Source of the DNA: a virus
Reading direction: 5' to 3' (one strand)
Virus record (IMG/VR): IMGVR_UViG_3300019458_000079
Location: 1-26,651 of that record
Length of the DNA: 26,651 bases
Of the stretch, positions 1-26,651 are shown one piece after another. The position numbers and the translations under genes were made by a program. The notes under the pieces were generated by a model that saw only the letters and a program-made list of their open reading frames with translations, was not told the origin of the DNA and made no database searches. Positions within the stretch are counted from its first letter, which is position 1; the number at the start of each line of letters is the position of its first letter.

Positions 1-708
1 ATGGCGTATTCGAATGATGAAAATATGGAGAGGTTTATGCCCGATATTCTGGACCACGGCGTGCCGGCAGTGATAGACGGGGGCGCCGCGACGACACTCG
101 CTGCTTCCGCATCGGCGGGGGCGACTTCGATCACGCTTGCCGATGCGTCGGGGCTTCAGCCGGGGGACTTCCTCAAGCTCGACAGCAGGAGCAACGTCGA
201 GGTAGTGGAAGCAGCCTCGATAAACGTGAACACGGTTACGCTCGATTCCGATACCCCCGTGAGGAAGAACCATAGGGGCGGAGTCAAGGTCGTGCAGGCG
301 GACTCGCCGGGGTTCGGAACGGATCACGACGAGGCCAAGGACGATATAGACAAGATAATAGAGGTGAAGTGGTTCAGGCCGAGGGTGCGGGAGAGGTACG
401 AAAGGGACATCGAGTTTCTTAGCGGGAACCTCGACTTCGACCCTTCGCTCATGCTGAACGCCCAGGCTCAGCTCAGGAAGGCCTCTGTTTACAGGGTGCT
501 CGCCAATTACGCGTGCCCGAAACTGTCCAAGTCGACCAGGAACGCGGACGCATGGGAGAAACGCGCGGAGGAGTACGGGAAAAAGTTCGACGAGGAGATG
601 GAGAGGGTGCTCGCCACGGGGATCGACTACGACTGGGATGCAAGCGGCGAGGTGGATGACGACGAAAACCGGATCCCGGCTACTACGTTCTTCGTAGGGA
701 GGGCGTGA
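1..708 (+). CDS. Probable head-tail connector with a beta-rich insert module
   Basis: The 235-residue protein opens with ATG at the first base of the window, so an upstream start cannot be excluded. Residues about 29-98 form a beta-rich module (TTLAASASAGATSITLADAS, then GDFLKL, then TVTLD) that also occurs twice in the tail tube protein of this window. The C-terminal half is helical and charged (AQLRKASVYRVLANYACPKL, then DAWEKRAEEYGKKFDEEMER), as expected for gp6-type connector subunits that form the ring below the portal. The next two genes look like tail completion and tail terminator proteins, which is the usual order after a connector. The connector call is inferred from position and general character; no catalytic motif is expected. 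Its stop overlaps the next start (GTGA). Confidence 0.55.
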   Translation: MAYSNDENMERFMPDILDHGVPAVIDGGAATTLAASASAGATSITLADASGLQPGDFLKLDSRSNVEVVEAASINVNTVTLDSDTPVRKNHRGGVKVVQADSPGFGTDHDEAKDDIDKIIEVKWFRPRVRERYERDIEFLSGNLDFDPSLMLNAQAQLRKASVYRVLANYACPKLSKSTRNADAWEKRAEEYGKKFDEEMERVLATGIDYDWDASGEVDDDENRIPATTFFVGRA

Positions 709-1157
709 CGGCGTTGATAACTATCGATTCGAAGGGGCTGGCGGCATTACTGAAGGACCTGGGGGAGAGGATCGAAAAGGGATTCGATTCGAAAAAGGCA
801 GTGGCGGAGTCGGCGCGGCTCGTAGCATCCCTAATAAAGCGGAGGACGAGAGCGGGACTCGATGCGGACCTGAGACCGTTCACCCCGTACAAACGCGGAA
901 AGAAAGGCGGGAGAGTGGACCTCGATGCGAGCGGGGAATTGCGGGACGCGATAGAGGTAAGGGTCGTGAGCGATACCCTGGCAGTGGTCGGCATATTCGA
1001 CCCGGTGCAGCAGAGGAAGGCGATAGTGCATCAGCTGGGCTTGGGCAGGATGCCCGTGCGGAGGTTCTTCGGCGTGAGCAGGTCGGACGTCGATACGCTG
1101 TCAGCCATAGAGAGGATTTTCGTGAAGGAGCTGAATAAGGCCGCAGGGAAGGTGTGA
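705..1157 (+). CDS. Phage virion morphogenesis / tail completion protein (Mu gpG / HK97 gp10-like)
   Basis: The 150-residue protein starts with GTG at 705, which overlaps the upstream stop; a GGGAGG ribosome site lies just before it. The pattern fits the Phage_tail_S / gp10-like tail completion group: an N-terminal helix (GLAALLKDLGERIEKG), a basic stretch (LIKRRTRAGLDADLRPFTPY) in which arguments are hydroxylated rings and basics typical of this family, a DASGELRDAI segment, a conserved histidine in VHQLG, and a C-terminal MPVRRFFGVS motif equal to the family's 'MPARPFLG' signature. Such proteins act at the head-tail joining interface or cap the tail during assembly. It lies between the connector and terminator genes with 4-nt overlaps, so it is translationally coupled to them. 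Confidence 0.72.
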   Translation: MTALITIDSKGLAALLKDLGERIEKGFDSKKAVAESARLVASLIKRRTRAGLDADLRPFTPYKRGKKGGRVDLDASGELRDAIEVRVVSDTLAVVGIFDPVQQRKAIVHQLGLGRMPVRRFFGVSRSDVDTLSAIERIFVKELNKAAGKV

Positions 1158-1630
1158 TGGTAACGAATATAAGAGAGGAAATAGACAAGGCGCTTGCAGA
1201 TAGTCTCATGCTCTCGAGCGTGATACAGCTCGTTACGAGGGAATTCGTCGGGGTCGATCTTGAAACGGGCGCGATCGAAGGGATAAGTTATCTTGAGATG
1301 CCGGCGGTAGTCGTGAATACGGGGAACGAGGCCGGGTTCACGGAGATACCGGGCGGAAAGACCAGGGTGCATTACAGCCCGGAGGTAGTGGGATACGTGT
1401 ACGACGAGGACGAGTATTTCAAGGAGCTCAACAAGCTCGTCGCCGAAACGAAGAAGATGCTCTTCGCCGACAGGAGGGTGATGTCGGGAGGGGAGTGCAT
1501 CGGTGTCATAAACGGCATTACGCAGCTGACCACGGACAGGGGGAGGCTGGCGCCCTACGGGGCGTTCTCCATGACGCTCGATATTTTATACGATTACATG
1601 ACAGTGACGGGAGGGGAACTAATCATATGA
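1157..1630 (+). CDS. Probable tail terminator protein
   Basis: The protein has 157 residues. ATG at 1157 is preferred over GTG at 1154 because the GGAAGG ribosome site (about 1147-1152) is too close to the GTG; the ATG overlaps the preceding TGA by one base. The sequence is an alpha/beta mix with an N-terminal helix (IREEIDKALADSLMLSSVIQ) and later strands, consistent with the small terminator (lambda gpU / DUF3168-like) proteins that cap the growing tail tube. I see no diagnostic motif. The call rests mainly on size, fold character and position after the tail completion gene. In most siphoviruses the tube gene follows at once; here a 6-kb island intervenes. Confidence 0.5.
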   Translation: MVTNIREEIDKALADSLMLSSVIQLVTREFVGVDLETGAIEGISYLEMPAVVVNTGNEAGFTEIPGGKTRVHYSPEVVGYVYDEDEYFKELNKLVAETKKMLFADRRVMSGGECIGVINGITQLTTDRGRLAPYGAFSMTLDILYDYMTVTGGELII

Positions 1631-2037
1631 AAAACATATTCATTTTATGGGCGTTGTTTGTTTTATCGTTAGCCGGAGCCGCGAGGGCGGATTCGGACAG
1701 GATACTTATGGAGCAGAGTACGGCGGCTCTGGGTTCCGACGAAACCTATACGAGCGATACGTTTCTGACGGAGACTTTCAGGTATCTTGCGGTTACGGTA
1801 GTGTCCGACGAGCCGAGCGCCGCAGGCGGCGTGAAGATCGAGCAGTCGTGCGACAACGACTGTGATACGGCGGTGAGTCCGGAGTTCCAGTACGTCTCCG
1901 GGTGGTCGTACACAGCGGGTTCGGCGGATAACCAGTACGTTGCCGAGCTAAACTGCAAGTGCGCGAGAGTCAGATACGTGAACGGCTCTAACGCTCAGGG
2001 GAGTTTTCACATAACTTCTTACCTTAAGCTCGACTGA
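1627..2037 (+). CDS. Small exported virion-type beta-sandwich protein with signal peptide
   Basis: The 136-residue protein starts at ATG 1627, which overlaps the previous stop (ATGA); the same frame is open further upstream but only as a shadow of the terminator gene. It begins with a clear Sec signal peptide (MKNIFILWALFVLSLAGAARA, cleavage after ARA about residue 21, given here in two parts: basic MKN, hydrophobic core, AxA). The mature part (LGSDETYTSDTF, then ARVRYVNGSNAQGSFHI) matches a beta-sandwich pattern common in minor tail and fibre proteins. Four cysteines (CDNDC and CKC) could form disulfides, which fits export. A signal peptide on a tail-module protein is unusual. Function is unknown; surface binding is an inference. 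Confidence 0.6.
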   Translation: MKNIFILWALFVLSLAGAARADSDRILMEQSTAALGSDETYTSDTFLTETFRYLAVTVVSDEPSAAGGVKIEQSCDNDCDTAVSPEFQYVSGWSYTAGSADNQYVAELNCKCARVRYVNGSNAQGSFHITSYLKLD

Positions 2038-2079
2038 TGCCGGTTTTAACGGCGCTTACAAAGAATCCGGAGGGGACAG

Positions 2080-3522
2080 ATGAGATTTGCACTTATATTG
2101 GCGGCACTCCTGTGCGCGCCTGGAATCATTGCGTACGCTGAAATACAGCAGGACGTGGTGGAGAGGGACACGATCGGCGGGACCGGCGGAGGCGGCGGGG
2201 ATCTTTCATCGACGGATATCGACACGTTTTCCGAGCTGGATGCTATAGTTGCGGACGAGGGCCTGGTTAACCTGAACGACACCCAGACCCTTCTGAATAA
2301 GGTAATAGATGGGAATAGCAATACTGTTAAAATACTCCGCCATGCGACCGACTGTACAACTTACACGGGTGCGGTGGACGGGCAGTATTGTTGGGAGCAG
2401 GATACGGACACGCTCTACGTCTGCGAGACTGAGGACGTGTGCGATACGGCTGGGGAATGGGACGCGATAGCAAGCGGAGGGGGCGCTGTTGATTCCGTAT
2501 TTGGAAGGACGGGGACAGTAACAGCCGCGACTTCCGATTATGATGCGAACCAGATAAACAACACTCCTGCAGGAACTTTAGAGGCAACGGATGTGCAGGC
2601 GGCGATTAACGAACTCGACGCGGATAAATTAAGCACCTCAGTGGCAAGCTCGACTTACTTTCCCATCGCCGGAGGATTATTCTCGGGGGATGTAACTTTG
2701 CATCCGCAGAGCCTGACAATAGACGATTCAGGCGACGGGAACCCTGCAACAAACACAGATACTACTATCACGGGAAATGACCTGTACGTTACCTGTTCCG
2801 ACGCGGACGGATGTAATCTGACTCTCTCTGAAGGCGACCCGATTCACAATAGGGAAGTCAGGGTATGGAACATAAGCGCGAATGCGCTCACTCTCGTACA
2901 TTCCAATGGAGTAGCCGAGATGTGCGGGGGAGCTAGTATTGTACTCGCTCAAAAAGAGAGTGCTAATTTTCAATATGTAACCGATGAATGGAATCAGCTT
3001 TGTACTCAAACCTCATGGGCGGATTTATACGGCGTACCTGCGTTTAGAAAGACGCTTATTCAGCTAAGGCCACAGGCGAACGAGCCTCCAGCTTCTGCAT
3101 TCGCAACAATGAATACCCGCAATTCTCACCCTGCGCTCAGGTTCAATGGCAATGTCTGTGCGATATGGTCATTCGTTATGCCGAACACTTACGGCGGGAA
3201 TGGAGTTACTGCCGAGTTATGGGTTGTGTCCACGGAAACTACCAATGATACGGACTGGGACAGTTCATGGGAAAGGTTAGAGACTACTCAAGATATTGAT
3301 GCAGATTCGTTCGCAACGGCGGTTAGCTCGGACAATAACAACAACAATGCGACTTCGGGTATTCCAACTAAGGTAAGCATCGCGTTCACGAATGGCGCAC
3401 AGATGGATAGTTGTGCATCGGGCGAACTGTGCAGATTCAGGGTGTGTAGGGACGATACGGGGGATACTGGCGGGGCTGACACGATAGATTATCTCGGCGG
3501 TGCTTTGAAGGAGACACCATAA
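2080..3522 (+). CDS. Tail-fibre-like protein with signal peptide
   Basis: The 480-residue protein has a strong ribosome site (GGAGGGG, 2069-2075). An N-terminal signal peptide (MRFALILAALLCAPGIIAYA) is followed by a Gly-rich linker (GGTGGGGG) near residue 35. Residues about 140-185 hold the phage fibre motif VDSVFGRTGTVTAATSDYDA followed by VQAAINELDADKLS, which is widespread in tail-fibre shafts. The C-terminal 280 residues are Ser/Thr/Asn-rich and beta-like, with several paired cysteines, and resemble a receptor-binding or head domain of no family I can name. Together with its neighbour it suggests exported fibre-like proteins. The promoter is not visible; it probably belongs to the late operon. 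Confidence 0.62.
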   Translation: MRFALILAALLCAPGIIAYAEIQQDVVERDTIGGTGGGGGDLSSTDIDTFSELDAIVADEGLVNLNDTQTLLNKVIDGNSNTVKILRHATDCTTYTGAVDGQYCWEQDTDTLYVCETEDVCDTAGEWDAIASGGGAVDSVFGRTGTVTAATSDYDANQINNTPAGTLEATDVQAAINELDADKLSTSVASSTYFPIAGGLFSGDVTLHPQSLTIDDSGDGNPATNTDTTITGNDLYVTCSDADGCNLTLSEGDPIHNREVRVWNISANALTLVHSNGVAEMCGGASIVLAQKESANFQYVTDEWNQLCTQTSWADLYGVPAFRKTLIQLRPQANEPPASAFATMNTRNSHPALRFNGNVCAIWSFVMPNTYGGNGVTAELWVVSTETTNDTDWDSSWERLETTQDIDADSFATAVSSDNNNNNATSGIPTKVSIAFTNGAQMDSCASGELCRFRVCRDDTGDTGGADTIDYLGGALKETP

Positions 3523-3536
3523 CGATTAGGAACGCA

Positions 3537-4142
3537 ATGAATATAGATGGAGTGGATTATAGAGGTATGGTTTTTCTGCATCCAATGAAAACTGCCGGTA
3601 CTTCAGTTGGGGTATTCCTTCGTAAATTTATACAACAACGGCATGGAGAGGTTGAAATTGTACACATGCGTCGTCACCAAGTCCCGAAGGAATTTATGTG
3701 GAAAATGGGCTACGACGATAATTGGTTTGATGATATGTATTGTCTCATATTCGTCAGAAATCCATATGAAAGATTAGTTAGTTTTTATCATCATATGAGA
3801 CAAATAGGCGGACATGCCGAAGGTCTTTGCAAGGAAAAGACTTTTCATGAATTTATTTTACATAAAGACTTAAAATATATAGTCACTCCGATGAGTGCTT
3901 ATTCTTACTACAATAAAAATATCACCAACTATGTTGTTAGATATGAAAAATTAGACGACTGTGTGTGCGAATTAATAGAATTATTAGATTTAGGCGAGTA
4001 CGCCAATGAAGTGTGGAATAACTCCGAAAGACTTATGGCTACCGATCATTTGCCTTATGAAGCATATTATACGCCCGAAACTAAAGCTATAGCTTTTAAC
4101 ACGTTTAAAGAAGATTTTATCACATACGGATACGAGGCATAA
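3537..4142 (+). CDS. PAPS-dependent sulfotransferase (Sulfotransfer_2-like)
   Basis: The 201-residue protein resembles cytosolic-type sulfotransferase domains that move sulfate from PAPS to a hydroxyl or amino group of a glycan or small molecule. The 5'-phosphosulfate loop is HPMKTAGTS (residues 15-23). The 3'-phosphate motif is FVRNPYERLVSFY (72-84) with R74 and S82 in the expected places. YEKLD (136-140) and a C-terminal DFITYGYE complete the family pattern. There is no signal peptide, so it should act in the cytoplasm. The gene is visibly richer in A/T at third positions than the phage backbone, as is the lectin gene that follows 3 nt later, which points to joint acquisition. AGGA at 3528-3531 is the ribosome site. 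The substrate is unknown; a host surface glycan or a virion glycan are both possible. Confidence 0.82.
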   Translation: MNIDGVDYRGMVFLHPMKTAGTSVGVFLRKFIQQRHGEVEIVHMRRHQVPKEFMWKMGYDDNWFDDMYCLIFVRNPYERLVSFYHHMRQIGGHAEGLCKEKTFHEFILHKDLKYIVTPMSAYSYYNKNITNYVVRYEKLDDCVCELIELLDLGEYANEVWNNSERLMATDHLPYEAYYTPETKAIAFNTFKEDFITYGYEA

Positions 4143-4145
4143 ATA

Positions 4146-4808
4146 ATGGCTTGGAATTTTGATGGCGGCGATGCTGCTTGGTTGGAAAATGTGGGTGCTG
4201 TGACTCTTCCTGATGGTGATTGGGCTATGGGGGGTCTCATAAAATTTTCAACAAGGGTAGGCACTCTTAGAAGATATATTATAAAAGGTGGAAGTGGTTA
4301 TACTTCATCTTTCTTTGTACGCATAGGAGATGATGGTGGACCTGATGCAGACGATGTAAATATAGCTTTTCTTGATGATGATGGCACGGTTATAAATGCT
4401 TCTTCTACGGGCAACCCATTCGCATCCAATACTTCCTGGACACATTTACTTCTTCAACGCTCAGGAACTACTATAACTGTTTATGTGAATGGTTCATCTG
4501 TTGCAAGTGTTAGTAATGCTAGTTTCGATGCTTTAGCTCCTAATGATTGGATACAATTTGGGAATGAACAATATTTCTCAAATGGGTTTCGCGGCGATTT
4601 AGCGGAATGGGCCAAGTGGGACAGGACTTTATCCAGCGCAGAAATAGCTGGTCTTGTTCAAGGGTACGCTCCTTCATGCTATCCGAATTCTTTGATGTGG
4701 TACGTACCCATGATACGTGATTATAACGAGATTAGAAATGGAATAGAAGTTGATAATGATGGCTCCACAGTGACGGAACATCCTCGAATGATTTACTGTG
4801 GTGACTAA
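4146..4808 (+). CDS. LamG / concanavalin-A-like lectin domain protein
   Basis: The 220-residue protein has residues about 1-170 matching the LamG-like jelly-roll fold: an N-terminal FDGGD strand, the central SWTHLLLQRSGTTITVYVNG segment, then FRGDLAEWAKWDRTLSSAEI, the usual closing strand and helix of this fold. The last 50 residues (PNSLMWYVPMIRD and onward) are an extension with a C-terminal cysteine. There is no signal peptide, unlike four other proteins of the island. Such domains bind carbohydrate and are common in phage tail and fibre proteins. The gene is AT-rich like the sulfotransferase just upstream and overlaps the next start by one base (TAATG), so it is co-transcribed and coupled. 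Confidence 0.75.
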   Translation: MAWNFDGGDAAWLENVGAVTLPDGDWAMGGLIKFSTRVGTLRRYIIKGGSGYTSSFFVRIGDDGGPDADDVNIAFLDDDGTVINASSTGNPFASNTSWTHLLLQRSGTTITVYVNGSSVASVSNASFDALAPNDWIQFGNEQYFSNGFRGDLAEWAKWDRTLSSAEIAGLVQGYAPSCYPNSLMWYVPMIRDYNEIRNGIEVDNDGSTVTEHPRMIYCGD

Positions 4809-6235
4809 TGCTGATTCTTTCGAGATTATCGATTATTATTATTTGCCTGATTATTTTCGGGTTTGCTCTTTTACAATCGATCGAGACGTACGGTGAGCCG
4901 ACTCTATGCACTTTTTGCTGTGAACCGGGGTGTCATGGGGCCAGGGTTTTGGGTTACACACCCCCGACGCCGACTCCCGAACCGACGCCTACTCCCACGC
5001 CTTCACCATCCCCGGAAGCGTTCGCAACGGTAGAGATTGCCTGTACTACTTATAACCTGCCGCCCCGAAGCTCAGCGGATGCAGGGGATTTCGAGGACGC
5101 TGATGTTATAAGGGATTCGTGCAAACTTGTATTAGATTGGTATTATCCGTTGATTGCACAATCATGGTGTCCTTACATCATGGACGGATCGCTGACGGAG
5201 TATTGCGGCCCTTACGACAATTACGGTTTCATGTATTCGACGAGGGACGGGACATTAGGCGGGTATCTGTATGATGACGGCGGGGCGTTTCAGCCCTGCT
5301 CGAACGAGACTGATGTTTGCGGATATATGTTGAAAGACAATGACGCGCTTATTCCCGTTGCTCACGGATTCGGTTTTGACCATGAAAAATTAACAGACAG
5401 GGGCAATCCTGATTTTAATAACTTCTTTATGGATTACTTTGAAGATATGCCCGATACTCCCGCGAGCTTGGCAGCTTACGAAGGTACGAACGTAGACAAA
5501 GACTGGAACCTGAGATTCCTCGACAACTTTCATTCATGGATACTCGAAGCGGGGGGCTGGAGCGATACGCCGATGAATCCGAGAACGAACGCGGATTACA
5601 CTCGGTCTCAAATGGATGCGGATGTATTGGATGCAGCGGAGATACTAAGAGCAAGGGCAGATTTAGTTAACGTCTTTCTCTTTGCAAATATATGGAGTGA
5701 TGTAGAATCAGAATATTTCGACAGGCCGATTTACGCATTGCTTATGGACGAGATTGACTTCGCGCTCTTTGAAGAATGGGCTTACGACTGGCAAGGCCCG
5801 GCAGAGTCCGAAACAATCTGGCTCCGCAGGGTAAATGCCGCTCAGGATATGATAAAGAACCGCAGGGCGGTCCCTATAGTAGACGGCGAGTTTGGGGCTA
5901 GTTATTGGTACTCACTCGCAAGCCTTTTGTTGGTCAAGGAAAACGGTAAGGGCATGATTTGGTTTTGGTACGGTTCATCAAGCTTTCCCTCAAGTGGTGA
6001 TTTGACGAAGATGCTCTCACTCGATTGCGGACAGCCCTCGGGCGTCGATTATCAACTTGTGAGCAGCTCGTATTACCGGAAGGATTGGGATAATTGTATT
6101 ATTCTGGTGAATCCGAAAACAGGCTCGACGGGTTCTATCTCACTCGGCGGGAATTATACGAACCTCGAGACAGGGGCAACGGTTTCAAGTATAACTCTTT
6201 CGGCCAAGACGGGAGCAATTTTGGTAGCACAATGA
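4808..6235 (+). CDS. Secreted glycosidase-like TIM-barrel protein (copy 1)
   Basis: The 475-residue protein starts one base inside the previous stop. A hydrophobic signal sequence (residues 1-29) is followed by a Cys-rich stretch (CTFCCEPGC, 34-42) and a TPTPEPTPTPTPSPSP linker (54-69). The rest looks like a glycoside-hydrolase-type barrel of the GHL15 kind, a tentative assignment. Acidic residues shared with the downstream paralog are D209 (FFMDYF), D317 and E322 (IDFALFE) and E361 (DGEFG). The C-terminal 45 residues (ILVNPKTGS, then LGGNYTNLETG) form a small beta domain typical of such hydrolases. The product is probably exported, perhaps acting on host surface polysaccharide. It could also be a non-catalytic binder. 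The downstream gene overlaps by 4 nt. Confidence 0.6.
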   Translation: MLILSRLSIIIICLIIFGFALLQSIETYGEPTLCTFCCEPGCHGARVLGYTPPTPTPEPTPTPTPSPSPEAFATVEIACTTYNLPPRSSADAGDFEDADVIRDSCKLVLDWYYPLIAQSWCPYIMDGSLTEYCGPYDNYGFMYSTRDGTLGGYLYDDGGAFQPCSNETDVCGYMLKDNDALIPVAHGFGFDHEKLTDRGNPDFNNFFMDYFEDMPDTPASLAAYEGTNVDKDWNLRFLDNFHSWILEAGGWSDTPMNPRTNADYTRSQMDADVLDAAEILRARADLVNVFLFANIWSDVESEYFDRPIYALLMDEIDFALFEEWAYDWQGPAESETIWLRRVNAAQDMIKNRRAVPIVDGEFGASYWYSLASLLLVKENGKGMIWFWYGSSSFPSSGDLTKMLSLDCGQPSGVDYQLVSSSYYRKDWDNCIILVNPKTGSTGSISLGGNYTNLETGATVSSITLSAKTGAILVAQ

Positions 6236-7668
6236 AAAACAGGAACTTTCAGATTACGGTACATGGCTTATGTATGACGGTACTGTTCGTCATGATCCTG
6301 ATGGCGGAGAACTGTCCGAATACCCACGCTGCGACGATTAATCTGAAATGCGGCCAGAAAGTCAGGGATAACAAGAGCGGGAATTACTTTCAGGCCCCGG
6401 CCTGCCCGAAACCCTGCCTGGCCCGGAAAACTTCTGTTGTAGGTCTTGCACCCACTCCGACGCCTATACTCTTGCCTGCCCCTATTCCGGCTCCCGTATC
6501 AGCCCCTGTCCCAAGCCCATCTCCTGCACCTGCTTCGGGGAACACAATAGACTTTGCCTGCACGACTTACTGGAATTACGGGCACAGGGATAGTGCCGGT
6601 ACCGCTGTGATGTCTAAGGTGAACAAGCTTAGAAGTTATTGCGATATGGTGCTTACCTGGTGGGAGTCTACTCCTTCACAAACATGGTGTCCATATATTC
6701 GGCACAATTCAGCGGTCAAATTTTGCGGCCCTTACGACAATTGGGGATATATGAGGACTGATAAGGAGTTGTATAAAAAGCATGGCGTAAAGTGGCAGTT
6801 AAAAACAGATTCCGGCTCGCCTACTTTAAATCAATACATTCCGCTTGAAGGCGCGCTTGATTGGGGTAATCCGGCGTTCGTACATTTCTTCATAGACTAC
6901 TTCAACCAGCCCCCGGCAGGTATTAGCGAGTGGACGGGGACATTCCGGGAACGCTCATGGAACCTGCGAGAGCTGGATAATTTCGTGATACGCACGATCA
7001 ATAACTATGCGTGGAACAACACGCCTGTAAACCCTCGAACCGGTAAGGCTATGACGAACGCGGAACGGGAAGCCGACGTGCTGAGGGCTATGCAGACGAT
7101 GAGGGCGGCTGCCGACGCTCAGGGCTTGAAGTACTTTGCCAACGTGTTCAGCGATCTCAGCACCGATTATTTCTCCCGGCCTGTTTATTCGCAGCTTATG
7201 AATCTCGTCGATTATGCCTTCTTCGAGGTCATGGTAGCGGATATGCAGCACAATAACGTTACGGAATCCGTGTGGCTTACCAGGGTGAAGATCGCGCAGG
7301 CGATAGCGAAGAATAATCGGGCGATCCCCGTTATCACGACCGAGTACGGGGACTTCTGGTATAACGTCGCAACGATGCTGCTCGCGTGCGAGCCGGGGAA
7401 GTGTATGACGTTTCAGCAGCCGATAATGACCGACTCGCAGATCGAGAAGCTTTCGACTCTCGATTTAGGTGCCCCGGTCAGTGATTTCGCCAAAGCGGGC
7501 TGCTATATACGCTCGTGGACCAAAGGCCTCATCGCCGTAAACCCGATGGATTCGGGGAGCTGCCACGTGGCGCTCTCCGGAAGCTACAGGGACCTCGAGA
7601 CCGGAAAGACGGTGAGTGGTACGATTCAGATAAACAACAAGGGCGGGAAGGTGTTGGTGGAGGAGTAG
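6232..7668 (+). CDS. Secreted glycosidase-like TIM-barrel protein (copy 2)
   Basis: The 478-residue paralog of the preceding gene starts at ATG 6232 inside an ATGA overlap; the frame is open earlier but only in shadow of copy 1. Residues 1-34 are a signal sequence with hydrophobic core LCMTVLFVMILMA. A Pro/Ala linker (73-101) precedes the barrel. Shared blocks include WCPYI, CGPYDN, DWGNPAF/RGNPDF, FFIDYF (D222), WNLRELDNF, VDYAFFE (D327, E332), TEYGDFW (E371) and AVNP. The two copies are clearly homologous but well diverged, so the duplication is not recent. Both keep the same candidate acidic residues, which argues for retained activity in both. It ends the accessory island. Confidence 0.6.
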   Translation: MKNRNFQITVHGLCMTVLFVMILMAENCPNTHAATINLKCGQKVRDNKSGNYFQAPACPKPCLARKTSVVGLAPTPTPILLPAPIPAPVSAPVPSPSPAPASGNTIDFACTTYWNYGHRDSAGTAVMSKVNKLRSYCDMVLTWWESTPSQTWCPYIRHNSAVKFCGPYDNWGYMRTDKELYKKHGVKWQLKTDSGSPTLNQYIPLEGALDWGNPAFVHFFIDYFNQPPAGISEWTGTFRERSWNLRELDNFVIRTINNYAWNNTPVNPRTGKAMTNAEREADVLRAMQTMRAAADAQGLKYFANVFSDLSTDYFSRPVYSQLMNLVDYAFFEVMVADMQHNNVTESVWLTRVKIAQAIAKNNRAIPVITTEYGDFWYNVATMLLACEPGKCMTFQQPIMTDSQIEKLSTLDLGAPVSDFAKAGCYIRSWTKGLIAVNPMDSGSCHVALSGSYRDLETGKTVSGTIQINNKGGKVLVEE

Positions 7669-8018
7669 GTAATCCGCCTGATATCAGGAATTGGAGTATA
7701 AGGGTCGCGGCTGGAGGCCGCTCCTACGGACACGATGCAAGATGCATGATACAGGATGCAGGATGCGGGATTAGAGGACTGGATTCCCGATTCTTTCCGG
7801 CTTGTGTTGCTACGTCGCCGGGATAAATAGCCATATTTGCAATCAGCGGAGGGCGACCGGTTCATGCGCTTGCTCAGAACCGTTTTCGGGAATGACAAAT
7901 AGAAGATGAGATCCTGAAACTAGTTCAGGATGACTGAAATAGAAAGGAAGAAAAATAACGCCCGGGGCGGTGAGAGCCGTTCCGGGTTTTTTTATATAAA
8001 AACGGAGGTGTAATAATT
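7669..8018. repeat. Intergenic REP-like repeat cluster upstream of tail tube
   Basis: This 350-nt stretch carries no convincing gene. It holds a palindromic element with stem core GCGGCTGGAGGCCGC at 7705-7729 (second copy at 24935-24959), a run of degenerate GATGCA repeats (about 7734-7769), a copy of a longer dispersed element (7839-7897, also at 24819-24880), and a hairpin ATCCTGAA/TTCAGGAT at 7911-7931 (also at 12461-12482, with a stem-compensated variant at 24899-24919). Elements of this sort are typical of bacterial chromosomes, not of free phages. Confidence 0.7.
7961..7994 (+). terminator. Strong intrinsic terminator before tail tube gene
   Basis: A 10-bp stem, CCCGGGGCGG against CCGTTCCGGG with two G-T pairs, encloses a short TGAGAG loop and is followed at once by a run of seven T. 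It lies 25 nt before the tail tube start, so it either ends transcription of the accessory island or attenuates read-through into the tube gene. No separate promoter is visible between it and the start codon. Confidence 0.85.
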
Positions 8019-9497
8019 ATGGCACAGGCTTCAGGCTCAAGTGCAGAGATTTGGTATAAGATTGAACAGGCGAACGGCGTGACGCCGTCCGTGGACTCGG
8101 GCGCGTCTACAACGCTCGCGTCTGCTGTAAATCCGGGTGCGGCTTCTATCGTGGTCGCGTCGGATTCTGGTATCGCCGCGGGTGATATACTTCGCGTCGG
8201 GAACAGCCAGAACATGGAGTTCGTGAAGGTGGATGCGGGTTACGTGTCGGGGACAACAGTCACACTCGATACGAACACGAAGATCAACTACAGGCACGAG
8301 TCGGGCGAGGACGTGAAGGAAACGGACCCGACCCAGAACTGGTTCAAGCTCGGGAACGTGAGGTCGTTCACGCCGTCGGGCGGAAGGGAGCTCCAGAGGT
8401 CGCAGGCTTTATCGGGCTCTCGCGTGCTCTCCAACTTCCGCGAAGGAAACTACGACGCGGGCGCCGACATGACGGTCGAGCTCGACATCGAGACCGCCGG
8501 GCTCTTTTATCTCCACGCGCTCAATAACGACTATTACAGCGCGGGAGCGACGCAGCCTTCTTCGCCCGTGAGCACTACTCTCGCGAACGCGGCCGACAAG
8601 GGGGATACGCAGATAGAGGTCGCGAGCGCGACTAATATGGACACCGGCGTGTTCCTGCTGATAGGGACCGGCACGGGGGCCGAGATCGTGAAGGTGGGTA
8701 CGTACACGAGCGGCACTACGATAGACCTCGATCCGGACGCGCACCCGTTCGGTTTAAGGAAGTCTCACGCGAACGGCGTAGCGGTGGTCGAGAAGATAAA
8801 ACCCTTCACGCATACGATCTACAGGGGATCGACCATACCCGAGGGGATAAGCATACTTCTCAGGTTTACGGACATCGAGTCGCTCATGCTCATCAGGGGG
8901 AACAAGATATCCAACCTGACGCTGAGCGTCGATCCGAGCGACCTGCCGCAGCTCAATATGAACGTCGTCGGGAAGGCGTTTCAGATACTGTCCGAGAATA
9001 TTTTCGGGACGCCGACCGCGATATCCAACACTCCATACGTGCACTGGGAAGCGGACGTGCAGGTGGACGGCTCTCCCTTGACATCGAACCAGCTCGAGAA
9101 CCTGAGTCTCGTTATCGAGAACACGATACAGGGGAATTTCGTCGTGGGGTCGCCGATAAAGGGCGCGATCACGCCGGGGGAAGGGTCGGTGAGCGGATCG
9201 TTCACGTATCAGTTCGGGAGCCAGCAGTTCTCGGAGAAGACGATCGCCGGGACGGAGACGCAGCTCGATTTCATCTGGACATACATCGGCGACGATAACC
9301 ACCAGGTGACGCTCAGCGTGCCGAAGGCGAAATTCGAGGGGAGTCCGCATCCGGGAGTGGGATCGAAGGACCCGATCACCGATGAGAAGAGTTTTCTCGG
9401 GAGACTGGATACCGGCTCTTCGCCTGAGACGGATATTACGGTGACGGTGAAGAACACTCAGCCGACGGTTGAGTTTATGGTTGAGGCGAGCGCCTAA
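8019..9497 (+). CDS. Major tail tube protein with two inserted beta modules
   Basis: The 492-residue protein has a strong ribosome site (GGAGGTG, 8004-8010). N-terminal residues, the segment NWFKLGNVRSFTPSGGRELQ (about 107-126) and the long beta-rich remainder resemble siphophage tail tube subunits that polymerise around the tape measure. Two modules of about 70 residues (from about 29 and about 183: STTLASAVNPGAASIVVAS and STTLANAADKGDTQIEVAS) are homologous to each other and to the module in the connector at the start of the window. They are likely surface-exposed decorations, which explains the large size compared with a plain tube protein. The high GC and AGG-rich codons match the backbone. 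Confidence 0.72.
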   Translation: MAQASGSSAEIWYKIEQANGVTPSVDSGASTTLASAVNPGAASIVVASDSGIAAGDILRVGNSQNMEFVKVDAGYVSGTTVTLDTNTKINYRHESGEDVKETDPTQNWFKLGNVRSFTPSGGRELQRSQALSGSRVLSNFREGNYDAGADMTVELDIETAGLFYLHALNNDYYSAGATQPSSPVSTTLANAADKGDTQIEVASATNMDTGVFLLIGTGTGAEIVKVGTYTSGTTIDLDPDAHPFGLRKSHANGVAVVEKIKPFTHTIYRGSTIPEGISILLRFTDIESLMLIRGNKISNLTLSVDPSDLPQLNMNVVGKAFQILSENIFGTPTAISNTPYVHWEADVQVDGSPLTSNQLENLSLVIENTIQGNFVVGSPIKGAITPGEGSVSGSFTYQFGSQQFSEKTIAGTETQLDFIWTYIGDDNHQVTLSVPKAKFEGSPHPGVGSKDPITDEKSFLGRLDTGSSPETDITVTVKNTQPTVEFMVEASA

Positions 9498-9522
9498 TCC
9501 GATATGAATTAGGGATGGGTAT

Positions 9523-9636
9523 ATGGGGTGTTACTTCATAGTTATCTGGATTATCACACCCCAACTATTCCTCCTGATGTTTGCGGGAGAGATTGCCGAG
9601 CCCCTTTTCACGTTTAGAAAGACAAAGAGAAAGTAG
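9523..9636 (+). CDS. Possible 37-residue single-TM peptide
   Basis: ATG 9523 follows AGGGA (9511-9515) at good spacing and opens 37 codons: hydrophobic residues 4-21 (YFIVIWIITPQLFLLMFA), then a short acidic piece and a basic tail (RKTKRK). It lies between the tail tube and the chaperone genes. The basic tail lies where similarity to the downstream dispersed repeat begins, so that end may be repeat-derived. A small membrane peptide, perhaps holin-like or exclusion-like, is possible; a chance ORF is also possible. Confidence 0.3.
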   Translation: MGCYFIVIWIITPQLFLLMFAGEIAEPLFTFRKTKRK

Positions 9637-9651
9637 AAGTAAAAGTATTTT

Positions 9652-9808
9652 CTTCTTTTCCTTGATGAAAAGAAGCAAAAATCATCCGACAGCACAGAAT
9701 CTTGGCTAAAATATCTTATTACGGCTAAAATCTATCAATTCCGCCCCAGCCCTGATAGATTTTTACGCCTAATAAGATATTTCTTAACGCCGATTCTGTG
9801 AATGTCGG
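9652..9808. repeat. Structured dispersed repeat, copy 1
   Basis: A perfect hairpin (CTTCTTTTC, loop CTTGAT, GAAAAGAAG; 9652-9675) is followed by nested perfect stems: CACAGAATC/GATTCTGTG (9693-9701 with 9792-9800), a 13-bp stem (9709-9721 with 9770-9782) and AAAATCTATCA/TGATAGATTTT (9727-9737 with 9753-9763). A closing pair CCGACA/TGTCGG (9686-9691 with 9803-9808) bounds the fold. A second copy at 24602-24755 keeps the folds but changes the stem sequences. It could be a structured RNA or a hairpin-type mobile element. Confidence 0.75.
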
Positions 9809-9981
9809 GGAAAGGAAAAAGCGAGATTCCCGATAGAGGATTTCGGGAATGACAGAGAAATTAAGGTACATACCCATCTAGATCCTGGATCGGGGTCCGG
9901 GACAGGCTTTCCCCCTTAATATGGGGAAGGAAATAATTTAGGGAGGGAAGATTGTAAAAAGGAAATGTAAAAGGAGATTAT

Positions 9982-10551
9982 ATGCCTGAAATTAAGAGTC
10001 TTACGAAGAATGTTTCGAATTATGTGACGATATACCCGTACAGGGAGATCGAGGACGAGGACTGGCCCGCGTACCAGGACGAGAAGGGAGAGTGGGTCGG
10101 TTACGACGACGGGTGGCGCGAGGTGGGGTTCAAGTGCCCGTACCCGACCGTTGCCAGGCTTACGCAGATAAGGGACCTGACCCAGGACCTGACTGTCGAG
10201 GACAGGAGCTTCAAGATACTCGGCGGGGACCCGAAGCGGGCGGCCAAGTTCCTCGTGTATAACCTGATACAGGACATAGTGGGCCTGACAGACCAGGGTG
10301 AGAGGGTCCTTTACGACAAGGACACGAAGGAGTGGATCTATAACGAATTCTGCAAGTCCTCGTTCCTGCTTTCCAACTTCAGGTCGAGCTACGAGCTCAT
10401 AGCCGGGAAGGTGACGAAGGAGGAGAAGAAGGAAGAGGAAAATTTTTCGGAAACGTCAGAAAGTACTTCGAGAGGATCTTCGAGGGATGGGAAGTCCGGA
10501 TCAAGGGCGAGAAAAGAAGATACCGCGCTGACGCAATCGGACGCAGGGTAA
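9982..10551 (+). CDS. Tail assembly chaperone, short form (G-like)
   Basis: The 189-residue protein starts 5 nt after AAGGAG. It sits between tail tube and tape measure, the standard place for the tail assembly chaperone that binds the tape measure before tube polymerisation. After residue about 150 the reading changes to a low-complexity Ser/Arg/Glu tail (SETSESTSRGSSRDG), a sign that most of the useful C-terminus lies in another frame. A slippery heptamer at 10440-10446 allows a -1 shift into a long open frame (see next entries). The pattern equals lambda G/GT and its equivalents in most siphophages. The N-terminal domain (PEIKSLTKNVSNYVTIYPYR) has no other motif I can name. Confidence 0.75.
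   Translation: MPEIKSLTKNVSNYVTIYPYREIEDEDWPAYQDEKGEWVGYDDGWREVGFKCPYPTVARLTQIRDLTQDLTVEDRSFKILGGDPKRAAKFLVYNLIQDIVGLTDQGERVLYDKDTKEWIYNEFCKSSFLLSNFRSSYELIAGKVTKEEKKEEENFSETSESTSRGSSRDGKSGSRARKEDTALTQSDAG
10440..10446 (+). other. Programmed -1 frameshift site (A AAT TTT)
   Basis: The heptamer AAATTTT is in the correct phase (GAA AAT TTT) to let both tRNAs slip back one base. Upstream at 10419-10423 there is a GGAGG with further purine-rich sequence, which could pair with 16S rRNA and stimulate the shift. The -1 frame is open from before this point to 10937 without a stop. Confidence 0.85.
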
Positions 10552-10937
10552 AGCAGCTCGAAGAGAAGAAGAAGCTCCGAAGAAAGAACCGGCTCAGGTT
10601 CGAGAAGGAAGACCGGGACGAGCTCAAGATATTGAAGAAGGCCGGCGACGAGACGGAGGCGCTGGTAAGAGGCCTCCCTCCCTACCAGCAGGAGTGGGTG
10701 TCGCTCTGGGAGCTCTGCCAGTCGCAGAGGTACGGGCAGGGGATGACCGTGGGGACGCTAGTCCATTCCGAAATATGGAATAACCTTGAGAAGTTAGAGT
10801 TCGACGGGCATCCGAAGACGAGGGCGTTCCGGATGGTCGTCGCGGTCGATGAGGTGTTCAGGGAGCATGCGATGAAGGCGCAGGACCGGAAGATGAAGAG
10901 GGGAGGGAAGGAAGGGATTGAGATGGGGAAGAGGTGA
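10446..10937 (+). CDS. Tail assembly chaperone T extension, made by -1 frameshift (GT)
   Basis: After slipping at 10440-10446, translation continues from 10446 for 163 residues to the stop at 10937, giving a fused product of about 318 residues (155 from the first frame). The extension is basic and helical (FERIFEGWEVRIKGEKRRYR, then KQLEEKKKLRRKNRLRFEKE) and ends in a compact domain (LPPYQQEWVSLWELCQSQRY). The T part is expected to bind the tape measure. An ATG-type start inside this frame is not needed: the first candidate start (a TTG at 10632) lacks a ribosome site, so I read the region only as part of the fusion. Confidence 0.75.
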   Translation, partial: FGNVRKYFERIFEGWEVRIKGEKRRYRADAIGRRVKQLEEKKKLRRKNRLRFEKEDRDELKILKKAGDETEALVRGLPPYQQEWVSLWELCQSQRYGQGMTVGTLVHSEIWNNLEKLEFDGHPKTRAFRMVVAVDEVFREHAMKAQDRKMKRGGKEGIEMGKR

Positions 10938-11356
10938 TGTGTGTCCCTTCGACAGGTTCAGGATGGCACACTCTGCACAACGGAATCAAAGCTAAGTCCC
11001 CCTAAATTTGGATTTAATACCTGCCTCACTTCGATTAAACTATTTCTTCGCCGTTTATCGACAGAGACCAATTCCTCCGATTTGTTGGAATTGTTCCCCT
11101 TTTTCTAAGGGGGAAATTAAAGGGAAGGCAAAAGATAGATTTCTCGTTTTGGTTTGTGCAGATTATCTACGATGTCGAGGTGAGTAATCTGCAATCAGCC
11201 AACAGCGACCAATTCTTGATATTTTGGCTTCTGTCGTGATGGTGCAGAGAGATAATAAGGTTCGTGCACTCAACCATTATTGACCAATTCCTCACATGCT
11301 CGGAATAGTTGCTCAGTATTGTTGCTCGAAATGACAGAGAATATGAGGAAGGGAAT

Positions 11357-11385
11357 AAAAAAAGGGAGCCTAGTGGACTCCCTTT
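11357..11385 (-). terminator. Intrinsic terminator of the small minus-strand unit
   Basis: On the minus strand AAAGGGAG pairs with CTCCCTTT around the loop TCCACTAGG and is followed by a T run (complement of 11357-11363). It closes a transcript of about 175 nt from the promoter at 11539-11567, and would also stop transcription coming from the membrane protein gene at 11640-12047. Confidence 0.8.
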
Positions 11386-11468
11386 GGTTAGTGTGCTTAT
11401 TTTCAGCAATAGCTATTCGTAGCTATTATTTGTGGTGAGATTTTTTATCGACTCACCGCTATTGGACT

Positions 11469-11519
11469 TCACAGGTTAATCACCATGTAGTCCGGTGGAG
11501 TGTCACTTTCACTTCCCAT
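11469..11519 (-). CDS. 16-residue small ORF under its own promoter
   Basis: The ORF reads MGSESDTPPDYMVINL and stops at TGA. It has a GGAGGT ribosome site five nt from the ATG and the consensus promoter just upstream. It is polar and acidic, not a membrane toxin type. After its stop the transcript would form two hairpins (complements of 11434-11457, GGTGAG/CTCACC, and 11408-11427, AATAGCT/AGCTATT) and then a terminator. It may be a leader peptide, a small protein, or part of a dual-function RNA. I do not recognise it. Confidence 0.45.
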   Translation of the reverse strand: MGSESDTPPDYMVINL

Positions 11520-11538
11520 GATTACCTCCAACACTAAT

Positions 11539-11567
11539 ATTATAGATGTTTGGGGGAGAGGAGTCAA
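11539..11567 (-). promoter_or_regulatory. Near-consensus sigma-70 promoter, minus strand
   Basis: On the minus strand TTGACT (complement of 11562-11567) and a perfect TATAAT (complement of 11539-11544) are separated by exactly 17 nt. The start of transcription should fall near 11532, directly before a GGAGGT ribosome site (11524-11529). It is the best promoter I can see in the window. Confidence 0.75.
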
Positions 11568-11639
11568 TAGAAATTTGGGGATGTTTGGGGAGATGAAAGA
11601 GGGGTCAATTGCCGCGCTCTAAATGACAAGGGAAGGTGG

Positions 11640-12047
11640 TCAGGTGAATTCTTTGTAGAGGATGATGGCGACGAGGATGGATGTGAGGGCCAGGAGCACG
11701 TCGCGCAGAGTGAAGCCCCAGAACGTGCGGGCGGGGTCGGTGAGGTCGAGCGGGACCGGAAGGTGGTTCTCTCCGATGATCTCGGCTGCTTTGGGGGTAT
11801 CGAGCGGGATCATGGAGTCGCGGCCGCAGCGGGGGCAGACGCAGAATTTGACTCTGAAGAGCGTAAGCGTGTAGAAGAAGGCGACGGCGAAGACGATAGT
11901 CGCGGGGAGCCAGAGCTCGTTCTCGAAGACGCCGGCGAAGGCGAGGACGAAGGCGATCATCCAGAGGGCAGACTCGGTCTTGACGCTGCCGTGGGAGGAG
12001 GCGTCCTCGTAGCCGATGTAGAGGCAGCCGATGCAGAGTTTCTTCAT
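11640..12047 (-). CDS. Small membrane protein with paired CxxC motifs (cassette A)
   Basis: The 135-residue protein starts at 12047, 17 nt from the divergent tape-measure remnant. It has CIGC (5-8), two hydrophobic segments (about 28-42 and 46-63), CPRC (71-74) followed by MIPLDTPKA, and a third hydrophobic segment (about 115-131). The same plan of CxxC, membrane helices, CxxC and PLDxPEA occurs in two further proteins of this window. The cysteine pairs probably bind zinc at the cytoplasmic face. The gene has the GC-rich composition of the backbone, unlike its two relatives. Its function is unknown. A membrane protein next to the tape measure on the opposite strand could be a superinfection-exclusion moron; this is inference from position only. 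Confidence 0.65.
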   Translation of the reverse strand: MKKLCIGCLYIGYEDASSHGSVKTESALWMIAFVLAFAGVFENELWLPATIVFAVAFFYTLTLFRVKFCVCPRCGRDSMIPLDTPKAAEIIGENHLPVPLDLTDPARTFWGFTLRDVLLALTSILVAIILYKEFT

Positions 12048-12064
12048 TCACATAAGGATAACAG

Positions 12065-12415
12065 ATGGGATTGGTGGGGTTTGATGCGAAGGGGGCGAAG
12101 GAGATAAAAGAAAGACTCGAGAAATTCTTCCAGGGCGATTTACAAGGCCGGTTCCTGTTCGCTATAAGAGACTTCTTCCAGTTCGCATTCGAGCAGTTAG
12201 GCGTGCTGCCGGATGCAGCCAGGAGGTTTCTAGACGCCAAGTTTGAGGAATTCAAGAACGCTGGATCGAGAGAGGCGAGGGCGGCTGTCGGACAAGAACT
12301 GCTCGCGGATATAAACGCATTCGTTGATGCGTTCAATATCGTCTCAGGCAATGTGAACGACGCGATTGGGCAGACGATCGAGAAAGAAGAGTGGGAGTAT
12401 AGGTTGGCGGCGTGA
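12065..12415 (+). pseudogene. Tape measure remnant, cassette A
   Basis: This 116-codon ORF corresponds only to the end of the shared tape-measure domain (from FDAKG to NDAIGQTI) and then the short tail EKEEWEYRLAA. A ribosome site (AAGGA, 12054-12058) precedes the ATG at good spacing, so a short product could still be made. Compared with copies B and C, the N-terminal part and most of the shared domain are missing, apparently by one internal deletion that joined the upstream region to FDAKG. The 5' part resembles copy D (FLFAIRDFF), the 3' part copy C (REARAAVGQELLADINAF). Confidence 0.75.
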
Positions 12416-12827
12416 GGATACCTTATATATATAGAAATACCTCAAAATACAAATGATGAGATCCTGAATCGGGGTTCAGGATGACGGAAAATCAACAAAA
12501 TGTTGAATTTGGCGCTGAAATTTTGCAATTTGCGGAATTGGATAGAGAAATTATTGCAAAATGAAAGATTCAGAGAGATAAAATCTGCAATTTGAGGATT
12601 ATAAAGACTGTTAATCGACAACCTGAAGAATTCTGACAAGGAAAGTTGCAAATTGAAGAATTGGAGTGTGGAGAAGAGGTAAAAATACTCAAAATGAAGA
12701 ATTTTGAGGTTGGATATTGCAATCTGTAGATTTGAAAGGAGCCAAATCAATATAATGAAGAATTCTTAGAGAAAAAAATGTGCGAATTGCAATGCTGGGG
12801 AGCAAAGGACGCAGTTGAATGTGGTTA
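12416..12827. repeat. AT-rich degenerate repeat block 1
   Basis: This 412-nt block between cassettes A and B starts with ATACCTTATATATATAGAAA, then a REP-like hairpin (12461-12482), then about a dozen degenerate units spaced roughly 30 nt apart around cores such as TTGCAATTTGCGGAATTGG and TGCAAAATGAAGAATT. From about 12516 it aligns in order with the end of block 2 (from about 16490). The open frames on the minus strand here are compositional artefacts. Confidence 0.7.
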
Positions 12828-13145
12828 TCAATATTTTTGACAAGCACTAGCAATAGCTTTACTGCTGTCATAATAAATATTAACGCAAATGTCTTTTTGA
12901 GTGTATTTCATGCCCGCCGCAGCTATATCTTCCGCAAGATATTGGGCTTGTGTTTTCGGATTCATGCCTAGGACATCTCTATCAACCTTTACCCAAAGTG
13001 AAAGTGTTGTTTGCCACTCTACATGTTGAATATTGGGCTTTTCTAAGAGCAAGTTAGCAAATTCTTCTTGTTTCTCAGTCGGATTAAACCCACATGACAA
13101 TGAAAGAAATAACATAATGAAAATGAATTGTAACCTTCTAATCAT
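12828..13145 (-). CDS. Small putative lipoprotein (cassette B)
   Basis: The 105-residue protein has basic MIRR, a hydrophobic core (FIFIMLFLSLS) and a cysteine at residue 18, a pattern accepted as a lipoprotein signal although position -3 is Ser rather than Leu. The mature part is polar (PTEKQEEFANLLLEKPNIQH and later VNIYYDSSKA) with two more cysteines. It occupies the slot that holds CxxC membrane proteins in the other cassettes and is divergent from tape measure B (80 nt apart). It is AT-rich. Exclusion lipoproteins that block DNA entry are known (phage T5 Llp; Ltp of TP-J34, which acts on the tape measure), but I see no sequence similarity to them and the role is inferred. Confidence 0.55.
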   Translation of the reverse strand: MIRRLQFIFIMLFLSLSCGFNPTEKQEEFANLLLEKPNIQHVEWQTTLSLWVKVDRDVLGMNPKTQAQYLAEDIAAAGMKYTQKDICVNIYYDSSKAIASACQKY

Positions 13146-13225
13146 AAATAAAATATATGTATCAAATGTAATAAATGCAAGTTGGATAGTTTTTACGTTT
13201 TGCGGCTAGTTTGCTTGGAGGAATG

Positions 13226-16123
13226 ATGGCGGATATTAACAGTCTTGCATTGAAGGTGTCACTCGATATAGAAGGCTTCAAAGAAGCTAATACTGAAGCT
13301 GGTGAATTAGCTACATCATTTTCAAAGCTAGCTGATTCATTGAACCAGTCAGGACAAAAGATAGTAAGCACCTTCAGACAGATTTCAGAACAATTAGAGA
13401 TTCTAAAAAGCGAACTTCAAGGTGCTGAGGAAAAACTGTCTTTATTCGGCATTGAGTTTGATATATCTAAGGATCCAACAGAGTCACTTAAAGCGCTGAG
13501 CGACGCGATTAAAAATTTCAAACAGTCATTAGTATCGGGAAATGAGGATGCAATAAAGTTTATTGCAAAATTAATAGATGGATTCGCTGATTTAATTAAT
13601 TGGATGAATGAAAATATTCCCGGATTAACGCAAGTAATTACTTTAATCACAGGATTGACTTTAGCCTTTCTAGCCGCTGTGCCAGTAGTTGCAGCGATTG
13701 TTGCCGGATTTACACTATTAGCGGGTCTTTTCGGAATTACAGGAACGGCTGTGGCTGGATTTGCTGGTACAGCTATATTGGCTGTTGTAGCTATAGCCGC
13801 AATCTCAGCAGCAGTAATCAGTTTGATCCAGAATTGGGGTGCCCTAGTTTTGGCAGCACAAGTGACGTGGGAGGAGAACATTGTCCCAATCTTAGAGACG
13901 GTTGCGGGTGCCATAGCAGGAGTACTGGGGGGAATTGGAGATATAGCATTAATCATATGGGAAGGGGTAAAAGAAACCACGTCAGCGGCTTGGGAATTTA
14001 TCACGGAAGTAGTATCGAACGCTGTGAGTTTACTGATAAGGATTTTCCAGGGTATCGGAGAGCAGCTATCTCAGACCTGGGAAGTAGTTAAGCAGACTGC
14101 ACTAGCCGCTTGGGAGAGCATAAAGGAGATAGTTGGAAACGCTATAGAATCAATTAAGGGCTTTTTCGGGGCGGTAGTTGAAAGACTTTTCGAAGTATGG
14201 GAATCGGCTAAAGAGACTGCATCAAATGCCTGGGAATTAATAAAGCAGACGGTATCAATCGGAGTTGAGTCGATAAAGGGGCTCTTCAGCGGAATAAGTG
14301 AAAGTCTAACCGGGGTATGGGAAGGAGCAAAAGAAAAGGCATCGGAGGCATGGGAAGGTATAAAAGGAATTGTGTCGGGAGCTGCAGAATCGATAAAGAA
14401 ATTCGGGGAGGATATCAAGAATAGTATTATAAAGGCTTTCACTGACGCGTTCGATAAGGTTAAGGAAATCTTTTCGAACCTGCTCGGTGGATTAAAAGAA
14501 AGTTGGGATAACTTTATCAATAGCCTTCCATCCTTAGATTTTTTCAAGAAAGGGGAACAGCCGACGGTTCCAGAAAATCCTCTGCCTACTCCAAGCCCGG
14601 AATCGGGCGGCGGGCCTTCGGCGTTTCTTAATCAGGACATTATAGATCTGGCCCAAGGGTATAAAAACCTAGGCGATAATATTGATTTTGCGACCGGGAA
14701 GACAAAAGACTTCAACATCGCTGTTTTGACTGAGGATGAGTTGCTCCAAGGTTCAGTTGCAAGTCTAGTATTAAATGGGGGGATGCTAAAGAATAATGGT
14801 ACAGCAGCATCTGATTTAAAAACCAAATATGAGAGAGTAAAAGTAGCAATAAATAATACTTCGGAGTCACTTGATAACGCCGGTATAAGCGCTGAAAACA
14901 CAAGTGAAAAATTCGAGCAGCTTGAGAATACTGGCGGGTTTTTTGAAGGGATAAAGCAGGGGTTCGTAGATTTTGTAGAGAATGTGGAGAGCAACAGCGA
15001 GCTTATGGCTGATTTCTTTGCAAATACGCTCTCGCAGATGAGTCAGAGTTTCAGCGATTTGTTTTTCAACGTACTCACCGGGAGATTCGACGACCTCAAG
15101 GACCTTGCGAAGCAGGCGTTCGAAGCGATACTGAGGGCTTTCCTCGACCTGGTAAGCGCGATTGCGACGAGGCAGATAGTATTGAGCATAGGCGGGTTAT
15201 TCGGAATAGGAAAAAGCGCGCAAGCTGCAGGAGGAGGGGGTAATCCGGTTGACATCGCGCAACAGGGGGCTGGTGTTGTTGGCAGCGGATTTGACTTGTT
15301 CGGCTCAGGAGGGGCATTTTCTACGCTGGGTCAGGGGTTAGGGTTGATAGCCCCGGTAAGTGGGGCGATAACTGCTGCGGAGGCTGTAGGAGCACCGGCG
15401 GGAGTGGGTTCGCTAATTGCTGCGCTCGAACCCGGAACAACCCTTGCTCCCGGATTTCTCGCCACGGCGGGGGCGGCGGTAACTATCGTCGGTGCGGTGC
15501 TTGCTGCTGCTGCACTTGCTTTCACGATAATCGCTCCACTTCTTGAGAAGACGCCAAGATTGGACATAGACTTCGATTCCGTGAAAACAGAGGCTGGGAG
15601 GAGGGCTGCGTTAGTCAGTGAGCTCTTGGACGACGACTTCCTGAAAGACGAAATAATAGATATATCGGTAAAGCGGAAGGCGGGTCTGGGGCTTGGAGGG
15701 GACGAGGGGATAAAGGACATACTCGCGGACGCCATACAGGTCGCGGTGAATAACCTGCTGGATATAATCAACAAGCTGCCGACTGACCTTGCGGACACCC
15801 TGACGGAGGAGCTCCTGAATACACCGCTCGACACGGAGACGGAGGTAGCCGGGGAGAGACTGTTCGAGTTCGATGCAAAAGGCAAGAAGATAGGCGAGAA
15901 ATTCAATCAGCTGATAAACGGGGAGATACAGGCTAAGTTCCTATTCGCGGTGGATGGGTTCCTGCAGACGATGTTCGAATCGCTGGGGGTGCTGCCGGAG
16001 GCCGCGGAGGCGTTCGTAGATGAGCAGTTCGATGCTTTCAAGAATGCAGGATCGAGAGAGGAGCGGGCGCAGATAGGGCAGACGATAGAGAATGAGGAGT
16101 GGGAGTATATGCAGGCTGCGTGA
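13226..16123 (+). CDS. Tape measure paralog B, truncated at C-terminus
   Basis: ATG 13226 is best placed behind GGAGG (13217-13221). The 965-residue protein has a unique N-terminal part of 569 residues: helices, a long hydrophobic region (about 133-240), and four exact 40-residue repeats with paired tryptophans (W245/W256, W285/W296, W325/W336, W365/W376). From G570 (GGFFEGIKQGF) it enters the domain shared with C and D: the tape-measure motif FSDLFFNVLTGRFDDLKDLA, a Gly-rich stretch, then KTPRLDIDFDSVK. It ends in ENEEWEYMQAA where copy D continues for another 500 residues. A 26-residue segment present in C and D is missing just before the end. The first 1.7 kb are AT-rich, the shared part GC-rich. 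Confidence 0.75.
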   Translation: MADINSLALKVSLDIEGFKEANTEAGELATSFSKLADSLNQSGQKIVSTFRQISEQLEILKSELQGAEEKLSLFGIEFDISKDPTESLKALSDAIKNFKQSLVSGNEDAIKFIAKLIDGFADLINWMNENIPGLTQVITLITGLTLAFLAAVPVVAAIVAGFTLLAGLFGITGTAVAGFAGTAILAVVAIAAISAAVISLIQNWGALVLAAQVTWEENIVPILETVAGAIAGVLGGIGDIALIIWEGVKETTSAAWEFITEVVSNAVSLLIRIFQGIGEQLSQTWEVVKQTALAAWESIKEIVGNAIESIKGFFGAVVERLFEVWESAKETASNAWELIKQTVSIGVESIKGLFSGISESLTGVWEGAKEKASEAWEGIKGIVSGAAESIKKFGEDIKNSIIKAFTDAFDKVKEIFSNLLGGLKESWDNFINSLPSLDFFKKGEQPTVPENPLPTPSPESGGGPSAFLNQDIIDLAQGYKNLGDNIDFATGKTKDFNIAVLTEDELLQGSVASLVLNGGMLKNNGTAASDLKTKYERVKVAINNTSESLDNAGISAENTSEKFEQLENTGGFFEGIKQGFVDFVENVESNSELMADFFANTLSQMSQSFSDLFFNVLTGRFDDLKDLAKQAFEAILRAFLDLVSAIATRQIVLSIGGLFGIGKSAQAAGGGGNPVDIAQQGAGVVGSGFDLFGSGGAFSTLGQGLGLIAPVSGAITAAEAVGAPAGVGSLIAALEPGTTLAPGFLATAGAAVTIVGAVLAAAALAFTIIAPLLEKTPRLDIDFDSVKTEAGRRAALVSELLDDDFLKDEIIDISVKRKAGLGLGGDEGIKDILADAIQVAVNNLLDIINKLPTDLADTLTEELLNTPLDTETEVAGERLFEFDAKGKKIGEKFNQLINGEIQAKFLFAVDGFLQTMFESLGVLPEAAEAFVDEQFDAFKNAGSREERAQIGQTIENEEWEYMQAA
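13955..14434 (+). repeat. Four 120-bp coding repeats in tape measure B
   Basis: Residues about 244-403 of the protein form four 40-residue repeats of the form W-E-x-x-K-E-x-x-x-x-A-W-E-x-I-K, with Trp pairs 11 residues apart. Regularly spaced aromatic residues are typical of tape measures, which are thought to contact the inner tube wall at fixed steps. Confidence 0.75.
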
Positions 16124-16762
16124 GGGATACCTTATATATATAGATACCTCAAAATGCAAAGGATGAGATCCTGCAAAATGCGGAATTGAGGGATGGGATT
16201 GTGCAATTTGCGGACTGAAAATTACGCGAGTTAGTAAAATGAAGAAATAAGAGGCAAGAAATCCGCAAAATGTTGAATTTGGTTATTTGAACAATGCAAA
16301 ATGTAAATTAGAGGGGAATCGAATCTGCAAAATGAAGGATTGGTAAGGCGGATATTGCGGATTGCAGAATTGGATATTAGGTGGCTTCAAAAGGTGAATT
16401 CTGCAAAATGAAGAATTATCGTGATGGAATTTTGCAATTTGCAGACTGAAAGTGTGATTTAAACTGCAAAATGAAGAATTTGAGGTGATTGGATTGCGCA
16501 ATTTGCGGAATCGGACGGAGAAAATATTGCAAATTGAAAGATTCTGAGAGGTGAAATCTGCAAATTGTGGATAGTAAAGACTGCTAATCAACAAATTGAA
16601 GAATTCTGGCAAGGAATGTTGCAAATTGAGGAGTTCGGTGTGGAGGAGAAGTAAAAATATGCAAAATGAAGACGGATATTGCAAAATGGAGAACTAAAGA
16701 GCCAAATAATCAACAAAATGAATGATTGTGAGGAAGAAAATTCGCAAATTGCAATGTTGGAA
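16124..16762. repeat. AT-rich degenerate repeat block 2
   Basis: This 639-nt block between cassettes B and C begins with ATACCTTATATATATAGATA, as in block 1, and then holds about twenty degenerate units spaced about 25-35 nt apart. Cores alternate between GCAAAATGAAGAATT and GCAATTTGCGGAATT types, which differ mainly in AAAATG versus AATTTG. The spacers are not conserved. The unit is too degenerate for a CRISPR repeat and no gene is supported here. Confidence 0.75.
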
Positions 16763-17152
16763 TTACGGCTTAGGGGTTTCTAATGAATCCGGATTTGGCT
16801 CATTCTGAGCAGTTTGGCGAGTATTTTCTCCGACTTTTAGATCGTATTTTTTGATTGTATTGATAGCCTCGGGGTCATCGAGAGGTAGCATTTCTTTATT
16901 GCCGCATTTTGGGCAGGTTTTTGTTTCTAGAAAGGATAATAAAATAGCAGTAATACCTATCGATAGGGCAATAAGTGAATATAAAAATGAAGGAAATGAA
17001 AAGTCAGAAGTCCCTGTACCATATGATTCGTGTTGTACAAAGCTAAACAAAAAACCAATTCCGAAGATCAAATTGCCATACGGAATCCATTTATCTAGGA
17101 ATCTTTTATTCGCCTTTCCTAAATAGTGGCATTTAGGGCAAAGTTTACTCAT
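16763..17152 (-). CDS. Small membrane protein with paired CxxC motifs (cassette C)
   Basis: The 129-residue protein has CPKC at 5-8, two hydrophobic segments (about 25-39 and 54-75), CPKC at 80-83, then MLPLDDPEAINTIKKYDLKV and a polar tail ending SLETPKP. The cassette D relative shares both cysteine pairs, the DNPEALNLIIKYDLKLG block and the ending SLETPK. The two cysteine pairs would form a zinc-ribbon-like knuckle joined through the membrane segments. It is AT-rich and divergent from tape measure C. Its function is unknown; the position fits an exclusion or injection-modulating role, which is inference. Confidence 0.68.
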   Translation of the reverse strand: MSKLCPKCHYLGKANKRFLDKWIPYGNLIFGIGFLFSFVQHESYGTGTSDFSFPSFLYSLIALSIGITAILLSFLETKTCPKCGNKEMLPLDDPEAINTIKKYDLKVGENTRQTAQNEPNPDSLETPKP

Positions 17153-17234
17153 AAATAAATTATAAACAGTTTACGAAGTAAAATCCAGTTGTAAGCTGGA
17201 AATGAAAGATTGTCATTGAAACGATTCATGTCAT

Positions 17235-17258
17235 ATGCCACCTAATATAGGATGGCAT
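17235..17258. other. Hairpin in the divergent intergenic region of cassette C
   Basis: ATGCCA and TGGCAT enclose CCT/AGG with an AATAT loop and one bulged base. It lies between the divergent starts, where a regulator could bind, or where a transcript leader could fold. No T-run follows, so it is not a terminator. Confidence 0.35.
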
Positions 17259-17290
17259 TATCTTGACCAATAATTCTAAACAAGGAGAAA

Positions 17291-17350
17291 ATGGTTAACG
17301 ATAAATTTAGATTCGTTAGCTTATCTAAATACAATGCCTATTATAGTTAA
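17291..17350 (+). CDS. 19-residue leader ORF overlapping tape measure C start
   Basis: ATG 17291 follows AAGGAG (17282-17287) and encodes MVNDKFRFVSLSKYNAYYS, stopping at 17350, inside the beginning of tape measure C (ATG 17334) in another frame. Tape measure C has no ribosome site of its own, so its translation may depend on this leader by coupling, or the start of C may have been damaged by a frameshift. Copies B and D have normal ribosome sites and no such leader. Confidence 0.4.
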   Translation: MVNDKFRFVSLSKYNAYYS

Positions 17351-19745
17351 GGTTGAAATCGACAAAGAACAATTTAAGGAACTTAGTACATTTGAACAAT
17401 ACTTGATAAAGACAGTGGATGATCTATCAAAGAAACTATCAGAAATACTTCCTATGGCTGGAACGATGCGGTCAGGTGACATAGGTATCGGACCTTCGGG
17501 CTTACTCAAAGGTATCATTACATTTTTATTAGGCTTTTTCGGCGAGGATGCTCTAAGAGAAGCGATGCGTATTGTAAGAGAATCAATACCAAAATCTCCC
17601 GAGGAAAATTTAGATGATTTGAAAGAAAGAGTTCAAGATCTAATTGATACTGCAACAGAAGCGAAGCTAATAGTTGAAGGCAGTGGTGAAATACCTAATT
17701 CCATTACGAAAGGCGATTTGCCACGTGACTTAGAGTTTATTCAGGAAAGGATAGATTCATTAAAGGAGTTACTTCTTAAAATTAATTCTCTTCAAGATGA
17801 ATTCAAGTCTGATGCACTTAAATCAGCGGACTCCCCTATCTCTTTTGGTGTAATAATACAAAAGAGAGAAGAGCAGATGGAGGCAGTAAAAAAAATACAG
17901 GAGGAGTTAAATGCGATACTAGAGCCGGGAAATGAAAAAATCAAGGAGAGAAGTCAGTTATTACCATTGCTCGAAAACGCGTATGCGAGTTTAGATGGAC
18001 CAACTTCTGATCTTATACTTGGTCAGGGCTTGATGTCTGATGCTTTTATCGGATCGACGCTAAGCGCGGTTAAGTTAGCGAAAGAGGGTATTAATCCGTT
18101 GACGGGAAAAGCGAGTGAGCTTGGAATATCGATTGAAGACTTATTTCAAAATACTAGCGAAGGGGCAGTGATATTCGGGTTTACGAAAGAGGAACTTCTT
18201 GGTCTTCGTGATGCTACAGATGAAGCGGCGAAGTCTACTGAATACCTGGGGGAGAACGGGTTTACGGCTGTCAAAGAGAATGTGGAACAGGCTGGAAACA
18301 AGCTGGGAACCCTGGATGCGAACCTGATGAATGTAGCGGATCGGAATAAGGATGTAGTGGATTCGCAGGACCAAGTGAATCAGGTGGTGGGAGAGAGCGG
18401 TGTTGTCTATGACGACGCAAGCAAGAGTGTGGAGAACTATGGGGATACTGTAGAGCAGGTACAGAATCAGGGAGGGTTTTTCGATGGAATAAAGCAGGGG
18501 TTCATTGATTTTGTGGAGAGCGTGGAGAGTAACAGCGAGCTTATGGCTGACTTTTTTGCTAATACCCTCTCGCAGATGTCACAGAGCTTCAGCGATCTGT
18601 TTTTCAACGTCATCACCGGGAGATTCGACGACCTCAAGGACCTGGCGAAGCAGGCGTTCGAGGCTATTCTCCGTGCATTTTTGGACCTCGTAAGTGCGAT
18701 AGCGACTAGGCAGATAGTTATTAGTATAGGCGGGTTATTTGGAATAGGAAAAGGCGCGCAAGCGGCGGGGGGAGGCGGAGGAAGTCCAACCGATATTGCA
18801 CAACAGGGGGCTGGTGTTGTTGGCAGCGGTTTAGGACTGTTTGGAAGTGGGGGAGCCTTTGCTACATTAGGGGCCGGTTTAGGTATAGGGGGTGCTACGG
18901 TAGCACCAATAGCAACTACGGGCGTAGGTGCTCTAAGTTTAGGGGGTCAAGCATCTATATTTTCAGCTTCCCTACCTAGTGCTTTTACAGGACCAGGCTT
19001 TTTAGCGACAGCGGGTGCTGCAATTACTGTTGTCGGGGCGGTATTAGCGGCAGCGGCGCTAGCGTTCACGATAATCGCTCCATTCCTTGAGAAGACACCC
19101 AGATTGGACATTGACTTCGATTCTGTAAAAACGGAAGCGGGGAGGAGGGCAGCGCTTATAAGCGAGCTGCTCGACGACGACTTCCTCAAGGACGAGATCA
19201 TAGACATCTCGGTTAAACGGAAAGCGGGTCTAGGGCTCGGAGGGGACGAGGGAATAAAGGACGTGCTCGCGGACGCCATACAGGTCGCGGTGAATAACCT
19301 GCTGGATATCATAAACAAGCTGCCCACTGACCTCGCGGATACGCTCTCGGAAGAGCTCCTGAACACCCCGCTCGATACTGAGACGGAAGTAGCCGGGGAG
19401 AGACTCTTCGAGTTCGACGCAAAGGGGAAGAAGATAGCCGAGAAGTTCAATCAGCTCATAAACGGGGAGATACAGGCTAAATTCCTCTTTGCAGTGGACG
19501 GGTTCCTGCAGACGATGTTCGAATCGCTGGGAGTGCTGCCCGAGGCCGCCGAGGCGTTCCTCGATGAGAGGTTCGAGGAGTTCAAGAACGCGGGATCGAG
19601 AGAGGCCAGGGCGGCTGTCGGACAAGAACTGCTCGCGGATATAAACGCGTTCGTGGACGCGTTCAATATTGTGTCGGGGAACGTGAACGATTCGATAGGG
19701 CAGACGATACGGAATGAGGAGATGGAGTACAGGCTGGCGGCGTGA
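17334..19745 (+). CDS. Tape measure paralog C, truncated at C-terminus
   Basis: The 803-residue protein has a unique 379-residue N-terminal part, predicted mainly helical with one hydrophobic stretch (LLKGIITFLLGFFG, about 58-71). It is a distant relative of the N-terminus of copy D (SGEIPNS...PRDLEFIQERID against SGEIENS...PRDLEFIEERID). From G380 (GGFFDGIKQGF) it carries the shared domain, close to copy B through the Gly-rich stretch, and ends RNEEMEYRLAA at the same point as copies A and B. The 5' part is AT-rich and the shared part GC-rich, giving a sharp composition change inside one gene. Whether it is expressed is unclear because its start lacks a ribosome site. Confidence 0.75.
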   Translation: MPIIVKVEIDKEQFKELSTFEQYLIKTVDDLSKKLSEILPMAGTMRSGDIGIGPSGLLKGIITFLLGFFGEDALREAMRIVRESIPKSPEENLDDLKERVQDLIDTATEAKLIVEGSGEIPNSITKGDLPRDLEFIQERIDSLKELLLKINSLQDEFKSDALKSADSPISFGVIIQKREEQMEAVKKIQEELNAILEPGNEKIKERSQLLPLLENAYASLDGPTSDLILGQGLMSDAFIGSTLSAVKLAKEGINPLTGKASELGISIEDLFQNTSEGAVIFGFTKEELLGLRDATDEAAKSTEYLGENGFTAVKENVEQAGNKLGTLDANLMNVADRNKDVVDSQDQVNQVVGESGVVYDDASKSVENYGDTVEQVQNQGGFFDGIKQGFIDFVESVESNSELMADFFANTLSQMSQSFSDLFFNVITGRFDDLKDLAKQAFEAILRAFLDLVSAIATRQIVISIGGLFGIGKGAQAAGGGGGSPTDIAQQGAGVVGSGLGLFGSGGAFATLGAGLGIGGATVAPIATTGVGALSLGGQASIFSASLPSAFTGPGFLATAGAAITVVGAVLAAAALAFTIIAPFLEKTPRLDIDFDSVKTEAGRRAALISELLDDDFLKDEIIDISVKRKAGLGLGGDEGIKDVLADAIQVAVNNLLDIINKLPTDLADTLSEELLNTPLDTETEVAGERLFEFDAKGKKIAEKFNQLINGEIQAKFLFAVDGFLQTMFESLGVLPEAAEAFLDERFEEFKNAGSREARAAVGQELLADINAFVDAFNIVSGNVNDSIGQTIRNEEMEYRLAA

Positions 19746-20092
19746 GGGATGGCATATATAAGGTATGGATTCCCGATCGGAGTCGGGAATGACAAGAAAT
19801 AATCTACAAAATGAAGAATAAATAGAAAAGAGTATGCAAAATAGTGATTTTGGTGATGGGATTGTGCAATTTGTGGATTAGAAGGAGATTAAATCCACAA
19901 AATGAAGGATACTGCCAGGGAAATGTTGCATATTGCGGGATTGGAGGACTGGAAGATTGCGGAATGAGGGAAATCCGCAGATTGAGGATTTCGGAGAAGG
20001 GAAGATTGCAATTTGAAGAATAGAAAGTCCATAAATTCTTCAAAATGAGGAATTAGCAGAGGTAAATCTGCAAATTGAGGATTGGGAGGATG
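19746..20092. repeat. AT-rich degenerate repeat block 3
   Basis: This 347-nt block between cassettes C and D opens with ATATATAAGGTAT, which is the reverse complement of the opening of blocks 1 and 2, and a REP-like hairpin (ATTCCCGAT/GTCGGGAAT, 19770-19791). About ten degenerate GCAAAATGAAGAAT / GCAATTTGAAGAAT units follow. No gene is supported. Confidence 0.7.
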
Positions 20093-20464
20093 TTACTTTG
20101 GTGTTTCTAATGAACCTGTGCTTGGTTCGTTTTGAGAGTGTGGGAGAGGATTGTTGCCGAGTTTGAGGTCGTATTTTATAATTAAATTGAGTGCCTCAGG
20201 GTTATCAAGCGTAAGCATAGGTTTATGTTTGCAATTTGGACAGGTTGAGTTGCCTGTGAAGTGACTAATAATAACCTTTACCCCTCCGAATACTATTACA
20301 CCGGAAATCGCGGCAGTAAATAAGCCTAAAATAAGAAGAGAATCATAAGCTTTGAAGAAAATAAAAATGCCAAACATTATAATAGCTACCCCCAGAGCCA
20401 AATTACTGAAAATAGACTGTTTACCTTTTCCTATAAAGTGACACTTGGGGCAAATTTTATTCAT
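20093..20464 (-). CDS. Small membrane protein with paired CxxC motifs (cassette D)
   Basis: The 123-residue protein begins at MNKICPKC (start 20464); the frame is open 16 codons further but the family alignment places the start here. CPKC at 5-8, two hydrophobic segments (about 21-38 and 42-67), CPNC at 75-78, then MLTLDNPEALNLIIKYDLKL and a polar ending SLETPK. It is clearly related to the cassette C protein and more distantly to that of cassette A. It is AT-rich and divergent from the only full-length tape measure (90 nt between starts). If the family gives exclusion, this one would be the partner of the active tape measure. Confidence 0.68.
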   Translation of the reverse strand: MNKICPKCHFIGKGKQSIFSNLALGVAIIMFGIFIFFKAYDSLLILGLFTAAISGVIVFGGVKVIISHFTGNSTCPNCKHKPMLTLDNPEALNLIIKYDLKLGNNPLPHSQNEPSTGSLETPK

Positions 20465-20554
20465 ACCAAGATAATAACGTAGAAAGGAACAACAAGCTAG
20501 TATAGAAATCACCTGTTAGCGGTAAAGAAATCGGACTTATATCGAGGGGAAAAA

Positions 20555-23500
20555 ATGAAAGAAGTCAGTGAATTGACAATTGCACTTGATGGAGATATTA
20601 CAAAATTATTGAGCAAGCTGGAAGAAATTAGGAAGTATATAGAAGACAAGCTATTTGCGCCAATAAACATTGATAAATCTTTTCTTTCGGATTTAAGTAA
20701 AACCATTGCAGAAAGCGCTAAAGCGATAGTCCCCAACTTACAAATATTGGTTAAAGAATTCCTCATTGGATTTATAGTAGCATACATACTAGGAAAAGTA
20801 ATAGACCCGATTTTCGATAAACTAAAGGAGGAGTTGTTTGAAATATTTCCATCCTTATCTAAGATATCTTTGCCAAGCATATTTGAGGGTGTCCCATCAG
20901 ATTTAGAGAAATTAGAAAACTTAAAAGATAAAACACAAGCCTATTTAGATTTAACATCAAAAGCAAAAAGCATAGTAATCTCAAGTGGGGAGATAGAGAA
21001 TTCAAATACAGAAAGCGGTTTCCCGCGAGACTTAGAATTTATTGAAGAACGCATTGATATTGCAAAATCTTTGATAGCAGAAATTAATCGATTAATTGAG
21101 GATATTAACTCGGATATACCTAAACTTTCTGTTGCAACACCAGAGAATACAATTGAGGCCCACGGGGTTGAGAACTTTTTCAAAGTAATGGAATTAATAA
21201 AGACAACAACTCCGTACAAGGATCAAATAATTAAAATAGAAGAAGATCTAAATAAATTACTGGAAGAAGTAAACAAAAACCTAATAGAGCACAGTCAGAT
21301 TATACCTGCAGTTGATAATGCAATTGTTGGATTGACTAATACTCAGAACACGTTGGTAACCAACAGTCAACACTTGTCTGATGCAGTGAAGGCGCAAAGT
21401 GGAGAGTTGAAGAATGGAAGTGAGATAATAAAACTTACTGAAGAAGATTTACTAAGCCTTGATGGCAAGCTGGCAATGGTGGGGGATGGGTTGGTTGCCG
21501 GTGCGGGGGCACAGAGTGAGTTTGCAGAATCCACGAAAGGCACAGTGGATCAATTAATGAATGAATCCGAAAGGATAACAAATCTCGATCCGAATTTGCA
21601 AAACCTAGCCAAGAGAAATGACGATGTAGCTATAGCACAAGAACAGATGAATCAGACAGTGGGAGATGGTAGTGCTGCTTTTGATAACGCGAGCGACAGC
21701 GTGGAAGGATATAGCGATACTCTCGAGAAGGTTGAAAATTCCGGTGGGTTCTTTGAGGGGATAAAACAAGGATTTAAAGATTTTGTAGAGAATGTGCAGA
21801 GCAACAGCGAGCTTATGGCTGATTTCTTTGCCAACACGCTCTCGCAGATGAGTCAGAGTTTCAGTGATCTGTTTTTCAACGTCATCACCGGGAGGTTCGA
21901 CGACCTGAAGGACCTTGCGAAGCAGGCGTTCGAGGCGATACTGAGGGCTTTCCTCGACCTGGTAAGCGCGATTGCGACGAGGCAGATAGTGATAAGCATA
22001 GCGGGGGCATTTGGATTCGGGAAGACAGCCAGTGCAGGTGGCGGCCCTTTTGATTTGGCTTCAGGTGCGATAAACACTGGCCTTGATATCGCGGGTTTAA
22101 TCGGCGGCGGCGGGCAAGCCGTGTCCTTCGCAACGGCTGGTGGTGGTATAGCTACGGATGCTATCGCGGGGACTCTCGGTGGCATTCCGATTACAGAAGG
22201 GGCGACGGTCGGACTAGGTCTAGCTCCGGGCGGGACAGGAATCCTTGCCTCTATAGGTTCAGCTTTGCCCTATATAGGTGCAGCATTAGCCGCCGCTGCA
22301 ATCATTATCCCTCTTGTCGCTGGACTCTTTAAAAAAACTCCTCGGCTCGATATAGACTTTGACTCGGTTAAGACGGAGGTAGGTCGGAGGGCTGCCGAAG
22401 TCGCGGAGTTTTTAGACCCCGAGTTCTTTAAAGAGCAGATCGCTCAAATATCAGTTAAACGTGGCGGTGTGGGATTGGGACGCGGCGGCGATGAGGGTAT
22501 AAAGGACATAATTCAGGAGAAGATAGAAGAAACCATTGACGCAGTGCAGGCGATCATATTCAAGCTGCCATCCGACCTGGCGAAGCAGCTTAACGAAGCC
22601 CTTTTAAATACCCCAGTGGATATAGAAACTGTCGTGAAGGGGGAAAGGCTCCTTGAGTTCGATGCGAAAGGGAAGGAGATAAAGAAGAAATTCGAGGCGT
22701 TTATCAACGGTGAGCTGTCTGCGAAATTCTTATTCGCTATAAGAGACTTCTTTACAGGGGCTTTTGAAGCCCTGGGAGTCCTGCCTGAGAATGCGCAGGC
22801 GTTCGTAGACGAGCAGTTCGATGCGTTCAAGAATGCAGGATCACGAGAGGAGCGGGCGCAGATAGGGCAGGAATTCCTCGCGAGCTTCAACGCCTTCGTG
22901 GACGCGTTCAATATAGTGTCCGGTAACGTGAACGATTCGATAGGGCAGACGATACAGAGCATAAACAGCCTGTCGAGTAAGCTCGGATTCGACGCCGTGC
23001 CTTCGATCGGAGAGCTTACCGACAAGCTAGGCGAGCTGCTCGAGAACGCGGAGCTTGACGCCGAGACGGTGCAGATGTACGCCGACCTCAGGAACGCGAT
23101 AGTCCAGGGCATATCGGACATAATCAACTCCATAACGGGACTCATAGGGAAGATAAGCCAGCTCAACTCGACCATAGTGGGCCTCGGCGGCGCGGCCGTG
23201 AACATCATCCCGTTCCTCGACCAGGCGCAGGCGAAGCTCATTGAATTCTACACGACGAACGTGGGCAACCTGTCGCTCGGCGAGCAGGAGACGTTCCTCG
23301 ACGAAATACTCGGCATTGCGAACGCGAAGTTAGCCGAGGAGCAGGCGGCGTTCCAGAGGGCGCAGGCGGCGCGGCAGAGGGCGGAAGAGGCGCAGAGGGC
23401 GAGGATACAGAAGAGGATCGACAACCTGAATAAAGAGAAGGACAAGATAAACGAGGTGTTCCAGAAGAGGATCGAGGCGCTCAACGAGGAGCTTCAGATC

Positions 23501-24526
23501 GCGGAGAGCTTCGCCCAGCTTACGGAGTCGATAAGACAGACGCTCGATTCGATAGTGTTCAGCCCGGAGAGCGTGCTCACGGGGGTGGAGCAGGTGAACG
23601 CGCTCCAGTCGAACATCACGGGCCTCCAGGCGGAGCTTGCGGGCACGAGGGACCCGGAGCGGCAGATAGAGATCGTAGGGAGGCTGGAGGAGGCGTTCAA
23701 GACGCTGTTCGATACGGCGGGGGACGCGTTCGGCGTGAACAGTCCTGAATTCGTCGCGATATTCGACCAGGTGACCGGGGGGTTGGAAAACCTGGCGGAG
23801 CTCACGGAGACGAGGGGGAGGTCGGTCGAGGAGATATCGGCCGAGATAGAAAGGCTCACGGCGGAGAACGAGGCTACGCTCAAGAGCATAGACGCGAAGA
23901 TCGAGGCCGCGCAGGAGAGGCTCGCCAATATAGGGCAGTCGACGGCGGACAACACGTTCCGCGCTTCGCAGGACCTCCGGGAGCTGTTCGAGTTCATAAG
24001 GAGCGAGTACATAAGGATACTCGAGGAGAGGTTCGCCGAGCTCGAAGAGGTGAGCGAGTTCGGGTTCAAGACGGAGCTTGAGGGGCTCGGCACGATTGCG
24101 CAGATCAACAACGAGCAGCTTACGGTGCTCAGGTCTATAAGCGATACGCTCACTTCGCTTCAGGGGTTCAGGCGGGGGACGGAGGGGATAAAGGACTTCG
24201 GCAGGGGGACACTCGCCGTGCTCCACGGCAGGGAGGCGGTGGTGACGGAGGACGACCTCCTTCAGCTGAGGACGGGGATCGTCAACCGGTTCGCCGCGGG
24301 ACTCGGCGAGGGGGCGGGAATAGTCGAGAGGTTTGCCGGCAGGGACGGCGGTGGAGAGGGGGCGGTCAACGAGATGCACGTGGATATAAACGTGAACGTG
24401 AACGGCGGCTCGGGGGCGGCGGCTTCGATCGGGAACGAGATAGAGAACATGCTCGTGAGGAGCATAAGGCAGGGGGGGAGGCTAAGGAGTGCGATACAGG
24501 AGGCGGGGGCGAGGAGGATGGGGTGA
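20555..24526 (+). CDS. Tape measure protein, full-length copy D
   Basis: The 1323-residue protein has ribosome site GAGGGGA (20544-20550). Residues 1-396 are AT-coded and variable, with one likely membrane segment (about 64-82). From G397 the shared domain contains SDLFFNVITGRFDDLKDLAK (lambda-type tape measure C-domain character), a Gly/Ala-rich region and KTPRLDIDFDSVK. After about residue 800 (GQTIQSINSL) comes a unique C-terminal region: coiled coil (about 925-985, RAQAARQRAEEAQRARIQKR), further helices, then the common tape-measure ending LAVLHGREAVV and a Gly-rich tail. By the usual rule of about 1.5 angstrom per residue a tail near 200 nm is expected. It should be the functional copy, scaffolding tail length and entering the host envelope at infection. 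Confidence 0.88.
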   Translation: MKEVSELTIALDGDITKLLSKLEEIRKYIEDKLFAPINIDKSFLSDLSKTIAESAKAIVPNLQILVKEFLIGFIVAYILGKVIDPIFDKLKEELFEIFPSLSKISLPSIFEGVPSDLEKLENLKDKTQAYLDLTSKAKSIVISSGEIENSNTESGFPRDLEFIEERIDIAKSLIAEINRLIEDINSDIPKLSVATPENTIEAHGVENFFKVMELIKTTTPYKDQIIKIEEDLNKLLEEVNKNLIEHSQIIPAVDNAIVGLTNTQNTLVTNSQHLSDAVKAQSGELKNGSEIIKLTEEDLLSLDGKLAMVGDGLVAGAGAQSEFAESTKGTVDQLMNESERITNLDPNLQNLAKRNDDVAIAQEQMNQTVGDGSAAFDNASDSVEGYSDTLEKVENSGGFFEGIKQGFKDFVENVQSNSELMADFFANTLSQMSQSFSDLFFNVITGRFDDLKDLAKQAFEAILRAFLDLVSAIATRQIVISIAGAFGFGKTASAGGGPFDLASGAINTGLDIAGLIGGGGQAVSFATAGGGIATDAIAGTLGGIPITEGATVGLGLAPGGTGILASIGSALPYIGAALAAAAIIIPLVAGLFKKTPRLDIDFDSVKTEVGRRAAEVAEFLDPEFFKEQIAQISVKRGGVGLGRGGDEGIKDIIQEKIEETIDAVQAIIFKLPSDLAKQLNEALLNTPVDIETVVKGERLLEFDAKGKEIKKKFEAFINGELSAKFLFAIRDFFTGAFEALGVLPENAQAFVDEQFDAFKNAGSREERAQIGQEFLASFNAFVDAFNIVSGNVNDSIGQTIQSINSLSSKLGFDAVPSIGELTDKLGELLENAELDAETVQMYADLRNAIVQGISDIINSITGLIGKISQLNSTIVGLGGAAVNIIPFLDQAQAKLIEFYTTNVGNLSLGEQETFLDEILGIANAKLAEEQAAFQRAQAARQRAEEAQRARIQKRIDNLNKEKDKINEVFQKRIEALNEELQIAESFAQLTESIRQTLDSIVFSPESVLTGVEQVNALQSNITGLQAELAGTRDPERQIEIVGRLEEAFKTLFDTAGDAFGVNSPEFVAIFDQVTGGLENLAELTETRGRSVEEISAEIERLTAENEATLKSIDAKIEAAQERLANIGQSTADNTFRASQDLRELFEFIRSEYIRILEERFAELEEVSEFGFKTELEGLGTIAQINNEQLTVLRSISDTLTSLQGFRRGTEGIKDFGRGTLAVLHGREAVVTEDDLLQLRTGIVNRFAAGLGEGAGIVERFAGRDGGGEGAVNEMHVDINVNVNGGSGAAASIGNEIENMLVRSIRQGGRLRSAIQEAGARRMG

Positions 24527-25127
24527 GGGGGCTTCGGCTGGGCACTTCGTGCGCAATGACAAGGAAAAGACAAAGAAAGGTGAAAGGCTATTTTTTTTAT
24601 CCTTCTTTTCCTTGATGAAAAGAAGCAAAAATCATCCGACTGAACATAATTTGCTAAAAATCTTATGTTGAAGCTAAAATCTTTCAATTGGAAAGCTGAA
24701 AGATTTTTATACGCTTCAACACTCGATTTTCTATACGCAAATTCTGTAATGTCGGGAAGAAAAAGATAGATTTCTCGATTTGGTTTGTGTGGATTGGATA
24801 CGATGTCAATGCGAGTTATTTGCAATCAGCGAAGAGCGACCAGTTCTTGCGCCCGCTCAGAACTGTTGGTCGAAATGACATTCAAAGATAAAGATGAGAT
24901 TCTGAGTCAAGCTCAGAATGACGGAAATTGGATATCGCGGCTGGAAGCCGCTCCTACGAGAATTTACTAAAGAGAAAGGCAAAATCCCCCTTAATTTGAT
25001 CTTAATAGCAGAGTCACTTCAACTAAGTGGCTGATTTGTTATCAACCAACTCCGACCAATTCCTCCGATGTGTCGGAATTGTTCCCCTTTACGTAAGGAG
25101 GGAAATTGAAAAGATCACGGATGAGAT
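24527..25127. repeat. Intergenic repeat region after tape measure
   Basis: This 600-nt stretch has no gene. It holds a CTTCGTGCGCAATGACA-type element, the second structured repeat (24602-24755), the GATAGATTTCTCG repeat (24765-24840), the GCAATCAGCG repeat (24819-24880), a hairpin ATTCTGAG/CTCAGAAT (24899-24919), the GCGGCTGGAAGCCGC palindrome (24935-24959), and a TCCCCC...CCTCCGATGTGTCGGA repeat (about 24985-25105) that recurs at 10995-11125. Confidence 0.7.
24602..24755. repeat. Structured dispersed repeat, copy 2
   Basis: It has the same leading hairpin as copy 1 (24602-24625, identical) and the same ATCATCCGAC element. The nested stems are kept with altered bases: AATTTGC/GCAAATT (24648-24654 with 24737-24743), TGTTGAAGC/GCTTCAACA (24666-24674 with 24713-24721) and AAAATCTTTCA/TGAAAGATTTT (24676-24686 with 24697-24707). 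CCGAC/GTCGG (24636-24640 with 24751-24755) closes it. Confidence 0.75.
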
Positions 25128-25946
25128 ATGGCGAACAGGAAAATGGCTAGGACATTTATGCCGGTGACGGTGACGTCGGCGACGACGGAGGCGGGGAGCT
25201 TCCCGAAGGAGAATATCACCGACAGGACGAGCCCGCAGAGGGCGTGGCGGAGTACGTCGATTGCTGCGGACCAGAGGGTGGTGATAGACATGGGCGCGGA
25301 GCAGACGGACGTTACGTGCTATCTCGACTGGGTGAACTTCGGCTCGTTCAAGTACCAGGAGTCGGCGGACGGCTCGACGGGATGGAGCAACATCGGCTCG
25401 ACGCGGACGGTTGAGAAGGACCCGATGCACGGGGTGTACCGGAGGGTGGATGATATAACCATGTCGAGCAAACAGTATCTCGGGATATTCATCCCCGCGC
25501 AGACGCCGGTGGATCCTTCGACGGGCTCAGGACAGGCGGCGGATTACTTCCGCATTGGGACGTTCTGCGCGCCTTCGCCGGTGGTGGAGCTGGATGCCGA
25601 GACGACGGTCGAGTACCCTTTCGACGCGGCGCTGCCTGAATCGTACATCGTCGAGAACAGGTTCCCCGGGGGGAAGACGGAGAAGATAAGGCTCGGGAGC
25701 CTCCAGCCGATGGTGATATCGTTCGCGCTCAAGACGGGGGCGATGCAGAACATCAAGGGCGCCCAGGTGGAGGAGATAGCGGACATGCTGAGGGACGGGA
25801 CCGGGACGCTCTGGCTCGACTTTAACCTCGGGGAGACGTGGCAGGCGTATCTGGTGAAGAAGGCGGGGGAATTACGGGCGAGCGTTACGACGCCAGCCGT
25901 GGGGACGGCCGATTTCGGGACGGTGCTGATGGAAGTGGTGGTGTGA
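25128..25946 (+). CDS. Distal tail / baseplate protein with discoidin-like N-terminus
   Basis: The 272-residue protein follows the tape measure, the usual place of the distal tail protein. The N-terminal half (ENITDRTSPQRAWRS, VVIDMGAEQTDVTCYLDWVN, then YRRVDDITMSSKQYLGIFIP) resembles the discoidin (F5/8 type C) fold. The C-terminal half (RLGSLQPMVISFALKTGAMQ, LWLDFNLGETWQAYLVK) is beta-rich. Residues 129-138, DPSTGSGQAA, are encoded by a copy of the CCTTCGAC palindromic repeat inserted in frame. The start is uncertain: ATG 25128 has a weak GGA at 25119, and ATG 25143 is an alternative behind AGGA (25137-25140). Confidence 0.55.
   Translation: MANRKMARTFMPVTVTSATTEAGSFPKENITDRTSPQRAWRSTSIAADQRVVIDMGAEQTDVTCYLDWVNFGSFKYQESADGSTGWSNIGSTRTVEKDPMHGVYRRVDDITMSSKQYLGIFIPAQTPVDPSTGSGQAADYFRIGTFCAPSPVVELDAETTVEYPFDAALPESYIVENRFPGGKTEKIRLGSLQPMVISFALKTGAMQNIKGAQVEEIADMLRDGTGTLWLDFNLGETWQAYLVKKAGELRASVTTPAVGTADFGTVLMEVVV
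25515..25532. repeat. Palindromic repeat core inserted within a coding gene
   Basis: CCTTCGACGGGCTCAGGA inside the distal tail gene matches CCTTCGACAGGTTCAGGA in the intergenic region at 10946-10963 (16 of 18 bases). It keeps the frame and encodes PSTGSG within a DPSTGSGQAAD loop. Confidence 0.7.
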
Positions 25947-25994
25947 GGATTACGGCGGACAACCTGCGCAGTGAATGACCGCATCCCCCTACGC

Positions 25995-26023
25995 TATCAC
26001 CCTTCGTAAAACTTCGGGTGATA
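25995..26023. other. Hairpin between distal tail gene and tip genes
   Basis: TATCACCC (25995-26002) and GGGTGATA (26016-26023) form an 8-bp stem around a 13-nt loop. It is followed by AAAAGC rather than a T-run on either strand, so terminator activity is doubtful. Confidence 0.4.
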
Positions 26024-26064
26024 AAAAGCTGCGAGGGACAAATACGAAACGGGAGAGGTTTATT

Positions 26065-26133
26065 ATGAGTTCAGTCAATAGCGGTTCGATAGGGATAAGA
26101 GTAGTAAAGATAAAGAAACCGGAGGGAAAGTAA
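26065..26133 (+). CDS. Possible 22-residue ORF upstream of tip gene
   Basis: ATG 26065 has a GGGAGAGG ribosome site (26051-26058) and encodes MSSVNSGSIGIRVVKIKKPEGK; its stop overlaps the next start (TAATG). Its end, VKIKKPEG, resembles RVKKPEG inside the next protein (residues about 81-87). It may be a tiny coupled gene, or the detached N-terminus of the downstream gene. Confidence 0.35.
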   Translation: MSSVNSGSIGIRVVKIKKPEGK

Positions 26134-26651
26134 TGCAGGTACAAATAGAAAGACCTACAACCGCTCAGATACTAGCAATCGAGCGCAAGATGAAGGGAGA
26201 GCGGCTGGAGCTATTCCAGTCGGCCTTCGACGTTCTTCACGACAGCGGACAGGACGACCCGGAAATAAAATGGAAAGTAGATAATCTTCACTATCTCTAT
26301 CGCGGGTTCAGCCGCGTAAACCGGGAGAGTAAGAGTAACCGCACCCGGCCCGCAGGCGTGCTGCATGCGCGGGTTAAGAAGCCCGAAGGCATAATAGACC
26401 TCGGTCTCGCTTCGGTGAATGTGGTTACGAATGTAGGTGTCGCTTATATCATAGACGCTCTGCAAAACCTGACAGAAGCCGAGAATATGAAATATCATGC
26501 TTCGGGAACTACCAACACGGCGGAGAATGCAAATCAAACAGCCTTGATAGCCGAAGTAGGCACACGGGTTGCCGGGACGCAGGTTGAGGGAGCGACCGCG
26601 AACATCTATAAGACCGTGGCGACGCTGACTTACGGCTCGTCATTGAGCATA
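26133..26651 (+). CDS. Conserved phage tip-region protein, runs off the window
   Basis: The frame is open from ATG 26133 (ribosome site GGAGGGA, 26121-26127) to the last base, 173 codons with no stop. The first 75 residues are helical and charged (ERKMKGERLELFQSAFDVLH). From residue about 88 the sequence (IDLGLASVNVVTNVGVAYII, DALQNLTEAENMKYHASGT, TALIAEVGTRVAG, then EGATANIYKTVATLTYGSS) matches in character a widespread uncharacterised phage structural family recognised by a KYH-x-GT and a GA-x-ANIY-x-T-V motif. It follows the distal tail gene, so a tip or fibre component is likely. The exact role is unknown. Confidence 0.6.
   Translation, partial: MQVQIERPTTAQILAIERKMKGERLELFQSAFDVLHDSGQDDPEIKWKVDNLHYLYRGFSRVNRESKSNRTRPAGVLHARVKKPEGIIDLGLASVNVVTNVGVAYIIDALQNLTEAENMKYHASGTTNTAENANQTALIAEVGTRVAGTQVEGATANIYKTVATLTYGSSLSI

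Follow-up and report, generated by a model that had tools for sequence, protein, structure and literature searches.

Predicted exported proteins in the tail operon of a putative domesticated prophage of Ca. Dadabacteria

Exported proteins are unexpected among virion genes. Why does the tail region of this viral sequence (a stretch of 26,651 nucleotides, analysed in full and called the window here) encode a set of proteins with signal-like N-termini? The set lies between a tail terminator gene (1154..1630; PF23818 in Pfam, E = 5e-7; PHROG 3907, E = 1e-7) and a tail tube gene (8019..9497; PF18906, E = 1.5e-21; PHROG 290), both on the + strand like all genes of the island, and Pfam and PHROG thus assign both boundary genes as the first-pass annotation had named them. 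That annotation counted seven intervening genes; the open reading frames number six. They encode e1627 (1627..2037, 136 aa), e2080 (2080..3522, 480 aa), a sulfotransferase (3537..4142; PF03567, E = 1e-7; PHROG 3347, E = 9e-10), a LamG/concanavalin-like protein (4146..4808; PF13385, E = 1e-13), e4808 (4808..6235, 475 aa), which belongs to an unnamed family and has a Cys-rich segment and a Pro-rich linker, and its paralogue e6232 (6232..7668, 37% identical, with the same layout). A spacer with repeats common to the window and Dadabacteria chromosomes follows (7705..7884).

Terminator and tube genes had been taken to be usual neighbours, and they are in the four relatives checked, with gaps of 49 (PaMx74), 14 (Vid5), 3 (yong3) and 38 bases (Dadabacteria contig G011). 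The siphophages PaMx74, Vid5 and yong3 share tube homology with the window and the order tube, chaperone-like genes, tape measure, but in them the terminator or its equivalent adjoins the tube and no exported island intervenes. The gene in the terminator position beside the tube is annotated as tail completion in Vid5 and as hypothetical in yong3.

Export was assessed by a hydropathy test, not by SignalP, as a charged start followed by a hydrophobic core, scored by the best 11-residue Kyte-Doolittle mean with a cut-off of 2.5. The Sec-type signal starts proposed for four of the genes are recovered by this test, at 2.75 for e1627, 2.93 for e2080, 3.55 for e4808 and 2.97 for e6232, scores that no more than 1 in 1000 shuffled versions of the respective protein attained. 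None of 21 core head, tail and packaging proteins reaches the cut-off (top value 1.85). Because the pattern recurs in relatives, where the cut-off is reached by 26 of the 31 island proteins chosen by hand from eight loci, we regard it as exceeding chance. The sulfotransferase and the LamG protein of the window lack a signal sequence. The four predicted exported proteins, in which paired Cys had been noted, are also Cys-rich, with 4 (e1627, all conserved), 13, 13 and 13 Cys (2.7-2.9%); the window's ten core proteins contain 0-1.1%.

The strong hydrophobic core of e4808 is not followed by a clear A-x-A cleavage site, and its N-terminus may therefore be an uncleaved anchor. This missing site is what favours the idea that the N-termini are virion anchors instead of signal sequences. 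We consider that idea highly improbable, given the pattern of charge, core and A-x-A in most of the proteins, their Cys enrichment, and a chromosomal relative of e4808 (in genome G032) whose start, judged by eye, is lipoprotein-like.

The first two island genes are a constant pair. In 7/7 loci that cover the junction, e1627 and then e2080 stand behind the terminator, and in six of these the start of e1627 overlaps the terminator stop by 4 bases (ATGA); the G003 locus has a 2-base gap. Both genes are under purifying selection, with dN/dS of 0.09-0.19 for e1627 and 0.08-0.11 for the N-terminal part of e2080, within the range of the neck and terminator genes. Since the pair is conserved, directly behind the terminator and under purifying selection, the label 'accessory' given to the island does not apply to it, though it suits the variable genes that follow. 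The island is a built-in part of the tail operon, not a stray insertion.

This embedding in, and coupling to, the tail operon points to late expression and makes one option of the first-pass annotation, decoration of the lysogen's surface, less favoured. A fuller version of that option is an ordinary temperate prophage with lysogenic-conversion genes for exported surface proteins of the lysogen, comparable to Lom of lambda. Exported products of genes among tail genes are known, for example Lom (PMC12309495), and the partner genes behind the pair do differ among relatives; against this, the pair of e1627 and e2080 does not vary and is packed closely behind the terminator, and the G003 element has no recognised integrase, so that we find the explanation unlikely. 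Lom is moreover a single outer-membrane barrel, whereas the island encodes a Cys-rich protein set with a constant pair. PblA/PblB were weighed as a possible parallel as well.

The fold of e1627 offers a clue to its role. Past its signal the protein comprises one domain of some 115 residues, modelled as a beta-sandwich; in the one confident model of five (78, the remaining four 49-59) the best match is the N-terminal domain of XepA (Z 14.8, next 10.9; rmsd 3.4; 120 aligned; 18% identity), with a Foldseek TM of 0.62. A profile search of PDB sequences with e1627 did not return XepA among its matches, and a phage search with e1627 that admitted E values as high as 10 gave no match. XepA of PBSX and YomS of SPbeta, from Bacillus subtilis prophages, resemble it in the beta-sandwich domain (modelled for e1627), in export during particle production (predicted for e1627) and in being encoded by a defective prophage, and XepA is described as exported and absent from mature PBSX particles (PMC6834076). 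The two proteins differ in that XepA has two domains and lies in a lytic cassette, whereas e1627 has a signal sequence and four conserved Cys and adjoins the tail terminator.

This likeness could mean that the island is a lysis-helper module, in which e1627 acts on the membrane as XepA does and its partners loosen the outer layers. XepA is reported to be cytotoxic (PMC6834076), but the clear activity described is that of the full-length, two-domain protein, whose cytotoxicity requires a two-domain pentamer, and e1627 has one domain. The G003 element carries an endolysin-like gene of its own, accompanied by small genes, at its far end, and partner swapping is left unexplained, leaving a lysis-helper role quite improbable. 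The paper on HFTV1 was set aside, the passage that names XepA being part of its reference list.

The genes after e1627 and e2080 are swapped among relatives, drawing on LamG proteins, the unnamed 475-aa family and a beta-helix family, and most are signal-bearing. The e4808 family occurs in the window and in locus L003, the beta-helix family in L004, L005 and G041; the tubes of L004 and L005 are closer to the window's, yet the partner there is the beta-helix protein. The sulfotransferase gene was not found in L003, L004 or L005. LamG relatives in L003 and L005 have signal sequences, and the window's LamG protein begins approximately where the mature part of these relatives does. The e4808 family had no family match in Pfam, NCBIfam or PDB, the e4808 protein alone had none among viral contigs and phages, and the structure model of the family (e6232) failed at a pLDDT of 40. 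'Glycan-acting' is therefore a prediction drawn from layout and neighbourhood for this family, and glycoside hydrolase activity, suggested by the look of e4808 and e6232, was dropped because the databases lent it no support. A broken copy of the family adjoins glycosyltransferase/Wzy genes. The third exported protein of G003 had no match in PDB, Pfam or NCBIfam.

Receptor-binding virion proteins also look fibre-like with swapped ends. The predicted fibre-like e2080 has a conserved N-terminal part followed by interchangeable middle and C-terminal modules; against phages, e2080 of L005 found no match, and those of the window and G003 found two records each, over short stretches. The island proteins could thus be virion fibres, spikes or lectins that are exported, disulfide-folded in the periplasm and added to the particle outside the cytoplasm when the cell lyses. 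The modularity of e2080, the resemblance of the beta-helix and LamG partners to tail spikes, the position inside the tail operon and a BPP-1 capsid jelly roll among the e1627 fold matches (Z 8.2) all fit. The literature searched yielded no precedent for export followed by assembly, however, and phage variable proteins are described as lacking detectable signal peptides (PMC6199706). We judge virion parts of this kind possible and rather unlikely.

Relatives of the window's element are located in chromosomes of uncultured Ca. Dadabacteria, and the window's spacers contain Dadabacteria chromosomal repeats (27 of 29 matches wholly inside spacers; none with the reversed window). In one clade (G003-G041) the element occupies a single chromosomal site, where the G003 copy is complete and the others are partial or decayed. 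The STAS-like flank of this site is found in 9/57 class genomes, seven of which (G003, G034, G035, G036, G037, G041 and G042) carry the element or remnants beside it; of the other two, the G038 contig is too short and G043 has another gene there. Vertical inheritance at a conserved site, as in gene transfer agents, is thus seen in the G003-G041 clade and not in the window's own, where the contigs of closer relatives (G001, G002) show no such flank. Element and flank have equal GC in G003 and G041. Across the class the element is patchy, as its capsid gene occurs in only 3/57 genomes.

Among 20 proteins scanned in the G003 element, some reading frames being covered only via window relatives, we found no recognised integrase or replication gene. 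PF00589 integrases gave 18 matches in G003 and none on the element contig; the G041 element contig has one integrase match, >340 kb from the element. Vertical descent is not argued solely from the lack of a recognised integrase. The G003 copy encodes terminase, portal, scaffold, capsid, terminator, tube, tape measure and endolysin, the head, tail and packaging genes expected of a gene transfer agent, and thus amounts to an entire phage-like cluster. The presence of head, packaging and lysis genes led us to reject a tail-only device for this copy.

An ancient prophage in decay, with no present function, would account for the relics in G034, G036 and G037, for the partial G041 copy (where a search of the whole genome found neither terminase nor the distal tail gene) and for a TGA in frame within the signal region of e1627 in L003. 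Its long intact reading frames and dN/dS of 0.02-0.22 over eight genes speak against this, and we give decay little chance. Purifying selection on structural genes also agrees with a gene transfer agent but is not specific to one, being usual in true prophages too.

Two suggestions of the first-pass annotation, action outside the cell and a domesticated device, fit best jointly, the latter in view of the single chromosomal site in several Dadabacteria and the G003 gene content and not in its tail-only sense. In appearance the cluster is a domesticated prophage that resides in the chromosome and resembles a gene transfer agent. Our preferred reading, with a probability of roughly 0.4, is an exported module in the tail operon of such a prophage in Ca. 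Dadabacteria, acting on envelope or glycans for release and spread. The constant e1627 and e2080 would probably be translated late with the tail genes, during particle production. Sec export would carry them and the exchangeable LamG, e4808-type and beta-helix partners over the inner membrane, beyond which disulfides could form. Outside the cytoplasm the proteins would most likely bind and open the envelope and glycan matrix around the producer and its neighbours, the partners determining which glycan is met, and particles might then leave and spread more easily. A more specific version, which we hold as possible but rather unlikely, is that Ca. Dadabacteria own a gene transfer agent whose particles would carry host DNA, and that the constant pair and the swappable glycan-acting set ready both producers and recipients, in their envelope and matrix, for the release and uptake of particles.

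The closest functional analogue may be TspA of RcGTA, the phage-derived chromosomal cluster of Rhodobacter capsulatus (PMC13420450). As described there, TspA is made with the particles, degrades biofilm glycans, raises transfer and can act off the particle, a candidate likeness to the island drawn from descriptions. TspA, a trimeric tailspike, differs in being loosely attached to the baseplate and encoded in another genome module, whereas the island genes are signal-bearing, lie within the tail operon and have only a predicted glycan activity. The authors of that report state that, to their knowledge, no phage-encoded soluble depolymerase is dedicated to the biofilm matrix, and the island genes are candidates for soluble matrix depolymerases in a phage-derived operon. 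The constant exported pair tied to the tail terminator is a testable exception to the expectation that virion genes do not encode exported proteins. Should the cluster prove to be a gene transfer agent, the range of such agents would grow to include Ca. Dadabacteria; a search of literature titles found no Dadabacteria prophage or gene transfer agent as a topic. Between the window and L003, gene 9982 has a synonymous divergence of 0.19, compared with 0.57-0.95 in the other genes tested, which indicates that elements have exchanged genes in mosaic fashion.

The tail terminator (1154-1630) and tail tube (8019-9497) genes of the window, a virus record of 26,651 bases, are both recognised by Pfam and PHROGs and flank an island that is real and integral. 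The first-pass annotation had placed seven genes between them; the island stands, and gene calls give six: e1627, e2080, a sulfotransferase, a LamG protein, e4808 and e6232, the last a paralogue of e4808 (37% identical). At 3537-4808 the sulfotransferase immediately precedes the LamG gene, which has no signal sequence; LamG relatives in the viral contigs L003 and L005 carry one. The supposed usual adjacency of terminator and tube holds in the four relatives compared. The two adjoin in PaMx74, Vid5, yong3 and a divergent Dadabacteria contig (G011), although the gene in the terminator's place in Vid5 and yong3 is a tail-completion or unnamed gene rather than a recognised terminator. Compared with these four, gene order thus marks the island as an addition.

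Searching with the tube, e1627, the terminator and the capsid revealed four viral contigs besides the window with the terminator-e1627 junction (L003, L004, L005, L006), and further viral contigs that extend to head genes only. A genome-contig search yielded three MAGs. Two bear the title Candidatus Dadabacteria; the third, G003, is titled Thermodesulfobacteriota DHS20C13, and Thermodesulfobacteriota is the phylum to which NCBI assigns Dadabacteria. A class search centred on DHS20C13 recovers all three; among its 57 genomes, the capsid gene is found in 3, the tube in 6 (two of them weak) and e1627 in 2. The window is close to the genome contig G002 (88% over 2.5 kb).

All seven loci that span the junction (window, L003, L004, L005, L006, G002, G003) have e1627 directly after the terminator, followed by e2080. 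Terminator and e1627 overlap by 4 bases in six loci and are separated by 2 bases in G003. Five loci cover the whole interval up to the tube, and the genes after e2080 are the sulfotransferase, LamG, e4808 and e6232 in the window; two LamG genes and one e4808 relative in L003; an unnamed protein and a beta-helix in L004; LamG and a beta-helix, named through its 24-25% match to that of L004, in L005; and a single unnamed exported-type protein in G003. The beta-helix of another genome, G041, is 32-35% identical to those of L004 and L005, although the L004 and L005 tubes are nearer the window's (86% identity) and the G041 tube is more distant; from these comparisons, the partners seem to move between backbones. 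The gene at window 9982-10551 has a synonymous divergence to L003 of 0.19, whereas the rest of the compared genes have 0.57-0.95, which suggests that elements have recombined with one another.

The dN/dS ratios are 0.09-0.19 for e1627 and 0.08-0.11 for the N-terminal part of e2080, compared with 0.04-0.16 for the terminator, 0.04-0.22 for the neck and 0.02-0.05 for the capsid; pairs with saturated synonymous sites yielded no ratio. The e1627 relative of L003 (4581-4991) has an in-frame TGA at codon 7, within the signal sequence, and was left out of the e1627 dN/dS and structure alignments.

The predicted Sec-type N-termini of e1627, e2080, e4808 and e6232 were borne out by a simple hydropathy test, in which all four begin with net positive charge and a hydrophobic core. 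In the window and its relatives together, 26 of 31 island proteins reached a hydropathy mean of at least 2.5, versus 0 of 21 core proteins; some relatives' starts were picked by hand, which biases the count in this direction. The five below 2.5 are the window sulfotransferase and LamG proteins, L003 e1627 (scored from its next start), L004 7660 (2.11) and G041 34201. The four exported-type window proteins are also cysteine-rich, as first noted (2.7-2.9% Cys versus 0-1.1% in the window's ten core proteins). Disulfides of proteins exported by the Sec pathway form in the periplasm, and late tail genes are as a rule co-expressed. Given this background and the observed features, the island proteins would be produced late alongside the tail genes, then exported, and may act on the envelope or matrix. 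A likeness is the RcGTA tailspike TspA, described in PMC13420450 as a glycan-degrading protein that is produced alongside the particles, is able to work away from them and raises transfer. The strongest rival explanation is export first, followed by attachment to the particle.

The e1627 model is a beta-sandwich (pLDDT 78; four other models, 49-59). Its top PDB match is XepA (Z 14.8, over XepA residues 10-142; runner-up Z 10.9), also first in Foldseek (E 7e-4, TM 0.62); viral models of similar fold are mostly phage proteins without names. According to PMC6834076, XepA is exported, is missing from mature PBSX particles and is cytotoxic in its full-length form. By eye, e2080 is fibre-like, and it is modular: G041 36404 is related to G003 e2080 (27%, E 7e-19), and G041 34201 has a C-terminal module in common with L004 e2080. 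The e4808 and e6232 proteins are built alike, from a signal sequence, a segment with cysteines, a proline-rich linker and one large domain for which no family match was found. One relative, in the genome G032, is encoded on the chromosome and by eye starts like a lipoprotein; a broken copy adjoins glycosyltransferase and Wzy-type genes. This hints at glycan work.

In one Dadabacteria clade, that of G003 and G041, the element has very probably long been resident in the chromosome. In G003 it lies at about 239.6-272.4 kb, internal to a 326,737-base contig. Among 20 proteins scanned there, PHROGs recognised terminases, portal, scaffold, capsid, a sigma-factor-like protein and endolysin, and no integrase or replication protein. 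G003 has 18 integrase matches, none of them on the element's contig; G041 has one on its element's contig, >340 kb away. Both genomes share their flanks: to the left an esterase-like gene, to the right AMP-ligase-like and STAS-like genes. These names were given by eye, apart from that of the esterase family, whose G032 relative was scanned. The partial G041 copy keeps the tube, the tape measure and a number of genes with signal sequences; a search of the genome found neither terminase nor the distal tail gene, and the element site yielded no capsid or terminator. The STAS-like gene occurs in 9 of the 57 class genomes, beside the element or its remnants in seven: complete in G003, partial in G041, relics with no island genes seen in G034, G036 and G037, and lysis-end genes in G035 and G042. 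The G038 contig is too short to judge, and G043 has another gene there. G033, matched by the left flank only, has no element within its 5-kb contig. In G003 and G041, GC content of the element agrees with that of the flank. Dadabacteria chromosomal repeats from outside the element gave 29 matches to the window, 27 wholly inside spacers, versus none to the reversed window. PMC6209664 lists features of domestication (phage-like clusters, no replication genes, chromosomal-gene-like selection), and the element shows several of those it lists; the decisive one would be transfer of host DNA.

A small sigma-factor-like protein amid the head genes of the contig L014 (8231-8503; PHROG 3512, E 6e-4), a relative of which is retained in the partial G041 copy, is a possible regulator. 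In G001 (L012:2290-4378), what comes after the capsid gene is not tail genes but a gene that by eye resembles a nitrilase.

Adjoining the window's tape-measure array is a small minus-strand gene (12828-13145) whose start, judged by eye, resembles that of a lipoprotein. At a comparable position G036 carries two small minus-strand genes with signal sequences. Within the array (11605-24526), three tape-measure reading frames (13211, 17334, 20555) resemble one another and the C-terminal fragment 12065 over long segments, and minus-strand CxxC membrane genes (11640, 16763, 20093) are interspersed among them. Only the last frame, 20555, appears full length, and the others may be silent cassettes. 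Similar tape-measure copies are present in L005.

Follow-up and report, generated by a model that had tools for sequence, protein, structure and literature searches.

Genes at the locus

The window, by which we mean the whole stretch of DNA that was analysed, is a 26.7-kb fragment from an IMG/VR virus record. It contains a tail module in which a slot, limited by the tail terminator gene on the left and by the tail tube gene on the right, holds the gene of a PAPS-dependent sulfotransferase and, next to it, the gene of a protein with the LamG (concanavalin A-like lectin) fold. The features of this region are the following; signal peptides were called by a crude rule of our own, other than SignalP.

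705..1157, plus strand: neck or tail-completion protein of the backbone (phrog_26 3e-11, Pfam Phage_tail_S 3e-5)
1154..1630, plus strand: tail terminator, left border of the slot (PF23818 5e-7, phrog_3907 1e-7)
1627..2037, plus strand: small conserved protein with a predicted Sec signal peptide (orthologues in the related contigs L003, L004, L009, L017 and L002)
2080..3522, plus strand: fibre-like protein with a predicted Sec signal peptide (own signal rule; homology of 3033–3490 to L004)
3528..3531, plus strand: AGGA, likely ribosome-binding site of the sulfotransferase gene (sequence)
3537..4142, plus strand: PAPS-dependent sulfotransferase, Sulfotransfer_2 (PF03567 1.3e-7, phrog_3347 9e-10, AlphaFold model)
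3579..3605, plus strand: 5'-phosphosulfate-binding loop HPMKTAGTS, residues 15–23, with K18 and S23 (sequence, alignment)
3675..3677, plus strand: His47, candidate catalytic base, near-invariant (a histidine in all 56 viral relatives that align there)
3756..3782, plus strand: 3'-phosphate-binding motif RNPYERLVS, residues 74–82, with R74 and S82 (invariance in relatives)
4134..4137, plus strand: GAGG, likely ribosome-binding site of the LamG gene, within the 3' end of the sulfotransferase gene (sequence)
4146..4808, plus strand: LamG / concanavalin A-like lectin-fold protein, 220 aa (PF13385 1.1e-13)
4808..6235, plus strand: protein with a predicted signal peptide and a Pro/Thr-rich linker (37% identical to its paralogue at 6232–7668)
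6232..7668, plus strand: second paralogue, with predicted signal peptide and linker (homology, own signal rule)
8019..9497, plus strand: tail tube protein, right border of the slot (PF18906 1.5e-21, phrog_290 2e-32)

A search with the tail tube protein retrieved three related viral contigs, L002, L003 and L004, in which it is 94, 86 and 86% identical, respectively, and a capsid search retrieved six viral contigs. The tail terminator shows a dN/dS of about 0.05–0.16 between relatives. Between these same borders the content of the slot varies, and the six clusters that can be compared all differ from each other:

Window: sulfotransferase, LamG protein and two paralogous linker proteins
L002: two LamG proteins and one linker protein
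L003: a lectin-like protein and a beta-helix protein
L004: a LamG protein and a beta-helix protein (beta-helix by eye)
L017: one enzyme-like protein
L033 (reverse strand): beta-rich proteins and a beta-helix protein (by eye)

The sulfotransferase is present in one of the six, the window itself. None was found in the related virus records, an absence that rests on reading of their open reading frames, since the family search matched no control genome either. Orthologues of the small protein at 1627–2037 occupy this position in L003, L004, L009, L017 and L002, the start of the L002 copy being unclear, and the fibre-like protein ends in a domain that is common to slot proteins of relatives. The product of 4808–6235 is 45% identical to the same-slot protein of L002, and a search for wider relatives of the two linker proteins returned the L002 contig alone. 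Neither has a Pfam or NCBIfam family match, apart from one spurious Pfam hit at 0.045, and their PHROG matches are none better than E 0.016. A previous sequence-only reading of this DNA considered these downstream genes as glycosidase-like, which we could not confirm: Pfam, PHROGs and NCBIfam gave no hydrolase family, and the structure model of the 4808–7668 proteins, built from three sequences, is of low confidence (pLDDT 41).

By our crude rule, Sec signal peptides are carried by 21 of the 28 slot proteins and by none of the 18 backbone proteins. Such proteins with a predicted export signal, some of them with Pro/Thr-rich linkers, are found at window 1627–3522 and 4808–7668 and in the slots of L002, L003, L004, L009, L017 and L033, and exported proteins are unusual for a tail module.

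The sulfotransferase and its relatives

The frame at 3537–4142 is open and encodes 201 aa, of which residues 10–199 are covered by PF03567 with 32.4 bits, for a gathering score of 22. Its coordinates and reading frame, the two PAPS motifs and the gap of 3 nt to the next gene are all as the sequence-only reading had described them. The PAPS-binding residues, whose loss in homologues would have spoken against that reading, are kept: R74, N75, P76 and S82 in 59 of 59 aligned viral relatives, and K18 as K or R in 55 of 55. An AlphaFold2 model built from the alignment of 59 relatives reached a pLDDT of 86.3 and a pTM of 0.85. Its top match among solved folds is a heparan sulfate 2-O-sulfotransferase, with Z 12.7 over 178 residues; taken together, the heparan sulfate 2-O- and 6-O-sulfotransferases score Z 11.7–12.7 (11.8 for the 6-O enzyme), and cytosolic SULTs rank close behind with Z 10.4–11.7, within 1–2 Z units. 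Foldseek alone gave a weak match (E 5e-3). Judging from motifs and model, it is beyond reasonable doubt that the product is a motif-complete sulfotransferase, and it likely acts on sugars. The enzyme has in common with the heparan sulfate sulfotransferases the fold over about 180 residues, the PAPS loop, the 3'-phosphate motif and the conserved histidine; however, those are animal Golgi enzymes, whereas this one has 201 aa and no signal peptide by our crude rule.

A single-sequence scan of viral contigs found no close relatives of the sulfotransferase, and tblastn against 50,697 phage records gave nothing at 1e-5, so that relatives were reached only by family-level alignment. At that level, at least 182 places in IMG/VR encode relatives, of which 80 with about 20–34% identity were kept. 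Within the alignment the closest ones are at most 31% identical to the window enzyme, and its function is therefore read at family level only. Phage sulfotransferases are already common, and by sequence the gene is a divergent addition to a known family, a large and little-tested group of enzymes with which phages may add sulfate to the surface sugars of bacteria, in this case from an uncultured host class. A literature search for phage and sulfotransferase together returned incidental mentions only, in titles and abstracts.

The neighbours of the viral relatives are informative about the family: 14 of 114 genes encode additional sulfotransferases, and there are also methyltransferases, glycosyltransferases, enzymes of nucleotide-sugar metabolism and a kinase resembling APS kinase. 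Such company suggests a role of the family in the modification of glycans. A plasmid search gave three weak matches, in Rhodobacterales, and glycosyltransferase and exopolysaccharide genes adjoin the nearest plasmid relatives. Unlike many viral relatives, the window gene has no visible neighbour of the glycosyltransferase, nucleotide-sugar or APS-kinase kind. The phage Sulfotransfer_2 proteins of phrog_3347 ("Galactose-3-O-sulfotransferase"), whose members include those of Stenotrophomonas phage DLP6 and Phage CBW1004C-Prop1, share with the window enzyme the family, the PAPS motifs and a similar size, and in Phage CBW1004C-Prop1 the gene likewise lies within structural genes. Phage genes of this family are often found near glycan-modifying genes or in replication regions, whereas that of the window stands alone in a tail-module slot.

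In the tree, the window enzyme groups with the viral sequences of L066, L067, L097 and L119 (99/89), a grouping that is unsure because the window branch is long (2.51). Conserved chromosomal sulfotransferases of Dadabacteria (for example, that at C1:78503 of genome G006) share family and host class with it, but they are 25–30% identical over the C-terminal two thirds and stand elsewhere in the tree, and a direct host-chromosomal source was rejected for this reason.

The LamG protein and its link to the sulfotransferase

The LamG gene matches PF13385 (LamG_3) with 52 bits, against a cut-off of 27.6. It begins 3 nt after the sulfotransferase gene (stop codon at 4140–4142, ATG at 4146), and its likely ribosome-binding site lies inside that gene, hence the two are probably translated together. 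The protein is 34–38% identical to the same-slot LamG proteins of L002 and L004. These homologues carry a signal peptide, whereas none was called by our crude rule in the window protein, and its N-terminus, Met-Ala, corresponds to the apparent mature start of the signal-bearing homologues. PF13385 proteins from phage structural modules (L131, L133, L134 and L135) share the domain and are signal-less like the window protein; some of them start with MA-x-x-F, and they are positioned between or near structural genes. We predict that the LamG protein most likely belongs to this module as a particle or surface component that binds glycans.

The sequence-only reading proposed that sulfotransferase and lectin came in as one pair. 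This finds no support in the relatives, where LamG or beta-rich genes fill the slot without a sulfotransferase; with LamG genes in the slots of L002 and L004, the lectin is to be seen as a resident of the slot, and its neighbourhood with the enzyme is no proof of a joint import.

In L135, an unrelated phage contig, the product of 4852–5337 resembles the C-terminal domain of the fibre-like slot protein and is encoded near a signal-less LamG protein (5734–6498, by eye); the pair directly precedes likely scaffold and capsid genes (by eye). This arrangement suggests that the fibre-like domain and LamG began as particle proteins.

Base composition

Both genes had been reported to differ in composition from those on either side, and this holds. 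GC3 is 0.322 for the sulfotransferase and 0.285 for LamG, whereas the two genes that adjoin them have 0.528 (Fisher p 1e-7 and 5e-11, respectively) and the backbone genes 0.778 (p about 1e-37 and 1e-46). A composition like that of the backbone, which would have counted against the sequence-only reading, is therefore not what is seen. A similar contrast occurs elsewhere, as 56 of the 508 segments of the same size in the contig are AT-richer, mostly around three tape-measure genes. Same-slot genes in the related clusters are also low in GC3, with values of 0.28–0.42 (0.42 for the L002 LamG gene and 0.28–0.40 for the L033 genes). AT-rich genes are thus nothing exceptional at this place between terminator and tail tube.

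The carrier cluster in Dadabacteria chromosomes

Capsid relatives with about 90–97% identity are found in MAGs of Candidatus Dadabacteria and in Thermodesulfobacteriota DHS20C13 (G006). The G006 cluster is intact and lies at C1:239881–272409 of a 326-kb contig; it includes small and large terminase, portal, capsid, tail, tape measure, fibre-like protein and endolysin genes, and the virus contigs are collinear with it. One chromosomal locus is concerned in four Dadabacteria genomes, with the intact cluster in G006 and partial or remnant copies in G044, G039 and G037. The host genes that flank the partial copy of G044 (C15:662–679 kb) match those around the G006 cluster, and the remnants of G039 (C34) and G037 (C2) are bracketed by the same flanking markers. 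In the G039 remnant, a neck fragment is 83% identical and the tape measure is fused to a later gene. The GC content of the cluster is close to that of its flanks, being 0.423 versus 0.410/0.425 in G006 and 0.467 versus 0.472/0.457 in G044. Core genes show dN/dS of 0.02–0.2 (NG86, where synonymous divergence is measurable, many G006 pairs being saturated). Between G006 and G044 the core tail proteins are 82% identical and the flanking genes 36–65%, and this higher conservation of the core leaves room for exchange between hosts.

The cluster also contains intergenic repeats, two of which are the following:

9617..9820, no strand: intergenic repeat recurring in related contigs (74–79% matches in L002, L008, L009 and L010)
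24561..24782, no strand: dispersed chromosomal repeat of Dadabacteria, 222 bp, intergenic (matches in host genomes)

The second one matches G004 in 32 places (up to 91%, over long stretches), G005 in 17, G044 in 32, G006 in 5 and G037 in 2. More intergenic repeats lie inside the cluster at window 7891–7956 and 24927–24982.

With the PF00589 profile, no tyrosine integrase was found in the window and the related virus records (G000–G003) or on the 326-kb contig C1 of G006, and in G044 the nearest one is 350 kb away. The linkage between integrase and structural genes that is expected of a temperate prophage is thus absent from this search, the window itself being a fragment. The fixed locus, the lack of a tyrosine integrase, a GC content like that of the flanks, the host repeats and purifying selection, taken together, favour an old resident, phage-derived structural cluster of Candidatus Dadabacteria as the carrier, rather than a freely moving phage. 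The window itself is apparently resident as well, judging from its relatives and from the common repeat. The tail module of the sequence-only reading stands, with neck, terminator and tail tube genes around the slot, while its phage is better read as a resident cluster. In the same way, its motif-complete sulfotransferase and lectin neighbour are retained, but not the imported unit or the receptor change after lysogeny.

Such a cluster is possibly, as far as genes can tell, a gene-transfer-agent (GTA)-like element or an ancient cryptic prophage that is decaying in several lineages. One trait of GTAs is found in it, namely purifying selection on structural genes (dN/dS 0.02–0.2), which active phages would show too. 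A GTA is also expected to be inherited at a fixed locus as a head–tail cluster free of mobility genes; here one locus is concerned in four genomes, with three partial or remnant copies, and an ancient cryptic prophage would look alike. A small terminase without DNA-binding domain has been described for GTAs (PMC11841831); that of the cluster matches phrog_6299, four homologues examined have no Pfam match at all, and by eye there is still a helix-turn-helix-like stretch. In our opinion, the resident cluster of Dadabacteria, with its variable slot and no tyrosine integrase found, is more interesting than the enzyme. Neither this cluster nor its rapidly changing cargo slot, which swaps glycan-binding and exported proteins, seems to have been described, and the resemblance of IMG/VR "virus" contigs to a resident, selected structural cluster of Dadabacteria chromosomes may matter more than the sulfotransferase.

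Possible role of the sulfotransferase

From the observed motifs, fold, slot, host group and host-class PAPS genes, we infer the activity, the substrate and an effect on binding. The reading that we prefer, and to which we give an even chance, is that of a working cytosolic PAPS-dependent sulfotransferase, probably of carbohydrate type, which is accessory cargo in the slot of the resident Dadabacteria cluster and alters the recognition of surface glycans. Where the cluster is expressed, the enzyme would take PAPS made by the host APS kinase and would sulfate the precursor of a surface or extracellular polysaccharide while this is linked to a lipid or to a nucleotide; the sulfated glycan would then reach the surface, and its binding by particles or by competing phages would change. 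As the enzyme has no signal peptide, it would act in the cytosol, where polysaccharide precursors form. The APS-kinase cut-off is exceeded in 41 of 57 host-class genomes, including all those with the cluster or its remnants, so that the host can likely supply PAPS. Our best guess, which would also be the most economical account, is that the enzyme sulfates a polysaccharide at the surface or outside the cell.

Having been seen once among six clusters, the sulfotransferase could be a transient cargo. The gene might even be a neutral passenger, an AT-rich gene recently caught in the slot of a cryptic, decaying prophage and without any selected role. AT-rich genes do come and go in the slot, and decay of the cluster is visible in G037, G039 and G044. 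However, no catalytic or cofactor motif is damaged, and the open frame stands in a closely packed series of genes, preceded by a ribosome-binding site of its own; in addition, purifying selection on the core genes is strong (dN/dS 0.02–0.2). For these reasons we consider a passenger unlikely.

A more ambitious possibility, quite unlikely at present, would be a GTA-like element of Dadabacteria in which the hypervariable slot supplies exported and particle-borne glycan-binding proteins together with, in this lineage, a sulfotransferase that rewrites the surface polysaccharide of the recipient or of the producer. In Rhodobacter capsulatus, a capsular polysaccharide is a GTA receptor, and its genes adjoin and are co-regulated with those of the head spikes (PMC10218006). 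The R. capsulatus GTA is a resident, selected head–tail cluster like that of Dadabacteria, which is known from its genes alone; the likeness is one of description rather than of sequence-level comparison. For our preferred mechanism, the capsule-receptor case is an analogy and not evidence. The papers searched gave no GTA of Dadabacteria, with one incidental hit. If the cluster does make particles, GTA-like elements would extend to another bacterial class, and particle adhesion and receptor modification would be linked in one operon. Were the GTA-like reading true, one operon of a domesticated phage would encode both the receptor chemistry and the particle adhesins, and the two would change in step.

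The sulfate could also be destined for the particle itself, if the enzyme modified glycans or residues on LamG, fibre and other slot proteins during assembly in the cytoplasm and so changed adhesion. The likely ribosome-binding site of LamG inside the sulfotransferase gene is consistent with this, as are the signal-less LamG proteins in structural modules of other phages; moreover, the window LamG, lacking a signal, would meet a cytosolic enzyme, unlike its signal-bearing homologues. We nevertheless regard it as decidedly improbable: the recognisable neighbours of viral sulfotransferases are mostly carbohydrate-modifying and not structural, the fold leans to polysaccharide sulfotransferases, and no protein-glycosylation gene was seen in the window.

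Phages are known to alter surface glycans after lysogeny, and the enzyme family and tail module are real, yet lysogenic conversion, by which an active temperate phage would sulfate LPS or capsule and so block superinfection after integration, and to which the receptor change of the sequence-only reading corresponds, is very unlikely and has lost its premise with the resident cluster: no tyrosine integrase was found in the window, the related records or the 326-kb contig, with the nearest 350 kb off in G044; one conserved host locus is involved in four Dadabacteria genomes, partial or remnant in three and with host dispersed repeats inside; and a place among structural genes is not typical of lysogeny-expressed genes.

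Tape-measure genes

A row of tape-measure-like genes is found in the window (12065–12415, 13211–16123, 17334–19745 and 20555–24526) and again in L004 (14853–15269, 16020–18413 and 19447–21470). These genes have their middle and late part in common (about 68–88% at the DNA level), and their AT-rich first halves differ. All but the last stop soon after a common "...GQTI", with a similar short tail (EEWEYRLAA). The row has the look of several alternative tape-measure cassettes in an array, one of them full-length, and recombination within the common part could swap the first halves; in G006 and G044 there is just one copy, which is full. Small proteins are encoded on the minus strand between the cassettes (window 11640–12047, 16763–17152 and 20093–20512; G006 C1:257502–259994). 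They have a CxxC-type start (e.g., "KLCTQCxYIG", membrane-like) and recur in the clusters of several Dadabacteria carriers.

Follow-up and report, generated by a model that had tools for sequence, protein, structure and literature searches.

The closest described systems are the orphan CdiA-CT/CdiI and Rhs-CT/RhsI arrays, in which a full gene with a constant and a variable part is accompanied by displaced tandem copies, each retaining some of the constant region and a partner gene (PMC3150448). Reloading by recombination in the conserved region has been proposed for them, and a natural deletion was described in Y. pestis (PMC3150448). The phage locus reported here works like these arrays but is not one of them. 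It also combines a full gene with tandem displaced modules that retain part of the constant region, in mirror image: the variable part is N-terminal, the orphans lie upstream, and each orphan ends with a fixed cap. The variable part is the N-terminus of a tape measure, and Pfam and PHROG searches found no toxin family. Exchange of variable parts by recombination in the conserved region is reflected here in mosaic breakpoints (p ≤ 0.0005), with no single event observed. CDI/Rhs modules have a cognate immunity gene, while here a partner gene precedes each cassette and the pairing is non-significant. Translation initiation signals are mostly missing from CDI/Rhs orphans and are mixed across the copies of this array.

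Further precedents concern superinfection and DNA entry. Exclusion by Ltp of TP-J34 depends on the tape measure (PMC3952083), and the same dependence is described for HK97 gp15 (PMC10883804). As presented there, the target or specificity determinant of both proteins is the tail/tape-measure region, and both are small prophage-encoded membrane proteins or lipoproteins, as are the small proteins of our locus (PMC3952083, PMC10883804). Ours differ from the proteins as described in those sources in having no detectable homology to them, in being several and different per locus, in standing antisense to the late genes, and in that their function is putative. Dependence on ManYZ and the inner-membrane entry route follow tape-measure residues 300-400 in lambda-like phages, and Bas14 escape mutants from the SNIPE membrane nuclease map to tape-measure residues 100-150 (PMC13190303). 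Tape-measure regions thus govern both the entry route and a membrane-based defence in that system; the small proteins studied here gave no sign of a nuclease domain. Duplication in tape-measure evolution is also reported for repeat units, which lie within one gene (PMC3271669), whereas here whole N-terminal cassettes are displaced together with partner genes. A described tape-measure array was not found in the open-access papers searched, in agreement with the original prediction.

The window, meaning the whole stretch of DNA analyzed, is an entire metagenome-derived virus record of 26,651 bases. Its array (11640-24526) has the tail tube and chaperone genes on its left and, at 25128, a conserved tail gene on its right; it holds one full tape-measure copy (D), two long truncated copies (B and C), and a remnant (A), all on the plus strand (Table 1). 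Short direct repeats bracket the whole array (11066-11116, 25054-25104, 11123-11218, and 24754-24849). The first type also occurs at six sites in bacterial genome G032 and looks like a host-type dispersed repeat, which suggests a host related to G032. Between the tail terminator and tube genes (3537-7668), the window encodes a sulfotransferase-like protein (PF03567) and, at 4808-6235 (without a match in a Pfam search) and within 6094-7668, two secreted proteins that are related to each other and have proline-rich linkers; relatives have different genes in this region.

Table 1. Features of the tape-measure array and its flanking genes in the window
Feature	Coordinates	Strand	Evidence or remark
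Major tail (tube) protein gene	8019..9497	+	PF18906 Phage_tube_2 E=1.5e-21; phrog_290 E=1.7e-32; 76-94% identity in relatives; left context
Tail assembly chaperone-like gene	9982..10551	+	Location between tube and tape measure; 80-97% identity in relatives; left context
A-type small membrane protein, CxxC/TM helices/CxxC	11640..12047	-	Orthologues L002, L004, L006, L017, L018, L063, L064
Tape-measure remnant A (3' arm end + cap)	12065..12415	+	73% aa to C, 111 residues
Cap + stop A (EEWEYRLAA, stop)	12386..12415	+	TATA-rich palindrome after it, at 12417
AT-rich repeat block 1	12416..12827	.	
Lipoprotein-like small gene preceding B; predicted secreted alpha/beta domain	12828..13145	-	Alignment, AlphaFold pLDDT 86
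B N-part, 569 aa	13226..14932	+	PHROG tape-measure families to E=3e-37; four hydrophobic segments (hydropathy)
B 5' arm	14933..15184	+	nt identity 91% to D, 85% to C
B 3' arm, C-like then D-like at end	15545..16087	+	Breakpoint D residue 747; ~24 codons deleted
Cap + stop B	16094..16123	+	
AT-rich repeat block 2	16124..16762	.	Related to block preceding L016 full gene
Zn-ribbon two-TM small gene preceding C	16763..17152	-	43% aa to partner of L016 full gene
C N-part, 379 aa	17334..18470	+	Homology to D from C81 onward
C 5' arm	18471..18722	+	
C 3' arm	19089..19709	+	nt: 88-91% over most of length to L016 full gene; 60-63% to D
Cap + stop C	19716..19745	+	
AT-rich repeat block 3	19746..20092	.	
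Zn-ribbon two-TM small gene preceding D	20093..20464	-	Start placed by family alignment
D N-part, 396 aa	20555..21742	+	
D 5' arm	21743..21994	+	
D 3' arm	22331..22951	+	
D-only C-terminal part	22955..24526	+	51% aa to L006; also L016, L017, L020
Conserved tail gene downstream of D	25128..25946	+	70-86% aa in L006, L016; right context

The coordinates predicted for A (12065-12415), B (13226-16123, 965 aa), and C (17334-19745, 803 aa) hold, D spans 20555-24526 (1,323 aa), and all four are open frames. The shared domain of B, C, and D opens at GGFF(E/D)G after 569, 379, and 396 residues, exactly as claimed, with DNA identities of 60-91% and BLASTP E values down to 0, far past chance. A, B, and C share the common end that had been noticed, GQTI followed by (E/R)xEE(W/M)EY..AA and a stop, with about 24 arm residues missing directly before GQTI in B. 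D alone runs on, for about 520 residues instead of the 500 given at first, and relatives that have this type of C-terminal part carry one per locus. The statement that the N-parts differ is right for B, which is unrelated to C and D over most of its N-part, but not for C and D, which are homologous from C81/D109 onward (34% over 320 columns) and differ only in the first 80-108 residues. The B N-part has relatives in many Firmicutes phage tape measures, only across residues 245-450 and at about 30% identity; since this match is confined to a repeat-rich stretch, the donor phages are not nameable. Hydropathy indicates hydrophobic segments in the N-parts of B, D, L002_2, L016_t, and L016_D. Plausible ribosome sites precede B and L016_t, none was seen for L002_2 and L002_3, and C has a leader like that of L016_D.

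The putative tape-measure identity of the copies rests on weak Pfam matches to Tape_meas_lam_C (below the cut-off, D included), strong PHROG matches for B, and the position after the tube and chaperone genes. In the window, L006, and L016, D and its counterparts lie between the tail chaperone and distal tail genes, the order found for functional tape measures. Searches of phage records with D, of viral contigs with the D protein, the D C-terminus, and the downstream tail gene, of genome contigs with the shared domain, and of Rfam gave no result. The cap sequence was found in array loci only. An origin of the cap at a tandem-duplication junction was rejected, as a search upstream of the array found no cap copy.

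The AT-rich blocks that had been noticed between the cassettes were confirmed, and 30 of the 34 words CAAAATG, CAAATTG, CAATTTG, and CATTTTG in the window sit in these blocks, which make up about 5% of its length. The three blocks of the window and that of L016 (2404-3579) are composed of short, often palindromic units of the CAAAATG/CCACAAAATGTGG/ACACAAATTGTGT types; they vary between cassettes and move with them. In G032, the one exact unit tested occurs in the array only. These blocks might serve as a left-hand homology arm. No inverted repeats of at least 30 nt were found in 11000-25500, all copies being direct, and no recombinase was found among the proteins searched (Pfam and PHROG). Site-specific inversion or shufflon-type switching was rejected for lack of both.

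A minus-strand gene stands ahead of every copy, as predicted. Its description as a membrane protein or lipoprotein is refined by our analysis: three of the four genes (at 11640, 16763, and 20093) belong to one two-TM family, and the lipoprotein type occurs only before B. Members of the family have an invariant Cys-x2-Cys near the N-terminus and another after a two-helix membrane hairpin, the C-terminal motif being CPxCxxxxMIPLDSPxA. The family, with a predicted architecture of two TM helices and a split zinc ribbon, is an undescribed one. It is present in 10 of 58 genomes of one bacterial phylum, mostly adjoining these tape-measure loci; it is nearly restricted to them and forms stacks of 4 to 7 genes. 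The A-type gene is first in the array in every case. The lipoprotein-like gene at 12828, with a predicted secreted domain (model pLDDT 86), has relatives in L002 and L018. Comparison of the small proteins with Pfam, PHROG, and PADLOC revealed no known exclusion family and nothing convincing, and a PDB fold search gave no match with E ≤ 0.001. A stand-alone zinc-ribbon two-TM gene was also observed in the same chromosomal context in two genomes (L068 3783-4124 and L067 4545-4862), with no phage genes seen nearby.

A search of relatives, recommended with the original prediction, identified the same cassette plan with other contents in virus L002 (IMGVR_UViG_3300028845_000195) and in the bacterial contig L016 (G032:C8, 134 kb). 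L002 has, in order, an A-type gene, a capped remnant, a lipoprotein gene, a capped 797-residue truncated copy, a second lipoprotein gene, and a third copy that runs off the contig end. In L016, a small-gene stack is accompanied by a full tape measure and by a truncated copy of 750 residues that carries the same cap. This recurrence bears on the concern that the array is an assembly artefact of collapsed or chimeric repeats, the former raised already in the original prediction. The record is metagenome-derived and other contigs stop inside the array or shortly ahead of it, yet the plan and cap are the same in three independent assemblies (the window, L002, and contig G032:C8) and the copies are too divergent for mis-joined reads. 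Contradicted by three independent array loci, an artefact is scarcely credible. A more distant phage, L021, has two tape-measure-like N-terminal starts (490-2003, 78% identical over 32 residues) that alternate with same-strand zinc-ribbon membrane proteins ahead of the full gene, one start lying in one reading frame with its zinc-ribbon neighbour; it is an independent case of the association between tape measures and zinc-ribbon proteins.

The shared region is mosaic in the codon alignment. Most of the 3' arm of B matches C (85-91% identity, against 60-64% to D), and its last 69 aligned bases again match D (94%). Breakpoints were located at D747 for B (W_B), D734 for A (W_A), D659 for L002_2, D569 for L016_D, and D605 for L017, all with permutation p ≤ 0.0005. 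The L002 copies are 93-98% alike mutually but about 66% identical to the window; in stretches where they share 93-96% of nucleotides with one another, identity to the window is about 66-70%. Past its breakpoint, copy 2 is 94-96% identical to copy 1, and copies 1 and 3 are 93% identical. In the L016 full gene, a middle segment resembling D (81%) is followed by a 3' arm resembling C (88-91%). Exact arm-to-arm matches within viruses measure 31-77 nt, which would be ample for general recombination. The shared arm is therefore well supported as a probable recombination zone. Direct tandem order and AT-rich repeats between units could also have been left by neutral tandem duplication in place with later divergence; but the arms of B and C differ by a dS of about 0.8-1 at a dN of about 0.02, the N-parts are unrelated (B) or only partly related (C/D), and the mosaics involve other viruses. 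In-situ duplication was ruled out on these three counts and is very improbable as an account of the array. The copies resemble cassettes that came from other functional phages by import or exchange, not recent in-situ duplicates.

Among the truncated copies, dN/dS is 0.01-0.08 with dS from 0.26 to about 1. Such low values suggest that the arms diverged under constraint, either in other functional phages at an earlier time or because the truncated copies are still used. Direct use is the essence of one alternative, in which B and C are working truncated proteins, for example decoys that bind the chaperones or tail parts of rival phages. The long open frames, purifying selection, and the plausible ribosome site before B would fit such a role, and interference with tail assembly is already known as a strategy (PMC10884400, PMC11364771). 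The orphans, however, lie on the late-gene strand, vary in number, decay in relatives, and have no positional conservation, and we regard decoys as improbable.

Decay is the basis of another alternative, passive displacement, in which new front ends are inserted by phage-phage recombination and the old ones are decaying debris, with no store being drawn on; selection would then act on the small membrane genes alone, whether because they stack exclusion or because they benefit the host in another way. It is favored by the decay of A and of L002_1 (an in-frame stop and no N-part) and by the bare cap relics of L016 (at 2389) and L017 (at 10734, in a locus with one full gene). It is also favored by L006, L018, and L063, whose small genes persist in the absence of tape-measure orphans. 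In L006, a stack of four small genes accompanies one full gene; L018, too, combines its stack with one tape-measure gene and, like L063, is a decayed prophage that has kept a stack. Purifying selection on the small genes points the same way: across loci of which some are decayed prophages, the dN/dS of A-type and b-type genes is about 0.07-0.17, a constraint that supports but does not prove a host benefit, as the divergence may partly predate the decay. Against this stand the long open frames of B, C, L002_2, L002_3, and L016_t, which have no sign of relaxed constraint (dN/dS 0.01-0.08), and the reappearance of pieces of C in the L016 full gene. We consider passive displacement rather unlikely, if worth attention. 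In L018 (9552-12164), a prophage remnant, a deletion has joined a tape-measure gene to a phage gene, and the resulting open frame codes for 870 residues; the fusion partner is a separate gene in L065, near a lysis-like gene.

The small gene, repeat block, and leader of the L016 full gene match those of cassette C (80% identity over 215 nt, with 77% for the leader over 73 columns), and an orphan in the window is thus partly the cassette in use in L016. N-parts and small genes appear separable, since the N-parts of these two cassettes differ. The idea that each N-terminus has a matched membrane protein gained no significant support: similarities of N-parts and partners were not significantly correlated in Mantel tests on 10 cassettes, run for four N-part lengths (p 0.06-0.76), and in L002 copy 3 and L017 the partners are of different types although the N-parts are homologous. 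Strict pairing is accordingly doubtful.

The anatomy of the array, its recurrence, the mosaic breakpoints, and purifying selection, all observed, point with moderate confidence to a recombination-fed store of tape-measure N-termini that is reloaded by crossing-over in the arm and includes candidate exclusion genes. The original proposal of such a store gains from the array in several viruses, the recombining domain, and the chimeric full genes of relatives, but switching within a lineage was not seen; no pair of close relatives differing by a swap was found, and the nearest virus, L003, ends before the array. The unit of the store would consist of cap and stop, AT-rich repeats, a minus-strand small membrane or lipoprotein gene, a tape-measure N-part, and the shared arm, with the constant C-terminal part continuing the last unit only and the last N-part serving as the working tape measure. 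Units would be added, removed, or converted when array copies, prophages, and co-infecting relatives cross over in the arm by homology, often unequally, so that the array may grow, shrink, and reload while displaced units remain upstream as capped orphans; single-crossover insertion or loss of a circular unit would be an alternative route. Because each unit has the cap at its left and the arm at its right, and the C-terminal part is attached to the last arm only, capped orphans would come to lie upstream with the full gene last. A dedicated recombinase would be unnecessary.

A swapped N-part may change the passage of the phage through the inner membrane, a role suggested by the hydrophobic segments in several N-parts and by published tape-measure work. 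The small genes, whose antisense orientation to the late genes makes expression in a lysogen possible, are plausibly exclusion or immunity proteins, and expressed from the prophage they would form a stack of host protections. Their candidate role is argued from position and orientation, from their stacked arrangement and membrane location, from their persistence close to defence genes in remnants of prophages, and from the Ltp and HK97 gp15 precedents; hydropathy, alignments, and the chromosomal loci L006 and L016-L018 identify them as small membrane proteins or lipoproteins in prophages. The decayed prophages retain them next to CBASS and patatin genes. In L018, SMODS and SLATT_4 (CBASS-type) genes (12169-13615) lie beside the small-gene stack, and in L063 a patatin gene (7838-8416) adjoins it, both in a defence-island-like arrangement. 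A selected function of switching plus exclusion is a plausible candidate reading.

The textbook variable parts of phages are tail fibres and receptor-binding proteins. Here the tape measure, the protein that opens the path across the inner membrane, is comparably diversified, beside stacked membrane-protein genes. A dedicated system of DNA-entry diversity, with banked front ends that each have their own exclusion protein and are swapped in the shared arm, is a tentative possibility. If it were real, lysogens would resist the banked types, and progeny phages would evade the exclusion of other lysogens. If the pairing holds, the array would amount to a phage version of the toxin-immunity arrays, and it would offer a direct genetic test of the tape-measure N-terminus in DNA entry and exclusion.
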